Below are positions 1 through 64,000 of a stretch of DNA of 64,000 nt, piece after piece (position 1 is the first letter of the stretch; every line of letters begins with the position of its first letter). The notes under the pieces were generated by a model, which saw nothing but the letters and a program-made list of their open reading frames with translations, was not told the DNA's origin and searched no databases. The stretch comes from Ancylobacter novellus DSM 506 (GTDB taxonomy: Bacteria; Pseudomonadota; Alphaproteobacteria; Rhizobiales; Xanthobacteraceae). The stretch is from NCBI RefSeq assembly GCF_000092925.1, contig NC_014217.1, positions 3,534,001 through 3,598,000 on the forward strand, read 5' to 3'. Position numbers and translations under genes: made by a program.

Positions 1-152
1 TCGGCGGTGTCGAGGAAGTTGATGCCGCGGTCCAGCGCGTAGTCGAGCTGGGCGTGGCCCTCGGCCTCGCTGTTCTGCTGGCCGAACGTCATGGTGCCGA
101 GACAGATGGCGCTGACCTCGAGGCCGGTGCGGCCGAGCGGGCGGTATTGCAT
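1..152 (-). CDS. Aldo/keto reductase, Tas-like (N-terminal 50 residues only)
   Basis: This is the start of a gene that runs off the left edge. The 50 visible residues open MQYRPLGRTGLEVSAI and continue with LGTMTFGQQNSEAEGHAQLD and GINFLDTA. That is the usual N-terminus of NAD(P)H-dependent aldo/keto reductases, and the TMTFG-QNSEA stretch is like E. coli Tas. FLDTA holds the aspartate of the catalytic tetrad; the Tyr, Lys and His lie off the window. The substrate cannot be inferred. It is on the same strand as the acyltransferase to its right and its start lies about 95 bp from that gene's stop, so co-transcription is possible. Confidence 0.85.
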   Translation of the reverse strand, partial: MQYRPLGRTGLEVSAICLGTMTFGQQNSEAEGHAQLDYALDRGINFLDTA

Positions 153-247
153 GGGATGATTTTCGGGAATGTCAGGGACGGGTAGGCACGGATGGTAGGC
201 CCGAGCCTGCTGCCGGACAAGATGCCGGAAGCCGAACGCGGTGGCCT

Positions 248-2311
248 CTACAACCGCGATTTCGGCGCCATCCCCGCCGCCTGCTGGCTGCGCAGGCTGT
301 CCTCGATGTCGGCGAAGGCCGCCGTCATCGCCGGCGCCAGGAAGCTGGCGCCATAGGCGGAGATATGGTCGCGGTCCATGTAATAGCTGCCGTTGCGGTC
401 GCCCCAGATATAGCGCCCGTCGCGCTTGAAGGCCTCCTCCAGGGACAGCACCCAGACCCTGTCGCCCTTCAGCTTCTCCAGCACGCCCTTGGCGAAGGCC
501 AGACGCTTCTCGGCCACCCCAATGGGCGTCGAGGTCTCGAAGATCGCCGCCTCGAACTGCTCGTCGGAAAGTCCGCTGCCGATCCCGAGCAGGGCGGCCT
601 GCTGCAGGATCTTCTGCGGCAGCACCTGCTGTTCGGGCATCTGCTGGATCACGACCACCGCGACGCCGAGGTCGAGATAGTCCTTCACCGTGGCCGGCAC
701 ATGCGAGGCGAAGGTCTCGCGCGAGGCGGCGAGCGAGGGGAAATAGGGGTCGCCTTCCGGCGACAGCGCGAAGGAGCGGGCAGTCCCGGCGTCGTCCCAG
801 CCGGGATAGAGCGACCAGCGGGCGACCATCACGACGACGTCGTAATGCCCGTCCCGCACCGCCTGCATCTGCCGCCGGGTGACGTCCTCGCAGACACCGA
901 TGTCGAACACGCCACGCTGGATGGAGGTGTGGTTGATCGGCGGGCAGCTGCCGACGCCGAAATGGTAGACGGCGTTCTCCTTGCCGATCTCGGCGAAGGC
1001 CGGAAGGATGGCGTAGGAATGGCTGTCGCCGACCACCAGGATGCGCAGCTTCGGGTCCTTCGGCATGTAGATGGGGCAGAGGTCGGCGCGCGTCGCCAGA
1101 TCGCCCGGCCGCCGGCACTTGACGGCGAGCGTATGGGTGCGCACCGACGCCAGCAGCCGAGCCTCGCGGCTGCTGAGCTCGGGATTGGCGAGGCGGCTGG
1201 GAATGCCGCCGCTCGCGCTCGCATAGACGCCCATCACGGCGAAGACGACGCCGGCCGCCGAACACGCCGCGAACACGGTGCGCCGGCCCGGCAGCAGCGG
1301 GATGGGACGGCGGCGGAACGGCTGCTCGACGAAGCGCCAGCTGAAATAGGCCAGCACCAGCGACAGCGCCGCGAGGGCGAGCAGCAGCATGTCCGACGGC
1401 TCGCCCATGCTGCGGATACGGGCGAAGGCGAAGAGCGGCTGGTGCCAGAGATAGGCGCTGTAGCTGATCAGCCCGATGCCGACGAAGAGCGGCACCGACA
1501 GCAGGCGCGCGACCCATGTGCCCTGATGGCCGTAGAGCACGATCAGCGCCGCCCCGCCGACCGGCACGAGCGCCAGAAGGCTGGGGAACGGCGTGTAGCG
1601 GTCGAAGCGGAAGATCGCGAACAGGATCATTCCGAGCCCGAGCGCGCTCAACAGGTTGTTCGGCCTGGGCGCCCGGCTGGTGGCGATGAAGCCGCAGAGC
1701 GAGCCGACGAGCAGTTCCCAGATGCGGAACTGCGGCAGGTAGAAATTCGCCGCCGGCGCATAGCGCCAGCCCCATTCGGTGGCGAGGAGGCTGAGGACGG
1801 CGGTGGCAGCCACGCACCAGAACAGGAGACGGCGGCCGAAGCGCCAGAACACGGCGAGGGTGAGCGGAGCGAACAGGTAATATTGCTCCTCCACCGCCAG
1901 GCTCCAGGTGTGCAGCAGCGGCTTCAATTCGGCGGCCGCGGCGAAATAGCCGCCCTCCTCCCTCCAGAACAGGAAGTTGGACACGAAGAAGACGACGGAG
2001 ACCACGCTGCGGCCGAAATCCCTCAACTGCTCGGGAATCATCCAGAGCCAGGCAAAGGGGATGCAGGCCGCCATGACGAGAAACAGCGCGGGAAGAATAC
2101 GTCGCGCTCGTCGTTCGTAGAATCGGGCGATGGAGAATTCGCCGCGCTCGATCTCCGTCAGCAATATGACGGTGATCAGATAGCCGCTGATGACGAAGAA
2201 AATGTCGACGCCGACATAGCCGCCGCTGAAGACCTTGAAGCCGGCGTGAAACAAGATGACGGGAACGACGGCGACGGCCCGCAAACCGTCGATCTCGCTT
2301 CTATACTTCAT
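248..2311 (-). CDS. OafA/YrhL-type membrane acyltransferase with C-terminal SGNH domain
   Basis: A 687-aa inner-membrane protein. The first ~350 residues are a multi-spanning acyltransferase_3 domain: RSEIDGLRAVAV at the start, the catalytic His in LFHAG (residue 22), VISGYLIT, HTWSLAVEEQYYLF and WRFVEQPFRRR. The last ~280 residues form an SGNH hydrolase-like domain with GDSHSY near residue 425 and DRDHISAYGA near 643. Proteins of this two-domain layout O-acetylate surface polysaccharides; the membrane part passes the acyl group across and the periplasmic SGNH part transfers it. The acceptor glycan is unknown and there are no polysaccharide genes nearby. Start is ATG. Confidence 0.9.
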   Translation of the reverse strand: MKYRSEIDGLRAVAVVPVILFHAGFKVFSGGYVGVDIFFVISGYLITVILLTEIERGEFSIARFYERRARRILPALFLVMAACIPFAWLWMIPEQLRDFGRSVVSVVFFVSNFLFWREEGGYFAAAAELKPLLHTWSLAVEEQYYLFAPLTLAVFWRFGRRLLFWCVAATAVLSLLATEWGWRYAPAANFYLPQFRIWELLVGSLCGFIATSRAPRPNNLLSALGLGMILFAIFRFDRYTPFPSLLALVPVGGAALIVLYGHQGTWVARLLSVPLFVGIGLISYSAYLWHQPLFAFARIRSMGEPSDMLLLALAALSLVLAYFSWRFVEQPFRRRPIPLLPGRRTVFAACSAAGVVFAVMGVYASASGGIPSRLANPELSSREARLLASVRTHTLAVKCRRPGDLATRADLCPIYMPKDPKLRILVVGDSHSYAILPAFAEIGKENAVYHFGVGSCPPINHTSIQRGVFDIGVCEDVTRRQMQAVRDGHYDVVVMVARWSLYPGWDDAGTARSFALSPEGDPYFPSLAASRETFASHVPATVKDYLDLGVAVVVIQQMPEQQVLPQKILQQAALLGIGSGLSDEQFEAAIFETSTPIGVAEKRLAFAKGVLEKLKGDRVWVLSLEEAFKRDGRYIWGDRNGSYYMDRDHISAYGASFLAPAMTAAFADIEDSLRSQQAAGMAPKSRL

Positions 2312-2419
2312 ATTACCTCAGGGCACGCAATAAGCGCCGGCAGCAATCAAGTCCTTGCCATTCGTCATTAGCGTAGAGACGTGGGGACGTCGAGAGCGCG
2401 GGGGAGATGATCCCCGAGG

Positions 2420-3142
2420 TCAGTTCGCTTTTCCCGGCAGCGTGGCAAGAAAGCCTTCCACCGCCGGTAAGATGCGCGCCACGATGACATCGACGCCGGC
2501 GGCGGTGGGGTGAAGGCCGTCGGGCTGGTTGAGGTTGGGGTGGCCGGCCACGCCGTCGAGGAGGAAGGGGTAGAACTTCACGCCGTATTTCTCGGCCAGC
2601 CGCGGATAGATGGCGTCGAAGCTCTGCTTGTAGGCGGCGCCGAGATTGGGCGCGGCCTGCATGCCGATCAGCAGCACGGGGATGCCGCGCTGCTTGAGCC
2701 GGGCGAGGATGGCGTCGAGCGACTTCTCGGCGATGGCGGGGTCGAGCCCGCGCAGCATGTCGTTGGCGCCGAGTTCGAGGATCACCCCGCTCGTGCCGTC
2801 CGGCACCGACCAGTCGAGGCGGGCGAGGCCGGCACTGGTGGTGTCGCCGGAGACGCCGGCATTCTCGATCACGACATCGTGTCCCCCGGCCTTCAGCGCC
2901 GCCTCCAGCCGGGCGGGGAAGGCCTGGCTGGCGGGCAGGCCGTAGCCGGCGGTGAGGCTGTCGCCCAGCGCCACGAGGCGTAGCGGCGCCGCATGCGCGG
3001 GCAGCGCCAGCATGGTCAATCCTGCGAGAGCGGCGGCGAGGTGGAGCAATCGTGAGCGGGCCGTACCCTTCCGGAAACGCCGCAGCGCAGCATATTGTGC
3101 CGCAAAGTGCCGCCGCAGGCCGAGAAGCGAAAAGGAAGACAT
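2420..3142 (-). CDS. SGNH-family arylesterase/lysophospholipase (TesA-like)
   Basis: About 240 aa, with a hydrophobic N-terminal region ending LALPAHA-AP that looks like a Sec signal peptide, so probably periplasmic. SGNH blocks are clear: GDSLTAGYGLP (nucleophile Ser), GVSGDTTSAG (Gly), LGANDMLRG (Asn) and DGLHPTAAG (Asp, His). This matches multifunctional esterase/thioesterase I. The ATG chosen overlaps the start of the divergent ABC gene by two bases. A TTG further in (reading MLHLAAALAG) would give a more usual signal peptide length, so the exact start is uncertain. The esterase divergent from a YbbA/YbbP-like ABC pair is the same arrangement as E. coli tesA-ybbA-ybbP. Confidence 0.9.
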   Translation of the reverse strand: MSSFSLLGLRRHFAAQYAALRRFRKGTARSRLLHLAAALAGLTMLALPAHAAPLRLVALGDSLTAGYGLPASQAFPARLEAALKAGGHDVVIENAGVSGDTTSAGLARLDWSVPDGTSGVILELGANDMLRGLDPAIAEKSLDAILARLKQRGIPVLLIGMQAAPNLGAAYKQSFDAIYPRLAEKYGVKFYPFLLDGVAGHPNLNQPDGLHPTAAGVDVIVARILPAVEGFLATLPGKAN

Positions 3143-3860
3143 GCCGTCCAACTCCGAGATTGCGCCCGCCATCCGCCTCGACAAGGTGGAGCTCTCCCTC
3201 GGTGCCGGCGCGGCCCGCGTTCATATACTCAAGGGCGTGTCGCTCACCATAGGCCAGGGCGAGGCCGTCGGCCTGATCGGCCCGTCGGGCTCGGGCAAGT
3301 CGAGCCTGCTGATGGTGCTGGCCGGGCTGGAGCGCGCCGATTCCGGCACGGTGACCGTGGCCGGGCAGGGGCTGACCGGGCTCGACGAGGACGCGCTCGC
3401 CCGCTTCCGCGGCCGGCATGTCGGCATCGTGTTCCAGGCCTTCCACCTCATCCCGACCATGACCGCGATCGAGAACGTCGCCGTGCCGCTGGAGCTGGCC
3501 GGCCGCACCGACGCCTTCGCCCGTGCCGCGGCCGAGCTGACCGCGGTGGGGCTCGGCGCCCGCCTCGACCATTACCCGGCCCAGCTTTCCGGCGGCGAGC
3601 AGCAGCGCGTGGCGGTGGCCCGTGCCCTGGCGCCGGAGCCGCGCATCCTCGTCGCCGACGAGCCGACCGGCAATCTCGACGAGGCGACCGGCCGGCAGAT
3701 CATGGACCTCCTGTTCGAGGCGCAGGCGCGGCGCGGGGCGACGCTGGTCATCGTCACCCATGACCCGACGCTGGCGAAGCGCTGCGACCGCACCGTGCGG
3801 CTGCGCTCGGGCGCCATCGAGACCGAGGGCGCCGCGGCGCTCGCGGGGACGCCCGCATGA
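3141..3860 (+). CDS. ABC transporter ATP-binding protein, YbbA/LolD-like
   Basis: A 239-aa ATPase of the LolD/MacB/FtsE class. Walker A is GPSGSGKSS, the signature is LSGGEQQRVAVARAL, Walker B is ILVADEPTGNLD, and the H-loop is VTHD. The start at MPSNSEIAP follows an AAAGGAAG ribosome-binding site; the frame is open further upstream but that part lies over the divergent esterase. It overlaps the permease gene by ATGA, indicating translational coupling. With its neighbours it matches the E. coli YbbA-YbbP/TesA set, whose physiological substrate is not established. Confidence 0.9.
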   Translation: MPSNSEIAPAIRLDKVELSLGAGAARVHILKGVSLTIGQGEAVGLIGPSGSGKSSLLMVLAGLERADSGTVTVAGQGLTGLDEDALARFRGRHVGIVFQAFHLIPTMTAIENVAVPLELAGRTDAFARAAAELTAVGLGARLDHYPAQLSGGEQQRVAVARALAPEPRILVADEPTGNLDEATGRQIMDLLFEAQARRGATLVIVTHDPTLAKRCDRTVRLRSGAIETEGAAALAGTPA

Positions 3861-6460
3861 GCCTGGCGCAACTCTCGTCCTCCGCCGGCGAGGACAATCC
3901 TCCGGCGGCGCCCGGCCTGCCGGCCCGCTCCTCGCTGGCGCTGCGCTTCGCCCTGCGCGAATTGCGCGGGGGCCTGCGCGGCTTCGCCGTCTTCCTCGCC
4001 TGCCTGGCCTTGGGCGTTGCGGCGATCGCCGGCGTCGGCGCCTTCTCGCGGGCGCTGACCGACGGGCTGGGCCGCGAAGGCGCCGCGCTGCTCGGCGGCG
4101 ATGCCGCCTTCGCTTTGGTCCAGCGCGAGGCGAGCCCGGAGGAATACCGGCTGATCGCTGCCGGCGGCCAGGTCTCCACCGTCGCCACTACCCGCGCCAT
4201 GGCGCGGGCCGGCGAGGGCGACAGGCTGGAAGCGACGCTCGCCGAGGTGAAGGCGGTGGACGGCGCCTATCCGATGGTCGGCACGCTGGAGCTCGAGCCG
4301 GCGCAGCCGCTCGCTGAAGCGCTGCGCCCGCGCGACGGGACCTTCGGCGCCGTCGCTGATCCCGCGCTCGCCGAGCGGCTCGGCCTCAAGCCCGGCGACC
4401 GCTTCCAGGTCGGCGACGCCCAGCTCACGCTCGCCGGCACCATCCTGCGCGAGCCCGACGCGCTCTCCACCGGCATCGGCTTCGGCCCGCGGCTGATGAT
4501 CTCGCTCGACGCGCTGCGCGCCACCAACCTTCTCCAGCCCGGCAGCCTGGTGCGCTGGCAGTACCGGGTGAGGATGACCGATCCGGCGGGCCTCGCCGCC
4601 TTCGTCGAACAGGTGCGGCATGGCGCGCCGGAGGCCGGCTTCGAGGTCCGCACCCGCGAGGCGGCCGCGCCGCGGCTGGAAACCAATGTCCGGCGCTTCA
4701 CCGAATACCTGACCCTCGTCGGCCTCACCGCGCTCTTGGTCGGCGGCGTCGGCGTCGCCAATGCGGTCAAGAGCCATCTCGACGCCAAGCGCAGCGTCAT
4801 CGCCACGCTGAAGAGCCTGGGCGCGCCCAGCGGCACGGTGTTCGCCATCTACCTCGCCGAGGTCGGGCTGATCGCCTTGGTCGGCATCGTCATCGGCCTC
4901 GTCGTCGGCTCGGCCCTGCCCTTCGCCGCCAACGCGGCCTTCGGCTATCTGCTGCCGATCCCGATCGAGCCCACGATCCAGCCGATGGCGCTGGCGCTGG
5001 CCTTCGCCTATGGCGTGCTGATCGCGCTCGCCTTCGCCATGTGGCCGCTCGGCATGTCGCACGACGTGCCGGTCTCCGGCCTGTTCCGCGACCAGGTCGA
5101 GACCGGCCGCCGCCGGCCGCGCCTCGTCTATCTCCTGCTGACGGCGCTGGCCGTCCTCGCCCTCGCCGGGCTGGCGATCGCCGCCTCCGAGGAGCGGCGG
5201 GTGGCGATCTACTATCTCGCCGCCGCCGCCAGCGTGCTGATCGTGCTGCGCCTCGTCGGCCTCGGCATCATGGCGCTGGCCCGCCGGCTGCCGCGCCCGC
5301 GCTCCACCACGCTGCGCCTGGCGCTGGCCAACATCCACCGGCCGGCGGCGCTGACCCCGACCATCGTGCTCTCGCTCGGCCTCGGCCTGACGCTGCTGGT
5401 CACGCTGGCGCTCATCGACCGCAGCCTGACCCGCGAGCTCACCTCCCGGCTGCCGCACGAGGCGCCGAGCTTCTTCTTCCTGGACATACAGAGCGGCGAG
5501 ACCGACCGCTTCGCCGCCTATCTCAAGCAGAAGGCGCCGCAGGGCGAGGTCGAGGTCGTGCCCATGCTGCGCGGGCGCATCATCACGCTGGGCGACCGCG
5601 CGGCGGAGGACATCACCCCGCCGCCGGAATTCGCCTGGGTGCTCTCCTCCGACCGCGGCATCACCTATTCGCAGGACCTGCCGGAAGGCTCCGTGCTCGC
5701 CGCCGGCGAATGGTGGCCGCCGGATTATTCCGGCCCGCCGCTGGTCTCCTTCGAGCGCGAGATCGCCGACGCCTTCGGGCTGAAGATCGGCGACAAGGTC
5801 ACGGTCAACGTGCTCGGCCGCTCCATCACCGCGACCATCGCCAATCTGCGCGACGTGGAGTGGGAGCGGCTCGCCATCAACTTCGTCATGGTGTTCTCGC
5901 CCAACAGCTTCGCCGGCGCGCCGCACACCTCGCTCGCCACGCTTGCCGTGCCGGACGGCGGCGACCCGGCGGCCGAGCGCGCCATCGCCCGCGCCGTGGC
6001 GACCGATTTTCCCGCCGTCACCGCGGTGCGGGTGAAGGAGGCGCTGGAAACCATCGGCGAGATCGTCTCCAACCTGCTCATCGCCATAAGGGCGGCGAGC
6101 CTCGTCGCCCTGCTCGCCAGCGTGCTGGTGCTCGCCGGGGCGCTGGCGGCGGGCCAGCACCACCGCGTCTACGACGCGGTGATCCTGAAGACGCTCGGCG
6201 CCACGCGCCTGCGCCTCGTCGGTGCCTATGCGCTGGAATATGCCGCGCTCGGCCTCGTGACCGCCGCCGTCGCCGTCGGCGCCGGCACGGCGGCCGCCTA
6301 TGTCGTCGTGGTGATGGTGATGGAGCTCGCCTTCGGCTGGTCGAGCGCGGCGGCGCTCGGGGCGGTCGCGGTGGCTCTGGTGCTCACCATCGGCTTCGGG
6401 CTGATCGGCACCTGGCGGGCGCTCGGGCAGAAGCCGGCGCGCATCCTGCGGCATCTCTGA
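3857..6460 (+). CDS. ABC transporter permease, YbbP-like (two FtsX domains)
   Basis: An 867-aa integral membrane protein, start ATG overlapping the ATPase stop. There is an N-terminal TM helix near residues 38-60, a periplasmic segment, a first FtsX-type core of three TMs around 285-410, further TMs around 430-520, a second large extracytoplasmic part, and a final three-TM FtsX core around 740-860 ending in TWRALGQKPARIL. This duplicated layout and length are those of the YbbP family, not the shorter LolC/E or MacB proteins. It is expected to work with the preceding ATPase. A perfect hairpin follows the stop. Confidence 0.9.
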   Translation: MSLAQLSSSAGEDNPPAAPGLPARSSLALRFALRELRGGLRGFAVFLACLALGVAAIAGVGAFSRALTDGLGREGAALLGGDAAFALVQREASPEEYRLIAAGGQVSTVATTRAMARAGEGDRLEATLAEVKAVDGAYPMVGTLELEPAQPLAEALRPRDGTFGAVADPALAERLGLKPGDRFQVGDAQLTLAGTILREPDALSTGIGFGPRLMISLDALRATNLLQPGSLVRWQYRVRMTDPAGLAAFVEQVRHGAPEAGFEVRTREAAAPRLETNVRRFTEYLTLVGLTALLVGGVGVANAVKSHLDAKRSVIATLKSLGAPSGTVFAIYLAEVGLIALVGIVIGLVVGSALPFAANAAFGYLLPIPIEPTIQPMALALAFAYGVLIALAFAMWPLGMSHDVPVSGLFRDQVETGRRRPRLVYLLLTALAVLALAGLAIAASEERRVAIYYLAAAASVLIVLRLVGLGIMALARRLPRPRSTTLRLALANIHRPAALTPTIVLSLGLGLTLLVTLALIDRSLTRELTSRLPHEAPSFFFLDIQSGETDRFAAYLKQKAPQGEVEVVPMLRGRIITLGDRAAEDITPPPEFAWVLSSDRGITYSQDLPEGSVLAAGEWWPPDYSGPPLVSFEREIADAFGLKIGDKVTVNVLGRSITATIANLRDVEWERLAINFVMVFSPNSFAGAPHTSLATLAVPDGGDPAAERAIARAVATDFPAVTAVRVKEALETIGEIVSNLLIAIRAASLVALLASVLVLAGALAAGQHHRVYDAVILKTLGATRLRLVGAYALEYAALGLVTAAVAVGAGTAAAYVVVVMVMELAFGWSSAAALGAVAVALVLTIGFGLIGTWRALGQKPARILRHL

Positions 6461-6463
6461 GCC

Positions 6464-6497
6464 CTTTCCGTTCGGATGGAACCATCCGAACGGAAAG
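6464..6497. terminator. Perfect 16-bp inverted repeat after the YbbP-like gene
   Basis: The arm CTTTCCGTTCGGATGG is followed, after AA, by its exact reverse complement. It begins four bases after the permease stop. There is no T-run, so it may act as an RNA-stabilising hairpin, a factor-assisted terminator or a short dispersed palindrome. I see no second copy of the whole element in this window, though TTCCGTTCGG recurs about 110 bp downstream. Confidence 0.6.
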
Positions 6498-6676
6498 AAG
6501 TGCTCTCGCTTCAATAAGCTGGATCGCACGCCGGCTCTGCCGCTGGGTCAATCCTGTCGCAAACTTCACTTGCGGCAGGGCGGAGCGCCCCTCATATTCC
6601 ACATGATTTTCCGTTCGGCCGTCCGGCACTCCGTCGGGCGCGGCGGAACAAGGGGTTATCGGGAGAGGATCCGACC

Positions 6677-7459
6677 ATGTCCGACTTTAACCGCAACGTC
6701 TCCGTGCCGCGCTTCGGGGCGACGGCGGCGCGGACGCAGGCCGAGATCGACCTGGGCCTGCGCTCCTACATGCTGCGCGTCTACAACTACATGACGCTCG
6801 GCCTCGCCATCACCGGCGCGGCGGCGCTCGGCATCTACATGCTCGCCGTCTCCGACGTGCCGACCCAGGCCGCCATCGCGCCCGGCGTCTATCTCACGCA
6901 GTTCGGCGTCGCCATGTTCTTCAGCCCGCTGCGCTGGGTGGTGATGCTCGCCCCGCTCGCCGCGGTGTTCTTCCTCAGCTTCCGGGTCGACCGGCTCAGC
7001 GTCGGCGCCGCCCAGGGCATCTTCTGGCTCTATGCCGGCCTCGTCGGCGTGTCGCTCGCCAGCATCTTCCTGGTCTATGCGCATGAGAGCATCGTCCGCG
7101 TGTTCTTCATCACCGCGGCAACCTTCGGCGGCCTCAGCCTCTACGGCTACACCACGACCCGCAGCCTCTCGGGCATGGGCTCGTTCCTGATCATGGGCCT
7201 GATCGGCATCATCATCGCGTCGCTGGTGAACATCTTCCTCGGCTCGTCGATGCTGCAGTTCGTCATCTCGGTGGTGGGCGTGCTGGTGTTCGCCGGCCTC
7301 ACCGCCTACGACACCCAGCGCATCAAGGAGATGTACTTCGCCGGCGACGACGACGTGGTCGCGGGCCGCAAGGCGATCATGGGTGCGCTCACCCTCTATC
7401 TCGACTTCATCAACCTGTTCCTGATGCTGCTGCAGCTGTTCGGCAACCGCAACAACTGA
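6677..7459 (+). CDS. Bax inhibitor-1/YccA family membrane protein
   Basis: 260 aa with about seven TM helices (starting near residue 40 and ending at the C-terminus FINLFLMLLQLFGNRNN). Family features include the TAYDTQRIKEMY segment near residue 215 and DFINLFLMLLQLF at the end. Members of UPF0005/BI-1 are inner-membrane proteins of uncertain function; E. coli YccA modulates the FtsH protease and others act as pH-sensitive Ca2+ leak channels. A GGGAGAGGA ribosome-binding site precedes the ATG. Single gene, closed by a strong terminator. Confidence 0.95.
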   Translation: MSDFNRNVSVPRFGATAARTQAEIDLGLRSYMLRVYNYMTLGLAITGAAALGIYMLAVSDVPTQAAIAPGVYLTQFGVAMFFSPLRWVVMLAPLAAVFFLSFRVDRLSVGAAQGIFWLYAGLVGVSLASIFLVYAHESIVRVFFITAATFGGLSLYGYTTTRSLSGMGSFLIMGLIGIIIASLVNIFLGSSMLQFVISVVGVLVFAGLTAYDTQRIKEMYFAGDDDVVAGRKAIMGALTLYLDFINLFLMLLQLFGNRNN

Positions 7460-7486
7460 CGCTCCTTCGGGACGGCCTGAACGACG

Positions 7487-7513
7487 AAGCCCCGGCGCGA
7501 GCCGGGGCTTTTT
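7487..7513 (+). terminator. Rho-independent terminator of the BI-1 family gene
   Basis: The arm AAGCCCCGGC, loop GCGA and arm GCCGGGGCTT run into TTTG. The 10-bp perfect stem sits 28 bp after the stop codon. Confidence 0.9.
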
Positions 7514-7655
7514 GCTTTTGGGGATCCGCGTCTTCGCACGGCGGTTATGTTCGCATCAGATATTTTCATCGGCGGCCGTGGTTGTCCCGACCGACCGCCG
7601 CCCTTATTCCCATCGACGCCTGCCGTAACGGCAGACACGCCAGCGAGGGATCCCT

Positions 7656-8114
7656 ATGTCCGATACGCCCACGCAGCCCCAATCCGCCCCGCCCAGGATG
7701 ATCTTCGTCAACCTGCCGGTGCGCGACCTCGACCGCGCCATCGCCTTCTACGAGGCCGTCGGGGCGACGAAGAACCCGCAATTCTCCGACGACACCGCCG
7801 CCTGCATGGTGATCTCCGAGACCATCTTCGTCATGGTGCTCACCCATCCGAAGTTCGCGCAGTTCACGCCCAAGCCCATCGCCGACGCGCACGCCTCGAG
7901 CCAGGTGCTGATCGCGCTTTCCATGGACGGGCGCGAGGCGGTGGATGCCGTGGTGACGAATGCCGTCGCCGCCGGCGGCAAGGCCGATCCCGGCCCGGTG
8001 CAGGATCTCGGCTTCATGTATTCGCGCAGCTTCGAGGACCCGGACGGGCACATCTGGGAGGCGGTCTGGATGAACATGCAGGCCGCCGACGCCGGCACGG
8101 CCGAAGCGTACTGA
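7656..8114 (+). CDS. VOC-superfamily (glyoxalase/bleomycin resistance-like) protein
   Basis: 152 aa. IFVNLPVRDLDRAIAFYEAVG at the start and DPDGHIWEAVWMN at the end are the hallmarks of the paired beta-alpha-beta-beta-beta VOC fold, with an acidic ligand in the last strand. The catalytic activity cannot be read from sequence: the superfamily includes lyases, dioxygenases and drug-binding proteins. First of three small genes that follow each other at short spacing on this strand. Confidence 0.85.
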   Translation: MSDTPTQPQSAPPRMIFVNLPVRDLDRAIAFYEAVGATKNPQFSDDTAACMVISETIFVMVLTHPKFAQFTPKPIADAHASSQVLIALSMDGREAVDAVVTNAVAAGGKADPGPVQDLGFMYSRSFEDPDGHIWEAVWMNMQAADAGTAEAY

Positions 8115-8149
8115 TCCACGTCCCGATCCAAGAAACGCAGGAGGAAACC

Positions 8150-8515
8150 ATGAGCTACGTCGACGGCTTCGTCCTCGCGGTGCCGACCGCGAAGAAGGAC
8201 GACTACCGCATCCTCGCCGCGAAATGCGCGCCGATCTTCATCGACCATGGCGCCCAGCATGTCATGGAATGCTGGGGCGACGACATACCGGACGGCAAGG
8301 TCACCGACTTCCGCATGGCGGTGAAGGCGACGCCGGAGGAGAGCGTGGTGTTCTCCTGGATCGTGTGGCCCTCGAAGGAGACGCGCGATGCCGGCATGAA
8401 GGCCTTCATGGACGACCCGCGCCTGAAGGAGATGGGCGACACGCCGCCCTTCGACGGCCAGCGCATGATCTTCGGCGGCTTCGCGCCGATCGTCGACGAG
8501 GCGAAGGCGGCCTGA
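8150..8515 (+). CDS. DUF1428 family protein
   Basis: 121 aa, start MSYVDGFVLAVPT after a CAGGAGGAAAC ribosome-binding site. The sequence has WGDDIPDGKVTDF, VVFSWIVWPSKETRD and FDGQRMIFGGF, which are characteristic of DUF1428 (YbaA-like), a dimeric alpha-beta barrel fold related to ABM proteins with no proven function. It lies between two VOC-type genes, 35 bp after the first. Confidence 0.88.
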   Translation: MSYVDGFVLAVPTAKKDDYRILAAKCAPIFIDHGAQHVMECWGDDIPDGKVTDFRMAVKATPEESVVFSWIVWPSKETRDAGMKAFMDDPRLKEMGDTPPFDGQRMIFGGFAPIVDEAKAA

Positions 8516-8553
8516 CCGCACCTCGTCCGTTACATTCCGGGAAGGAGAGAGCG

Positions 8554-9027
8554 ATGGAGCCCATCCGCACCTGCCTGTGGTTCGACGGCAAGGCCGAGGA
8601 AGCCGCCGGCTTCTACGTCTCGCTGCTGCCGAACTCCCATATGGAATCCGTCACCCGCTCCCCCGTCGACACGCCCGGCTGCAAGGCGGGCGACGTCATC
8701 GCGACGGCGTTCACGCTCAACGGCGCCCCCTATATGGGCCTCAATGGCGGGCCGGGCTTTCCCTTCACCCAGGCGGTCTCGCTCATGGTGGCCTGCGACA
8801 GCCAGGAGGAGATCGACCGGCTGTGGGACGCCCTGTCGGACGGCGGCACGCCGCTGCAATGCGGCTGGATCGTCGACCGCTACGGCCTGCACTGGCAGAT
8901 CACGCCGCGCGCGCTGCTGGCCATGATCCAGGACCCTGATCCCGCCAAGGCCAGGCGGGCGATGGAAGCGATGTTCACCATGGTGAAGCTCGACATCGCC
9001 GCGCTGGAAGCCGCCTATCGCGGCTGA
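8554..9027 (+). CDS. VOC family protein, PhnB-like
   Basis: 157 aa, ATG after GGAAGGAGAG. IRTCLWFDGKAEEAAGFYVS at the start, AFTLNGAPYMGLNGGPGF in the middle and WIVDRYGLHWQITP near the end identify the PhnB/3-demethylubiquinone-methyltransferase-like VOC subfamily. Despite the old family name these are not methyltransferases, and the substrate is unknown. It is the third of the trio with the VOC and DUF1428 genes; such proteins commonly occur together in alphaproteobacteria. Confidence 0.88.
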   Translation: MEPIRTCLWFDGKAEEAAGFYVSLLPNSHMESVTRSPVDTPGCKAGDVIATAFTLNGAPYMGLNGGPGFPFTQAVSLMVACDSQEEIDRLWDALSDGGTPLQCGWIVDRYGLHWQITPRALLAMIQDPDPAKARRAMEAMFTMVKLDIAALEAAYRG

Positions 9028-9121
9028 TGCGGCCTTGCCCGCCTCGGGGCGCGGGCGGTACATAGCCTCACCCGGCGCCGGCCATGAGGGCCCGCACCGT
9101 GCGTTGCGGAGGCAGGCCTAA

Positions 9122-10564
9122 ATGAGCTGGTCGGATTTCAAGCGCGAGGCGAACTTCATCGGCGGTAAATGGGTGGGCGCCGATGGCGGCGGCACCATCG
9201 AGGTGACCAATCCGGCCACCGGCGAGGTCATCGGCACCGTGCCGAACGCCGGCGCCGCGGAGGCCCGCCGCGCCATCGAGGCGGCCGAGAACGCGTTCCA
9301 GAGCTTCTCGCACACCACCGCCGACGAGCGCGCCAGGATGCTGCGCCGCCTGCATGCCGCGATCATGGACAACCAGCGCGCGCTCGCCGAGCTGCTCACC
9401 GTCGAGCAGGGCAAGCCGCTCGCCGAATCCATGGGCGAGGTCGGCGCCAGCGCCGCCTATGTGCTGTGGTTCTCGGAGGAGGCGCGGCGCGTCTATGGCG
9501 ACGTCATCCCCTCGCCCTGGGGCGAGCGGCGCATCCTCGTCGTCAAGCAGCCCGTCGGCGTGGTCGCCGCCATCACGCCGTGGAACTTCCCCTCCTCCAT
9601 GCTGGCGCGCAAGATCGGCCCGGCGCTGGCGACGGGCTGCACCTCGGTGGTGAAGCCGGCGACGCAGACGCCCTATTCCGGCCTCGCCTGGGGCGTGCTG
9701 GCCGAGCAGGCCGGCTATCCGGCGGGTGTCGTCAACATCCTCACCGGCTCGGCCTCGGCCATCGGCGGCGAGTTCACCTCGAACCCGACCGTGCGCAAGA
9801 TCACCTTCACCGGCTCCACCCCGGTCGGCAAGGTGCTGATGAAACAGGCCGCCGACACGGTGAAGCGCGTGTCGATGGAGCTGGGCGGCAACGCGCCCTT
9901 CCTCGTCTTCGACGACGCCGACCTCGACAAGGCGGTGGAGGGCGCCATCGCCTCGAAGTACCGCAACTCCGGCCAGACCTGCGTCTGCGCCAACCGCTTC
10001 TACGCCCAGGCCGGCATCTACGACGCCTTCGTCGAGAGGCTGGCGGCGGCGTCCGGCAAGCTGAAGGTCGGCTCGGGGCTGGAGGAAGGCGTGGTGCAGG
10101 GCCCGCTGATCGACGGCAAGGCGGTGGAGAAGACCGAGAGCTTCGTCGCCGACGCGCTCGCCAAGGGCGGCCGCGTCGTCAGCGGCGGCGGGCGCCATGC
10201 GCTCGGCGGCCAGTTCTTCCAGCCGACCGTGATCGCGGATGCGACGGCTGAGATGAACTTCGCCCGCGAAGAAATCTTCGGCCCCGTCGCGCCGGTGTTC
10301 CGCTTCGAGACCGAGGCGGAGGCGGTGCGCCTCGCCAACGACACCGAGTTCGGCCTCGCCTGCTATTTCTACACCCGCGACCTCGCCCGCAGCTTCCGCG
10401 TCGCCGAGGCGCTGCGCTACGGACAGGTCGGCATCAATGCCGGGGTGATCACCACCGAGGTGGCGCCCTTCGGCGGGGTGAAGGAATCCGGCGTCGGGCG
10501 CGAGGGCTCGAAATACGGCATCGACGAATATGTCGACGTCAAATATCTCTGCGTCGGTCTCTGA
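9122..10564 (+). CDS. gabD: NAD(P)-dependent succinate-semialdehyde dehydrogenase (GabD type)
   Basis: 480 aa, the normal length. Motifs: VVAAITPWNFP (active-site Asn), FTGSTPVGK (cofactor binding), MELGGNAPFLVF (general-base Glu), SGQTCVCANR (nucleophile Cys) and EEIFGPVAPV. The overall pattern, including KESGVGREGSKYGIDEY near the C-terminus, is that of GabD-like dehydrogenases, which oxidise succinate semialdehyde to succinate. A related semialdehyde such as glutarate semialdehyde is possible. No gabT lies nearby. A GGAGG ribosome-binding site lies about 10 bp upstream of the ATG. Confidence 0.88.
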   Translation: MSWSDFKREANFIGGKWVGADGGGTIEVTNPATGEVIGTVPNAGAAEARRAIEAAENAFQSFSHTTADERARMLRRLHAAIMDNQRALAELLTVEQGKPLAESMGEVGASAAYVLWFSEEARRVYGDVIPSPWGERRILVVKQPVGVVAAITPWNFPSSMLARKIGPALATGCTSVVKPATQTPYSGLAWGVLAEQAGYPAGVVNILTGSASAIGGEFTSNPTVRKITFTGSTPVGKVLMKQAADTVKRVSMELGGNAPFLVFDDADLDKAVEGAIASKYRNSGQTCVCANRFYAQAGIYDAFVERLAAASGKLKVGSGLEEGVVQGPLIDGKAVEKTESFVADALAKGGRVVSGGGRHALGGQFFQPTVIADATAEMNFAREEIFGPVAPVFRFETEAEAVRLANDTEFGLACYFYTRDLARSFRVAEALRYGQVGINAGVITTEVAPFGGVKESGVGREGSKYGIDEYVDVKYLCVGL

Positions 10565-10575
10565 AGCCGGCTAAG

Positions 10576-10602
10576 TGAAGGGCGCCCGAGCGGCGCCCTT
10601 CA
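10576..10602. terminator. Convergent hairpin between gabD and the small minus-strand gene
   Basis: The arm TGAAGGGCGCC, loop CGAGC and its exact complement form an 11-bp stem. It has no T-run on either strand. The stop codon of the minus-strand gene lies inside the right arm, so the hairpin serves both converging transcripts. Confidence 0.6.
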
Positions 10603-10815
10603 GCGCCCGTCGAGCAGGCCCTGATATTCCTGCGTCAGTTGCTCGATGTCGGTGGCCTGGAACGGCCATTCGCCGACCACGATGCCCTGCCTTATCTCGT
10701 TGGCGAGCACCGGCCAGTATCGGTCGACCATGGCGGGGATGTCTTTTTCGGCGATACCTCTGGCGCGCAGATCGAGCGCGCAAATCCGCCGGGCCGTTTC
10801 TTCCGTTTGACGCAT
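10600..10815 (-). CDS. Small conserved-looking hypothetical protein, 71 aa
   Basis: Starts MRQTEETARRICALDLRARG and contains IPAMVDRYWPVLANEIRQG and ATDIEQLTQEYQGLLDG. It is soluble, helical and charged, and codon use is normal, so it looks like a real gene. I do not recognise the family with confidence. A 14-bp perfect palindrome lies 36 bp upstream of the start codon and could be its operator. Confidence 0.65.
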   Translation of the reverse strand: MRQTEETARRICALDLRARGIAEKDIPAMVDRYWPVLANEIRQGIVVGEWPFQATDIEQLTQEYQGLLDGR

Positions 10816-10850
10816 GTTAATGGGCTTAACACAGATTCTCGGCGCAATAT

Positions 10851-10864
10851 GTCCACTAGTGGAC
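10851..10864. promoter_or_regulatory. 14-bp perfect palindrome, candidate operator
   Basis: GTCCACTAGTGGAC is fully self-complementary with a CTAG core, a tetramer that is rare in many bacterial genomes. It lies just upstream of the 71-aa minus-strand gene, in a relatively AT-rich stretch, where a repressor or activator dimer would bind. The cognate regulator is not visible. Confidence 0.45.
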
Positions 10865-10923
10865 GCTCGAATGCGCATGAAAACGCAAAACGCCGGCTGA
10901 CGCCACCGCTTGTCGCGGCCGCC

Positions 10924-10954
10924 AAAAAGAAAGGCCGGCTCGCGCCGGCCTTTC
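10924..10954 (-). terminator. Rho-independent terminator of the iorAB-type operon
   Basis: Read on the minus strand, arm GAAAGGCCGGC, loop GCGA and arm GCCGGCCTTTC are followed by TTTTTGGC. It begins about 22 bp after the stop of the large-subunit gene. Confidence 0.88.
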
Positions 10955-10976
10955 GTCGTTCACACTGTGGGGCGGT

Positions 10977-13184
10977 TCACGCCTTGAAGTCCTCCAGCCG
11001 GAACGGCAGCGAGCGCAGCCGCTGGCCGGTGGCGTCGAAGATGGCGTTGGACAGCGCCGGGGCGACGCCCGGCACGCCGGGCTCGCCGACGCCGGTCGGC
11101 GCATTGGCCGAGGGCAGGATATAGACCTCGACCTTCGGCATCTCCGACATGCGCAGCGGGATGTAGCTGTCGAAGTTCGCCTGCTCCACCACGCCCTTGT
11201 CCATGGTGATCTCGTCATGCAGCGCCGCGCCGAGGCCGAAGCCGACGCCGCCCTCGATCTGCGCGACGATGACGTCCGGGTTGACGGCGATGCCGCAATC
11301 GACCGCGCAGATCACCTTGTCGACCTTGATCTGCCCGTTCACCACCGAGACATCGATGACGCTGCCGACCACGCTGTTGAAGCTCTCGTGCAGAGCGATG
11401 CCGCGACCCTTGCCGGAACCGGCCTTGGGCCCCCAGTTCGCCTTCTCGGCCAGGAACTTCAGCACCGCGCTGTGACGCGGCTCGTCCTTCAGCAGCTCCA
11501 GCCGGAACTCGACCGGATCGCGCCCCGCCGCATGGGCGAGCTCGTCGATCGTCACCTCCACCACATGGGCGGTGTGGGTGTGGCCGACCGAGCGCCACCA
11601 CAGCGTCGGCACCTTCACCTGCGGCGAATGCAGGTCCACGAAGAAGTCGGGGATGGCGTAATTGGTGTCGGAGGCCCCCTCCACCGAAGTGCCGTCGACG
11701 CCGTTCTTGATGGCGAAGGCCTCGAAGGGCGTGCCCACCATGAAGGACTGGCCGACGATGTGCTGCTCCCAGCCGGCGATCTTGCCGTCGGCGGTGAGCC
11801 CCGCGCGGACCTTGTGGTAGAAGAGCGGGCGATAATAGCCGCCCTTGATGTCGTCCTCGCGGGTCCAGACGAGGTGGATCGGCGCCTTGCCGTCCGTCGC
11901 CTTGAGAATCGAGGCGGCCTCGGCGACATAGTCGGCGGGCGGGTTGGCGCGCCGGCCGAAGGAGCCGCCGGCCCACACCGTCTCGATCTTCACCTGCTCC
12001 GGCTTGATCCCCATGATGCCGGCGGTCACCGCCTGCTCGATGGTCTGGAACTGCGAGCCGGTCCAGATGGTGACGCCCTCGCCCGTCTTCTCGATCACGC
12101 AGTTCAGGGGCTCCATCGGCGCGTGCGCGAGATAGGGGAAGGCGAACTCGGTCTCGATGGTCTTGGCCGCGCCTTCGATGCCCTTGGCGGCGTCGCCGCG
12201 CTGGGCGGCGACCCGGCCCGGCGTCGCGGCGAGCTTCTTGTACTCGTCGAGCAGCTCGGCGGTGCCGCGCGTCTCGGCCGAGGCCTCGTCCCATTCGATC
12301 TTGTCGAGCGCGTCGCGGCCCTGGATGGCGGCCCAGGTGTTCTGCGCCAGCACGACGATGCCGGCGGGCACGGTGACGACGTCGACCACGCCCGGCACCT
12401 TCTTCGCCGCGCTCGCGTCGAAGCTCTTCACCGTGGCGCCGAAGCGGTCCGGCCGGCGGATCACCGCGGTCAGCATGCCGGGGCGGCGGATGTCGAGCGC
12501 ATAGACCGCCTTGCCGTCGGTCTTGTCGGCCGAATCGAGGCGTGGCAGCCGCGTGCCGATGAGCTTGAAGTCCTTGGGGTCCTTCAGCTTCACCTCTTTC
12601 GGCACGTCGAGCTTGGCGGCGGCCTCGGCGAACTCGCCGAAGGAACCGGTATGGTTGCCGCTCTTCAGCACGCCCTTCTCGACGGTGATGCTGTCCGCCG
12701 GCACGCCCCATTTCTCGGCGGCCGCCGTGACGAGCATCTGCCGGGCGGCGGCGCCTGCCTTGCGCAGCTGTTCCCAGCTGTTGGCGACCGAGGTCGAGCC
12801 GCCCGTGCCCTGCACCGGGCCGAAGGCGAGGTTGTTGTAGAGCTTGGCGTCAGCCGGCGCGAAGGCGGCGCGCATCTGGCTCCAGTCGGCGTCGAGTTCC
12901 TCGGCGACGATGGTAGGCAGGCCGGTGGTGACGCCCTGGCCCATGTCGAGGTGCTTGATCAGCACGGTGACCGTGCTGTCGGGGGCGATGCGCACGAAGG
13001 CGTTCGGCATCGGCCCATCGGTCGCGGCGGCGGCAAATGCCTTGCCCGGCGCGAGATGCACGCCGATGACGAGGGCACCGGAGACGGCGGCGACCCCTTG
13101 CAGGAAGCCGCGGCGGGACGGCGTGGTGGCGGCACCGAAGCTCGCCAGCATCTTGCCGTATTGCTCGGGGGTGATGATGTGCAT
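10977..13184 (-). CDS. Molybdopterin-binding aldehyde/isoquinoline oxidoreductase, large subunit (IorB-like)
   Basis: 735 aa. A twin-arginine signal (SRRGFLQGVAAVSGALVIG, residues ~24-42) directs the folded Mo-cofactor protein to the periplasm. The body is the IorB/xanthine-dehydrogenase-like Mo-binding domain: GGSTSVANSWEQLRKAG, WAGGSFGRRANPP, VEVTIDELAHAAGRDPVEFR and VGEPGVPGVAPALSNAI (the Glu expected as active base). Partner is the adjacent 2Fe-2S subunit; a GTG nine bases upstream overlaps that gene's stop (GTGA) and is an alternative start. No FAD subunit is present, as expected for the IorAB class, which passes electrons to a cytochrome or other carrier. The substrate may be an aldehyde or N-heterocycle. 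Confidence 0.88.
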   Translation of the reverse strand: MHIITPEQYGKMLASFGAATTPSRRGFLQGVAAVSGALVIGVHLAPGKAFAAAATDGPMPNAFVRIAPDSTVTVLIKHLDMGQGVTTGLPTIVAEELDADWSQMRAAFAPADAKLYNNLAFGPVQGTGGSTSVANSWEQLRKAGAAARQMLVTAAAEKWGVPADSITVEKGVLKSGNHTGSFGEFAEAAAKLDVPKEVKLKDPKDFKLIGTRLPRLDSADKTDGKAVYALDIRRPGMLTAVIRRPDRFGATVKSFDASAAKKVPGVVDVVTVPAGIVVLAQNTWAAIQGRDALDKIEWDEASAETRGTAELLDEYKKLAATPGRVAAQRGDAAKGIEGAAKTIETEFAFPYLAHAPMEPLNCVIEKTGEGVTIWTGSQFQTIEQAVTAGIMGIKPEQVKIETVWAGGSFGRRANPPADYVAEAASILKATDGKAPIHLVWTREDDIKGGYYRPLFYHKVRAGLTADGKIAGWEQHIVGQSFMVGTPFEAFAIKNGVDGTSVEGASDTNYAIPDFFVDLHSPQVKVPTLWWRSVGHTHTAHVVEVTIDELAHAAGRDPVEFRLELLKDEPRHSAVLKFLAEKANWGPKAGSGKGRGIALHESFNSVVGSVIDVSVVNGQIKVDKVICAVDCGIAVNPDVIVAQIEGGVGFGLGAALHDEITMDKGVVEQANFDSYIPLRMSEMPKVEVYILPSANAPTGVGEPGVPGVAPALSNAIFDATGQRLRSLPFRLEDFKA

Positions 13185-13189
13185 GGCGC

Positions 13190-13648
13190 TCACGCGAGGT
13201 TGGCGGCGGCTTCGTGGATGGCGGCGCGGATACGCTGATAGGTGGCGCAACGGCAGACATTGCCGTCCATCGCCGCATCGATGTCCGCGTCGCTCGGCTT
13301 GCGGTTGTCGCTGAGCAGGCCGACCGCCGACATGATCTGGCCGGACTGGCAGTAGCCGCACTGCACGACGTCGAGCTTGCGCCACGCCGCGACCACCGCC
13401 TCGCCGACCTCGCCGGTGGCGGCGACGCCCTCGATGGTGGTGACGTTCTTGCCCTCGACATCGGCCAGCGCGGTCTGGCACGAGCGCACCGGCGCGCCGT
13501 CCACATGGACCGTGCAGGCGCCGCAGAGCGCGGCCCCGCAGCCGAACTTGGTGCCGGTCAGACCGACAATGTCGCGGATCGCCCAGAGCAGGGGCATCTG
13601 CCCGTCTGCCTCGACCGTCCGCTCGGTTCCGTTGAGTGTGAATTTCAT
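13190..13648 (-). CDS. 2Fe-2S subunit of IorAB-type molybdenum hydroxylase
   Basis: 152 aa, start at MKFTLNGTERTVEADG. The N-terminal plant-type ferredoxin domain has the cysteines of KFGCGAALCGACTVHVDG and RSCQTA. The C-terminal helical domain has CGYCQSGQIM and NVCRCATYQRI for the second cluster. It carries electrons away from the Mo centre of the large subunit encoded immediately downstream. Confidence 0.92.
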   Translation of the reverse strand: MKFTLNGTERTVEADGQMPLLWAIRDIVGLTGTKFGCGAALCGACTVHVDGAPVRSCQTALADVEGKNVTTIEGVAATGEVGEAVVAAWRKLDVVQCGYCQSGQIMSAVGLLSDNRKPSDADIDAAMDGNVCRCATYQRIRAAIHEAAANLA

Positions 13649-13874
13649 CTCTTGCCCTCTCCAATCGGGATGAGGACGCAAGACGACATGGCAGCCGGCA
13701 ATGCCGGCCGCCCCCCTCTGCTATGCCTTCTGCGCTCCGGGTTATGAAGCTAAGCTTCATGACGGCCATCATCTAATCACCTGACCGTGAGCTGCCTGGA
13801 ACCATTACAAAAGCAGCAGGGCGAAAGCCTGACCCGCAATTCCGTCTGGCACGGCGAAAACCACCCACTCGCCC

Positions 13875-13957
13875 TCATGGCCGGGCTTGACCCGGCCACC
13901 CAGGGGCTGGCGTACACGGGTGGAAAGTCCGGGTCCCCGGGTCAAGCCCGGGGATGG
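13875..13957. repeat. Dispersed palindromic repeat, family B copy 1
   Basis: Inverted arms built from CCGGGCTTGACCCGG at the left and CCCCGGGTCAAGCCCGGGG at the right. It lies in the 325-bp gap between the TetR gene stop and the start of the iorA-like gene. The same arms recur at 19777-19927, 46960-47043 and 58488-58577. Apart from this element the gap holds only the promoter region of the oxidoreductase operon. Confidence 0.75.
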
Positions 13958-13973
13958 GGGAAGAGGGCGGCTG

Positions 13974-14594
13974 TCAGGCCGTCTCCGCCTCGACCCCGAG
14001 CGTGGTGCGCACGAAATGGGCAAGGTCGCGCACATCCTCGGCCATGCGGTCGTCGCCGCGGCTGGCGGAGGAATAGAAGATGCCGTCGAGGATGAGGCCG
14101 ATACGCCGGGCCGTGCGAGGAATGTCGACCGGCGCAAAGGCGCCGGATGCCACGCCCCGCGTCAGCGCCCCTTCGAGCAGCTGCTGCTCGCGGGAATAGA
14201 AGCCGGCGATCAGCCCGTCCAGTTCCTCGTCGCGCAGGCCAGAGCTCGCATAGTCGGACATCAGCTTGACCATCAGCGCCAGCGTCGGCGCCAGCTCCAT
14301 ATGGGTGTCGAGCCAGGCCATGATCTCCTCCAGTGGCTCGCCACGGGCGGCGCGGCGCTCCTCATAGCCGGCGACGAGTTGCTCGATGGCGTGGCCGAGG
14401 GCGCAGCGCACCAGATCGTCCTTGTTGTCGAAGTAGTGGTAGAGCAGCCCGACATTGATGTCGCAGACCAGCGCGATGTCGCGCACCGTGACGACGGAGA
14501 AGTGGCGCTCCGCGAACAGCCGCAGTGCCTCTTCCAGGATCATCACCCGCCGCTCGGCGGGCTGGAGGCGCTTGCGGGCGGGTCGGGAAGCCAT
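13974..14594 (-). CDS. TetR/AcrR-family transcriptional regulator
   Basis: 206 aa. The N-terminal helix-turn-helix covers about residues 14-65: RVMILEEALRLFAERHFSVV, TVRDIALVCDINVGLLYHYF and DNKDDLV. The rest is a helical ligand-binding and dimerisation domain. Divergently placed from the ABC importer operon with a 137-bp gap, so it most likely represses that operon in the absence of an inducer. An imperfect inverted repeat TCCG-N8-CGGA (14604-14619) lies right before its own start and could be part of the operator. Confidence 0.88.
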   Translation of the reverse strand: MASRPARKRLQPAERRVMILEEALRLFAERHFSVVTVRDIALVCDINVGLLYHYFDNKDDLVRCALGHAIEQLVAGYEERRAARGEPLEEIMAWLDTHMELAPTLALMVKLMSDYASSGLRDEELDGLIAGFYSREQQLLEGALTRGVASGAFAPVDIPRTARRIGLILDGIFYSSASRGDDRMAEDVRDLAHFVRTTLGVEAETA

Positions 14595-14603
14595 TGCGTT
14601 TCC

Positions 14604-14619
14604 TCCGCAATTGTACGGA
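14604..14619. promoter_or_regulatory. Candidate operator in TetR/ABC divergent region
   Basis: TCCG and CGGA arms separated by eight bases, located over the ribosome-binding region of the TetR gene. The arms are short and only partly symmetric inside, so this is a weak prediction supported mainly by position. Confidence 0.25.
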
Positions 14620-14731
14620 ACTTTGTGCCTTGCTCATGTGCTATGCATGCCCATTTGTTGGGCTTGCAGACTATATTAAGTCACCGTTTAATAGCCCGGT
14701 CCAGCCCATTCAGCGACCGGAGCCACCTCTC

Positions 14732-15829
14732 ATGAAGCGCCTATTCCGTCCGATGCGCGTTCTCAGGGCCGCAGTCGTGCTCACCAGCCTCGCCGCCGCC
14801 GCTTTTGCGGCAATGCCTGCGGCGCAGGCTGCCTCCAAGAAGAGCTTCAAGGTCGCCTACACCGTCTATATCGGCTTCATGCCCTTCGCCTATCTCAAGT
14901 CCTCCGGGATCATGAAGAAGTGGGCGGACAAGTACGGCATCGACGTCGAGATCATCCAGGCCAACGACTATGTCGGCTCGATCAACCAGTTCATCGCCGG
15001 CGAGATCGACGCGGTCGGCGTCGCCTCGATGGACGGCCTGACCATGCCGGCGGCCGGCGGGGTCGACACCTCGATCTTCCTCATCACCGACTATTCCAAC
15101 GGCAACGACATCGTGCTGTCCAAGACCGCCAAGACGGTCAAGGAACTCGCCGGCCAGGACGTCTATCTGCTCCAGTACAGCGTCTCGCACTATCTGCTGA
15201 ACCGCGCCTTGCAGCAGGCCGGCATCGACGACCCGACCGCCGCCAAGACGGTGAACATCTCCGATGCCGAGATCTCCGCCGCCTTCGTCTCGCAGGACGC
15301 GATGAAGCACGCCGTGTCGTGGAAGCCGCTGACCGAGGACATGCTCAAGGTCAAGGGCGCCACCAACCTGTTCGATTCGTCGAAGATCCCCGGCGAGATC
15401 ATGGACGTGTTCATCGGCAACACCCAGACGCTGAAGGACAACCCCGACTTCGCCAAGGCCGTGGTCGGCGCCTGGTACGAGGCGCTCGCCATCCTCAAGG
15501 ACGGCGGCCCGAAGGGCGAGGAGATGCGCGCGGTGATGACCAGCGCCATGGGCACGGATGCGGGCGGCCTGCAGTCGCAGCTCGACACCACCCACTTCTT
15601 CTACACGCCGAAGGAAGCCGCGGACTTCCTGCTCTCGCCGGAGAACGCGAAGATCTGGAACAGCATCCGCACCTTCTGCTTCCAGCAGGGCCTGTTCGGC
15701 CAGGGCGCCACCAGCGTCGACACCATCGGCATCGAGGTCGCCGACGGCACGGTGCTGGGCGACAAGGCCAACATCAAGATGCGGGTCAACGCCACCGCCA
15801 CCAAGGCCGCCGCCGACGGCAAGCTCTAG
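14732..15829 (+). CDS. ABC importer substrate-binding protein, urea/guanidine-carboxylase-region type
   Basis: 365 aa with a Sec signal peptide (MKRLFRPMRVLRAAVVL to about AAQAA). The mature protein belongs to the NitT/TauT/NMT1-like fold: ANDYVGSINQFIAGEIDAVG, MDGLTMPAAGGVDTSIFLIT, SVSHYLLNRAL and GTVLGDKANIKMR. These segments closely resemble, as I remember the family (TIGR03427), the periplasmic proteins encoded beside urea carboxylase, now known in many cases to be guanidine carboxylase. Here no carboxylase is present; a flavin monooxygenase system follows. Ligand is therefore unknown, perhaps a small amide, guanidino or ureido compound. First gene of the operon, preceded by GGAG. Confidence 0.85.
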   Translation: MKRLFRPMRVLRAAVVLTSLAAAAFAAMPAAQAASKKSFKVAYTVYIGFMPFAYLKSSGIMKKWADKYGIDVEIIQANDYVGSINQFIAGEIDAVGVASMDGLTMPAAGGVDTSIFLITDYSNGNDIVLSKTAKTVKELAGQDVYLLQYSVSHYLLNRALQQAGIDDPTAAKTVNISDAEISAAFVSQDAMKHAVSWKPLTEDMLKVKGATNLFDSSKIPGEIMDVFIGNTQTLKDNPDFAKAVVGAWYEALAILKDGGPKGEEMRAVMTSAMGTDAGGLQSQLDTTHFFYTPKEAADFLLSPENAKIWNSIRTFCFQQGLFGQGATSVDTIGIEVADGTVLGDKANIKMRVNATATKAAADGKL

Positions 15830-15836
15830 TGCGAGC

Positions 15837-15868
15837 CCCACCTCCGCGCCAGTTGGCGCGGAGGTGGG
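15837..15868 (+). terminator. Strong intra-operon hairpin after the binding-protein gene
   Basis: The arm CCCACCTCCGCGCC, loop AGTT and exact complement form a 14-bp perfect stem starting seven bases after the stop. There is no T-run. A hairpin here would protect the upstream message and raise binding protein above permease, as in many ABC operons. Confidence 0.7.
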
Positions 15869-15887
15869 AGTCTCGGCTCCGAAGCCA

Positions 15888-15995
15888 CCTCATCCTGAGG
15901 TGCTCGCGCAGCGAGCCTCGAAGGATGGAGAGTCAAGCGCACCCGGACGAGCATCCTTCGAGGCCCGGCCTCCGGCCGGGCACCTCAGGATGAGG
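15888..15995. repeat. Dispersed palindromic repeat, family A copy 1
   Basis: 108 bp with large inverted arms: CCTCATCCTGAGGTGC ... GCCTCGAAGGATG on the left and CATCCTTCGAGGC ... GCACCTCAGGATGAGG on the right, each arm with a small internal hairpin. Lies between the binding-protein and permease genes, that is inside an operon. Nearly the same element lies at 44105-44212, with diverged or partial copies at 19669, 48992 and 58647. Confidence 0.85.
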
Positions 15996-16052
15996 CTGTT
16001 CACCAGAACGACCGTCGTCCAGGACCGTGACCGCCAGACCGAAGGCCCGCCC

Positions 16053-16871
16053 ATGCGCCGCATCATCAACTACGCGCCCCGTCCGGGCGTCCGGCTGATC
16101 CTCGCCGCCCTGCCCTTCATCCTCGTGGTGGTGGCCTATCTGCTGGCCTCCAACGCCCGCCTCGCGGTCGAGCCGGCCGACAAGCTGATGCCCGCCTTCG
16201 CCTCCTTCTGGGCGACGATCGTGCGCATGGCGACGACCATCGACGTCGCCACCAAGCAGTACCTGCTCTGGTGGGACACCTGGCTCAGCCTGCAGCGGCT
16301 GTTCCTCGGCCTCGGCATCTCCGCGCTTATGGGGCTCGTGCTCGGCATCGTCGTCGGCTTCATCCCCTATCTGCGCTCGACCTTCGAGCCGTTCTTCGCC
16401 GCCTTCTCGCTGATCCCGCCGCTCGCGGTGCTGCCGATCCTGTTCATCATCTTCGGCCTCGGCGAGGTGTCGAAGATCGTGCTGATCGTCTTCGGCATCG
16501 CCCCCTTCATCATCCGCGACGTGATGCTGCGCGTGGCGGCGATCCCGACCGAGCAGATCATCAAGGCGCAGACGCTCGGCGGCTCGACCTGGCAGATGAT
16601 CACCGGGGTGGTGCTGCCGCAGGTGATGCCGCGCCTGATCGACTCGGTGCGGCTCTCGCTCGGCGCCGCCTGGCTGTTCGTCATCGCCGCCGAGGCGATC
16701 ACCGCCGAGGGCGGCCTCGGCTACCGCATCTTCCTGGTACGGCGCTATCTCGCGATGGACGTGATCCTGCCCTATGTCGCCTGGATCACCCTGCTCGCCT
16801 TCCTGATGGATTACGGCCTGCGCAGGCTCGCGGACGCCGCCTATCCCTGGGACCGGATCAAGGCGGCCTGA
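16053..16871 (+). CDS. ABC importer permease, urea/guanidine-carboxylase-region type
   Basis: 272 aa with about six TM helices. The coupling-loop EAA motif region is around AAIPTEQIIKAQTLGGSTWQ. The sequences TKQYLLWWDTWLSLQRLFLG and GLGYRIFLVRRYLAMDVILP match, from memory, the permeases found in urea/guanidine carboxylase loci, and more distantly SsuC/TauC. Start chosen at MRRIINYAPRPG; an upstream in-frame ATG lies inside the repeat. Its stop abuts the ATPase start (TGA-ATG), so the two are coupled. Confidence 0.87.
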   Translation: MRRIINYAPRPGVRLILAALPFILVVVAYLLASNARLAVEPADKLMPAFASFWATIVRMATTIDVATKQYLLWWDTWLSLQRLFLGLGISALMGLVLGIVVGFIPYLRSTFEPFFAAFSLIPPLAVLPILFIIFGLGEVSKIVLIVFGIAPFIIRDVMLRVAAIPTEQIIKAQTLGGSTWQMITGVVLPQVMPRLIDSVRLSLGAAWLFVIAAEAITAEGGLGYRIFLVRRYLAMDVILPYVAWITLLAFLMDYGLRRLADAAYPWDRIKAA

Positions 16872-17708
16872 ATGACCACGATCGTCTTCGACAACATCTG
16901 GAAGGAATATGGCGAGCACGTCGTGCTCGAGCGCGTGAACCTCGCGCTCGACGACCATGAGTTCCTCGTCATCATCGGCCCGTCCGGCGTCGGCAAGACC
17001 ACGCTGCTGCGCATGCTGCTCAGCCAGGAAATTCCGACCCGGGGCCGCATCCTGATCGACGGCGAGCCCATCGCCGCCGAGCCGACCGCCGACCGCGGCG
17101 TGGTGTTCCAGCGCTACTCGGTGTTCCCGCACAGGACCGTGCTGGGCAACGTGATGATGGGCCCGCAATGGGCGGCCTCGCCGATCCTCGGCCGGCTGTT
17201 CGGCGCCGCCCGCCGGGCACTGGAGGAGCGCGCCATGGCGCTGCTGGCCCGCGTCGGCCTCGCCGAGCACGCGACGAAGTACCCCGCCCAGCTCTCGGGC
17301 GGCATGCAGCAGCGCCTCGCTCTGGCGCAGGCGCTGATCATGAAGCCCAAGGTGCTGCTGCTCGACGAGCCCTTCGGCGCGCTCGACCCCGGCACGCGCA
17401 AGTCCATGCACGAGCTGGTCGGCGAGCTCTGGGAGGAGAACCGCATGACCATCGTCATGGTCACGCATGACCTGCCCGAGGCCTTCCTGCTCGGCACCCG
17501 CGTCGTCGCCGTGGATCGCCGCCGCACCGACCCGCAGGCGCCCGAGCGCTTCGGCGCCACCATCGTCTCCGACTTCGAAGCCAAGTGCCGCAGCGTGCGC
17601 GAATCCCGGCTGTTCGAGGCGGAGCGCGAGCGGATGCGCCTCACTTTGGTTTCCGGATATTCCCTGCCGCAGGACGACGCCCTCGTCCCGGCGCTCGTGA
17701 AGGACTGA
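16872..17708 (+). CDS. ABC importer ATP-binding protein
   Basis: 278 aa. Walker A GPSGVGKTTLL, Q-loop VVFQRYSVFPH, signature LSGGMQQRLALAQAL, Walker B VLLLDEPFGALDPG, H-loop VTHD. It has a short insertion (PQWAASPILGRLFGAARR) between Q-loop and signature and a C-terminal extension past the ATPase core, both typical of the ATPases partnering the urea/guanidine-carboxylase-type permeases as I know them. Begins immediately after the permease stop and ends five bases before the monooxygenase gene, so transporter and enzyme form one operon. Confidence 0.9.
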   Translation: MTTIVFDNIWKEYGEHVVLERVNLALDDHEFLVIIGPSGVGKTTLLRMLLSQEIPTRGRILIDGEPIAAEPTADRGVVFQRYSVFPHRTVLGNVMMGPQWAASPILGRLFGAARRALEERAMALLARVGLAEHATKYPAQLSGGMQQRLALAQALIMKPKVLLLDEPFGALDPGTRKSMHELVGELWEENRMTIVMVTHDLPEAFLLGTRVVAVDRRRTDPQAPERFGATIVSDFEAKCRSVRESRLFEAERERMRLTLVSGYSLPQDDALVPALVKD

Positions 17709-17713
17709 CTGCA

Positions 17714-19027
17714 ATGGCCGACAAGCGCTTCCACCTCGCCTGGTTCATGAACTTCACGCCCGACGAGTGGCGCGAGCCGTTCGGGCAGGGCGGCAATCCG
17801 TGGGACGGCCAGTTTTACATCGAGATGGCCCAGGCGATGGAGCGCGCCTGCTTCGACCTCATCATGATCGAGGACAAGCTGATGGTGCCGGAGACCTATG
17901 GCGGCTCCCGCGACCTGTCGCTCAAGCACGCCATGATGGTGCCGAAGGCCGATCCGGCGCCGCTCGCCGTCGCCATGGGCATGGCCACCAAGAATCTCGG
18001 CGTGGTCGCCACCATGTCGACCATGGCCTACCCGCCCTTCATGCTGGCGCGGCTCTCCTCCACCATCGACAGCCTCACCAAGGGCCGCTTCGGCTGGAAC
18101 GTCGTCACCTCGGCCGAGGACCTGATGGCGAAGAATTTCGGTATGGACCAGCTGCCTCCGCGCGAGGACCGCTACGCCATGGCCGACGAGTACATGGAAG
18201 TGGTCGGCAAGCTGTTCGATTCATGGGAGCCGGACGCGGTGGTGCTCGACCGCAAGAACGGCATCTATGCCGACGGCTCCAAGGTCCACACCGTCGACCA
18301 TGACGGCCGGTTCTACAAGGTGCGCGGGCCGCTCAACACCGTGCCCTCGCCGCAGCGCCGCCCGGTCTACCTGCAGGCCGGCGCCTCGCCGCGCGGACGC
18401 GACTTCGCCGCCCAGCATGCCGACGCCATCGTCTCGGTGGCGAACGGCGTCGAGGGCATGAAGGCGTTCCGCGCCGACATCCGCGCCCGCGCCGAGAAGA
18501 TCGGCCGCAACCCGGACGAGATAAAGGTGTTCTTCTGCATCACGCCGAGCCTCGGCGAGACCGAGGCCGAAGCGCGCGCCCGCTATGAAAATGTCACCAT
18601 GTCGGACAATTTCGCCACCGACGTGCTGATCTCCATCTCCGCCATCACCGAGATCGACTTCGCCCAGTACGACCTCGACAAGCCGCTGCCGGAAAAGCTG
18701 GTGACCAACGGCGAATCCGGCACGCTCGACAAGTTCCAGCAATGGGGAAGCGGCAAGACGCTGCGCCAGCTCGCGGCCGATGGCGGCGGCGGCCTCGTCT
18801 CCTCCATGGAGCTGATCGGCACGCCGGCGCAGGTGGCCGAGAAGATGGGCGAGGCCATGGCGGAGGTCGGCGGCGACGGCTTCCTCATCACCACGCCGGT
18901 GCTGCGCGTCTCGCGCCGCTACATCGCCGAGATCTGCGACGGGCTGGTGCCCGAGCTGCAGCAGCGCGGCCTTGTGCGCACCGAGTACAAGCACCAGCTG
19001 CTGCGCGACAATCTGCGCGAGTTCTGA
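17714..19027 (+). CDS. LLM-class flavin-dependent monooxygenase, NtaA/SnaA/DszA family
   Basis: 437 aa, a luciferase-like (alpha/beta)8 barrel. Family marks: HLAWFMNFTPDEW at the N-terminus, ACFDLIMIEDKL, STIDSLTKGRFGWNVVTSA and RPVYLQAGASPRGRDFAAQHAD. NtaA/DszA-type enzymes use reduced FMN from a separate reductase and O2 to cleave C-N or C-S bonds (nitrilotriacetate, EDTA, dibenzothiophene sulfone) or hydroxylate substrates. The reductase is the next gene. It is not a RutA-type pyrimidine oxygenase, which is shorter and has different N-terminal motifs. The substrate must be whatever the upstream ABC system imports. Confidence 0.9.
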   Translation: MADKRFHLAWFMNFTPDEWREPFGQGGNPWDGQFYIEMAQAMERACFDLIMIEDKLMVPETYGGSRDLSLKHAMMVPKADPAPLAVAMGMATKNLGVVATMSTMAYPPFMLARLSSTIDSLTKGRFGWNVVTSAEDLMAKNFGMDQLPPREDRYAMADEYMEVVGKLFDSWEPDAVVLDRKNGIYADGSKVHTVDHDGRFYKVRGPLNTVPSPQRRPVYLQAGASPRGRDFAAQHADAIVSVANGVEGMKAFRADIRARAEKIGRNPDEIKVFFCITPSLGETEAEARARYENVTMSDNFATDVLISISAITEIDFAQYDLDKPLPEKLVTNGESGTLDKFQQWGSGKTLRQLAADGGGGLVSSMELIGTPAQVAEKMGEAMAEVGGDGFLITTPVLRVSRRYIAEICDGLVPELQQRGLVRTEYKHQLLRDNLREF

Positions 19028-19095
19028 CGCGAGGCGGGGCGCCTGAGCCGCGCCCCGCGTGACAGGCCGGCGAAGGCCGGCAGGAGGAGACGGGC

Positions 19096-19641
19096 ATGGC
19101 CAGATCGGCGCCGCTCGACGAGACGAATTCCGGTGCGGCCAAGGCGCCGGCCATCAGCCGCGAGCAGTATCGCGACGCGATGGCGCGCCTCGGCGCGGCG
19201 GTGACCATCGTCACCACCGACGGGCCGGGCGGGCGCGCCGGCTTCACCGCCTCGGCGGTGTGCTCGGTCACCGACAGCCCGCCGACGCTGCTGGTCTGCC
19301 TGAACAAGAGCTCGTCGGCCGCGCATGCGGTGCACGCCAACGGCGTCGTCTGCGTCAACACGCTCGCCGCCGGCCACGAGGCGCTGTCCAACCTGTTCGG
19401 CGGCCGCACGCCGCCCGAAGAGCGTTTTGCCGCCGGCCAGTGGCACACCTCCGCCACCGGCGCGCCGATCCTGGTCGGCGCGGTCGTCGCCTTCGACTGC
19501 CGCATCGTGAAGACGGTCGAGGTCGGCACGCATGACGTGCTGTTCTGCGAGGTGGTCGGCCTCGCCGAGGGCGGCGGGCGCGAGGGCCTGATCTATTTCA
19601 GCCGCCGCTACCACGCGGTCGCCGGCACGCCGGAGGGATGA
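19096..19641 (+). CDS. Flavin reductase, RutF/HpaC-like
   Basis: 181 aa, ATG after a good CAGGAGGAGA site. The flavin-reductase-like domain shows [58 protein letters not shown] and SRRYHAV. This resembles RutF more than NtaB or DszD. It supplies FMNH2 (using NAD(P)H) to the neighbouring monooxygenase, 68 bp upstream. An N-terminal extension of ~20 residues precedes the domain. Confidence 0.88.
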
Positions 19642-19668
19642 GCCTTCTCCTCTTCCCTCTCTGAACAA

Positions 19669-19744
19669 CCTCATCCTGAGGTGCGAGCCCACGGGTCTTG
19701 CCTTCGGCAAGCCCGAGGACAGGCTCCGCGAGCCTCGAAGGATG
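19669..19744. repeat. Dispersed palindromic repeat, family A copy 2 (variant arm)
   Basis: Begins CCTCATCCTGAGGTGCGAG and ends CGAGCCTCGAAGGATG, with an enlarged internal part containing TTGCCTTCGGCAAG. Only one arm of the element is present. It lies in the 355-bp gap between the flavin reductase and hydroxyacid oxidase genes. Confidence 0.7.
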
Positions 19745-19776
19745 GTCGTGAGGCCAAGGTCCTGAAGCAAGAGGCC

Positions 19777-19927
19777 GTCATGGCCGGGCTTGACCTGAAG
19801 TCGGCATTTGCCGACTTCGGTCTGCTTGAAACGGAACTCGGGCAGGCCCGAGTTCCGGCCATCCACGTCTTTGCATTGCGCCGGGACGCCCCAAGTCGTG
19901 GATCCCCGGGTCAAGCCCGGGGATGAC
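19777..19927. repeat. Dispersed palindromic repeat, family B copy 2 with nested hairpins
   Basis: Starts GTCATGGCCGGGCTTGACC and ends CCCGGGTCAAGCCCGGGGATGAC. Inside are two further perfect hairpins: GAAGTCGGCATTTGCCGACTTC (19797-19818, split as arms of nine) and arms CGGAACTCGGG/CCCGAGTTCCG (19832-19857). Together with family A copy 2 it fills most of the gap. Confidence 0.75.
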
Positions 19928-19996
19928 GGTCTGGATCGGGGCATGTCGCTACAATTACAATCGTCGCCCCCGCCCATCCCGACCCGGAACCCGCCG

Positions 19997-21142
19997 ATGA
20001 ACATCATCAATGTCGAGGACGCCCGCGAGGCCGCGCGAAGGCGGCTGCCGCGCATCTTCTTCGACTATATCGACGGCGGCTCCTTCGGCGAGGAGACGCT
20101 TCACGCCAACCGCGCCGACTTCGCCCGCTGGACGCTGGTGCAGCGCGTGCTCAACGACGTCTCGACGCGCGACCTCGCCACGCGCTTCCTCGGCGCCGAC
20201 CATCCGCTGCCCTTCATGCTCGGCCCGGTCGGCTTCCTCGGCCTCTATGCCGGCGGCGGCGAGATCGCCGCGGCGAAGGCGGCGCATGCGGCGGGCATCC
20301 CCCTGTGCCTGTCGACCTTCTCCATTGCCTCGCTGGCGAAGCTGCGGCAGGCGACCACCGGGCCGCTCGCCTTCCAGCTCTACGTCATGAGCGACCGCGC
20401 CATCGGCGACGAATTGCTGGCGCAGGCGCGCGAAGCCGGCGTCGACACGCTGTTCCTCACCGTCGACACCACCATCACCTCAGTGCGCGAGCGCGATGTG
20501 CGCAACGGCTTCCGCTCGCTCACCCGCATCTCCCCCGGCCTCGGCGCAAGGCTGATGACCCGCCCGCTCTGGTGCTTCGACATGCTGCGCGCCGGCATGC
20601 CGGAGGTCGGCGCCGTCGCCCATCGGCCGGAATTCGGCAAGGGCGTGCTGGAGCAGGCGAGCCACCTGTCGCGCCGCATCGACACGCGGCTCTCCTGGAG
20701 GGACGTCGACGCCCTGCGCGCCCGCTGGCCGGGCCGGCTGGTGCTGAAGGGCATCCTCTCGCCCGAGGACGCGCTGACCGCCCGCGCCGCCGGCGCCGAC
20801 GCCATCGTGGTGTCGAACCATGGCGGGCGGCAGCTCGACGGCACCTCCTCCACCATCGCCGCCCTGCCGGGGATCGTGGACGCGACCGAGGGCGGCATCG
20901 AGGTGCTGTTCGACGGCGGCATTCGCCGCGGGGCTGATATCGTCAAGGCGCTGGCGCTCGGGGCCTCCGGCGTGCTGCTCGGCCGCGCCTATGTCTACGG
21001 GCTGGCGGCGGCGGGCGAGGCCGGCGTCGCCCGCATCCTCGCCCATCTCACTGAAGAGGTGAGCCTCACTCTCGGGCTGATGGGCATGCGCTCGATCGAC
21101 GAGCTGAAGGCGCGCGGGCGGGCGGCGCTGCGGCCCCGCTGA
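19997..21142 (+). CDS. FMN-dependent alpha-hydroxyacid oxidase/dehydrogenase (LldD/mandelate dehydrogenase family)
   Basis: 381 aa TIM-barrel enzyme. FFDYIDGGSFGEETL near the start, APVG-like GPVGFLGLYA, FQLYV, TVDTT, KGILSPEDA and the active-site VSNHGGRQLDG are all present, as is the phosphate-binding DGGIRRGADIVKALALGA. Oxidises an L-2-hydroxyacid (lactate, mandelate, glycolate or similar) to the 2-oxoacid. It follows the monooxygenase/reductase pair on the same strand after a repeat-filled gap, so it may oxidise a hydroxyacid made by that pathway, but co-regulation is only inferred. Start chosen at MNIINVEDAREAA. Confidence 0.88.
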   Translation: MNIINVEDAREAARRRLPRIFFDYIDGGSFGEETLHANRADFARWTLVQRVLNDVSTRDLATRFLGADHPLPFMLGPVGFLGLYAGGGEIAAAKAAHAAGIPLCLSTFSIASLAKLRQATTGPLAFQLYVMSDRAIGDELLAQAREAGVDTLFLTVDTTITSVRERDVRNGFRSLTRISPGLGARLMTRPLWCFDMLRAGMPEVGAVAHRPEFGKGVLEQASHLSRRIDTRLSWRDVDALRARWPGRLVLKGILSPEDALTARAAGADAIVVSNHGGRQLDGTSSTIAALPGIVDATEGGIEVLFDGGIRRGADIVKALALGASGVLLGRAYVYGLAAAGEAGVARILAHLTEEVSLTLGLMGMRSIDELKARGRAALRPR

Positions 21143-21160
21143 GCGCGGAATGTGCCGATG

Positions 21161-21179
21161 TGAAAGCGCGGGACTTTCA
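21161..21179. promoter_or_regulatory. Inverted repeat TGAAAG-N7-CTTTCA between oxidase and glpK
   Basis: Six-base perfect arms in the 202-bp gap before glpK. Further on, at 21231-21241, is GAAAACGAAAC, the type of GAAA-rich motif DeoR-family GlpR proteins bind in some bacteria. Either could regulate glpK, or the inverted repeat could be a weak terminator of the preceding gene. Confidence 0.25.
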
Positions 21180-21344
21180 TTTGAACCGTTGAATCCGACC
21201 ATGCGAGGCATGTAGCTTCTGCGCAGGCGGGAAAACGAAACTTCAAACTCCGCCAGCTCAGGCGGAGGACCTGCATGACCCATCCCGCGCGAAACACTCG
21301 CCAGCCCGGCATCGCCATCCCGCATCATCAGGCAGCGTAGGGTC

Positions 21345-22841
<1,497 letters not shown>

Positions 22842-22954
22842 GATTTCAAGTCACGGTGAGGAAGACCGGCTTGCCGCGGATGTGAATGCCGGCCGGAATC
22901 CCGCTCGGCGATAATCCGCGTTCCGGCCCAACCCCGAACCGCGGAAACGCCATC

Positions 22955-23194
22955 ATGAGAACGAGGACAACGCTCGCGGCGCTCGCCGCACTTCTCGCCT
23001 TCGGCGCGCTCGCCACGCCGGCGGCCGCACAGCGCTACTATGAGGGCCGGCCGCAATACCAGGGCTGGCGAGCGCCGACCTTCCCATGGCAACGCCCGTA
23101 CAGCCCGCCGGGCGGGGCGATGAACCAGGCGGCGCTCAATGGCGACGCCGCCATACGCTATCAAGAGACCATCAACGCCTACGCTCACAAGTGA
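22955..23194 (+). CDS. Small secreted hypothetical protein, 79 aa
   Basis: Starts MRTRTTLAALAALLAFGALA with a clear Sec signal peptide cleaved around AAAQ. The short mature part is rich in Tyr, Trp, Pro and Arg (RYYEGRPQYQGWRAPTFPW) and ends AIRYQETINAYAHK. No known domain. It lies between glpK and the efflux operon on the same strand, with a 118-bp gap after it. The start is well placed and codon use is normal, so it is probably real and periplasmic. Confidence 0.6.
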   Translation: MRTRTTLAALAALLAFGALATPAAAQRYYEGRPQYQGWRAPTFPWQRPYSPPGGAMNQAALNGDAAIRYQETINAYAHK

Positions 23195-23312
23195 TGCGCG
23201 CCTCTTCACCGGCATGAGCAATTGCCTGCCCCGGCCGGGGCGGCGATAATGCGCATGCCCGCACCGCTTCGCACATGCGGGCCATCCATGGCGTCGGGAG
23301 CCCGGAGACTTC

Positions 23313-25439
23313 ATGAGCGTGGCCGGTGTCGTCCGTCCCAGCCCGTTGTCGTCCTTCCCGATCGATCTGAGCTGGCGCAACTTCGTCTTCGCGCTGCGCA
23401 CCACGCTCGCCGGCGTCACGGCGCTCGCCATCGCCTATTATCTGGAGATGCAGGACCCGCAGTGGTCGATCCTGACGGTCTACCTGCTCGCCCAGCCCAC
23501 CGCCGGCGCCGCCATCGCCAAGAGCACCTTCCGCGTCTGCGGCACCATCGCCGGCGCCGCAATGGGCCTCGTCATCCTCGGCCTGTGGTCGCAGGCGCCC
23601 ATCCCCTTCGTCGGCAGCGTGGCGCTCATGGTCGGGCTCTGCTTCTATCTCGGCGCGCGGCTCACCAACTACACCGCCTACGCCTTCATGCTCGCCGGCT
23701 ACACGGCGATGCTGATCGCGCTCGAAGGCGCGGCCGACCCGACCCATGCCTGGTCGCTCGCCGCCGACCGTACCGGCGAGATCGTCATCGGCATCGTCTG
23801 CGGCACGGCGGCGAGCGTGCTCATCCTGCCGCGCTATGCCGGCGTGGTGCTGCGCGAATCGCTTGCCCAGCTCTTCGGCCAGCTCTGCCATTTCGGCGCC
23901 ACCGCGCTGCATCCCAATGTGCCGATGGCGACCTTCTCGACGCTGCGGCGCGCCATGGTCGACGGCGTCACCAAGTTCGACGCGCTGCGTTCCTACGCCG
24001 TGTTCGAGGCGCCGGAACTGCGCGCCGACGACGTACTGCTGCGCCGCGTCACCCGCGAGTTCCTGCGCGTGCTCGCCGTGGCGCGCGGCCTCTTCGTGCG
24101 CATCGAGGATTTCCAGATGGAGGGCGCCGGCCCCGTCCTCGACCGGCTGCGGCCGGCGGCGCAGGCGACCACGGCGACGCTGGAGCGCATCGCCGGAGAC
24201 CCGAATGCCTTCGCCGATCCCCGCCGCGTGCGGGCCGAGCTCCTGAAGGCACGCGCCGGCCTCGGCGCCGCCACGGCCGAGCTGGAGGCGATGGCCGGCC
24301 GCGTGCCGTTCGATCCGCTCGCCGACGGCCTGCTGATCCTGCGCCGCGCCGGCGACCTGCTGCACGGGCTTTCCATGGTGATGGTGAGCGAGCAGGCGAG
24401 CCTGCGCGCCCGCTCCTCCGGTCGGCCGCGGCCGGTCACGCCGCTGCCCACCGCGCACCGCGAAGCGATGCTGATCGGCCTGCGCTCGGCGCTCGGCGTC
24501 ATCCTCGTCTGCGCTTTCTGGGCCGCCACCGAATGGACGCAGGGCCTCTCCGCTGCCACGGGCTTCGCGCTGATCCTGTTCTTCGCGGTCAACCAGGACC
24601 GCCCCGGCAAGTCCGCCGTGCCGGTGCTGCTGGCGTCGATCGCAGCCGTCGCCGTCGCCTATGCGGCGATGATCTTCGTGCTGCCGCGGCTCGAAGGCTA
24701 TGAGGCGCTGGCGGTGTTCCTGGTCGTCGCGCTGATCCCCGGCGGGCTGATGGCCGGCACGCCGCAATATGCCTGGGCGGGCATCATCCTCGCCGGCTTC
24801 ATCGGCGACGAGATCGGCACCGGCAACGTCTTCCAGCCCGACGAGCTCACCTTCCTGAATGCGAACCTCGCCATGGTGGGCGCCATGGCCGTCGGCCTCG
24901 TCTATCTCGCGCTGTTCCCGGTCACCTCGCAGGCCAACCGCGACCGTATCTGGAGGGCGGTGATGGGCCGCCTGCTGCCGGAGGCGGCGCGCGGCGTGCG
25001 CCACGAGCGCAAGATCCTCGGCGACATCGTCGACAGGCTCGCCCCGCTGCTGCCGCGCCTCTCGCTCGACCTGCAACGCGAAGAGGACTTCCTGCGTGGC
25101 ACGCTCGGCGCGGCGTCGATGAGCCTCGAGCTCGGCCGCCTCAACCGGGTGCGGGCCAACCCCGACCTGCCGCCCGACGTCCTCGCGATCATCACGCCCT
25201 TCCTCACCCGCTTCGCCGCCGCCATCGAGCATCTGCCGCGCGCCGGCCGGAACATCGCGCGGGAGGTCGACGCGGCGGAGGCGATCGTGCATGAGGCGCG
25301 CGCCGGCCTTGCCGCCCTGCCGCTGCAGCCCGGCACGCCCGGCGCGGCGCTGACCTTGCGGGCTGGCGCGTCGCTGCGTTTCATCTCCGACCGTTTCGAC
25401 ATCGACCGTGCCTTCCTCACCCGGTCCTTCGAGGAGTGA
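23313..25439 (+). CDS. FUSC-family inner-membrane efflux protein (AaeB-like)
   Basis: 708 aa, start ATG after GGAGACTTC. Two repeats of a multi-TM FUSC domain (about residues 25-190 and 385-540), each followed by a helical cytoplasmic part. The N-terminal RNFVFALRTTLAGVTALAIA and QDPQWSILTVYLLAQP are typical of AaeB/YccS/aromatic acid exporters. Co-encoded with a DUF1656 protein and a membrane-fusion protein, as in aaeXAB, whose E. coli version exports p-hydroxybenzoate. The stop overlaps the next gene's GTG. Confidence 0.92.
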   Translation: MSVAGVVRPSPLSSFPIDLSWRNFVFALRTTLAGVTALAIAYYLEMQDPQWSILTVYLLAQPTAGAAIAKSTFRVCGTIAGAAMGLVILGLWSQAPIPFVGSVALMVGLCFYLGARLTNYTAYAFMLAGYTAMLIALEGAADPTHAWSLAADRTGEIVIGIVCGTAASVLILPRYAGVVLRESLAQLFGQLCHFGATALHPNVPMATFSTLRRAMVDGVTKFDALRSYAVFEAPELRADDVLLRRVTREFLRVLAVARGLFVRIEDFQMEGAGPVLDRLRPAAQATTATLERIAGDPNAFADPRRVRAELLKARAGLGAATAELEAMAGRVPFDPLADGLLILRRAGDLLHGLSMVMVSEQASLRARSSGRPRPVTPLPTAHREAMLIGLRSALGVILVCAFWAATEWTQGLSAATGFALILFFAVNQDRPGKSAVPVLLASIAAVAVAYAAMIFVLPRLEGYEALAVFLVVALIPGGLMAGTPQYAWAGIILAGFIGDEIGTGNVFQPDELTFLNANLAMVGAMAVGLVYLALFPVTSQANRDRIWRAVMGRLLPEAARGVRHERKILGDIVDRLAPLLPRLSLDLQREEDFLRGTLGAASMSLELGRLNRVRANPDLPPDVLAIITPFLTRFAAAIEHLPRAGRNIAREVDAAEAIVHEARAGLAALPLQPGTPGAALTLRAGASLRFISDRFDIDRAFLTRSFEE

Positions 25440-25681
25440 GCGTGCTGTTTTCCTCGCAGATCGCCTTTCACACACCTGAAGTGCTCGGCTTCTATCTGCC
25501 GCCGCTGATGGTGTGGTGCCTGCTGGCGGTGCCGCCCTTCCTGCTGCTGCGCTTGGGGCTGAAGCGCGGCGGTTTCTACAAGCTGGTCTGGCACCGGGCG
25601 CTGTTCGACGCGGCGCTCTACGTCATCGTGCTCGGGGCGGTGATCTTCAGCCTGCCGGCCTTCGCGGGAGGAATGGGATGA
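25436..25681 (+). CDS. DUF1656 small membrane protein (AaeX-like)
   Basis: 81 aa with a GTG start overlapping the preceding stop (GTGA). Two TM helices around residues 18-40 and 54-75; the N-terminal FHTPEVLGFYLPPLMVWCLLA is typical of DUF1656/AaeX. The protein always accompanies FUSC efflux pumps, but its exact role is not known. The stop overlaps the ATG of the next gene. Confidence 0.9.
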   Translation: MSVLFSSQIAFHTPEVLGFYLPPLMVWCLLAVPPFLLLRLGLKRGGFYKLVWHRALFDAALYVIVLGAVIFSLPAFAGGMG

Positions 25682-26550
25682 ATCTGGCCGGAATCCTGCT
25701 GCGCGTCGGCGTGACGCTGCTTGCCGTGGCCGCGGCGGTCGCGGTCGGCTGGCAGCTCTGGATCTACTACACGCTCTCGCCCTGGACCCGCGACGCGCGG
25801 GTGCTGGCCAATGTGGTGGAGATCGCCCCGGACGTCTCCGGCCTCGTCAGCAAGGTGAACGTGGCCGACAACGAGAAGGTCAGCAAGGGCGACGTGCTGT
25901 TCGTCATCGACCAGGAGCGCTTCCAGGTCGCCGTGCAGCAGGCGCAGGCGCAGGTCGAGCTGAAGGTGCAGGCGCTGAAGTACGCGCAGGACACCGCCAG
26001 GCGCGACGTCACCCTCGGCCAGCAGGACAACGAGGCGATCTCCATCCAGTCGACCGAGCGCGCGACGACCACCGCCGGCGAGGCGCAGGCCGAGCTCGAC
26101 GCCGCCCGCGCCGCGCTCGCCACCGCGCAGATCAACCTGACCCGCAGCCAGGTGCGCACGCCGGTCGACGGCTATGTCACCAACCTCAATATCTTCGTCG
26201 GCAACTACGCCACCGCCGGCGAGAGCGTGCTGGCGCTCGTCGACAGCGATTCCTTCTATGTCTACGCCTATTTCATGGAGACGAAGCTGCCGGCGATCCG
26301 CGACGGCGATCCCGCCCGAATCGAGTTGATGGCCGGCAATGTGGTGCTGGATGGCGTGGTCGAGGGCATGAGCCGGGCCATCGCCAACACCACCGACAGC
26401 CGGGGACTGCTGGCCGACGTGCCGGCCGAGTTCGACTGGATCCGCCTCGCCCAGCGCATCCCGGTGCGCATCAGGATCGGCAAGCTGCCGCCCGGCGTGG
26501 AGCTCGCCGCCGGCATGTCGGCGACGGTGGTGGTGCAGCCGAAGAAGTGA
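25678..26550 (+). CDS. HlyD/EmrA-family periplasmic adaptor (AaeA-like)
   Basis: 290 aa. N-terminal TM anchor (residues ~5-28), then biotinyl-lipoyl half (VEIAPDVSGLVSKVNVADNEKVSKGDVLFVID), a coiled-coil hairpin (~75-140), the second lipoyl half (RSQVRTPVDGYVTNLNIFVGNYA) and a beta-barrel. It links the FUSC pump to an outer-membrane channel encoded elsewhere. Third gene of the overlapping efflux operon. Confidence 0.92.
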   Translation: MNLAGILLRVGVTLLAVAAAVAVGWQLWIYYTLSPWTRDARVLANVVEIAPDVSGLVSKVNVADNEKVSKGDVLFVIDQERFQVAVQQAQAQVELKVQALKYAQDTARRDVTLGQQDNEAISIQSTERATTTAGEAQAELDAARAALATAQINLTRSQVRTPVDGYVTNLNIFVGNYATAGESVLALVDSDSFYVYAYFMETKLPAIRDGDPARIELMAGNVVLDGVVEGMSRAIANTTDSRGLLADVPAEFDWIRLAQRIPVRIRIGKLPPGVELAAGMSATVVVQPKK

Positions 26551-26563
26551 CGCTTGGGGCCCC

Positions 26564-27469
26564 TCAGCTTCCCCGATAGGTCGAGTAGCTCCAGGGCGTG
26601 ACCACCAGCGGCACATGATAGTGCCCTTCCGGCTCGGCGATGCCGAAGCGGACCGGAACCTCGCCGAGGAAGGGTTTGTGCGGCAGCGCCGCGCCGCTCT
26701 CGGCGAAATAGGCGCCGATGTGGAAGACGAGCTCATAAGTGCCGATGCGCAGCGGCACGTCGGCGAGCAGAGGCGCGTCGGTGCGGCCGTCCTGATTGGT
26801 GATCGCCTCCGTCAGCCGCGCCCGGCCGGAGGCGCCGACCTCGAACAGTTCGACGCGCACGCCCGCCGCCGGCCCGCCCTTGTGGGTGTCGAGCACATGG
26901 GTGGTGAGCCGCCCGGCGATGTCCGGCAGGCCCGGCCCGTCGATGCGCTCGGCCAGGCGCAGCCGGGTGATGTGGTCGATCTCGTCGATGGCGTTGGCGA
27001 GTTCGGTGGCGCGGTCATTGGTCAGCCGCCGCTCGAAGGCGTCGAGGACGGCGTCGCGGGTCTGCCGGCGCACGCAGATCACGAAGGGAAAGCCGAAGCG
27101 TTCGCGATAGGCGGTGTTGAGCGCCTCGTAGCGCGTGTATTCCTCCTCGGAAAGCTGGTCGAGGCCGAGCCCCGCCTGCTCGGAGACCGAGGCCGGGGCG
27201 ATGGCGCCGGCCCGCGCCGCCCTGCCGGCGAGGTCGGGATGGATGGAGACGAACGCCGCCTGCTCGGCCTCGCCGCGCGCGCGCACCACCCCCATCAGCG
27301 CCGTATGCAGCGCCGCGACGGTGGCGAAGGGCCGCTCGCGATAGGCCGCGTCCGCCACCCAGGGCGAATGCTCGAAGATGTCGTGCAGCGCGATGACGAA
27401 GCCCGCCTTGTCGAGGGCGTTGAGGTCGTCGAGGCTGATGCGGTCGGACACGGCGATCTCACTTCTCAT
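26564..27469 (-). CDS. Fused OHCU decarboxylase - 5-hydroxyisourate hydrolase (allantoin synthase-like)
   Basis: 301 aa, two domains. Residues ~8-170 are OHCU decarboxylase (UraD): [29 protein letters not shown] and [11 protein letters not shown]. Residues ~188-301 are transthyretin-like HIU hydrolase: [34 protein letters not shown], and the diagnostic C-terminus [19 protein letters not shown]. Together they convert 5-hydroxyisourate through OHCU to S-allantoin, downstream of uricase. Plants have the same domain order in their allantoin synthase. The ATG overlaps the guanine deaminase stop (ATGA). Last gene of the purine operon. Confidence 0.94.
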
Positions 27470-28806
27470 GCGGCGTCGGCGGGAAGGAACGGGTCGCCCG
27501 GACGGGCGCGGTCGTAGACGCAGGCGCCGGCGACCCAGGTGGCGCGCACCGCCCGGTCGTCGCCCAGCGTCATCAGCATGAACAGCAGTTCCTCGACCGA
27601 GTCGCAATAGCCGGCGCGGAATTCCATCAGCGGCGTCGCCTTCGGGTCGAGCACGCAGATATCGGCCTCGCAGCCCGGCGCCAGCCGGCCGAGCCGGTCG
27701 TCGAGGCAGAGCGCCCGCGCGCCGCCGAGCGTGGCGAGATAGAGCCCCTGCACCGCGTCGAGCTTGTGCCCGGCCATGGCTGCGACCTTGTAGGCTTCGT
27801 TCAGCGTCTGCAACTTCGACAGGCTGGTGCCGGCGCCGACATCCGTGCCGAGCCCGACCTTGACCGGCCGGCGCGGATCGACCGCCTCGAACAGGCGGAA
27901 CAGCCCGCTGCCGAGGAACAGGTTCGAGGTCGGGCAATGCGCCAGCGCCGCGCCGCTCTGATGGCAGGTGCAGAAGTCGTCCTCGTGCAGATGCACGCCA
28001 TGGCCGAACATGGAGCGGCGGCCGACGAGGCCGGCATGGGCGTAGACGTCGAGATAGGAGGCGCGGGCGGGGAAGAGCTCGCGCACCCACTCGATCTCAC
28101 CGGGATTCTCGCACAGATGCGTCTGGAGGAAGAGCCCGTCGCGGCTCTTCAGCAGCGCGCCGGCGGCCTCCAGCTGAGCCTCCGTCGAAGTCGGGGCGAA
28201 GCGCGGGGTGACGCAGTAGAGCTGCCGCCCGCGACCGTGCCAGCGCTCGATCAAAGCGAGGCTTTCGTCATGGCCGCGCTGGGCGGTGTCGAGCAGCGCA
28301 GCCGGGGCGTGGCGGTCCATCAGCACCTTGCCGGCGATCATCCGGGTGTTGAACCGCTCGGACTCGGCGAAGAACGCCTCCACGGATTGGGGATGCACGG
28401 TGCAATAGACCATCGCCGTGGTGGTGCCCGCGCGCAGCAATTCGCGCAGGAACAGCTTGGCGACGCGCGCTGCGTGGCCGGCATCGGCGAAGCTCTGCTC
28501 GGCGGGGAAGGTGTAGGTGTCCAGCCATTCCAAGAGCTGCGCGCCGAAGGCGCCGATCATCTGCAGCTGCGGATAGTGCACATGGGCGTCGATGAAGCCG
28601 GGCACGATGAGATGGTCGGGATAGTGCACCGGCTCGACGCCCTCGGGCACGGCGTCGCGCAGCTCGGCATAGGGGCCGAAGGCGCGGATGACGCCGTCCT
28701 CGACGATCACCAGCGCGTCCGAATGATAGTCGAGGCAGGCGCGCGAGGGCTTGTCGAACGGGTCGTCCACCAGCGTCGCCGCCGGGCCGCGCAGCACGGT
28801 GATCAT
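27466..28806 (-). CDS. guaD: Guanine deaminase
   Basis: 446 aa amidohydrolase. The N-terminal metal motif is [20 protein letters not shown]; further ligands are the His of [19 protein letters not shown], and the Asp of [11 protein letters not shown]. The HYPQ and [11 protein letters not shown] signatures separate guanine deaminases from other cyclic deaminases. Makes xanthine and ammonia from guanine in the cytosol. Overlaps both neighbours by ATGA: the dehydrogenase stop upstream and the UraD-HIUH start downstream. Confidence 0.95.
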
Positions 28807-31517
28807 TCAGCCGCGTCCTTCTGGTCGGGCAGCAGCGCGTAGAGCACATCCGCAGTGAACGGCGTCTCGCGCAGACGCACGCCGGTGGCGTCGAAGATGG
28901 CGTTGGCGAGCGCCGCGGCGACGGGATTATAGGGGCTCTCGCTCATCGACTTGGCGCCCAGCGGGCCGATGGAATCATGGGTTTCAGCGAAGAACACCTC
29001 GGTGCGCGGCACGTCGGCGAAGGCGGGGATGTGGTAGCCCCGGAAGCTCGGATTGGCCACCGCCCCCGCCTCGTCGATCACCAGCTTCTCGTAGAGCGCC
29101 GCGCCGATCGCCTGCGCCACGCCGCCCTCCACCTGCCCGCGGCACTGCATCGGGTTGATGACGGTGCCGGCATCGGCGCCGTGCAGGGAGCGCAGGATGC
29201 GGATCTCGCCGGTGCGGCGATGCACGGCGACCTCGAAGGCCTGCACGTTGAAGGCGACGGAGCGCGGCGTGCCGGCGGCGTCGCCTACGGCTTCGAGCGG
29301 CGCCAAATCAGTGAGCGTTAGGCGGTGCGCGCCGGCGATCACTTCCCCGCCCTCGATGCGGCAGTGATCGGCCGCCACGCCGAGCTTCGCCGCTGCCGCC
29401 TGCCGGATCGCGGCAGCCAGCGCCTCGGCCGCCTTGCGGGTCGCCTCGCCAGCGACCACCGTGCCGGTCGAGCCATAGGCGCCGGTGTCATGGGCGACAT
29501 GCTCGGTGTCGGACTGGCGCACCGCTATCTGCCCGGCGGACGCGCCGAGCACGGTGGCGGCGATCTGCACGTGAACCGTCGTGGTGCCGTTGCCGAACTC
29601 GGCAGTGCCGGTCAGCAACTCGTAGCGGCCCTCGGTGGTGAGGCGCAGCCGCGTCTGGGCGACATGGCCGCGCGGGGGGATGGTGTCGATCATCGCCGCC
29701 GCCATGCCGCGGCCAACGAGCCAGTCGTCGGATAATCGCTCGGGCGACGGCCTCGCCAGCGCCTCCTCCACCGCGTCGAGGCACTGGCCGAGGCCGTAGC
29801 TGCCCATCTCGACGTCGTGGTGCGTCTGCGACCACGACACCATGGCGTCGCCCGACGTCACCACGTTGAGCCGGCGCAGCGTGAAGGGATCGAGCCCGAG
29901 CTTTCCCGCCAGCTCGTCCATCGCCGATTCCACGGCGAAATTGGTCTGGCTCAGCCCGTAGCCGCGAAAGGCGCCGCTCGGCAGGGTGTGGGTGTAGACG
30001 GCATAGCCGTCGACCCGCTTGTTCGGGCAGCGATAGAGCGCGATGGACTCGCCGGCGCCGTGGAACAGCACGCCGGCGGCGTGATTGCCGTAGGCGCCGG
30101 TGTTGGAAAGCATGCGCATGGAGATGGCGATGAGCCGCCCCTCGCGCGTGGCGCCGAGCCTGACCGTCACCCGCATCGGATGGCGGCTGGTCGAGGCGGC
30201 GAACTGCTCGGTCCGCGTATATTCCAGCTTCACCGGCCGGCCGGTCTTCAGCACCGCCAGCGCCACGATGTCCTCGACCAGCATCTCCTGCTTGCCGCCG
30301 AAGCCGCCGCCGACCCGCTCGGTGAAGACACGCACTTTTTCGCGCGGCAGGTCGTAGAGCGTGCACAGCGCGTCGCGGGTCAGAAACGGCGTCTGCGATG
30401 ACGTGCGGAGGATGAGCCGCCCGTCGGCGGCGCGCCAGCCGATGCAGCCATGCGTCTCCAGATGCGCGTGCTGCACGCGCTGGCTCACATAGGTCGCCTC
30501 GTGGATCACGTCGGCCGCCTTGAAGCCGGCTTCGATGTCGCCGATCTCGCCATGCAGCTCGGCGACGATGTTGCGGCCGATATCGGCGATGCGCGAGCCC
30601 GCAGCCTTCCCGCCATGCACCAGCGGCGCGCCAGGCGTCATCGCCTGTTCCGCATCGAACACGGCCGGCAGGACTTCATACTCGACGACGAGCGCGTCGC
30701 GTCCCGCCTCCGCCGCCGCTTCGCTCGTCGCCACCACCGCGGCGACGCGCTGGCCGACATGGCGGACAATATCGTCCAGCACCCGCGTATCGTCGACGTC
30801 GTCCGTGTCGTGGTGGTGCCGCGCGCTCGAAAAATGCCGGGCCGGCGCGTCCTCTTGGGTGAGCACGGCGACGACACCGGGCAGCGCCAGCGCGGCGGAC
30901 GTGTCGATGCGCAGGATGCGCGCATGCGGGTGCGGCGAGCGCAGCAGCTTCATGTGCAGCAGACCGGCCAGCTCGCCCTCCGGCGCCGCGTCCATGGTGT
31001 AGCGCGCCGTGCCGGTGAGGATGGCCGGCCCGGCCGGTGCCGGCAGATTGCCGCCGGCCGCCGCGCCTTCATCATCCGCATCCCGCACACCGGCGATGGC
31101 GTCGGCGATTGCGCGGTAGCCGGTGCAGCGGCAGAGGTTGCCCTTCAGCGCCACGGGAAGCTCCGCCTTCTGGCCCTGGTCGAGGCTGGCCGCGGTCATC
31201 ACCATGCCGGCGGTGCAGAAGCCGCACTGGAAACCCTGCGCGTCGAGGAACGCCTGCTGCATCGGGTGCAGGCCCGGCCCCTCGGCGGTCGCGGCCAGCC
31301 CCTCTATGGTGGTGACGGCCCGCCCCTCGGCGCGATGGGCGGGAACGAGGCAGCTATGCACCGGCCGCCCGTCGAGATGCACGGTGCAGGCGCCGCAATC
31401 GCCGACGTCGCACCCCTTCTTCACCCCGAACCAGCCGAGATCGCGCAACAGCGTGCGCAGGGACTGGCCGGGGAGTGGCGCCGCCTGCTGCACATGACCG
31501 TTGACGGTGAGGTTCAC
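28803..31517 (-). CDS. Xanthine dehydrogenase-type protein: fused 2Fe-2S and molybdopterin subunits
   Basis: 904 aa with a GTG start (VNLTVNGHVQQ) overlapping the FAD-subunit stop. Residues ~1-150 are the two 2Fe-2S domains: KKGCDVGDCGACTVHLDG, VHSC, CGFCTAGMVM and NLCRCTGYRAI. Residues ~170-900 are the molybdopterin domain: GTARYTMDA, ERVGGGFGGKQ, AFRGYGLSQTNFAVES and LGAKSMSESPYNPVAAAL, where the last region holds the expected catalytic Glu. With the separate FAD subunit it would oxidise hypoxanthine/xanthine to urate. In most bacteria the FeS domain is alone or joined to FAD, so this FeS-Mo fusion is less common. Confidence 0.9.
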   Translation of the reverse strand: MNLTVNGHVQQAAPLPGQSLRTLLRDLGWFGVKKGCDVGDCGACTVHLDGRPVHSCLVPAHRAEGRAVTTIEGLAATAEGPGLHPMQQAFLDAQGFQCGFCTAGMVMTAASLDQGQKAELPVALKGNLCRCTGYRAIADAIAGVRDADDEGAAAGGNLPAPAGPAILTGTARYTMDAAPEGELAGLLHMKLLRSPHPHARILRIDTSAALALPGVVAVLTQEDAPARHFSSARHHHDTDDVDDTRVLDDIVRHVGQRVAAVVATSEAAAEAGRDALVVEYEVLPAVFDAEQAMTPGAPLVHGGKAAGSRIADIGRNIVAELHGEIGDIEAGFKAADVIHEATYVSQRVQHAHLETHGCIGWRAADGRLILRTSSQTPFLTRDALCTLYDLPREKVRVFTERVGGGFGGKQEMLVEDIVALAVLKTGRPVKLEYTRTEQFAASTSRHPMRVTVRLGATREGRLIAISMRMLSNTGAYGNHAAGVLFHGAGESIALYRCPNKRVDGYAVYTHTLPSGAFRGYGLSQTNFAVESAMDELAGKLGLDPFTLRRLNVVTSGDAMVSWSQTHHDVEMGSYGLGQCLDAVEEALARPSPERLSDDWLVGRGMAAAMIDTIPPRGHVAQTRLRLTTEGRYELLTGTAEFGNGTTTVHVQIAATVLGASAGQIAVRQSDTEHVAHDTGAYGSTGTVVAGEATRKAAEALAAAIRQAAAAKLGVAADHCRIEGGEVIAGAHRLTLTDLAPLEAVGDAAGTPRSVAFNVQAFEVAVHRRTGEIRILRSLHGADAGTVINPMQCRGQVEGGVAQAIGAALYEKLVIDEAGAVANPSFRGYHIPAFADVPRTEVFFAETHDSIGPLGAKSMSESPYNPVAAALANAIFDATGVRLRETPFTADVLYALLPDQKDAAE

Positions 31518-32338
31518 GCCGCCCCCTCCGCCAGCTCCGCGCATATCTCCTGCGCGAACAGCCCGGTCATGTGGCGGCGCCAGTCCGGCCGGCCGTGGAT
31601 GTCGTCGTAATAGAGCGCGTCGGGGATCGCCTGCGCGAGCCGCTCCGCCAGCGCCGCCCGGTCCGGAAGCGCGTCAAAGTCGAGCCGCATCGGGCGGCGG
31701 GTGGCGGCCGTCACGGTCAGGGCGAAAGCGCCGTCGCGCGCGAGCGTGCCGATCAGCAGCACGCCGGAGCGACCATGCGGCGTGAGCGAGGCGCGGCGGA
31801 AGGCGGTGCGGCACGCCAGCGCCTTCGCCGGCAGCTCGATGGCACGCAGCACTTCGCCCGGTTCCAGCGCGTTGTGCTGCGGCCCGCGCACGAAGTCGGC
31901 CACCTTGACGCGCCTCTCCCCGCCATCCGGCGACCAGACGAGGCAGGTGCCGTCGAGCGCCGCGCAGAGCGAGATCATCGGCCCCGCCGGCAGGCCGAGG
32001 CAGATATTGCCGCCCACGCTCGCCATGTTCCAGATCTTGAACGAGGCGAGGAAGGCGCGGCAGCATTGCGGGATCAGCGCCGCTGCGCTCCAGCCCGAAG
32101 GCGGCTCGAAGGCGTAGAGCTGGGCGATGGTGCAGGTGGCGGAAATCGTCAGCCCTTCCTCGCCCGCCAGCAAGGGCACCCAGTCGAGGTCGGTCAGGTC
32201 GACGAGGCGGCGCACCGCCGGCTGCGGCTCCGAGAAAAGCCAGGTGCCGCCGGCGAGGAAGGCATCGCCCACCTCCAGCCCGCCGAGCTCGGCCCGCGCG
32301 CGGGGCCGCAGAACCGCCGTGACCGTGTTGAGATCCAC
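31514..32338 (-). CDS. FAD-binding subunit of xanthine dehydrogenase (CoxM/XdhB-like)
   Basis: 274 aa, GTG start reading MDLNTVTAVLRPRA. FAD-binding parts: FLAGGTWLFSEPQP in the N-terminal PCMH domain, IWNMASVGGNICLGLPAGPM, then a C-terminal CO-dehydrogenase-flavoprotein-like domain. It passes electrons from the FeS clusters of the fused subunit to NAD+ or another acceptor. Begins 10 bp after the uricase stop and overlaps the fused subunit by GTGA. Confidence 0.9.
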   Translation of the reverse strand: MDLNTVTAVLRPRARAELGGLEVGDAFLAGGTWLFSEPQPAVRRLVDLTDLDWVPLLAGEEGLTISATCTIAQLYAFEPPSGWSAAALIPQCCRAFLASFKIWNMASVGGNICLGLPAGPMISLCAALDGTCLVWSPDGGERRVKVADFVRGPQHNALEPGEVLRAIELPAKALACRTAFRRASLTPHGRSGVLLIGTLARDGAFALTVTAATRRPMRLDFDALPDRAALAERLAQAIPDALYYDDIHGRPDWRRHMTGLFAQEICAELAEGAA

Positions 32339-32348
32339 GCCTTCTGCC

Positions 32349-33188
32349 TCAGCCGCGCCCGACCGTGCACTCGATCTGGCCGTGCGGCTCGTCGGTCGGG
32401 GTGAACACCTGCCCGTCGAAGCCGCGGCCGAAGGGCGAGAGGTCGATGGGCAGATAATGCTTGTTCGGGCAGGCCATGGTGATCTCGGCCACTTCCGGCA
32501 CGGCGGCGAGCACCGCCTCGCCCATGAGATACATGGTGTTCTGCACGCCGGGGCTGTAGGTGCCGGCGAACACCTTCAGCGCCGCTGCCAGCACCGCCGC
32601 ATTGGCCCGGGGATAGGAGGCGGGCACGGAAGACCAGAGCCAGGAGGCGTCCATCGCGGTGGCGAAGAGCCGGTCGGCGGTCGGCTTCAAGGTCGTCGCC
32701 TCGTCGAACACATAGTTTTCCCAGCCCGACTGCGTGGTCTTCAGGAAGGTCAGGCCGGTGACGCCGGAGACGAGGCGCGAGGCCTCGCGCGTCGCCGATA
32801 ATTCGACGAAGGGCTTGCCGTTGCCGTCGAGCACGAAGGCATGGTCGTGCGGCGCGCCGTCGACGGCGATGCGCGTCCATTTCGTCTCGGTGGCGGCGAT
32901 GTCGACGCCCGATACATGGTCGTAGCGATCGAGGAAATACTTGGCGAGAAGACCGGCGAATTCCTCGTTCTCGGCGCCGACATGGTCGCGGGCGACGATG
33001 TTGACGATGTTCTTGATCGAGTCGGTGGCGACGACCTTCGAATTGTCGCCCTCGGTATAGGCGGCGTCGAAGTCGCCGCTCAGCATCGCCTGCACCGAGA
33101 GCTCGCGCACCTCGTGCCGCGCGCTGTCGCGCTTGACCCGCATGATGCGAACGCGGCCCTTGCCGTAGCTGTTGCGAATAAGCGGCAT
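32349..33188 (-). CDS. Urate oxidase (cofactor-free uricase)
   Basis: 279 aa, near the normal ~290-300. Starts MPLIRNSYGKGRVRIMRVKR. Uricase signatures: the N-terminal YGKGRVR Lys, ATDSIKNIVNIVARDH (catalytic Thr), LTFLKTTQSGWENYVFDE, and NKHYLPIDLSPFGRGF. Converts urate to 5-hydroxyisourate and H2O2 without cofactor. First gene of the minus-strand purine operon, so its upstream gap (33189-33365) should contain the promoter; I see no obvious PucR or other operator there. Confidence 0.95.
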   Translation of the reverse strand: MPLIRNSYGKGRVRIMRVKRDSARHEVRELSVQAMLSGDFDAAYTEGDNSKVVATDSIKNIVNIVARDHVGAENEEFAGLLAKYFLDRYDHVSGVDIAATETKWTRIAVDGAPHDHAFVLDGNGKPFVELSATREASRLVSGVTGLTFLKTTQSGWENYVFDEATTLKPTADRLFATAMDASWLWSSVPASYPRANAAVLAAALKVFAGTYSPGVQNTMYLMGEAVLAAVPEVAEITMACPNKHYLPIDLSPFGRGFDGQVFTPTDEPHGQIECTVGRG

Positions 33189-33365
33189 GGCCGACCTCCC
33201 CCTGTCATCGCGCGTCTCGCCGGGGCGTCATGCGAATCGGATGCCAGCCTGCGAGGCGCCGTGCGATTAGTCTGGCATGCCGATGGTCGGCTCCGAAAGC
33301 GGGTGGCGCGCGGCAGTTCGGGGCGCGACAGTGGCGGCGTTTCCATCGTCCTCGCGAGCCCGTTC

Positions 33366-34148
33366 ATGACCGATCCGACCCTCCCACGCCCCTTCCGCCT
33401 CGACGGCCGCGTCGCCCTCGTCACCGGCGCCGGCCGCGGCCTCGGCCTCGAGATGGCGAAGGCGCTGGCGAGCGCGGGGGCGAGCGTGATCGTCAACGGG
33501 CGCGACGCCGGCCGGCTGGAAGAGGCAGCCGAGGCGATCCGCGCGGCCACCGGGCGGCAGGCCGGGACCGCCCCCTTCGACGTCGCCGACCTCGACGCCG
33601 CGCGGGAGGCGCTCGCCGCCATCGTCCGCGACCATGGAAGGCTCGACATCCTCGTCAACAATGTCGGCGTGCGCGACCGGCGGCCGCTGAGCGACTTCTC
33701 CGCGGAGGAGGCTGCCACGCTCATCGCCACCAATCTCGTGGCGCCCACCATGCTGGCGCGCGAGGCGGCCGCGCTCATGGCGGCGCAGGGGCACGGGCGG
33801 CTGATCTTCGTCACCTCCATCGCCGGCCATGTCGCCCTGCCGCGCGATCCCGTCTACACCGCCGCCAAGGCCGGCCTCACCGGGCTGATGCGGGCGCTCG
33901 CTATCGACTATGCCCGCGCCGGCGTCACCTCGAACGCCATCGCGCCCGGCATGTTCGCGACCCAGACGAACGAGCGGCTGGTGGCCGATGCCGATTTCTC
34001 CGCCTTCGTCGATGTGCGTGTGCCGCTCGGCCGCTGGGGCCGCCCGCAGGAGATCGGCCCGGCGGCGGTGTTCCTCGCTTCCGACGAGGCCTCCTTCGTC
34101 AACGGCCATGTGCTGGTGGTCGACGGCGGGCAGACCGTGCGCATGTAG
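33366..34148 (+). CDS. SDR-family oxidoreductase
   Basis: 260 aa classical short-chain dehydrogenase. Cofactor motif VTGAGRGLGLEMA (TGxxxGxG), NNVGVRDRRP, catalytic Ser in FVTSIAGH and YTAAK (Tyr-Lys), then NAIAPGMFATQTN. Proline-rich N-terminus before the Rossmann fold. It resembles gluconate 5-dehydrogenase/FabG-like proteins but the substrate is not determinable. Divergent from the uricase operon with a 177-bp gap. Start at MTDPTLPRP. Confidence 0.88.
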   Translation: MTDPTLPRPFRLDGRVALVTGAGRGLGLEMAKALASAGASVIVNGRDAGRLEEAAEAIRAATGRQAGTAPFDVADLDAAREALAAIVRDHGRLDILVNNVGVRDRRPLSDFSAEEAATLIATNLVAPTMLAREAAALMAAQGHGRLIFVTSIAGHVALPRDPVYTAAKAGLTGLMRALAIDYARAGVTSNAIAPGMFATQTNERLVADADFSAFVDVRVPLGRWGRPQEIGPAAVFLASDEASFVNGHVLVVDGGQTVRM

Positions 34149-34220
34149 CGGTCTTCGCCCTCGACGCGCCCCCTCCCTCGCCCTAGAACCCCGGCGAAAC
34201 CGGCAATGGAGGGACGAGGG

Positions 34221-34865
34221 ATGAGCTTCAGCGACGAACTGCGCGCGGAGAACAGCGGGGACTGGAACGCGGCGGTCGGGCACCGCTTCGTCGACGAGAT
34301 CTTCGCCGGTGCGGTCGATCCCGGCGTGATGCGCCGTTACCTGACGCAGGACTACCAGTTCGTCGACCGCTTCGTCGCCTTGCTCGGCATGGCCATCGCC
34401 ACCGCCGACCAATTCGAGTCGCGCATCCGCTTCTCGCAATTCGCGGCGATGATCACCTCGGACGAGAACACCTATTTCCAGCGCGCCTTCGACGCGCTCG
34501 GCGTGCCGGCGGCCGAACGCGTGCATCCGGTCATCACCGCGCCCACCGCCGGCTTCCAGCAGCTGATGCAGGACGCCGCGCAGACCAACGACTATGCGAG
34601 CTGCCTCGCCGTGCTCATCGTGGCCGAATGGCTGTACCTCTCCTGGGCCGACCGGCCCGGCGCGGCGCTGCCGGCGGACTTCGTGCACGCGGAATGGATC
34701 ACCCTGCACAATAATGACGGCTTCCGCAGCTTCGTGACCTGGCTGCGTGGCGAGCTCGACCGCATCGGCGCGGCGAGCGACGAGGCCGGGCAGGCCCGCG
34801 CCGGCGCCTTCTTCAAGCGCGCGGTGGCGCTGGAGCGCGCCTTCTTCGACCACATCTATGACTAA
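34221..34865 (+). CDS. TenA-family protein, cysteine-less (TenA_E-like)
   Basis: 214 aa, all-helical TENA/THI-4 fold, ATG after GGGACGAGGG. Conserved parts: YLTQDYQFVDRFVALLGMAI, SDENTYFQRAFDALGV, and YASCLAVLIVAEWLYLSWAD. In classical TenA (thiaminase II) the last motif contains the catalytic Cys; here that place reads VAEW, as in the TenA_E class where Glu takes over. Such enzymes salvage thiamine degradation products such as aminopyrimidines. No thiamine gene or THI-box is visible nearby. Confidence 0.82.
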   Translation: MSFSDELRAENSGDWNAAVGHRFVDEIFAGAVDPGVMRRYLTQDYQFVDRFVALLGMAIATADQFESRIRFSQFAAMITSDENTYFQRAFDALGVPAAERVHPVITAPTAGFQQLMQDAAQTNDYASCLAVLIVAEWLYLSWADRPGAALPADFVHAEWITLHNNDGFRSFVTWLRGELDRIGAASDEAGQARAGAFFKRAVALERAFFDHIYD

Positions 34866-35292
34866 GCAGAATGTGATCGCCGAAACAGAAATTGTGGCTG
34901 GCGGCCGGCAATGAGCGATCGAAATTGTGTACTATCAACTTGCGTCCGGCGCATAGTTCGTATGCGTACATCGCGCTCTATTTCTAAGAAGCCACGGCAT
35001 TCCCGATAGGCTTCCGCCCCGGCAAATTGTTCGAAGGCCGGAAATATTCAGAAATGATGTCGTTGCCAGCAGGGATTATGTGCACCATCGCCGAAAGGCC
35101 GGAAGCATCTTCGCCTTGAGACCATTGGGCAGGCATCGCATCGGTAAGATCACGAATGCATTAGCAATCGAACGGTAAATTCGGCCAACCTGTCGAGATT
35201 TTAACTTTTCCCAACACGCACTGCTTTACGATTGCTTATTGACGTTTCCTATTTTGGTGCTAAATCCGTGTCGTTCTCAATGGAGGAAATAA
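34866..35292 (+). promoter_or_regulatory. 427-bp AT-rich leader/promoter region of mucR
   Basis: No gene here. The region is visibly richer in A and T than anything around it (for example TTTCCTATTTTGGTGCTAA near the end), and closes with AATGGAGGAAATAA before the mucR start. Ros/MucR proteins bind AT-rich DNA of low consensus and are typically autoregulated, so this is the probable binding region. A small RNA in it cannot be excluded. Confidence 0.5.
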
Positions 35293-35757
35293 ATGTCGGA
35301 TCAGGATAGCTCATCGGTCGACTATCTCGGCCTCACCGCTGATGTCGTTGCCGCCTTCGTCGGCAATAATTCCGTTCCCGCCACCGAGCTTCCCGATCTC
35401 ATCGCCAAGGTGCATGGCGCGCTGCTTCGTCTCTCCACCCCGGCCCCGGCCGTGGTCGAGGAGGTTCTGAAGCCCGCCGTTCCGGTCAAGAAGTCTGTTA
35501 CGCCGGAATATATCATCTGCCTTGAGGACGGCCTGAAGTTCAAGTCGCTCAAGCGTCATCTGCGTACCAAGTACAACATGACGCCGGAAGAATACCGCGC
35601 GAAGTGGGGCCTGCCGAACGACTATCCGATGGTCGCTCCGAGCTATGCTGAGGCCCGCTCGAACCTTGCCAAGAAGATGGGCCTCGGCCAGCAGCGCAAG
35701 AAGCCTGCGGCGCCCGCTCCGGCCAAGGGCCGCGGCCGCGCCAAGAAGGTGGCGTGA
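35293..35757 (+). CDS. mucR: Ros/MucR-family transcriptional regulator
   Basis: 154 aa, nucleoid-type regulator of rhizobial surface, motility and symbiosis genes. N-terminal dimerisation half ([13 protein letters not shown]...LPDLIAKVH), Ala/Pro/Val linker, then the Ros-type finger [18 protein letters not shown], followed by [20 protein letters not shown] and a Lys/Ala/Pro-rich basic tail. Where Brucella MucR uses Cys-Asp-His-His to bind zinc, this protein keeps the first three but has Lys in place of the last His (HLRTKY). Codon choice in this gene is less GC-biased than in its neighbours, as in highly expressed genes. Confidence 0.93.
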
Positions 35758-35792
35758 CGCACATCTGATTCGGGCCGACGCCCGGACAAATA

Positions 35793-35828
35793 AAAAGCCG
35801 CGCTGATTCGCTCAGCGCGGCTTTTTTC
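35793..35828 (+). terminator. Rho-independent terminator of mucR
   Basis: The arm AAGCCGCGCTGA, loop TTCGC and exact complement TCAGCGCGGCTT continue into TTTTCTTTTC. An A-run precedes the stem, so it also works on the minus strand for the converging amidotransferase gene. Confidence 0.93.
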
Positions 35829-35851
35829 TTTTCGCGGCGATCACAATTCTT

Positions 35852-36601
35852 CTATCGCGCCGGCGCGGTGCCGCCGGCCAGCCAATGGTCGAGGAAGGCG
35901 TCCAGCCACAGGCGGATGCGCCCGTCATGCTGCAGCCGGTCGAGGAAATGCGCGCCGCGCGGCCGCGCGCCGGGCAGGTCGAGCCGCGCGCTGCCGCGCA
36001 CCGTCCAGCGGCACATCATGTGATGCGTCACCTCCGGGTGAAACTGCAGCCCATAGGCCGCCGGACCATAGCGGAAGGCCTGGTTGGGAAAGGTCTGTCC
36101 CTCGGCGAGCAGCTCGGCACCCTCCGCCAGCTCGAAGCCCTCGCGGTGCCAGTGATAGACATGATCGGGCCACGCCGCCGCGTCCTCGCCCTCCAGCGCG
36201 CCGGCGAGCAGCGCCGCGCCGGCGCCCGTCGCCTGGATCGGGTAGTAGCCGATCTCCACCAGCCCTTGCGGATGCGGCGCCACCTGCGCGCCGAGGTGGC
36301 GGGCCAGCATCTGGGCGCCGAGGCAGATGCCGAGATAGGGCTTGCCCTCGCCGAGCGGCACGCGGATCCAGTCGATCTCGGCGCGCACATAGTCGTGGCA
36401 GTCATTGGCGCTCTGCGGCCCGCCGAAGATCACCGCCCCGGCGTGCCCGGCGAGCGTCGCCGGCAGGATCTCGCCGAGGCAGGGGCGCCGGACGTCGAGC
36501 CGGTAGCCGCGCTCGACGAGCAGCCTCCCCACCCGTCCGGGCGAGGAACGCTCCTGGTGCAGCACGATCAGGACGGGCAGCGGATGGGAAGCGGAAGCCA
36601 T
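35852..36601 (-). CDS. Class I glutamine amidotransferase (GATase1, GMP-synthase-like)
   Basis: 249 aa. VLIVLHQERSSPGRVG at the N-terminus, AVIFGGPQSAND, nucleophile elbow YLGICLGAQMLARHLG (Cys), and QFHPEVTHHM (His-Glu). This is the free-standing amidotransferase class related to the GuaA glutaminase domain and YfeJ-like proteins. Some act on gamma-glutamyl compounds; the real substrate is unknown. It lies 125 bp downstream of the TerB-like gene on the same strand. Confidence 0.88.
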   Translation of the reverse strand: MASASHPLPVLIVLHQERSSPGRVGRLLVERGYRLDVRRPCLGEILPATLAGHAGAVIFGGPQSANDCHDYVRAEIDWIRVPLGEGKPYLGICLGAQMLARHLGAQVAPHPQGLVEIGYYPIQATGAGAALLAGALEGEDAAAWPDHVYHWHREGFELAEGAELLAEGQTFPNQAFRYGPAAYGLQFHPEVTHHMMCRWTVRGSARLDLPGARPRGAHFLDRLQHDGRIRLWLDAFLDHWLAGGTAPAR

Positions 36602-36726
36602 TTTGCGTCAGGCACGGGCCGGAGGAATGGACGGGCGACTCAAGCGAGCCTGTTCCGGCAAGCAAGGATGACGCCACGGATCGGACCGGCGTTCAAGCCG
36701 CGGCGCGACGCGCCCCGCAATCTCGA

Positions 36727-37185
36727 TCAGTCGTCGAAATCGTCGCGCACGCGCTTGCGGATCTGCACGCGGTCGCGCGAGGAGACGTTGAGCAGCTCGG
36801 CCGCGCGCCAGACCAGATTGTCCTCGAACTCGGTCAGGCCGCCATCGGCATAGGCGACCTCGAACATCATCTCGACCACGCGCTTGCGCCCTTCCTCGTC
36901 CATGGCGCGGTTGAGCACGCTGGTGAAGGCGTAGAGGTCGACGGCCTCGGCGTCGCGGGCGATCGCGGCTTCCAGCAGCTTCTCGGCGTCGCCCTCGTTG
37001 AGATTGAAGCGGTCGGCGAGCAGGCGGCGCAGCTTGGCCATCTCATCAGCGCCGATCACCCCGTCAATGGTGACGACATGCACCAGCAGCGCCGCCGCGG
37101 CGAGGCGGTAATCGTTCTCGGCAAAGGCAGAAGCTCGGCCGCCGCCGGCAATCTCGGCGATGAAATCGGTCAACGAGCGCAGCAT
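36727..37185 (-). CDS. TerB-like (tellurite resistance/DUF533-type) protein
   Basis: 152 aa, helical. LAAAALLVHVVTIDGVIGADEM and MMFEVAYADGGLTEFEDNLVWRAAELL are the two acidic EF-hand-like halves typical of the TerB superfamily. Cytosolic; the role in tellurite resistance is proven only for operons with other ter genes, which are absent here. Gene pairs of this protein with a class I amidotransferase are common in Rhizobiales as far as I recall. Confidence 0.87.
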   Translation of the reverse strand: MLRSLTDFIAEIAGGGRASAFAENDYRLAAAALLVHVVTIDGVIGADEMAKLRRLLADRFNLNEGDAEKLLEAAIARDAEAVDLYAFTSVLNRAMDEEGRKRVVEMMFEVAYADGGLTEFEDNLVWRAAELLNVSSRDRVQIRKRVRDDFDD

Positions 37186-37503
37186 GCCGGCGGGCTCCCC
37201 TGCGGCGTGGCGGACGGGCGAAAAATGAAAGGGGGCCCGGCGTCTAGGCCTTCGTCGTGCCTAACGTAATCGCCGGCGCGGCGCAACGCCCGCCATCTCG
37301 TGCACGACATATCCGCCGTGCGGCGGTGCAACGACGCCACACATGATCAGGCATTTGCGACAGCGGCGGTTCGGTCGATGCCTTCCCAAAAAAGGCCTGC
37401 CCCAGACAAAAAGCGCCCGACGGGGTCGAGGAACCCGCCGGGGGAGAGGTTGGAGAAAGATGTCGCGCCGCGCGGCGCGGACCACCGGGCCCGCGCCGCC
37501 GGC
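37186..37503. other. Intergenic gap, nothing recognised
   Basis: 318 bp between the TerB-like gene start and the GntR gene stop, both on the minus strand. It must carry the promoter of the TerB-like gene. No convincing gene, RNA, repeat or strong terminator was found. Confidence 0.5.
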
Positions 37504-38235
37504 CTATTCCAGATAGTCGGCGAAGCGGGCCACATGCTCGGCGAGGCCGAGCGCATGGTTGCGCACCAGCACCTCGGCGGCGCCGGTGTCGCGCGCCTCC
37601 AGCGCCTGGATGATGGCGAGGTGGTCCTGGATCGAGCGGTCGGCCCGGTCCTCCTCGCCGATCGTCTTGCGGCGGATCATGCGCATATGGGTGAACAGGT
37701 TCTCGGCAAGGCCCTCGAGGATGCCGTTGCCGCCCATGGCGATGATGGTCTGGTGGAACTGGATGTTGATCTCGGAATATTCGTCGAGCTTGGCGTGGGG
37801 AGCTTCATCGCCCTCGTCGAAGGAGGCGAACATCTGCCGCAGCCGGCCGATCTCCTCGTCGCTCGCATTCATCGTGATCAGCCGGGCGGCGAGGCTTTCC
37901 AGCGCCGCCCAGACCTGGATCATCTCGATCACCTCGCGCTTGGTCTTGCGCACCACATAGATGCCGCGGCGCGGCACCGAGTGGACGAAGCCCTCGCGTT
38001 CGAGCTGCGCCATCGCCTCGCGCACCGGGGTGCGGCTGACGCCCAGGCTCTGGGCGAGCTGGCGCTCGTCGAGGCGCACCTCGTTGGGCTGGTCGTAGAT
38101 GTTGAGCGAGACGATGACCTCCTTCAGCGCGGCATAGGCGCGGTTCTTGAAGGTCGAGGTGTCCTCGAGCGGCGCCACGGAGAGCTTGGCGGCGCCGCCG
38201 TTGACCCGGCGAATGGTGCTTTCCACGCTCATCAT
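37504..38235 (-). CDS. GntR-family (FCD type) regulator of the tct operon
   Basis: 243 aa, start MMSVESTIRRVNG. Winged helix ~30-100: YDQPNEVRLDERQLAQSLGV, SRTPVREAMAQLEREGFV and VPRRGIYV. The C-terminal FCD ligand domain (~105-235) has the metal-binding Asp/His residues in INIQFHQTIIAMGGN and the helix ending NHALGLAEHVA. Last in the tctC-tctB-tctA order and on the same strand, so it likely controls that transporter in response to a carboxylate. A TTTGG-CATA-CCAAA site upstream of tctC fits the FadR/FCD operator pattern. Confidence 0.9.
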   Translation of the reverse strand: MMSVESTIRRVNGGAAKLSVAPLEDTSTFKNRAYAALKEVIVSLNIYDQPNEVRLDERQLAQSLGVSRTPVREAMAQLEREGFVHSVPRRGIYVVRKTKREVIEMIQVWAALESLAARLITMNASDEEIGRLRQMFASFDEGDEAPHAKLDEYSEINIQFHQTIIAMGGNGILEGLAENLFTHMRMIRRKTIGEEDRADRSIQDHLAIIQALEARDTGAAEVLVRNHALGLAEHVARFADYLE

Positions 38236-38520
38236 GACGCTTCCATCCCGAACCCGGCCACGGGCGCGTGCCCGCTCTGTCGGGAATGAAGCCTGAGATC
38301 GGCATTGAACATTGGCGTTGCCTCCCGTCCCCGAAACACCGGCACGCGCCCCGCTTGGCCGGCCACCTTCTCTGCGTGGCTCTGGCAGCGGGATAGTCGC
38401 GACCGGCGATTGCCCGATCTCCCTCTCCGGGGGCGAGGGATTCGGCGGAAGGGCGATTTGCCCCGCCCTTCGCCTGGGCGCCGTACCGGCGTTACGCTGG
38501 GCAACGCCGTTTCGGCCGAA

Positions 38521-38546
38521 ACCCGCCGCGCCATGGCGCGGCGGGT
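38521..38546. terminator. Hairpin after tctA
   Basis: ACCCGCCGCGCC and its exact complement around AT, a 12-bp symmetric stem 16 bp past the tctA stop (minus strand). No T-run. The 326-bp tctA-gntR gap also contains the palindrome TTTCGGCCGAAA next to it; nothing else is seen in that gap. Confidence 0.6.
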
Positions 38547-38561
38547 ATTGATCGGTCGACC

Positions 38562-40082
38562 TCAGGCCGGCTGGGCGGAATGGCCGCGCAGCTTGCTGAA
38601 GAGGATGGCGATGAGCGGCCACAGGCCGGCGACGACGCCGAGACCCATGATCGAGGACACCAGCCCGTTCGACCAGAAGACCGTCAGCGAGCCGCCCGAG
38701 TAGAGCAGGGCCTGGCGGAAGGCTTCCTCGGCGCTGTCGCCCAGGACGATCGCCAGAACCAGCGGCGCCAGCGGGTAGTTCGTCTTCTTCAGCAGATAGC
38801 CGAGGACGCCGAACACCATCATCATCAGCACGTCGAACACGTTGTTGTTCACCGTGTAGGCACCGATGGCGCAGATCACCAGGATCACCGGAGCGATGAT
38901 CGAGAAGGGGATGCGCAGGATCGAGGCGAACAGCGGCACCGTGGTCAGCACGAGGATGAGGCCGACGATGTTGCCGAGATACATGGAGGCGATGAGGCCC
39001 CACACGAACTCGGCCTGCTCGACGAACAGCATCGGGCCGGGCTGGAGACCCCAGATCAGCAGGCCGCCGAGCAGAACCGCGGCGGTCGGCGAACCGGGGA
39101 CGCCCAGCGCCAGCATCGGCAGCATGGCGGCCGTACCGGCGGCGTGCGCGGCGGTCTCGGGGGCGACGACGCCCTCGATCTCGCCATTGCCGAAGTTCTT
39201 GCCGTTCTTCGACATGCGCTTGGCGATGCCGTAGGACATGAACGAGGCGGGCGTCGCACCGGCGGGCGTGATGCCCATCCAGCAGCCGATGATGCAGGAG
39301 CGCAGCGAGGTCATCCAGAAGCGCGGCAGCGTCTTCCAGGTCTTCCACACCACGCGCGGGTCGATCTTCGCCGCCTTGCCGCGGAACTCCAGGCCTTCTT
39401 CCATCGTGAGCAGGATCTCGCCGATGCCGAAGAGACCGATGACCGCGATGAGGAAGTCGAAGCCGTTGAGCAGTTCGGTGATGCCGAAGGTCAGGCGAAG
39501 CTGGCCGGTCACCATGTCGAGGCCGACCGCGGCGAGCGCGAAGCCGATCATCATGGAAACGATGGTCTTGGCCGGCGGCTCCTTGCTCATGCCCACGAAG
39601 GAGGCGAAGGCGAGGAAGTAGACCGCGAACTTCTCGGCCGGACCGAACTGCAGCGCGAACTGCGCGACCAGCGGAGCGATCAGCGTGATCATGACGATCG
39701 CGAAGAAGGCGCCGACGAAGGACGACGTGAACGCCGCCGTGAGCGCCTCGCCCGCGCGGCCCGACCGCGCCATTGGATGGCCGTCGAAGGTCGTAGCCAC
39801 CGACCACGGCTCACCGGGGATGTTGAACAGCACCGAGGTGATGGCGCCGCCGAACAGCGCACCCCAGTAGATACAGGTCAGCAGGATGATCGCCGAGGTC
39901 GGCGACATGGAGAAGGTGAGCGGCAGCAGGATGGCGACGCCGTTGGCGCCGCCGAGGCCCGGCAGCACGCCGATGATGACACCCAGCAGGATGCCGATCA
40001 CCATCAGGAGGATGTTGAACGGATCGGAAGCGATTCCGAACCCGTGGTAGAGGTATGTGAAATTCTCAGCGATCATGTTCAT
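38562..40082 (-). CDS. tctA: Tripartite tricarboxylate transporter large membrane subunit TctA
   Basis: 506 aa, about 12 TM helices. Starts MNMIAENFTYLYHGF and carries GVLPGLGGANGVAILLPLTF and GAITSVLFNIPGEPWS, both conserved in TctA. The segment AAHAAGTAAMLPMLALGVPG is the repeated counterpart. It forms the transport channel with TctB, driven by Na+ or H+ gradient, and takes substrate from the periplasmic TctC. Starts 40 bp after the tctB stop. Confidence 0.95.
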   Translation of the reverse strand: MNMIAENFTYLYHGFGIASDPFNILLMVIGILLGVIIGVLPGLGGANGVAILLPLTFSMSPTSAIILLTCIYWGALFGGAITSVLFNIPGEPWSVATTFDGHPMARSGRAGEALTAAFTSSFVGAFFAIVMITLIAPLVAQFALQFGPAEKFAVYFLAFASFVGMSKEPPAKTIVSMMIGFALAAVGLDMVTGQLRLTFGITELLNGFDFLIAVIGLFGIGEILLTMEEGLEFRGKAAKIDPRVVWKTWKTLPRFWMTSLRSCIIGCWMGITPAGATPASFMSYGIAKRMSKNGKNFGNGEIEGVVAPETAAHAAGTAAMLPMLALGVPGSPTAAVLLGGLLIWGLQPGPMLFVEQAEFVWGLIASMYLGNIVGLILVLTTVPLFASILRIPFSIIAPVILVICAIGAYTVNNNVFDVLMMMVFGVLGYLLKKTNYPLAPLVLAIVLGDSAEEAFRQALLYSGGSLTVFWSNGLVSSIMGLGVVAGLWPLIAILFSKLRGHSAQPA

Positions 40083-40122
40083 GGGGCGCTTTCCCTTGGC
40101 GGGCCTTCTTGTTCGTGCCTGA

Positions 40123-40623
40123 TCAAAGTCCGAGCATCGCCTCGATCGGCCCCTTGGGGAGCGGGATCAGGAACCAGCGCTCGAGCGTGATGTAGAAGAA
40201 GGCCGGCACGCCGAAGGCCACGGCCATAGCCAGCGGCCAGCCATATTTGCCCAGCCAAATCATGAAGACGAGGATGAGCAGCACGGACGGCAGGTAGATG
40301 CCCAGGAACGGTACCAGCGCGACATAGATGCAGGACGGGATCAGCACCTTCAGCACCTGGCCGAGTTGCCCCCATTCGGCGAACAGCGTGCGGTCCTCCT
40401 CGCGCATGCCCTGCACGAGATTGATCAGGCTGCAACCCAGGATGATGAGGCTGATATAGAAGGGGAAGAAGCCGGCCTGCGGGCCGTCCGGGCCCCAGCC
40501 GACGCCGACGAGATAGCTGCCGTAGAGGACGATGAGGCCGAACAGAAGGGTTAGAAGTGCGGTGCCGATCTCGACGGCGCGCTGCTTCGGTCCCGTGCCG
40601 CCCGCTCCATGAGCCTGTTCCAT
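40123..40623 (-). CDS. tctB: Tripartite tricarboxylate transporter small membrane subunit TctB
   Basis: 166 aa with four TM helices (from ~22 to the end). Starts MEQAHGAGGTGPKQRAVEIG; GPDGPQAGFFPFYISLIIL is the typical TctB 'GPxPGFFP' region. TctB has no known catalytic residues and pairs with TctA. The region upstream (251 bp to tctC) contains two hairpins. Confidence 0.92.
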   Translation of the reverse strand: MEQAHGAGGTGPKQRAVEIGTALLTLLFGLIVLYGSYLVGVGWGPDGPQAGFFPFYISLIILGCSLINLVQGMREEDRTLFAEWGQLGQVLKVLIPSCIYVALVPFLGIYLPSVLLILVFMIWLGKYGWPLAMAVAFGVPAFFYITLERWFLIPLPKGPIEAMLGL

Positions 40624-40672
40624 GACGATGTCTCCGAAAATCCGCGCAAAGGCAAACCCGCGCAAGAGACCT

Positions 40673-40694
40673 GCCGGCGGGTCCTCCCGCCGGC
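40673..40694. terminator. Intra-operon hairpin between tctC and tctB
   Basis: GCCGGCGGG and CCCGCCGGC around TCCT, a nine-bp perfect stem. With the hairpin just after tctC it would reduce read-through or stabilise the tctC message, giving more binding protein than membrane subunits. Confidence 0.5.
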
Positions 40695-40858
40695 GGCACA
40701 CTCGGCGCCAGCCCGCTCTAAAGGTTTCTTGTTGTGTCTCGCCCGGAGGCGGTGGGGCGGGGACGCTCATGCGCCCCGCGGCCACTCTTGCCGCGATCCG
40801 GCGAGGATCGCGCGGCCGGCGGTGCCATCACGACATCCGGCCGGCCGTGCTCGGGCTT

Positions 40859-40875
40859 ACGCCGTCAGTCGGCGT
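40859..40875 (-). terminator. Short hairpin abutting the tctC stop
   Basis: ACGCCG and CGGCGT around a five-base loop, touching the tctC stop codon. A six-bp stem, GC-rich, without T-run; probably a 3' protecting structure, not a full terminator. Confidence 0.4.
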
Positions 40876-41885
40876 CAGTTACCGGCGATGAAGCCGGCTT
40901 CCTGCATCAGGCCCTTATGGGTCTTCTCGGCCTGATCGACCCAGGCCTTGAACTCGTCACCGGCCATGAAGGTCTGGTTGAAGGCACCATCCTTCATCAG
41001 CTGCTTCCACTCGGGGGTCTCGCGGACCTTCTTGAAGACGTTGACGAAGTAGTCGACCTGCTCCTGGCTCACGCCCGGGGGCATGAAGATGCCGCGCAGC
41101 ATCAGATACTCGACGTCGATGCCGGCCGACTTGCAGGTCGGGACCGACGACCAGGACAGGTCACCCTGGATCTTATCGGTGTAGGGCAGGGTCTTGGAGT
41201 CGAACACGCAGAGCGGGCGCACCTTGTCGCCGCGCCACTGGGACACCGCCTCGATGGGGTTGTTCACCGAGGAGTTGATGTGGCCGCCGACGAGCTGCAC
41301 CGCGACTTCGCCGCCGCCCTTGTACGGGATGTAGGTCATCTTCTTGCCGACCGCCTTCTCGAAGGCGACGGTGATGATCTGGTCTTCCTGCTTCGAGCCG
41401 GTGCCGCCCATCTTGAAGGTGTTGTCCGGCGCCGCCTTGATGGCCGCGACGTAGTCCTGCGCGGTCTTGTAGGGCTCGGAGGCGTTCACCCACAGCACGA
41501 ACTCGTCGAGCGCCAGCATGGCGACGGGGGTGAGGTCCTTCCAGTTGAAGGGAATGCCGGTCGCAAGCGGGGTGGTGAACAGGTTGGAGAGCGTGATGAC
41601 AATCTTGTGCGGATTGCCCTTGTTGCTCTTCACGTCGAGGAAGCCCTCGCCGCCGGCGCCGCCCGACTTGTTGATGACGACGAGCTGGGTCGGCATGAGC
41701 TCATGCTTGGCGATGATGCCCTGAAGGGTACGGGCCATCTGGTCGGCACCGCCGCCGGTACCGGCCGGCACGATGAACTCGACCGGCTTGGTCGGCTGCC
41801 AGGCCGCGGCGGCCGGCAGCATGGACATTGCCGTCATGCCGAGCGCCGTCATCGCGCCAAGGCCGAGAGCATGGAAGTGTTTCAT
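40875..41885 (-). CDS. tctC: Tripartite tricarboxylate transporter periplasmic binding protein TctC (Bug family)
   Basis: 336 aa with a signal peptide (MKHFHALGLGAMTALGM to ~LPAAAA). KPVEFIVPAGTGGGADQMAR is the standard Bug/TctC N-terminus; VVINKSGGAGGEGFLDVKS and the IPYKGGGEVAVQLVGGHI region are also typical. Binds a carboxylate in the periplasm and delivers it to TctAB. The ligand cannot be told from sequence: Bug proteins bind citrate, dicarboxylates, amino acids or nicotinate. First gene of the operon. Confidence 0.93.
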   Translation of the reverse strand: MKHFHALGLGAMTALGMTAMSMLPAAAAWQPTKPVEFIVPAGTGGGADQMARTLQGIIAKHELMPTQLVVINKSGGAGGEGFLDVKSNKGNPHKIVITLSNLFTTPLATGIPFNWKDLTPVAMLALDEFVLWVNASEPYKTAQDYVAAIKAAPDNTFKMGGTGSKQEDQIITVAFEKAVGKKMTYIPYKGGGEVAVQLVGGHINSSVNNPIEAVSQWRGDKVRPLCVFDSKTLPYTDKIQGDLSWSSVPTCKSAGIDVEYLMLRGIFMPPGVSQEQVDYFVNVFKKVRETPEWKQLMKDGAFNQTFMAGDEFKAWVDQAEKTHKGLMQEAGFIAGN

Positions 41886-42071
41886 TTGGCGTTTCCTTCC
41901 CAAAGGGGTGTGGCGAACGACCGACTCTTTTGGTCGGCTTTCTGATTGGGCTGTGCCTCTCGTCGCGACCGGCACAGCCTGATAGCCGGCGACCTTGTTA
42001 TGTCTCTCGCCGGATATTCTGTGGAATAACTTGTACCAAGACGGCATCAAAGCCAAGCGCAATTTCGAAAC

Positions 42072-42093
42072 TACGTTGCTGCAACGCAACGTA
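42072..42093. promoter_or_regulatory. Inverted repeat TACGTTGC-N6-GCAACGTA upstream of tctC
   Basis: Eight-base perfect arms, with a second overlapping repeat CGTTGC-T-GCAACG (42074-42086). The size and symmetry suit a dimeric regulator. About 190 bp upstream of the tctC start codon. Confidence 0.45.
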
Positions 42094-42124
42094 AGCTGGT
42101 ATTACGTATTTACATTATAATGTA

Positions 42125-42138
42125 TTTGGCATACCAAA
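42125..42138. promoter_or_regulatory. Candidate GntR (FCD) operator upstream of tctC
   Basis: TTTGGCATACCAAA: five-base arms around CATA. FCD-type GntR regulators commonly bind TGGTATACCA-like palindromes, and an FCD regulator is the last gene of this operon. About 240 bp upstream of the tctC start, in the AT-rich part. Confidence 0.5.
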
Positions 42139-42619
42139 CTTGGAATAATTTATATCTAATAATGTGTGGGCGCATATCTTATTAAGTAAACCGTTGATCA
42201 GGAAGCCTTTTTAATCAAGCATCCCGGCCTCGGCGCCGCTCGGCGACCCGCCGACGTGCAACCTGCGCCAGTCGAGGCCGCTGTGCAAGTGCAGCGACGG
42301 GAATACTTTGCACAACCGACCCCGCCCGATTTCGTCCCCATATCGTCCGCATTTACGCCATAATGCTGCGGTGCAACATGTAAAGAGGCAGCCATGTCGG
42401 AGGTAGCCGGCACCCATCATCGCCCCGTCGCACAGTGCCGCGACAGTTCCGGCGGCCGTGCCCGGCGCTGTCGCGGTGCGGAATCGTTTTTGCTAGGACT
42501 TGGACGCGAGGCCTGCGTTCGCGTCCGCAATCCGGCCGCGATGCGGACGGATATGATGGCGCGGATGCCGCCATGAGGCGAGCTACGAGGCGAACCACGA
42601 GACGAGGAGACACTGCTCC

Positions 42620-44095
42620 ATGACCAGCCGCGTGATTCCGGTAGCTCCCTTCACGCTGACCGTCTTCGGCGCGACCGGCGACCTCTCCCGCCGCAAGCTT
42701 ATCCCCGCCCTGTTCCATCGCGACCTCGACGGCCAGATCCCGGACGAGGCGACGATCATCGGCGTGTCGCGCCGTCCGCTGAGCGACGACGAGTTCCGCG
42801 CCTTCGCCCGGCAAGCGCTGAACGACCACATCCCCGCCGCCGAGTTGCAGGGGCCGGAGGTCGACCGCTTCCTCGGCCGCCTCTCCTATGTCGCCGCCGA
42901 TGCCGGCGCCGAGCCCGGCTGGTCGGAGCTTGCAAGCCGCGTCGCGGCGCAGGCCGACCACGTCCCGGTCTATTACCTCGCCACCGCGCCGGCGCTTTTC
43001 GGGCCGATCTGCGAGAAGCTCGGCAAATACGGCCTCGCCGAGAACGGCCGCGTCGTCATCGAGAAGCCGATCGGCAAGGACCTGAAATCCGCCATCGCGC
43101 TCAACCAGCAGGTCGGGCGTATCTTCCCCGAGGACCGCGTCTACCGCATCGACCATTACCTGGGTAAGGAGACGGTGCAGAACCTGATGGCGTTGCGCTT
43201 CGCCAACGCCCTGTTCGAGCCTTTGTGGAACAACGCCCATATTGACCATGTGCAGATCACCGTCGCCGAGGCGCTCGGTGTCGAGGAGCGCGCCGGCTAT
43301 TACGACACCGCCGGCGCCATGCGCGACATGGTGCAGAACCACATGCTCCAGCTCCTCTGCCTCGTCGCCATGGAGCCGCCTTCCTCGCTCGACGCCGACG
43401 CGGTGCGCGACGAGAAGCTTAAAGTGCTGCGCGCGCTCAAGCCCATCGACGACCACAACATGGCGACCGTCACCGTGCGCGGGCAGTACCGCGCCGGCGC
43501 CTCGGCGGGCGGCGCGGTGCCCGGCTATCTGGAGGAGCTCGGCTCCTCGCGCAGCCAGACCGAGACCTTCGTCGCGGTGAAGGCGGAGGTGGAGAACTGG
43601 CGCTGGGCCGGCGTGCCGTTCTACCTGCGCACCGGCAAGCGGCTCGCCTCGCGCGTCTCGGAGATCGTGGTCAATTTCCGCCCCGTGCCGCATTCGGTGT
43701 TCGACGACACGGCCGGCCCGATCGATCCCAACCGCCTCGTCATCCGCCTGCAGCCGGACGAGGGCGTGAAGCTGTGGCTGATGATCAAGGACCCCGGCCC
43801 GGGCGGCATCCGCCTCACACATGTGCCGCTCGACATGAGCTTCGCCAAGGCGTTCAAGGTGCGCAATCCCGACGCCTATGAGCGGCTGATCCTCGACGTG
43901 GTGCGCGGCAACCAGACCCTGTTCATGCGCCGCGACGAGGTCGAGGCGGCCTGGCGCTGGGTCGATCCGATCCTGGAGGCCTGGCGCAGCGCCAAGGAGC
44001 CGCCGCGCCCCTACACCGCCGGCACCTGGGGCCCGTCCGCCGCCATCGCCCTCATCGAGCGCGACGGCCGGACGTGGCTGGAGGACGGCGCGTGA
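42620..44095 (+). CDS. zwf: Glucose-6-phosphate 1-dehydrogenase
   Basis: 491 aa, the usual length. NADP site [17 protein letters not shown], then EKPIGKDL, and the active-site [21 protein letters not shown] (catalytic His in DHYLGKE). Oxidises glucose 6-phosphate to 6-phosphogluconolactone. First of the Entner-Doudoroff set zwf-pgl-edd on this strand. ATG preceded by GAGGAGA. Confidence 0.97.
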
Positions 44096-44104
44096 ATAAT
44101 GCAC

Positions 44105-44212
44105 CCTCATCCTGAGGTGCGAGCGCAGCGAGCCTCGAAGGATGCTCGCTTAAGGGCACCCGAACGAGCATCCTTCGAGGCCCGGCCGTCGGCCGGGCAC
44201 CTCAGGATGAGG
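44105..44212. repeat. Dispersed palindromic repeat, family A copy 3
   Basis: 108 bp, nearly the same as the copy at 15888-15995, with the same order of arms: CCTCATCCTGAGGTGC...AGCCTCGAAGGATG, then CATCCTTCGAGGC...GCACCTCAGGATGAGG. Fills most of the 178 bp between zwf and pgl, inside the probable operon. Confidence 0.85.
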
Positions 44213-44273
44213 CCGCAAGGCTGGTAGCCGAACAAAAGCCGGCCATCGAGCCGGCAGATCAGGGAGACGACGC

Positions 44274-44972
44274 GTGAGCGGGCCGAGCATGCACGAATTC
44301 ACGGAGCGGGCAGCGTTGGCGAAAGCCCTGTCGGATTATATCGGAGCGGCACTGGCCGCGCGGGTCGCCCGCGACGGCATGGCGAGCCTCGCCGTGTCGG
44401 GCGGGCGCACGCCGACCGATTTCTTCGAGGAGCTGTCCACCCGCGACCTGCCCTGGAGCAAGATCGCCATCACGCTGGTCGACGAGCGCTGGGTGCGCGA
44501 GACCTCGGACCGCTCCAATGCCGCGCTGGTGCGCCATCATCTGCTCAGGAACCGCGCCGCCGGCGCGAAGTTCGTTCCCCTCGCCAATGACGCACCGACG
44601 CCCGAAGCGGGCCTGTTCGCCGTCAACGAGGCGCTGGAGGACCTGTCCTGGCCGCTGGCCGCGGCCGTGCTCGGCATGGGCGACGACGGCCACACCGCCT
44701 CCTTCTTCCCCGGCGGCGACCATCTCGACGAGGCGATCGACCCCGCGGGCAGCCTCGGCCTGATCCCGATGCACGCGCCCGCCGCCGGCGAACCGCGCAT
44801 CACCCTCACCCTCCCCGTGCTGCTGGCGGCCGACGCGCTGGCGCTGCATATCGAGGGCGAGGGCAAGCGCGCGGTTCTCGTGAAGGCGCAGGGCGAGGGC
44901 CCGGCGACCGACATGCCGATCCGCGCCGTGCTGCGGGCACCTCGCCCGCTCGACATCTTCTGGGCTCCTTAA
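44274..44972 (+). CDS. pgl: 6-phosphogluconolactonase
   Basis: 232 aa. GTG start (MSGPSMHEF) after AGGGAGA; an in-frame ATG 15 bp further lacks such a site. Motifs: SLAVSGGRTPTDFFEELS, TLVDERWVRETSDRSN and VLGMGDDGHTASFFPGGDHL, typical of the SOL/DevB type. Hydrolyses 6-phosphogluconolactone to 6-phosphogluconate between Zwf and Edd. Confidence 0.95.
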   Translation: MSGPSMHEFTERAALAKALSDYIGAALAARVARDGMASLAVSGGRTPTDFFEELSTRDLPWSKIAITLVDERWVRETSDRSNAALVRHHLLRNRAAGAKFVPLANDAPTPEAGLFAVNEALEDLSWPLAAAVLGMGDDGHTASFFPGGDHLDEAIDPAGSLGLIPMHAPAAGEPRITLTLPVLLAADALALHIEGEGKRAVLVKAQGEGPATDMPIRAVLRAPRPLDIFWAP

Positions 44973-45059
44973 AGCCCCACCTTTTCCAGCGGCGCCGCCG
45001 GGGCGCCGTCCACCACGACCGGCCGGGTCGCTCCGGCCGTTGACCTGAGGGAGAGCCGC

Positions 45060-46898
45060 ATGGCCGACGCCATTCCATCCAGCGTGAACGCACGTCTCGG
45101 TGAGGTCACGGAGCGCATCGCCAGGCGGTCCTACGACACCCGCCAGCGCTATCTGGAACGGATCGCCGCGGCCGCCGAGCGCGGCCCGAGCCGCGCCAAG
45201 CTCGGCTGCGCCAACCAGGCGCACGGCTTCGCCGCCTGCGGCGTCGACGACAAGACCATGCTGCGCGAGGGCGCGGGCGCCAACCTCGCCATCGTCACCG
45301 CCTATAACGACATGCTCTCGGCCCACCAGCCTTATGAGAGCTACCCGGAGCTGATCCGCACCGCCGCCCGCCGCATGGGCGGCGTGGCGCAGGTCGCCGG
45401 CGGCGTGCCGGCCATGTGCGATGGCGTCACCCAGGGCGAAGCGGGGATGGAGCTGTCGCTGTTCTCGCGCGACGTCATCGCGCTGGCGACCGCGGTGGCG
45501 CTGTCGCACCAGACCTTCGACGCCGCCGTCTTCCTCGGCATCTGCGACAAGATCGTCCCCGGCCTCGTCATCGGCGCGCTCTCCTTCGGCCATCTGCCGG
45601 CGGTGTTCATCCCCGCCGGACCGATGACCTCGGGCCTCTCCAATGACGACAAGGCGAAGATCCGCCAGCTCTTCGCCGAGGGGAAGGTCGGGCGCGATGC
45701 GCTGCTCGAGGCCGAGTCGCAGGCCTATCACGGGCCGGGCACCTGCACCTTCTACGGCACCGCCAACACCAACCAGATGATGATGGAGATCATGGGCCTG
45801 CATCTGCCCGGCGCCTCCTTCGTCAACCCCAACACGCCGCTGCGCGAGGCGCTGACCACCGCCGCCGCCGAGCGGGCCATGGCGATCACCGCGCTCGGCA
45901 ACGACTATGTGCCGGTGGGGCGGATGCTGGACGAGAAGGTGTTCGTGAACGGCGTGGTCGGCCTGCACGCCACCGGCGGCTCGACCAACCACACGCTGCA
46001 CGTCGTCGCCATGGCGGCGACGGCCGGCATCAAGCTCTCCTGGGACGATTTCTCCGAGCTCGCCGACATCACCCCGCTGCTCTGCCGCGTCTATCCGAAC
46101 GGCAAGGCCGACGTGAACCATTTCCACGCCGCCGGCGGCATGGGCTTCGTCATCCGCGAGTTGCTCGGCGCCGGCCTTCTGCACCGCGACGTCGAGACGG
46201 TGTGGGGCGGGGGGTTGGACGCCTATACGCGCGAGCCGATGCTGGCCGAGGACGGCTCACTCGCCTGGCGCGACGGCACCGCCACCAGCGGCGACGAGAA
46301 TGTGGTGCGCGGCGCCGCAGCGCCGTTCCAGCCGACCGGCGGGCTCAAGCTGCTCTCCGGCGATCTCGGCCGCGCCGTCATCAAGACTTCCGCCATCGCG
46401 CCCGAGCGCCACGTCATCGAGGCGCCCGCGCGGGTCTTCCATTCGCAGGAGGAGCTTCAGGCCGCCTTCAAGGCCGGCGACCTCAAGGGCGATTTCGTCG
46501 CCGTGGTGCGCTTCCAGGGGCCGAAGGCCAACGGCATGCCGGAACTGCACAAGCTGATGCCGCCGCTCGGCGTGCTGCAGGACCGCGGCAACAAGGTCGC
46601 GCTCGTGACGGACGGCCGGCTCTCCGGCGCTTCCGGCAAGGTGCCGGCGGCGATCCATGTCACGCCCGAGGCGGCCGATGGCGGCGCCATCGCGCTGATC
46701 CGCAACGGCGACCTGATCCGGGTGGATGCGGTCGCCGGCACGCTCACCGTGCTGGTCGATCCGGAAGTGTGGGCCGAGCGTGCCCCCGCTCCGGCCAATC
46801 TCGCCCCGTCGCATGTCGGGGTCGGACGCGAGCTCTTCGCCTCCTTCCGCGCGGCGGTGGGCACGGCGGATACCGGCGCGACCATCTTCGCGGTATGA
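45060..46898 (+). CDS. edd: Phosphogluconate dehydratase
   Basis: 612 aa, start ATG after GAGGGAG. IlvD/Edd family: cluster cysteine regions [20 protein letters not shown] and [11 protein letters not shown], plus [20 protein letters not shown] and [15 protein letters not shown]. The length and the Edd-type features distinguish it from dihydroxyacid dehydratase. Makes KDPG from 6-phosphogluconate. The aldolase (eda) that finishes the pathway is not in the window. 87 bp after pgl. Confidence 0.96.
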
Positions 46899-46959
46899 GT
46901 CGCCCCCGCCGAGGCGTCATCGCGCCGGCTCATTGCCTGACCTCGATTACACCATCGAC

Positions 46960-47043
46960 GTCATCCCCGGGCTTGGCCCGGGGATCCGCGACTTCCTTGG
47001 CCGGAAACAGGCGTGGATGCTCGGGCTTGGCCCGGGCATGACG
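46960..47043. repeat. Dispersed palindromic repeat, family B copy 3
   Basis: Begins GTCATCCCCGGGCTTGGCCC and ends CTTGGCCCGGGCATGAC. It uses TTGGCCC where the other copies have TTGACCC. Lies between the converging edd and DUF2125 genes. Confidence 0.75.
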
Positions 47044-47088
47044 GCGTAAAGGCTGCGACCGGCGTACTGAAGGGCTTTCTGTCAGCCC

Positions 47089-48219
47089 TCAGAACAGCGG
47101 CCCGATCTTGCCGAGCGGCAGGATGCCGAGCGCCACCCGGCCGTCGCGGAAGACGAAGGGGAAGGTGCTCGCCTTCGCCCCGTCCACATTGGCCGGCAGG
47201 CCGGCCATCATCATGGCGGGGGCGAGGTTGGCCATGAAGTCGGGCATCAGCCCGGCCGAGGCCAGCGCCGTGAACAATTGCTGCGCCTTCACCAGCGAGA
47301 GATCGAGCTTGCCGTCCGGCCGGCGCAGCGCGTCGAGGCCGAGATCGCCGGAGGCGCTGAGCGCGCCGCCGCCGCCGTTCACCTCGGCCTGCAGCAGCTT
47401 CACCCGCCCGCCGGCCATCTGCCACAGCGCGAGGCGCTGGGCCGGCGGCATGGAGCGGAAGGGCGGAACGCCGGTCACCGTCGCCTCGAATTCCGCATCG
47501 ACCGTCGGCGCGGCCGGCGCGGCGGCGGGAGTGACGGCGGCGGTGACGGCGGGTTTGGTGCCGGGCGCATTGCTCATGGAGGCCCGCACGGGCGTGCCCG
47601 GCGCGATGCCGGTCGCGCCCTTGAAGCCGGCGGCGATGTCGAGCGTGCCCGCCGCCTCGCCGGGATGGTGGCGCACATGCAGCTCGGCATGGCGGGCGGA
47701 GAACAGGGTGGTGCCGCCCTCGGCCAGCGAATAGTCGTTGGCGGCGACGGAGAGGCGTTCGGCGCGGCCCTCGCGGCCGACGCCGCTCACCTGCAGCAGC
47801 GACCAGTTGCCGACGAGCTCGCGCCCGCTCGCCGCTTCGCTCAAGCGCGCCGGCCCCTGGAATTCCGCGATGATATGGCTGGGGTTCCAGACCTGCGCCA
47901 CCGCATGGGCGCGCGCCATCCGCGCCGACCATTGGCCGGCCCCGGTGAAGCTCACCGTCGGCTCGGCGCAGATCAGCTCGAAGCGGAAGGGGAAGCCGCC
48001 GAGCTCGCGATTGGCGCAACTCCAGTTGCGCCCCTCGGTCGCCTCGCGGGCGATCCAGGCGTCGATCTCAGTCTGGGCGCGGCCGGCGGCGTAGAACCAG
48101 GCGACCGACCAGCCGGCGGCCGCCAGAACCAGGGCCACGGCCGGCAGCGCGATCAGCCAGCGCCGGCGCTTGGCGGGCGTCCCGGCGGTCGGCGCGGACG
48201 GGGTGTCGGACAGGCTCAT
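47089..48219 (-). CDS. DUF2125 domain-containing protein
   Basis: 376 aa, one N-terminal TM (RRWLIALPAVALVLAAAGWSVAWF region), then a long exported part: ANRELGGFPFRFELIC, GRELVGNWSLLQVSG and DGRVALGILPLGKIGPLF at the C-terminus. DUF2125 proteins are found almost only in alphaproteobacteria, are predicted periplasmic or outer-envelope, and have no established function. Their beta-rich repeats resemble AsmA-like lipid-handling proteins, which is only a suggestion. Confidence 0.87.
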   Translation of the reverse strand: MSLSDTPSAPTAGTPAKRRRWLIALPAVALVLAAAGWSVAWFYAAGRAQTEIDAWIAREATEGRNWSCANRELGGFPFRFELICAEPTVSFTGAGQWSARMARAHAVAQVWNPSHIIAEFQGPARLSEAASGRELVGNWSLLQVSGVGREGRAERLSVAANDYSLAEGGTTLFSARHAELHVRHHPGEAAGTLDIAAGFKGATGIAPGTPVRASMSNAPGTKPAVTAAVTPAAAPAAPTVDAEFEATVTGVPPFRSMPPAQRLALWQMAGGRVKLLQAEVNGGGGALSASGDLGLDALRRPDGKLDLSLVKAQQLFTALASAGLMPDFMANLAPAMMMAGLPANVDGAKASTFPFVFRDGRVALGILPLGKIGPLF

Positions 48220-48411
48220 GCGGCAGCTCCACGGGTCGAAGGCGGGCGCACCCTCGGATGGCGATACGGCAGGCTTAAGGCATCGCTTGTAGCGCCGCCA
48301 CCGCGCGTTGCAACTGCAAGCGGATCCAGGGCTCCCAGCACTTGCGCCCGACGTCCGGCGCGGGCAAAGCCATGAAGCTCGTCATCCGCACCGCAGGACC
48401 GAAGGCCCGCC

Positions 48412-48954
48412 ATGACCCCCGCATCGTCCACCCAGCCCGAGGACCTCTGGGTCTTCGGCTATGGCTCGCTGATGTGGAATCCCGGCTTCGAGCATGTCGA
48501 GCGCGTGCCCGGCAAGCTCATCGGCGCGCACCGCTCCTTCTGCGTGAAGTCGGTGCATTGGCGCGGCACGCCGGAAAGGCCGGGGCTGGTGCTCGGGCTC
48601 GACCGCGGCGGCGCCTGCGTCGGCATCGCCTTCCGCGTCGCCCATCTCCACGCCGAGGCGACGCTCGCCTATCTGCGCGAGCGCGAGCAGGTCACCAACA
48701 TCTATCGCGAGGCGACCCGCCGCGTGTGGCTGAAGGACGGCAGCGAACGCGCCGTGCCGGCCGTGGTGTTCCTGGTCGATCGCGGCCATGCGCAATATGC
48801 CGGCGCGCTCACCGCCGAGGAGCGGCTGCACCTCATCCGCCAGGGCCACGGCATTGGCGGGCCGAATGCCGACTATGTGCAGGCCACCGCCCGCCACCTC
48901 GCCGAGCTCGGCATCCGCGACGAGGAGCTGCGCTGGCTGGTGGAGCGGCTGTAG
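48412..48954 (+). CDS. Gamma-glutamylcyclotransferase, ChaC-like
   Basis: 180 aa. N-terminal LWVFGYGSLMWNPGFEHVE is the substrate-phosphate-loop-like YGSLMW motif; the catalytic Glu is in YLREREQ. Acts as glutathione-specific gamma-glutamylcyclotransferase, releasing 5-oxoproline and Cys-Gly. Stands alone, divergent from the DUF2125 gene. Confidence 0.93.
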   Translation: MTPASSTQPEDLWVFGYGSLMWNPGFEHVERVPGKLIGAHRSFCVKSVHWRGTPERPGLVLGLDRGGACVGIAFRVAHLHAEATLAYLREREQVTNIYREATRRVWLKDGSERAVPAVVFLVDRGHAQYAGALTAEERLHLIRQGHGIGGPNADYVQATARHLAELGIRDEELRWLVERL

Positions 48955-48991
48955 GAGACGTGGCTCCGGGGGCTTGCCGCCACAGTGCGGC

Positions 48992-49096
48992 GTCATCCTG
49001 AGGTGCCGCCGCAGGCGGCCTCGAAGGATGGCCGCTCCAGCGCGACACCCAAACGGGCATCCTTCGAGGCTCGCTTCGCTCGCACCTCAGGATGAC
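48992..49096. repeat. Dispersed palindromic repeat, family A copy 4
   Basis: 105 bp with inverted arms GTCATCCTGAGGTGC...GCCTCGAAGGATG and CATCCTTCGAGGC...GCACCTCAGGATGAC. The outer ends differ (GTCATCC instead of CCTCATCC). Lies between the converging chaC-like gene and the next minus-strand gene. Confidence 0.8.
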
Positions 49097-49162
49097 GGTG
49101 CGCTTTTGGTACTCAGGACGAGGTCGCTCCGGGAGCGAGCGTCCGTCTCGGAGAAACTCGTC

Positions 49163-49489
49163 TCACATCGGCGCCAGCGTGCCGCTCTCGGTCTCGGGCA
49201 GGATGCGCAGGTGGATCTCCTGCGCGCCGGTGGCGAGCGCGGCGGTGCGGGCCTTGGCGCCGGCCGGGCCGGTCCAGACCGGGATGCGGCGCGTGCCTTC
49301 CATGCGCACGGCGATCGCCACCGCGTCCGGATAGTCCGGCGCCTCGTCGGCGGCATAGACGGAATAGACCTGCCGCCGCCCGTCCGGGCCGCGCCACAGT
49401 CGGAAGCGCCGCGCCAGCAGGCCGGTGGCGCTGAGCGGGCCGTCATCCCGCAGCGAATCAGCAAAATGAGCGTCGCGTGTCATCATCAT
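49163..49489 (-). CDS. Hypothetical protein, 108 aa
   Basis: Starts with three successive ATG codons (MMMTRDAHFADS), so the exact start is uncertain by two residues. Contains LLARRFRLWRGPDGRRQVYS, AVAIAVRMEGTRRIPVW and QEIHLRILPETESGTL. Charged, soluble, no motifs I recognise. Codon bias is normal, and the start lies in an AT-rich stretch (49470-49560) that looks like a promoter. No neighbour suggests a function. Confidence 0.65.
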   Translation of the reverse strand: MMMTRDAHFADSLRDDGPLSATGLLARRFRLWRGPDGRRQVYSVYAADEAPDYPDAVAIAVRMEGTRRIPVWTGPAGAKARTAALATGAQEIHLRILPETESGTLAPM

Positions 49490-49596
49490 GAGAACAAATC
49501 TAGAACATCCACACAGGGCGTCAACTCGCCTCCTGTTGGGAATCCGCAAACATGCTGAATGTTCCGTTGATGGCGCGGCTCTCGCGCCGGCGCGCC

Positions 49597-50289
49597 TCAG
49601 CGCGTCGCCGGCCGGGCGTGCTCGCCGAGCTGCGTGCTGAGCTCCGGCCAGGAGCGCACGCCCAGCCAGGCGCCGATGAATTTCACATATTCGACGAAGA
49701 GCAGCCGGACATTGGCGAGCGAGGCTTCCCAGTTCTCGGGGCCACGCTTCGGCACCACCGGATAGGGCACCAGCTCGACATCCGGCAAGGCGCGGCGCAG
49801 CTCCACGAGGGCGCGCGGCATGTGCCAGGCCGAGGTCACCACCAGCAGCGAGCGGAAGCGGTGCTCGCGCGCCCATTGCGCCGTCTCAATGGCGTTACCG
49901 CGGGTGTTGAGCGCGGCGCGGCCGAGCTCGACGCAGCATTCCAGCGATTCCCGCGTCGCCGGCACGGTGCGGCCGATCTCCGCCAGCGTGGTGTCCGGAT
50001 GCACGCCGGTGATCAGCAGGCGGGTGCCGCGGCCCTCGACCAGCAGGTTGGTGGCGTCGGTGATGCGCTCGGCGCCGCCGGTCAGCACGACGATGCCGTC
50101 CGCCCGCCGCGCGGTCTGCGCCTCCCGGCCCTTGATGCCGGCGACGAAGAGGCCGAAGCCGGCCAGCAGCGCCACGGTGGCCGCCAGCAGCAGCACGCCG
50201 CCGAGGCGCAGCCAGCGGCGACGCGGGGCCGGGCTCGCGGCCGGATCGGTGACCGGGGTTTCCGGGGTGGGAACGTCGCTCACCGCCAC
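49597..50289 (-). CDS. YdcF/DUF218 family protein
   Basis: 230 aa with a GTG start. One TM near residues 27-50, then a periplasmic DUF218 domain: DGIVVLTGGAERITDATNLL, LLITGVHPDTTLAEI and LLVVTSAWHMPRALVELR. Members such as SanA and ElyC act in envelope integrity or cell-wall precursor handling; exact chemistry is not established. It starts three bases after the ftsX stop, so it is the last gene of the ftsE-ftsX transcript. Confidence 0.9.
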   Translation of the reverse strand: MAVSDVPTPETPVTDPAASPAPRRRWLRLGGVLLLAATVALLAGFGLFVAGIKGREAQTARRADGIVVLTGGAERITDATNLLVEGRGTRLLITGVHPDTTLAEIGRTVPATRESLECCVELGRAALNTRGNAIETAQWAREHRFRSLLVVTSAWHMPRALVELRRALPDVELVPYPVVPKRGPENWEASLANVRLLFVEYVKFIGAWLGVRSWPELSTQLGEHARPATR

Positions 50290-50292
50290 CGC

Positions 50293-51360
50293 CTAACTGA
50301 TGCCGCGCAGCGTGCGATAGACGGTGGCGCGCGAGGTGAGCGTCGTCACCAGCGCCACCAGCACCGCCACGCCGAGTATGCCGCCATAGCCGCGCGCATC
50401 GATGCTGAGCGCCCCGACCAGCGTGTCGACCGAGCGGTCGAGTTCGACCCAGGAGGGCAGCGTCGCGCCGAGGAAGAACAGCGCCATGGCCGCGCCACCG
50501 CCGATCGCCGCCCCCTTCAGGCCGACGGTGAGGAAATGGCGTTGGAACTCGCCGACGATGAAGCTGTCGCGCGCGCCGACGAAATGCAGCACCTCCACCA
50601 CCGCCCGCGCCGCATCCACCGCCGCGCGGGTGGCGACGGTCACGCACAGCACCGTCGCGGCCGCGACCAGCGCCAGCACGCTCAGGCCTATCGCCATGGC
50701 GGTGCGGGCGGTCGACGACAGCCGTTCCGCCCATTGGCGATGATCGTCGAGGCTGGCGGACGGCACCTGCTCGGCCAATGACGCGCGCAGGGTGGCGAGC
50801 GTCTGCGCGTCGGCCTCCGGCCCGAGGCTGACCACGACGAGGCGCGGCACCGGCAGATTGGCGATGTCGAGGCCGCTGCCAAGCCACGGCTCCAGCAGCG
50901 CCGCGGTCTCCCGCTCGTCGAGCGCGCGCGCATCGGTGACGCCCGGCGTGCCCTTGGCGACCGCGACCACCTTGGCCAGCGCCGCGGGGATGTCGAGCCC
51001 GTCGCCCGGCTTGATCTCGATGGTGGTCTCGCGGGCGATGTCGGAGGTCCATTCGGAGGCGACGTTGCTCACCGCCGAGACCGCGCCGATGGTGATGCCG
51101 GCGAGGAAGGTCATGATGGCGATCACCGCGATCAGCGCCCGCGCCGTCACCGTCGCGCCGGGCACGATGGGGCGCAGCACCGCCGATTTCGCCGCGGCCG
51201 AGCGGGGCGCCGGCTTGCCGGCCGTCTTGCCCGCACCGTTCGCCGCCGGCCGGCCTCCGCGCTCGGGCGCCGGGGACGCCGCCGTCCGCGCGGGCAGCCG
51301 GGGCAGTCGGCCGGCGGCCATCGCCAGCATCGCGCGTGCTTTCCTCTTCATCTCAATCAT
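50293..51360 (-). CDS. ftsX: Cell division ABC permease FtsX
   Basis: 355 aa. A long basic and proline-rich cytoplasmic N-terminus (~70 residues), first TM ~75-97, a periplasmic domain (GLDIPAALAKVVAVAKG...), then three TMs around 220-340 with VEVLHFVGARDSFIVGEF, typical of FtsX. Couples FtsE ATPase activity to peptidoglycan hydrolase activation at the septum. ATG 51358-51360 overlaps the end of ftsE; an ATG at 51351 just past the ftsE stop is an alternative. Confidence 0.93.
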   Translation of the reverse strand: MIEMKRKARAMLAMAAGRLPRLPARTAASPAPERGGRPAANGAGKTAGKPAPRSAAAKSAVLRPIVPGATVTARALIAVIAIMTFLAGITIGAVSAVSNVASEWTSDIARETTIEIKPGDGLDIPAALAKVVAVAKGTPGVTDARALDERETAALLEPWLGSGLDIANLPVPRLVVVSLGPEADAQTLATLRASLAEQVPSASLDDHRQWAERLSSTARTAMAIGLSVLALVAAATVLCVTVATRAAVDAARAVVEVLHFVGARDSFIVGEFQRHFLTVGLKGAAIGGGAAMALFFLGATLPSWVELDRSVDTLVGALSIDARGYGGILGVAVLVALVTTLTSRATVYRTLRGIS

Positions 51361-52012
51361 AGACGGTCAGACGCCCCTGATTGATGACGAGCCGGCGCGC
51401 GTCGAACTGGTCCATCAGCGCGATGTCGTGGGTGGCGATCAATATCGACGTGCCGCTCTTGTGAAGTTCCAGGAACAGCCGCAGCAGCCGCCGGGCGAGG
51501 CTCGGGTCGACGTTGCCGGTCGGCTCGTCGGCGAGCAGGATCTCCGGCCGGCTGATCAGCGCGCGGGCGATGGCGGCGCGCTGCTTCTCGCCGCCGGAGA
51601 GCACCGGGGGCAGCACGTGCATGCGCTCGCCGAGACCGACCCATTGCAAGAGCTCGCTCACCTCGGCGCGGTAGCTCGCCTCCTCGCGCCCCTGCACGCG
51701 CAGCGGCAGGGCGACGTTCTCGTAAGTCGAGAGATGGTCGAGCAGGCGGAAATCCTGGAACACGATGCCGATGCGCTGGCGCAGCGCCGCCGTCTCGTTC
51801 GGGTCGAGCTTGGCGGCGTCGCGGCCGAAGATGCTGATCAGCCCGCGCGTCGGGCGCAGCGACAGGAACAGCAGCCGCAGCAGCGTCGTCTTGCCGGCGC
51901 CGGACGGCCCGGTGAGGAACTGGAAGGAGCGCGCGGGAATGCCGAAGGTGACATCCCGCAGCACTTCCGGCCCCATGCCGTAGCGCAGGCCGACATTCTC
52001 GAAACGAACCAA
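51353..52012 (-). CDS. ftsE: Cell division ATP-binding protein FtsE
   Basis: 219 aa with a TTG start (MVRFENVGLRYG) after AAGGA. Walker A GPSGAGKTTLL, signature LSGGEKQRAAIARAL, Walker B ILLADEPTGNVD, H-loop ATHD. The FEVGxRY-type N-terminus and its overlap with ftsX identify it. Divergent from hpt, with a 216-bp gap. Confidence 0.95.
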   Translation of the reverse strand: MVRFENVGLRYGMGPEVLRDVTFGIPARSFQFLTGPSGAGKTTLLRLLFLSLRPTRGLISIFGRDAAKLDPNETAALRQRIGIVFQDFRLLDHLSTYENVALPLRVQGREEASYRAEVSELLQWVGLGERMHVLPPVLSGGEKQRAAIARALISRPEILLADEPTGNVDPSLARRLLRLFLELHKSGTSILIATHDIALMDQFDARRLVINQGRLTVYD

Positions 52013-52228
52013 GTCTCTATCCTTCAGGCTGGCCCGACGCGCCGCGCTGATTCTGATGGCGCAGCCTCCCTAACATAGCGTGTGCGCCAGCGGGCAAAAG
52101 ACGGCCACAAGGATGCGGCGCGGAAGCGCAGCCAGGAGAAGACCGGCGAGGGCCCGGCTGGACGGCGACCTGCCGGAAGGTCCATCCTGCACCCCATGGA
52201 GGGCGCCCGGCGCCGCGTGAGGAACGAC

Positions 52229-52834
52229 ATGACGAAGACCCCCGCAAGCAGCACCACCGCCACGGACGAGGACGGGCAGCCCGACGCGCAGCCCTATCGC
52301 GACGCCAAGGTGGAGGTGCTGTTCGACGCCGAGACCATCGCCGCCCGCAACCGCGAGCTGGTGGAGGAAGTGGTCGCGGCGAGACCCGAGAAGCTGCTCG
52401 TGATCGCCGTGCTCAAGGGCAGCTTCGTCTTCGCCGCCGACCTGATCCGCGCCATGCACGCGGCCGGGCTGGCGCCGGAAGTGGAGTTCATCACTTTGTC
52501 GAGCTATCGCGACGCGCGCATCTCCTCCGGCCAGGTGACGGTGCTGCGCGACGTCGAGAGCGACGTGCGCGGGCGCGACGTGCTGCTGGTCGACGACATC
52601 CTCGAATCCGGCCGCACCCTCGCCTTCGCCAAGGACCTCCTCGTCGCGCGCGGCGCCCGGCGGGTGATGGTCTGCGTGCTCTTGGAGAAGACGCACAAGC
52701 GCGCGGTGCAGATCGAGGCGGATTTCGTCGGCTTCGAATGCCCGGACTATTTCGTCGTGGGCTACGGCATGGACGTGTCGCACGCCTTCCGGCAGCTGCC
52801 CTTCATCGGCTACATCCCCGACGCGGAGACGTGA
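52229..52834 (+). CDS. hpt: Hypoxanthine phosphoribosyltransferase
   Basis: 201 aa, start MTKTPASSTT after TGAGGAACGAC. A ~25-residue N-terminal extension precedes the domain. PRTase parts: LVIAVLKGSFVFAADL, FITLSSYRD, the PRPP loop VLLVDDILESGRTL, and KTHKRAVQIEADFVGFECP. Salvages hypoxanthine and/or guanine to IMP/GMP. Convergent with the large DUF4175 gene. Confidence 0.94.
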   Translation: MTKTPASSTTATDEDGQPDAQPYRDAKVEVLFDAETIAARNRELVEEVVAARPEKLLVIAVLKGSFVFAADLIRAMHAAGLAPEVEFITLSSYRDARISSGQVTVLRDVESDVRGRDVLLVDDILESGRTLAFAKDLLVARGARRVMVCVLLEKTHKRAVQIEADFVGFECPDYFVVGYGMDVSHAFRQLPFIGYIPDAET

Positions 52835-52845
52835 GGGGGCGGGGG

Positions 52846-52938
52846 ACATCCCGGCCGGAGGCGAAGCCGAAGAGCCGGGATCGCTCTCCAATTGGCATGC
52901 GATCCCGGATACGGCCTGTCGGCCGTTCCGGGATGACG
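52846..52938. repeat. Palindromic element between converging hpt and DUF4175 genes
   Basis: Arms ACATCCCGG and CCGGGATG enclose an inner pair GCCGGGATCGC/GCGATCCCGG with a GGCC-rich loop. Distinct in sequence from families A and B and seen once here. It could act as a two-way terminator. Confidence 0.55.
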
Positions 52939-52963
52939 TTGTCGGGACGGGGATCGCTGCCGC

Positions 52964-55798
52964 TCAGAAATCCCGCAGCAGGCGCTCGAGATAGTCGAGC
53001 TCGAGGCGCGGGCGCTCGGGCTCGCCGAAGCGGCGGCGCAGTTCCTCCAGCACGCGGCGCGCACGCTGCATGTCGATCTCGTCCGGCACCTTCACCGTGA
53101 CGTCGTCGCCATAGTCGCGCGAGCGCATCGGCCGGCCGAGCGGGTCGTTGCGCTCGGCGGTCTCGCCGGAAGGCCCGCCGGGCTCCTGCCCCTGACCCTG
53201 ACCGGGCTGCTGCTGCATCGCCTCGGCCATCTGCTGGGCGCCCTTGCGCAGCGCCTGCAAGGCTTCGCTCTGCGCATCGACGGCGCCGGTGCCGTCGCCC
53301 TGGCCGAGCGCCTGCTCGGCCTCGCGCATCGCCTGCTCGGCCTCGCCGAGGCCGCCCTCGCCGGGCATGCCCTGGCCCTGCTGGCCCTCGCCCTGCTGGC
53401 CTTGCTGGCCCTGGCCGTTCTGGCCCTGCTGCTCGCCCTGACCCTGCTGGCCCTGCTCACCCTGGCCCTGCTGGCGGCCGCGCATGGCCTGCTGCATCTT
53501 CTCGCGCAGCTGGCGGAGCTGCTCGCGCAGCTGCTCCTGGCTCTGCTTCAGGTCGCCGAAGCGCTGGTCCTGCTGGCCCTGTTGCCCCTGCTCGCCCTGC
53601 TGACCCTGCTCGCGGCCCTGCTTGAAGGTACGGTCGCGCAGCTGCTGCTGGCGGCGGATCATGTCGCCGAGCTGGTCCATCGCCTGCGACATCTGGTTCT
53701 GGCCCTGCCGGCGCTGCTGCTGGCGGCCGGCCTGCAGGCCGTTCAGCATGTTCTGCAATTCGCTGAGCATCTGCCGGGCCGCGTCGCGGGCGCCGTTGCG
53801 CGCCATGTCCTCGATGCGGTCGAGCATCTTCTGCAGGTCCTGCGGGCGCACCATGCGGGTGTTCGGGCCCATGGGCTGATCGCTGTCAGCCTGGGCATTG
53901 CGCTGCGCCTCCTCGGCCAGCGCCTGCATGAACTCCTGCATCGCCTCGCGCAGCTCCTGCGTCAGGCGCTTGATCTCGTCGTCGCTGGCGTTGTTCTCGA
54001 GCGCGTTCTGCAGCGCCTGCTGCGCGTCGCGCAGTTTCTTCTCGACGTCGGACAGGTCGCCATCCTCGATGCGGACGGCGATCTCCCAGAGATAGGCGAC
54101 GACGCCGCGCAGATCCTCGTCGCTCTTGGCGTTGGCGAGGCGCCAATAGGCGCTGCGCAGGCCCATATAGTGCGAGGGATCGGGCGTGAACTTCTCCGGC
54201 GCGATGGCGAGCGCGTCGAGGCCCGCCTCGACCCGTTCGCGCTGATTGGCGTCGAAGGCCAGCACGCGGCGCTCGTCGATCAGCGCGCGGGCGAGCGGAT
54301 TGGAGAAGGAGCGCTCCGGCAGCACAAAGGTGCGCGGGCGCGAGCGGCCGATATTGCCGGCCTCGTCGCGCGCCACCAGCGTCATGGTCACGCGCGTGCC
54401 GGCCCACGGGCTCTCGGCGAGGTCCTTGGTGGTCTGGCCGGTCGCCGTGCGGGCGCGTCCGCCGCTGAGCGGCAGCGGGAAGTCCGGCGCCTCGACCAGC
54501 GGACGCGGCGGCGCGGGCTTGGGCGCGTTCTTCAGCGCATGCAGCGGCGGGGGCGGCGGCACGGCGACGAACTGCGCCTTCGCGTTGACGACGCCGTAAT
54601 CATCCTCGGCCTTGTAGCTGAGCGCCAGCGCGGTATTGCCGGAGCCCTGCGGCTCCTTGGTGAGCTCGATGGTCGGCGCCTGGTCGGGCTGGGCGCGGAA
54701 ATGCCAGGAGACGAAGCGCCCGTCCGGCCCCTCGATGCGGGCCGAGCCGTCGGCGGCGATGACGAAGCGGCGCTCCTCGCCATTGGCGCCCTGCGGAGCC
54801 GGGCCTGCCGCGGTCTGCGGCTTGGTCCCGCCCGCGTTGTCGGCCGAGATGCCAGCCGTCTTGCCGGTCGCCAGCTTGCCGTCCTCGTCCTTCTTCTCCG
54901 GCTCGGGGGCGATGCCGCCCTGCGTGGTCAGCTGCGCATTGTCGAGGCCGATGATGCGCACCACCAGCGCGCTGCCGGCCGGCACGGTCAGCGCCGTCGC
55001 CTCGTAGGTGGAGGGCTGCGCGCTCTCCTGCGCCGCCGCCGAGCCGTTCTGCGCCGTCTCCTGCGAGCGCAGGCCCGGCAGCATCACCGGCGGACGGGCG
55101 GTGTAGCCGGGCGGCGTCACCCAGGCATCGACCCGATAGGGCTTGGGCGGCACCAGCGTCTGCCAGTCGAAGGCGGCAGCGATGCGCCGGACATGGTCGC
55201 CCGGCACCATGAAGAAGGTGGCGATGACGCCGAGCATCACCAGCGCGCGCAGCGCCTTGCGGTCGATCGCGGCGAGGCGCGGCGAGGGCAGGCCGGCGCG
55301 CAGCCGGCCGAGTTGGCCCGACATGCGCGAGATGTGGGCGCGCCACAGCGCGGCGGCGACCGGGTCATCCGGCCGGCTGGCGAGATGGTCGGCCAGCGCC
55401 GTCGCCGGCCGGTGCGGCATGCGGCTCTCGCGGTCGAGGCGCGAGAGCGCCTCCGACGAGGAGGGCGAGCGGATGCGCAGCGCCGGGATCAGCGCGAGAA
55501 CGAACAGGGCGGCGAAGATGACGACGCCGATGACGCGGCCATAGGGCGGCAGCGCCAGCCAGAGGCCCAGCCAGGAGGCGATGAGGAACAGGCCGACCGC
55601 GGCGCCGGCGGCGGCCAGCGCCGGCCAGACGCGCTCCCACATCAGCGCCGCCCAGGCACGCTGGAGCGCGGCGCCCATCTGACGCCCCACGCGCTGCTCG
55701 ACCCGGCGCACCTCGGTGCGCATCCTTTCGGTGCGTGCCGATCCGCCCGCTTCCGGGCGCGGCTCGCCGCCGTCCATGCCTTCCGGTGTTGCCGTCAC
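52964..55798 (-). CDS. DUF4175/TIGR02302 family protein with Gln/Gly-rich C-terminal region
   Basis: 944 aa. Start chosen at GTG 55796-55798 because GGAGG lies nine bases upstream; the frame extends further but without such a site. TMs near residues 60-82, 85-107 and 175-195. Then an exported region with PGYTARPPVMLPG and the DNA-repeat-like TIGR02302 body, followed by a long helical part (RLTQELREAMQEFMQALAEE) and a low-complexity Gln/Gly segment around 745-860 (units such as GQQGQG). It ends VPDEIDMQRARRVLEELRRR and LDYLERLLRDF, which is very conserved in this family. The function is unknown; confined to alphaproteobacteria. Confidence 0.9.
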   Translation of the reverse strand: MTATPEGMDGGEPRPEAGGSARTERMRTEVRRVEQRVGRQMGAALQRAWAALMWERVWPALAAAGAAVGLFLIASWLGLWLALPPYGRVIGVVIFAALFVLALIPALRIRSPSSSEALSRLDRESRMPHRPATALADHLASRPDDPVAAALWRAHISRMSGQLGRLRAGLPSPRLAAIDRKALRALVMLGVIATFFMVPGDHVRRIAAAFDWQTLVPPKPYRVDAWVTPPGYTARPPVMLPGLRSQETAQNGSAAAQESAQPSTYEATALTVPAGSALVVRIIGLDNAQLTTQGGIAPEPEKKDEDGKLATGKTAGISADNAGGTKPQTAAGPAPQGANGEERRFVIAADGSARIEGPDGRFVSWHFRAQPDQAPTIELTKEPQGSGNTALALSYKAEDDYGVVNAKAQFVAVPPPPPLHALKNAPKPAPPRPLVEAPDFPLPLSGGRARTATGQTTKDLAESPWAGTRVTMTLVARDEAGNIGRSRPRTFVLPERSFSNPLARALIDERRVLAFDANQRERVEAGLDALAIAPEKFTPDPSHYMGLRSAYWRLANAKSDEDLRGVVAYLWEIAVRIEDGDLSDVEKKLRDAQQALQNALENNASDDEIKRLTQELREAMQEFMQALAEEAQRNAQADSDQPMGPNTRMVRPQDLQKMLDRIEDMARNGARDAARQMLSELQNMLNGLQAGRQQQRRQGQNQMSQAMDQLGDMIRRQQQLRDRTFKQGREQGQQGEQGQQGQQDQRFGDLKQSQEQLREQLRQLREKMQQAMRGRQQGQGEQGQQGQGEQQGQNGQGQQGQQGEGQQGQGMPGEGGLGEAEQAMREAEQALGQGDGTGAVDAQSEALQALRKGAQQMAEAMQQQPGQGQGQEPGGPSGETAERNDPLGRPMRSRDYGDDVTVKVPDEIDMQRARRVLEELRRRFGEPERPRLELDYLERLLRDF

Positions 55799-55963
55799 GC
55801 GTTCGAGCCTCCGACGCACGAAGTCTGACACCAGCCCCAGCGTCAGCTTAACATGGGGAGACGGGCACGCCATCCCTGCCGCGGTATTAGGCGTGCCCAG
55901 TTCATCATCAGATTGTGATGCCCAGCCCCCGCCGAATTGTGGCGGCGGAGCTCGGAAGCGGCC

Positions 55964-57232
55964 TCAGGCCAGCCAGTCCGGCACGCGGTCGAGCGCGATC
56001 AGCGCGTCGGCATCGACCCGCGGGCGCACGAGCGCGAATTGTTCGCCCTTCACCAGCACTTCCGGCACCAGCGGGCGGGTATTGTAGGTCGAGGCCTGCA
56101 CAGCGCCATAGGCGCCGGTGGTCATCACCGCGACGAGATCGCCGGCCTTGAGCGGGGGCAGCCGCCGCCCCAGCGCCAGGAAATCGCCGGATTCGCACAC
56201 CGGCCCGACGACATCCGCGACGATCTGCCCTTCGCCCGATTTTGCCTCGCGCACGGGCAAAATTTCGTGATGTGCGTCATAGAGCGTCGGGCGGATGAGG
56301 TCGTTCATCGCCGCGTCGACGATGACGAAGCGCTTGCCCTCGCCTTCCTTCACATAGAGCACGCGGGTAACGAGGATACCGGCATTGGCCACCAGCATGC
56401 GGCCGATCTCGAAGACCAGCCCGAGGCCGAGATTATGCGTGTGCCGCTTCACCAGCTCCGCGTAGTGCAGCGGCAGCGGCGGCTCCGGATCGCCGGCGAC
56501 GTAGGGCACGCCGAGGCCGCCGCCGAGGTCGAGATGGGTCAGCCGGTGCCCGTCCGCCATCAGGTCGCGGGCGAGCTCTACCAGCAGCGCGGTGGCGTTG
56601 TCGAACGGCGTAAGATCGGTGATCTGGCTGCCGATATGCATGTCGACGCCGGTGATGCGGATGCCGGGCAGGGCGGCAGCGTGGCGGTAGACCTCCCGCG
56701 CCCGCGAGATCGGGATGCCGAACTTGTTCTCCGACTTGCCGGTCGAGATCTTGTGGTGCGTCTTGGCGTCGACGTCCGGATTGACGCGCACCGAGATCGG
56801 CGCGGCGACGCCGTGGCTCACCGCCACCTCGGAGAGAGTGAGCAACTCCGGCTCGCTCTCGACGTTGAAGCACATCACCCCGGCGTCGAGCGCGGCGGCC
56901 ATCTCCTCGCGGGTCTTGCCGACGCCGGAGAAGACGATCTTGTGCGGCGCGATGCCGGCGGCCAGAGCGCGCTTCAACTCGCCGCCGGAGACGATGTCGG
57001 CGCCGGCGCCCAGCTTGGCGAAGGTGGCGATCACCGCCTGGTTGGAATTGGCCTTGAGCGCGTAGCACAGCGTCGCGCGCGCATCCGCGAAGGCCTCGGT
57101 GAAGACCTTGTAGTGCCGCTCCAGCGTCGCGGTGGAATAGGCGTAGAACGGCGTGCCGACCGCGTGGGCGATATCCACGAGGCTGGCATCCTCCGCGTGG
57201 AGGAGACCGTCGCGATAGGCGAAATGGTGCAT
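55964..57232 (-). CDS. lysA: Diaminopimelate decarboxylase
   Basis: 422 aa. PLP lysine in [12 protein letters not shown], then [36 protein letters not shown] and [16 protein letters not shown]. Last step of lysine synthesis from meso-diaminopimelate. Divides its operon with the lptM gene 27 bp upstream; the DUF4175 gene follows 165 bp downstream on the same strand. Confidence 0.97.
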
Positions 57233-57259
57233 GGCGCGGGGCCTGAAAGTCCTAAGAGA

Positions 57260-57472
57260 TCAGAGCAGACCGTCGAGGATGAAGGGCTGCTTCGGCTTCA
57301 CCGGGCCGGTGTCCTTCGGCATCTTGCCGTCCGGGCCGGGGGTGCCGAGCGCAGTGCCGGGCGGCGGCTCCAGAGGGCCTTTCACGCCGCAGCCGCCAAG
57401 CGCCAGCGCGCCGCCGAGGATCAGCGAAGCGACAAGGATGCGGGAGAGACGGGGCTGGGATCGGCGGGACAA
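57260..57472 (-). CDS. lptM: LptM (YifL-like) small lipoprotein
   Basis: 70 aa. TTG start preceded by GAGGAA. Signal with lipobox LALGGC, then the conserved GVKGPLEPPPG. LptM assists maturation of the LptD/LptE translocon in the outer membrane. Directly upstream of lysA as is typical; the argH gene commonly found before lptM is absent, and xthA follows instead. Confidence 0.9.
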   Translation of the reverse strand: MSRRSQPRLSRILVASLILGGALALGGCGVKGPLEPPPGTALGTPGPDGKMPKDTGPVKPKQPFILDGLL

Positions 57473-57561
57473 GGAGGCTTCCTCGACTCTGGGTCACTCG
57501 GTGTTAGCCGCAACCTATAACGCTGTTCCGAGAAAGGCGAGACGTCACATGCCGCACCGCG

Positions 57562-58380
57562 TCACACGTCGAAGGTGACGACCACCGGCACATGGTCGGA
57601 GGGCCGCTCCCAGGAGCGGGCGGCGCGCACCACGTTCATGGCGCGGGCGGTCGGCGCGAAGGCCGGCGTCGCCCAGACATGGTCGAGCCGGCGCCCGCGG
57701 TTCGAGGCCTCCCAGTCGGCGGCGCGGTAGCTCCACCAGGTGTAGAGCCTCTCGTCCGGCGGCACGAAGTTGCGCATCACGTCGACCCATCGGCCGGCGG
57801 CCTGCAGCTTTTCCAGCTTCTCCACCTCGATCGGCGTGTGGCTGACGACGTCGAGGAGCTGCTTGTGGCTCCACACGTCGGTCTCCAGCGGGGCGATGTT
57901 GAGGTCGCCGACCAGCACGGAGCGCGCCGTGGGGTCCTCCGGGTGAAGCTGCTCCCACATCGTCGCCTCGTCGAGGAAGGCGAGCTTGTGCCGGAATTTC
58001 TCGTTCAGCGCGGGATCGGGGATGTCGCCGCCGGCGGGAATGTAGAAATTGTGGATGGTCAGCGGCGCCTCGAGCCCCGCCTCGCGGCCGAGCGTGACGC
58101 AGATGTGCCGTGCGTCGCCGATGTCGCAGAAGCCCTGCCGGCTCACCTGATCGAAGGGCCGCTTCGAGAGGATGGCGACGCCGTGATAGCCCTTCTGGCC
58201 GTGGATCGCCGCGTGCGGATAGCCGAACTTGGCCGCGTCCTTCAGCGGGAAGCGGTCGTCCGGCGTCTTGGTCTCCTGCAGGCAGATGACGTCGGGCTGG
58301 TATTCGGCGGCGAGCTTCTCGACCAACCCGATGCGCAGGCGCACCGAATTGATGTTCCAGGTGGCGATGGTGAGCGGCAA
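57562..58380 (-). CDS. xthA: Exodeoxyribonuclease III
   Basis: 272 aa from a TTG start (MPLTIATWNINSVRLR). The only in-frame ATG is 99 bp further upstream and would add an unusual basic tail, so TTG is preferred. Catalytic motifs: NSVRLR, ICLQETK (Glu), VGDLNIAP, RRLDHVWAT and WERPSDHVPVV (Asp-His). DNA repair AP endonuclease and 3'-5' exonuclease. Confidence 0.92.
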   Translation of the reverse strand: MPLTIATWNINSVRLRIGLVEKLAAEYQPDVICLQETKTPDDRFPLKDAAKFGYPHAAIHGQKGYHGVAILSKRPFDQVSRQGFCDIGDARHICVTLGREAGLEAPLTIHNFYIPAGGDIPDPALNEKFRHKLAFLDEATMWEQLHPEDPTARSVLVGDLNIAPLETDVWSHKQLLDVVSHTPIEVEKLEKLQAAGRWVDVMRNFVPPDERLYTWWSYRAADWEASNRGRRLDHVWATPAFAPTARAMNVVRAARSWERPSDHVPVVVTFDV

Positions 58381-58487
58381 AGCGGGAGACCTGTGCGGGT
58401 GTCGGCGGGAATTCGGCCGCGACCCTAGAGCATGTGCCGCCGAAGGTGAACGGGCTCCCTGTGCCCGCCGCCGCCCCAAAGTACGCC

Positions 58488-58577
58488 GTCATCCCCGGGC
58501 TTGACCCGGGGATCCACGACTTGGACGCGTGCTCCACCGCAAAAGACATGGATGGCCGGGTCAAGCCCGGCCATGAC
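58488..58577. repeat. Dispersed palindromic repeat, family B copy 4
   Basis: Starts GTCATCCCCGGGCTTGACCC and ends GGGTCAAGCCCGGCCATGAC. It lies in the 332-bp gap between the lolA stop and xthA start, which holds only this copy, family A copy 5 and the xthA promoter. Confidence 0.78.
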
Positions 58578-58646
58578 GATCCTCCAAGCATCCCGGTCGC
58601 GAATTACAGGTCAGGCTCTCAGGATAAGGGTTCAACAAGAGAGCGA

Positions 58647-58688
58647 CCTCATCCTGAGGTGCGAGCCGCAGGCGAGCCTCGAAGGATG
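58647..58688. repeat. Dispersed palindromic repeat, family A copy 5 (half element)
   Basis: A single arm, CCTCATCCTGAGGTGCGAG...GCGAGCCTCGAAGGATG, 42 bp. The second arm is missing. It lies just downstream of lolA. Confidence 0.7.
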
Positions 58689-58712
58689 CTCAGGCTGGTG
58701 GAGGCTCCCGCC

Positions 58713-59471
58713 TCAATCCCGGTTGATCACGAACAGCATCGGGTCCGGGCGCTCGCCGGTGTCGAGGTTCGAGACCGCGACCGTGGTGTCGTAGCCCTGC
58801 GGGTCGGTCACCGTCCACTGCTTGAGCTGCATGGTCTTGGCGTCGAACATGATCATCAGCTTGTAGGTGCCGGTCATCGCCTGCCTCTCCTCGATCACCA
58901 CGGTGGCGAAGAGGTCGTCCTGGTAGACGCCGGTGACGTTGGCGTTGCGGGCGAGGTCGAAATTCTCCGACAGCAGGAAGCGCAGCGGCGTCGCCGAGAG
59001 CGGGGAGATGTCCTGCGTCTTCAGCCGCTTGTCGCGCACCGCCACCGAGCGCCCGTCCGCCACCAGCTCGATCCGGCTCGGCGGATCGTACTCGAACAGC
59101 ACGCGGCCGGGCTTGAGGATGAAGAACTGCCCCTGCCGGCGCGTGCCGTCCGGGTCGACCTGCACGAAATTGCCGGTCATGTTCTTGAAGCTGTTGAAAT
59201 AGGTGTTGATGCGCTGGACCGTGTCGGCCGCGGCGCGCCGGTTCGCCACCGCCGCCACCTGGATGTTCGGGTCGGCGCCGGGCTGGCTCGGGGCGGCGGC
59301 CTTCGGCGGGGCAGCCTGCGCGGTGCGCGTGATCGCCGCCTGCGGCGGCCGCTTCGGCGGGGTCGGCACGTTGGCGAGCGGCACCACTTGACCCGCCACC
59401 TGCCCGAACGCCGCTCCGAGCGGCAGGACGAGAAGGGCGGAAGCGGCGCAGACGCGGATCAGATGGCGCAT
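58713..59471 (-). CDS. lolA: Outer-membrane lipoprotein carrier protein LolA
   Basis: 252 aa. Signal peptide (MRHLIRVCAASALLVLPLGA), then a Pro/Ala-rich linker of ~50 residues (ANVPTPPKRPPQAA) before the LolA fold: VQRINTYFNSFKNMTGNFVQ, RRQGQFFILKPGRVLFEYDPP, LFVINRD at the end. Carries lipoproteins across the periplasm from LolCDE. The family is weakly conserved, so this rests on the fold pattern plus its position after ftsK, which is usual in Rhizobiales. Confidence 0.9.
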   Translation of the reverse strand: MRHLIRVCAASALLVLPLGAAFGQVAGQVVPLANVPTPPKRPPQAAITRTAQAAPPKAAAPSQPGADPNIQVAAVANRRAAADTVQRINTYFNSFKNMTGNFVQVDPDGTRRQGQFFILKPGRVLFEYDPPSRIELVADGRSVAVRDKRLKTQDISPLSATPLRFLLSENFDLARNANVTGVYQDDLFATVVIEERQAMTGTYKLMIMFDAKTMQLKQWTVTDPQGYDTTVAVSNLDTGERPDPMLFVINRD

Positions 59472-59617
59472 GGAGCACGTCTCGGTGGGCGCGGGGCGCG
59501 GAACATCCGGGCGCGGCGCGAATCTCGGTTTCATCGATGCGGGTAGCGCGCCGCTGTGGCGATCCTGTGGCCCCGCCGCAGCGTCACCCCCGGAGGCAGG
59601 CTGGGACCGGCCCCGGT

Positions 59618-62284
59618 TCAATAGCTTTCCGCCCCGTCCGCCTCGACCAGTATCTCGCGTTTTCCGGCATGGTTGGCGGGGCCGACCAGCCCCTCCTTCT
59701 CCATGCGCTCGACCAGCGAAGCCGCGCGGTTGTAGCCGATCTGCAGCCGGCGCTGGATGTAGGAGGTGGAGCACTTCTTGTCGCGCATCACCACCGCCAC
59801 CGCCTGGCTGTAGAGGTCGCCGCCCTCCTCGCCGCCGAAGCTGCCCTTGTCGAACACGGCGCCGTCCTCGCCTTCCTCGTCGAGGTCGGTGACGACTTCC
59901 TCGAGATAGGCGGGCGCGCCCTGCGCCTTCAGGTGCTCGACGATGCGCTCGACCTCCTGATCCGAGACGAAGGGACCGTGGACGCGGGAGATGCGCCCGC
60001 CGCCGGCCATGTAGAGCATGTCGCCCTGGCCGAGCAGCTGCTCGGCGCCCATCTCGCCCAAAATCGTGCGTGAATCGATCTTCGACGTCACCTGGAAGGA
60101 GATGCGGGTCGGGAAGTTGGCCTTGATGGTGCCGGTGATGACGTCGACCGAGGGGCGCTGCGTCGCCATGATCAGGTGGATGCCGGCGGCGCGGGCCATC
60201 TGCGCGAGGCGCTGGATGGCGCCCTCGATCTCTTTGCCGGCCACCATCATCAGGTCGGCCATCTCGTCGACCACGATCACGATGTAGGGAATGGGCGAGA
60301 GGTCCATCTCCTCGCGCTCGTAGATCGCCTCGCCGGTCTCGCGGTCGAAGCCGGTCTGCACCGTGCGCACGATGGTCTCGCCCTTGGCCTGCGCCTCGGC
60401 GATGCGGGCGTTGAAGCCGTCGATGTTGCGCACGCCGACCTTGGACATCTTGCGGTAGCGCTGCTCCATCTCCCGCACCGCCCATTTCAGCGCCACCACC
60501 GCCTTCTTCGGATCGGTGACGACGGGGGTCAGCAGATGTGGGATGCCGTCATAGACGGAGAGTTCCAGCATCTTCGGGTCGATCATGATCAGGCGGCACT
60601 GCTCCGGCCGGTGGCGGTAGAGCAGCGAGAGGATCATGGTGTTGATCGCCACCGACTTGCCCGAGCCGGTGGTGCCGGCGACCAGCAGATGCGGCATGCG
60701 CGCGAGGTCGACGATCACCGGCTCGCCGCCGATGGTCTTGCCCAGCGCGATGGCGAGCTTGTGCGCGGCCTCGCCGAAATCCTTGGCGACGAGGATCTCG
60801 CGCAGCAGCACCTTGTCGCGCTTCGGATTGGGCAATTCGATGCCGATGGCGTTCTTGCCGGGGATCACCGCGACGCGGGCGGAGATGGCACTCATCGAGC
60901 GGGCGATGTCGTCGGCGAGGCCGATGACGCGGCTCGACTTGATGCCCGGCGCCGGCTCCAGCTCGTAGAGCGTCACCACCGGGCCGGGGCGGGCATTGAC
61001 GATGGCGCCGCGCACGCCGAAATCGTCCAGCACGCCTTCGAGGTCGCGGGCGTTCTCGTCCAGCTGGTCGCGCGGCAGCGCCGGCCCGCCGCGCGGCGGC
61101 GGCGGGGTGAGCAAATCGAGGCCCGGCGGCGTGTAGCGGCGGCGCTGCTCCTCCGCCGCACTACGCCCGCCCTTGATCGAGCGCAGCGGCGGGCGCTTGC
61201 CCGGCCGCGCGGGCGGCGGGGCGGGCTCGTCCTCCTCCACGTCGAAGGGCAGGTCGTCGTCGACGCTGGCGAAGCCGGCCTCGGCGTCCTCGTCGTCCAT
61301 CACCTCGCGGCCGCCGAAATTCGGCTCGTGCCGGCCGCGTCGCAGCGCCGGCAGGTCGTCTTCTTCCTCATCGAGGCCGAGGGCGGCGCGCAGCCGCGCC
61401 ACCAGCCCGCGCGGGCGCTCGCGATAGGCGCGGCGCGGCGCATCGCTGGTCAGCCGCGCCTTCAGCGACAGCGCCGCATGCGCCAGCATGCCGATGACGA
61501 AGGCGAAGCGGCTGGATTCCTCGTCGTCCTCATAGGTCGGATCGGAGGCCGCCTCGTCGTCCTCGTCGTCGGCCGGGTTCTTAAGCCCGGCGCCGACGGC
61601 GATCGGCAGGGAGACGACGGCGCCGAACAGGCAGATGGCGCCGACGATGGCGTAGTCGATGGCGGCGAGCCAGGTCGAGCGGAAGGTGCCGGGCACCGCC
61701 AGCACGCCCTCGCCGAGCACGCCGCCGAGCCCGCTCGGCAGCGGCCAGCCGCCGAAGCGCGGCAGGCAGGCGGCGAAGCCCGCGGCGAAGACGACGCCGG
61801 CGACCAGCGCGAACAGGCGCGCACGCACCCGCTTCGGCCGGCGATGGGTGAGCATCAGCCAGCCCCAGACGCCGACCGGGAGCACCAGCGCCAGGGCGGC
61901 GATGCCGGCGAGCTGCATCAGCAGGTCGGCGAAGACGGCGCCGGGCAGGCCGAGCCAGTTGGACGGCGCCGCCGCGCTGGAGCGCGACAGGCTGGGGTCG
62001 TCCGCCGACCAGCTCACCAGCGCCACCAGCATGAACGCGCACAGGGCGAGCAGAGCGAAGCCGATCAGTTCCTGTGCGCGGCGGCTGAGCGCGCCCTTCA
62101 CCTCTTCCGGCAGGAAGGCGCCGGGGGTGCCGCGCCGCCGGGCGGAGCCGCGGACGCCGGCGGCCGAGCCCTTGGCCCCGGATTTCGCGCCCGACTTGCC
62201 GAGCGCGGCGGAGCGGCCGGCACCGGCGCGGGTGGGCGCGGCCTCAAGCCGAGGCGCCCTCATCGTCTGCGTCTGCCGGCCCAT
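59618..62284 (-). CDS. ftsK: DNA translocase FtsK
   Basis: 888 aa. Four N-terminal TMs (~65-195 region), acidic and Pro-rich linker (~200-390), then the motor: [20 protein letters not shown], Walker [16 protein letters not shown], Walker [13 protein letters not shown], and a C-terminal gamma winged helix [16 protein letters not shown] that reads KOPS/FRS sites. Drives chromosome dimer resolution and segregation at the septum. Start ATG at [11 protein letters not shown]. The preceding aminotransferase gene ends 28 bp before its start. Confidence 0.96.
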
Positions 62285-62312
62285 CCCGTTTCCCTCGCCC
62301 CTCGATCCCCGC

Positions 62313-63563
62313 TCAGGACAGCCCGGCCAGCAGGCGGGGCAATGCCGCCTGCGTGGTCGCGAGATCCTGCACCAGCGCGATGCGCAGATAGTCGGCGCCC
62401 GGATTGCGCCCGTCCGCGCCGCTGCGGCACAGATAGCCGCCGGGCACGGTGCGCAGCCCCTCGCGCTGCCAGAGTTTCTTCGCCGCCTCCTCGCCGCCGC
62501 CGACCGAAGCGACATCCAGCCAGAGGAAGAAGCCGCCATCCGGCCGCTCATAGCCGAAGCGGCCGGAGAGCACGGCGTCGGCGACGTCGAACTTCGCCTT
62601 GTAGAGGTCGCGGCTGGCGCTCACATGCGCCTCGTCCGCCAGCGCGGCGATGCCGACCCATTGCAGCGGCTCGGGCACCTGCGGCGCGGCGACATTGCGG
62701 AACTCGCCGAAGGCCTCGATGAAGCGCGCGTCGCCGGCACAGAAGCCGCAGCGCAGGCCCGGCAGGCTGGAGCGCTTGGACAGCGAGTTGAAGGCGACGA
62801 CGCCCTCGAAATCGCCGCCCGCCACTTCGAGGACGCCGGTCGGCGGCTCCTCGCCCAGCCAGATCTCCGAATAGCACTCGTCGGCGAACACCATCACCTC
62901 ATGCGCCCGGCAAAGGGCGACGAGGCGCTCGAGATAGGCGCGCGGGGCGATGGTGCCCTGCGGGTTGGCCGGCGAGGCGAAATAGATCGCGATGGCGCGG
63001 TCGAGCAGGTCCGGCGTCAGCGCGTCGAGATCGGGCAGCCAGCCGCCGCCGGGCGGCAGCGGCAGGTCGACGCTCTCGCAGCCGGCCGCCTCGGCGCCGG
63101 CGCCATAGGCGGCGTAGAACGGATTGGGCAGCAGCACCGCCGGCTCGCTCTTGCCCATCAGCGCCCGCTTCTTCGGCGAGATCAGCCGGCGCGCCATCAG
63201 CGCGGCGAAGAACAGGCCCTCACGCGAGCCGTTGAGCACCAGCACCTCGCGCTCCGGATCGAGCGCGCGCGGCAGCGTGTAGCGGCGGGAGAACCACTCC
63301 CCGGCGGCGCGGCGGAACTCGGGCAGGCCCTTGCCGGCCGGGTAGCGGCCGAAACCGTCGAGATGGGCGGCCAGCACCCCGCCGACGAAATCCGGCATGG
63401 CATGGCGCGGCTCGCCGACGGCGAGGCTCAGCGCCGGCTTGCCCGGCGTGATGCCGGCGAGCAGCTCGGTCAGGCGCACGAAGGGCGAGCGCGCCGCAGG
63501 CCCGGGATCGGGCACCGCGGCGGGGATCGTCTCGTCTGCGCCTTTGAGGCGGGGTTCGGGCAC
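62313..63563 (-). CDS. Class I/II aminotransferase (DapC-like)
   Basis: 416 aa, GTG start (MPEPRLKG). N-acetylornithine-independent fold-type I enzyme: [57 protein letters not shown] and the PLP Lys in [17 protein letters not shown]. It resembles succinyldiaminopimelate aminotransferases; a lysine-synthesis role is plausible because lysA is nearby, but other substrates are possible. Confidence 0.88.
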
Positions 63564-63701
63564 GTAAAGGGTCTCGCCATGCCGCGGGAATGCGGCGTCT
63601 CGGCCCAGGATAGGACCGCCGCGGTAAAGGCGTCCTTAACCATGGAAAGAGAATGGCGGCGGGCGGGAAACCCGCGCGGCGGCGGCGCGGCCTGCCGCCG
63701 G

Positions 63702-63842
63702 AATGAAAAGGACCCCGGCCAGGGCCCCGACCACTCAATGAAAAGACCCCGACCGAAGCCCGCCCCGCCCAACGAAAAGGACTCCGGCCGAGGCCCGGCT
63801 CGTTCAACGAAAAAGACCCCAGCCGAAGCCGGGGTCTCAAGG
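63702..63842. repeat. Four tandem ~35-bp terminator-derived units
   Basis: Successive units begin AATGAAAAGG, AATGAAAAGA, AACGAAAAGG and AACGAAAAAG at 63702, 63737, 63771 and 63806 (spacing 35, 34, 35). Each reads GACCCCGG-like then GGCC-like sequence; read on the minus strand each is a hairpin half followed by TTTT. Only the right unit has both hairpin arms intact. Confidence 0.8.
63810..63836 (-). terminator. Rho-independent terminator of the Amt gene
   Basis: Minus strand: GACCCCGGC, loop TTCG, GCTGGGGTC, then TTTTT. Nine-bp stem with a UUCG tetraloop, 58 bp past the Amt stop. It is the intact member of the tandem series. Confidence 0.9.
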
Positions 63843-63893
63843 CAGCGGGAGGCTGCGGGAGTAGAGGCGGCGCGCGCGAGGCGCGCCGTCGGA

Positions 63894-64000
63894 TCAGCTG
63901 TGGTAGGCGCGCTCGCCGTGGTCGGTGATGTCGAGGCCTTCGCGCTCGCGCTCCACCGACGGACGCAGGCCGACGATGATGTTGACGATCCAGAACAGGA
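63894..64000 (-). CDS. amtB: Ammonium transporter Amt, C-terminal end (partial)
   Basis: The last 35 residues of a gene entering from the right edge: LFWIVNIIVGLRPSVERERE, then GLDITDHGERAYHS and stop. This is the cytoplasmic C-terminal tail of Amt/AmtB ammonium channels (last TM, then EGLDxxEHGExAY), which regulates gating together with the PII protein GlnK. The rest lies outside. Confidence 0.92.
   Translation of the reverse strand, partial: LFWIVNIIVGLRPSVEREREGLDITDHGERAYHS

Follow-up and report, generated by a model that had tools for sequence, protein, structure and literature searches.

The window, a stretch of 64,000 nucleotides from Ancylobacter novellus DSM 506 (contig NC_014217.1, positions 3,534,001 to 3,598,000), contains a set of genes for an ABC importer, a two-component FMN monooxygenase (LLM) and a flavin reductase, with a regulator gene facing away from them. 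The features of the locus are, in window coordinates:

13974–14594, minus strand: TetR-family regulator, divergent from the operon (PF00440, 50.3 bits)
14674–14693, no strand: palindrome TATTAAGTCACCGTTTAATA, putative TetR operator with the core TATTAA-N8-TTAATA
14732–15829, plus strand: periplasmic substrate-binding protein (SBP), TIGR03427 (406 bits; cut-off 333.9)
15837–15995, no strand: palindromic repeat elements between the SBP and permease genes (three inverted repeats)
16053–16871, plus strand: ABC permease (PF00528, 68 bits; best NCBIfam match TauC, below its cut-off; both scored on the longer frame from 15996)
16872–17708, plus strand: ABC ATPase (PF00005, 113 bits)
17714–19027, plus strand: LLM, two-component FMN monooxygenase of the NtaA/DmoA family (TIGR03860, 427 bits; cut-off 279.7)
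19096–19641, plus strand: flavin reductase, RutF/HpaC-like, presumed partner of the LLM (PF01613, 145 bits)
19997–21142, plus strand: FMN-dependent hydroxyacid dehydrogenase, outside the conserved unit (PF01070, 419 bits)

The importer had originally been predicted to be of the type associated with urea/guanidine carboxylase and, indeed, the SBP scored above the TIGR03427 cut-off. The predicted NtaA/DszA-type monooxygenase gene starting five bases after the ATPase stop, the flavin reductase gene behind it (68 bp from the end of the LLM gene) and the divergent TetR gene were likewise present, the reductase falling marginally short of the RutF cut-off (253.2 versus 254.75 bits). The urea/guanidine carboxylase gene expected beside an SBP of this family was missing from the operon, as had been noted, and none scored over the cut-off in the host genome (4.77 Mb, one contig). 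Profile scans with NCBIfam and Pfam detected no 2-oxoglutarate dioxygenase or MgdL-type lyase family among the operon genes, and a scan of the locus for promoters and terminators returned matches no better than chance. The core of the repeats matched eight times in the window at up to one mismatch, with 0.01 matches expected. The prediction that the FMN hydroxyacid oxidase belongs to the operon had to be abandoned: its gene lies 355 bp beyond the reductase gene, past palindromic repeats, and among the 59 loci compared below a same-strand copy lies downstream in just two, the window itself and L008, a MAG whose LLM matches that of the window at 100% identity. In L005 and L010 it lies close by on the opposite strand.

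A search for this gene order in other genomes, as advised with the original prediction, showed that the unit recurs. The comparison covered the window and 58 other loci with an LLM identity of at least 70%; 14 of the 72 LLM loci found (LLM identity 46–63%) fall outside this count. Neighbours were counted by tblastn with identity floors, and the gene calls for some loci came from a home-made codon-score caller. A TetR orthologue was kept in 53 of the 59 loci and the importer trio was located upstream of the LLM gene in 41; all but two of these 41 loci (39) have 3 to 57 bp between the ATPase and LLM genes. A flavin reductase gene was found in 39 loci, within 150 bp of the LLM gene in 38 of them, and none was found in the other 20. 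Gene order, spacing and direction were kept across genera, from Ancylobacter to the Rhizobiaceae and Roseobacteraceae. The TetR regulator and the SBP-permease-ATPase-LLM-flavin reductase series almost certainly constitute one functional unit, in agreement with the earlier view of importer and monooxygenase.

The palindrome is a putative binding site for TetR. Its 12-base core was exact in 33 of the 53 TetR-bearing loci and had at most three mismatches in 51, while shuffled sequences gave no exact match and about 3.4 per 53 at up to three mismatches. It was positioned upstream of the SBP gene in 38 of 40 regions and upstream of the LLM gene in 13 of 13 loci with the trio replaced or absent, and the six loci lacking TetR showed no site at up to two mismatches. 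In the host genome, the copy at 14674–14693 was the sole site at up to one mismatch. Since a reversed control pattern also found matches (0 to 4 per genome, 1 in the host), the genome-wide count is not above chance, and it is the position of the palindrome that provides the evidence.

The original prediction had considered a co-regulated carboxylase elsewhere in the genome; what the host has instead is a guanidinase with a Guanidine-I riboswitch of its own directly upstream. This enzyme, found by a pattern search for GTGWPE, scored 541 bits to Synechocystis GdmH and 521 bits to the guanidinase of N. inopinata, and it keeps the signature Thr and Trp (motifs GTTYRPG and GTGWPE). Other host ureohydrolases were rejected as guanidinases, since the three with a readable motif carry T in place of W at the decisive position. 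The guanidinase gene carries no palindrome copy, and it lies 3.46 Mb from the operon in contig coordinates, or 1.3 Mb if the contig is circular; both points count against the reading preferred below. A known guanidine pathway was present in 38 of 42 LLM genomes (the host and those of 41 of the 58 non-window loci, 17 being omitted), namely a carboxylase in 19, a guanidinase in 19 others and both in none. The background value was 28 of 289 genomes (carboxylase 17; guanidinase 11, the host included), to be compared bearing in mind that the two samples were differently drawn, that the hosts are related, 15 of the 42 being Ancylobacter-like and thus non-independent, and that guanidinase hits were accepted at E 1e-60 in LLM genomes and at 1e-120 in the background, with 19 of the 19 best LLM-genome hits passing 1e-120. 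Fisher values for this comparison therefore serve as a rough guide. Four LLM genomes with neither pathway (Citreicella, Salipiger, Chthonobacter and Acidisoma) are counter-evidence. The guanidinase signature was seen in five of the 19 guanidinases. Among the 19 LLM genomes with a carboxylase, 13 of the 13 enzymes inspected had Asp at TIGR02712 positions 701 and 956; PMC11410670 gives Asp at K. lactis positions 1330 and 1584 as the criterion for guanidine carboxylase. Urea as the direct product, as the annotation 'urea carboxylase' would suggest, was rejected because all 13 carry both guanidine-type Asp residues. LLM orthologues (74–76% identity) even adjoin the guanidine carboxylase gene in five Acetobacteraceae-type loci (L042, L044, L045, L046 and L049), and in L045 a CgdA-family gene, CgdA, carboxylase, allophanate hydrolase, LLM and importer share a single strand. 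A link between the operon and guanidine is very probable.

As to the importer, the AF2 model of the SBP (pLDDT 95) had TauA and SsuA as nearest folds, and a PDB sequence search returned no close TIGR03427 relative. An alignment of 60 LLM-side, guanidine-side and replacement SBPs, in which genomic context was examined for a minority of the P-numbered SBPs and row P0078 was assigned to neither group in the group comparison, showed Asp 79, 93, 101, 120, 126 and 225 to be invariant in 60 of 60. By contrast, positions 79, 101 and 120 were acidic in none of six other NMT1 SBPs, where 101, 120 and 126 were mostly non-acidic, and TauA has Ser, Ser and Ala opposite Asp 101, 120 and 126 (alignment judged by eye). 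Since these residues are common to the guanidine-operon SBPs and not to TauA and the six NMT1-type SBPs, the sequence favours a cationic ligand. Guanidine carboxylase operons (carboxylase, CgdAB, allophanate hydrolase) use SBPs of the same TIGR03427 family, for instance in L177; however, the LLM-linked SBPs separate from them in the tree, and the carboxylase-adjacent LLM of other lineages is paired with a different SBP. Conceivably, a guanidine importer could merely share an operon with an unrelated monooxygenase: as no TIGR03427-type importer was seen alongside the host guanidinase, the operon importer could serve that enzyme. The order conserved from Ancylobacter to Roseobacteraceae speaks against such mere co-location, as do nine importer-swap loci, where the replacement SBP carries the same Asp set and five retain TetR and palindrome; the four lacking them count against the reading preferred below. 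We regard this explanation as highly improbable.

The nearest PDB sequences to the LLM were DmoA (276 bits) and DszA/BdsA (262 bits), and because BdsA, LadA, DmoA and RcaE are all about equally similar (~30–36% identity), the substrate cannot be read from its sequence. This placement, together with the TauA/SsuA-like fold of the SBP, could indicate organosulfur scavenging as in ssu, dsz or dmo, with an SsuA-like importer and a C-S-cleaving LLM. The ssu plan is an importer plus an LLM, and SsuEADCB, the gene order of the alkanesulfonate system, likewise combines an NMT1-type importer with a luciferase-like monooxygenase and a flavin reductase. In that system, however, the SBP and LLM families differ, and here the ligand is predicted to be cationic, not anionic. 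Moreover, the SBP passes TIGR03427 but reached only 64.2 bits against the SsuA_fam cut-off of 163.5, and the LLM scored well under the cut-offs of the SsuD (52.9 versus 518.2 bits), RutA (70.1 versus 498.3 bits) and SfnG models. The Asp-rich SBP and the genome-wide partnership with guanidine pathways disfavour sulfur substrates, so that organosulfur scavenging is very improbable; of the small nitrogen (or sulfur) compound originally envisaged, the nitrogen part fits. NtaA, EmoA, DmoA, DszA/BdsA and LadA share the TIGR03860 family and a flavin reductase partner with our LLM, but at ~27–36% identity, whereas here the setting is a guanidine-type importer and guanidine pathways.

No guanidine riboswitch was detected by an Rfam scan of window positions 8000–28000, nor at gathering score in 19 LLM loci plus the window stretch, and riboswitch control of the LLM operon was rejected on these grounds. 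The carboxylase clusters adjoining LLM genes had none either, which is counter-evidence. In six LLM genomes (L139, L140, L141, L143, L177 and L178) a riboswitch was present on the guanidinase or carboxylase genes. Because a Gd-I riboswitch discriminates against methylguanidine, according to PMC12508155, a separate sensor is plausible for the LLM operon. These data also bear on the idea that the substrate oxidised by the LLM is a urea derivative or guanidine itself, the latter being N-hydroxylated in a third route for guanidine. The four genomes in which neither known pathway occurs, the guanidine-type importer and the urease present in 25 of the 25 LLM genomes searched would fit. Yet a second pathway would be redundant in the 38 of 42 genomes that already have one, and the scanned LLM operons bear the TetR site and no guanidine riboswitch, making direct oxidation very unlikely.

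The reading that we consider probable is that the unit takes up an N-alkylguanidine and N-dealkylates it oxidatively to guanidine and an aldehyde; we infer its ligand, reaction, product and inducer as follows. The SBP and ABC importer would take up a compound with a guanidinium group, an N-alkylguanidine being the likeliest. Our first guess is methylated guanidines, a tentative choice that may well prove wrong. The flavin reductase would provide FMNH2 to the LLM, which with O2 would oxidise the carbon adjoining a guanidine nitrogen, and C-N cleavage would release free guanidine and an aldehyde, formaldehyde in the case of methylguanidine. DmoA converts DMS to methanethiol and formaldehyde, as stated in PMC9259527. 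We likewise judge it probable that the LLM releases guanidine oxidatively, which preserves the oxidative cleavage of the original prediction but replaces its amine or amide plus hydroxy- or oxo-acid by, most likely, guanidine plus an aldehyde. In the host, the freed guanidine would induce the separate guanidinase via the Guanidine-I riboswitch, yielding urea for urease, and TetR would detect the substrate rather than guanidine through its own operator.

Our literature search found no described flavin enzyme that frees guanidine from a guanidine-bearing compound. PMC12508155 describes in Vreelandella boliviensis a comparable arrangement, MgdH/MgdL, with an ABC importer and oxidative guanidine demethylation followed by the carboxylase pathway. 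That system employs a 2-oxoglutarate/Fe(II) dioxygenase, a lyase and a riboswitch, whereas ours has a flavin monooxygenase with reductase, TetR and its own palindrome, and a predicted substrate. The same paper reports N-(hydroxymethyl)guanidine to be long-lived and degraded by the dedicated lyase; no lyase for it was identified at our locus, which counts against dealkylation, as do the Parvibaculum loci L019, L025 and L061, which lack the importer trio while keeping TetR and LLM. On balance we lean towards a flavin-dependent release of guanidine from alkylguanidines, equipped with importer and TetR sensor and feeding either known pathway in various Alphaproteobacteria, in which the LLM would be the first guanidine-releasing monooxygenase of the NtaA/DmoA family. 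If this is true, the LLM generates guanidine in a different way from the known dioxygenase, on a branch upstream of guanidine assimilation; PMC12186494 treats the natural origin of guanidine as an open question. The NtaA/DmoA subgroup would then gain a substrate class, and TIGR03427 importers with an LLM partner would become predictable alkylguanidine transporters.

Methylguanidine alone leaves the creatininase, amidase and biuret-hydrolase-like neighbours of some loci unexplained. The substrate of the LLM might instead be a guanidino compound that is larger or cyclic, of the creatinine, creatine, guanidino acid or guanylurea type, with SDRs, creatininase and guanidino-acid ureohydrolases finishing the route and guanidine as one of several products. 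We consider this unlikely, creatininase being present in just 3 of the 59 loci. Creatininase did exceed the cut-off in 25 of 38 LLM genomes and in 0 of 14 controls, although these controls do not represent a class-wide background. The host carries an SDR-SDR-creatininase-ureohydrolase module at C1:2.343–2.348 Mb, but this lies at a distance of 1.2 Mb from the operon and lacks a palindrome at up to one mismatch. The same module adjoins TetR in L015, and creatininase and an SDR are close to the LLM in L042 and L049. A biuret-hydrolase-like gene adjoins TetR in L001, and an amidase gene directly follows the LLM or reductase gene in L035, L037 and L058.

Of the operon named in the original prediction, the first six genes, from the TetR regulator to the flavin reductase, were recovered in the window as follows:

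13974-14594, minus strand: TetR regulator, divergent
14732-15829, plus strand: binding protein (SBP), over the curated cut-off of TIGR03427 (guanidine/urea-carboxylase-associated SBPs)
16053-16871, plus strand: permease
16872-17708, plus strand: ATPase
17714-19027, plus strand: NtaA/DmoA-family FMN monooxygenase (LLM), over the curated cut-off of TIGR03860, starting 5 bases past the ATPase
19096-19641, plus strand: flavin reductase, missing the RutF cut-off by about 1.5 bits
15888-15995, 19669-19683, 44105-44212, 48991-49097 and 58647-58661: dispersed palindromic repeat, core CCTCATCCTGAGGTG

The FMN hydroxyacid oxidase (dehydrogenase), also assigned to the operon at that stage, did not keep its place. 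It starts 355 bp past the flavin reductase, with palindromic repeats in between, and it was present in only 4 of 59 LLM loci, on the same strand in the window and L008 and on the opposite strand in L005 and L010. The repeat core matched the window eight times at no more than one mismatch, against 0.01 expected, and its sites include the SBP-permease gap and the stretch 5′ of the oxidase. A search of genome contigs with LLM gave 72 loci; the counted set comprised 59 at an LLM identity of at least 70%, window included, and 14 loci with LLM at 46-63% lay outside this count. TetR was present in 53 of the 59, and the SBP-permease-ATPase trio lay 5′ of LLM in 41, in hosts that include Ancylobacter, Hansschlegelia, Methylopila, Chelatococcus, Rhizobium/Peteryoungia, Salipiger and Citreicella. 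The gap from trio to LLM was 3 to 57 bp in 39 of these 41 loci, the exceptions being L004 (overlap) and L016 (105 bp), while a flavin reductase was found in 39/59 loci, in 38 of them within 150 bp of LLM. The host has a second LLM (L172:7870; host C1:4405875-4407179), 61% identical, with LysR-like and flavin-reductase-like neighbours.

Between TetR and the next gene, a TATTAA-N8-TTAATA palindrome was exact in 33 of the 53 TetR-bearing loci and present at up to three mismatches in 51, compared with no exact match and ∼3.4 of 53 at up to three mismatches in 40 rounds of shuffled controls. The two loci lacking it belong to Salipiger and Citreicella. At this tolerance it stood 5′ of SBP in 38/40 loci and 5′ of LLM in 13/13 loci without an intervening window-type trio. 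The six loci without a detected TetR (L027, which is cut at a contig end, L028, L044, L045, L049 and L052) had no palindrome at up to two mismatches. When nine genomes were searched at up to one mismatch, the LLM-locus site was returned in eight, with one extra site each in two of these, and in the host it was the single site. Since a reversed control pattern matched 0 to 4 times per genome (once in the host), the genome-wide count is at chance level, and the evidence for the palindrome is its position and conservation rather than this count. We infer that it is a putative local TetR site. A palindrome-like site with two mismatches was also seen at window 42180-42199.

Among 42 LLM genomes (the host and 41 of the 58 other loci), a urea/guanidine carboxylase over cut-off was found in 19 and a guanidinase in 19 others; exactly one pathway was thus present in 38, and neither was found in the remaining four (Citreicella, Salipiger, Chthonobacter and Acidisoma). 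A class sample of 289 genomes had the carboxylase in 17 and the guanidinase in 11, host counted, with zero overlap. At the thresholds used, the two enzymes never occurred together in either sample. With the LLM genomes collapsed by hand, on their record titles, into 24 groups, a guanidine pathway was present in 20/24 groups versus 21/219 genera, with a Fisher p of 2e-14 that is only a guide, as the hosts are related and the two samples were drawn differently. LLM relatives at 59-66% occurred in five other genomes of the class sample, four of them with a carboxylase, three of those four being one genus. G183, one of the five, has the relative and the carboxylase no more than 15 kb apart, with Guanidine-I and Guanidine-II riboswitches on its carboxylase operon.

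The host genome, a single contig of 4,765,023 bases, contained no carboxylase over cut-off, and its one TIGR03427 protein over cut-off is the window SBP. One of its eight ureohydrolases (C1:86578-87810) scored 541 bits to Synechocystis GdmH and 521 bits to the N. inopinata guanidinase, and it retains Thr and Trp, the residues by which PMC11410670 recognises guanidinases. A Guanidine-I riboswitch lies immediately 5′ of this gene (91.6 bits; gathering threshold 63). The surrounding 18 kb held no match to the window SBP or permease, several neighbours having no family at E <= 1e-30, and an ABC-ATPase-like gene lies ∼7 kb away. Urease over cut-off was found in 25/25 genomes searched, including the host.

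In nine Acetobacteraceae-type loci (L042, L044-L050 and L052), a different NMT1-type ABC trio, with an SBP 26-31% identical to the window SBP, lies 3′ of an LLM orthologue (72-76%). TetR and palindrome were both kept in five of these loci and both missing in four. Five of the nine (L042, L044, L045, L046 and L049) contain a urea/guanidine carboxylase, that of L042 scoring 1682 bits against a cut-off of 1304; among the nine loci, allophanate hydrolase was found in four and a CgdA-family (TIGR03424) gene in three. In L045, a single strand carries a pair of CgdA-family genes and then, in order, carboxylase, allophanate hydrolase, LLM and importer. The criterion for a guanidine carboxylase in PMC11410670 is Asp at both 956 and 701 of TIGR02712; both were found in 13/13 carboxylases inspected, one each from 13 of the 19 carboxylase-bearing LLM genomes. 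Some Ancylobacter loci (L005, L010, L012 and L043) have a second SBP and permease, related to the replacement type, 3′ of the reductase:

L005:11274-14320: second NMT1-type SBP with permease, ATPase called
L012:11344-13196: second NMT1-type SBP with permease
L043:11289-13212: second NMT1-type SBP with permease

A quick SBP tree of 144 rows, 101 of them without known genomic context, separated 41 LLM-linked rows from two guanidine-operon rows (L177 and L143) by a fully supported branch. In an alignment of 60 SBPs (29 LLM side, 26 guanidine side, 4 replacement SBPs and protein P0078), Asp 79, 93, 101, 120, 126 and 225 were invariant, and the second Ancylobacter SBPs of L005, L012 and L043 had the same Asp set as guanidine-type SBPs. 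Six other NMT1-type SBPs, four from the host and one each from L024 and L050, were acidic at positions 79, 101 and 120 in no case, at 126 in one (Glu) and at 225 in one (Asp); position 93 does not discriminate, since five of the six have Asp there. In TauA, from an alignment read by eye, the residues at 93, 101, 120 and 126 are Gln, Ser, Ser and Ala, while Asp is retained at 225. Because of this Asp set relative to other NMT1-type SBPs and TauA, a cationic ligand of the guanidinium type is favoured for the LLM-side, guanidine-side and replacement SBPs.

LLM shares its fold with BdsA, LadA, DmoA and RcaE, to which it is about 30-36% identical. Enzymes of the NtaA type break C-N bonds by oxidation. 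By analogy with DmoA/NtaA-type enzymes, LLM would turn an alkylguanidine into guanidine and an aldehyde; DmoA converts DMS into methanethiol and formaldehyde (PMC9259527). In Vreelandella, methylguanidine is demethylated by a dioxygenase and a lyase through a long-lived hydroxymethyl intermediate (PMC12508155), whereas a flavin monooxygenase is proposed here. The alkylguanidine reading would need a lyase or another route for breaking that intermediate. The odds of the readings are set by the gene neighbourhood, the partnership across genomes and the signature residues. Searches of open-access PMC literature showed no flavin monooxygenase that acts on a guanidine, and as they were limited to that literature, the novelty of such an enzyme is provisional. 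The literature cited comprises PMC12186494, PMC11410670, PMC9788692, PMC9800807, PMC9259527 and PMC12508155.

No guanidine riboswitch at gathering score was found in window 8000-28000 or in 19 LLM loci scanned, whereas six LLM genomes have one at their guanidinase or carboxylase gene. This suggests that the inducer of the LLM operon is not guanidine. A clean split is weakened by the five carboxylase clusters adjoining LLM in the scanned loci, which also had no guanidine riboswitch. A Gd-I riboswitch discriminates against methylguanidine, according to PMC12508155.

Creatininase with SDRs, amidase and biuret-hydrolase-like neighbours of the operon in some loci fit less neatly: they point to guanidino or ureido chemistry, but perhaps to a larger substrate. 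These loci, and a related module elsewhere in the host genome, are:

L042:2285-8141 and L049:4337-8928: creatininase, SDR, LysR and desaturase-like protein (weak GntB match) beside LLM
L114 (host C1:2342500-2352500), 968-5360: SDR-SDR-creatininase-(guanidinopropionase-like)-second ureohydrolase module
L035:10866-12248, L037:10868-12268 and L058 about 10889: amidase-signature family amidase, directly 3′ of LLM/flavin reductase
L001:4132-4812: biuret-amidohydrolase-like gene beside TetR, 312 bits against a cut-off of 370

A creatininase with SDRs adjoins TetR in L015 and lies near LLM in L042 and L049, of which L042 has an additional GbcA-like Rieske oxygenase. SDRs, creatininase and ureohydrolase like those of the L114 module abut the LLM-operon TetR in L015, and an SDR pair lies near TetR in L011. 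Creatininase over cut-off was found in 25/38 LLM genomes versus 0/14 controls, which are a control set and not a class-wide background. Genes of the same cluster as the biuret-hydrolase-like gene of L001 were also found in L004 and L006.
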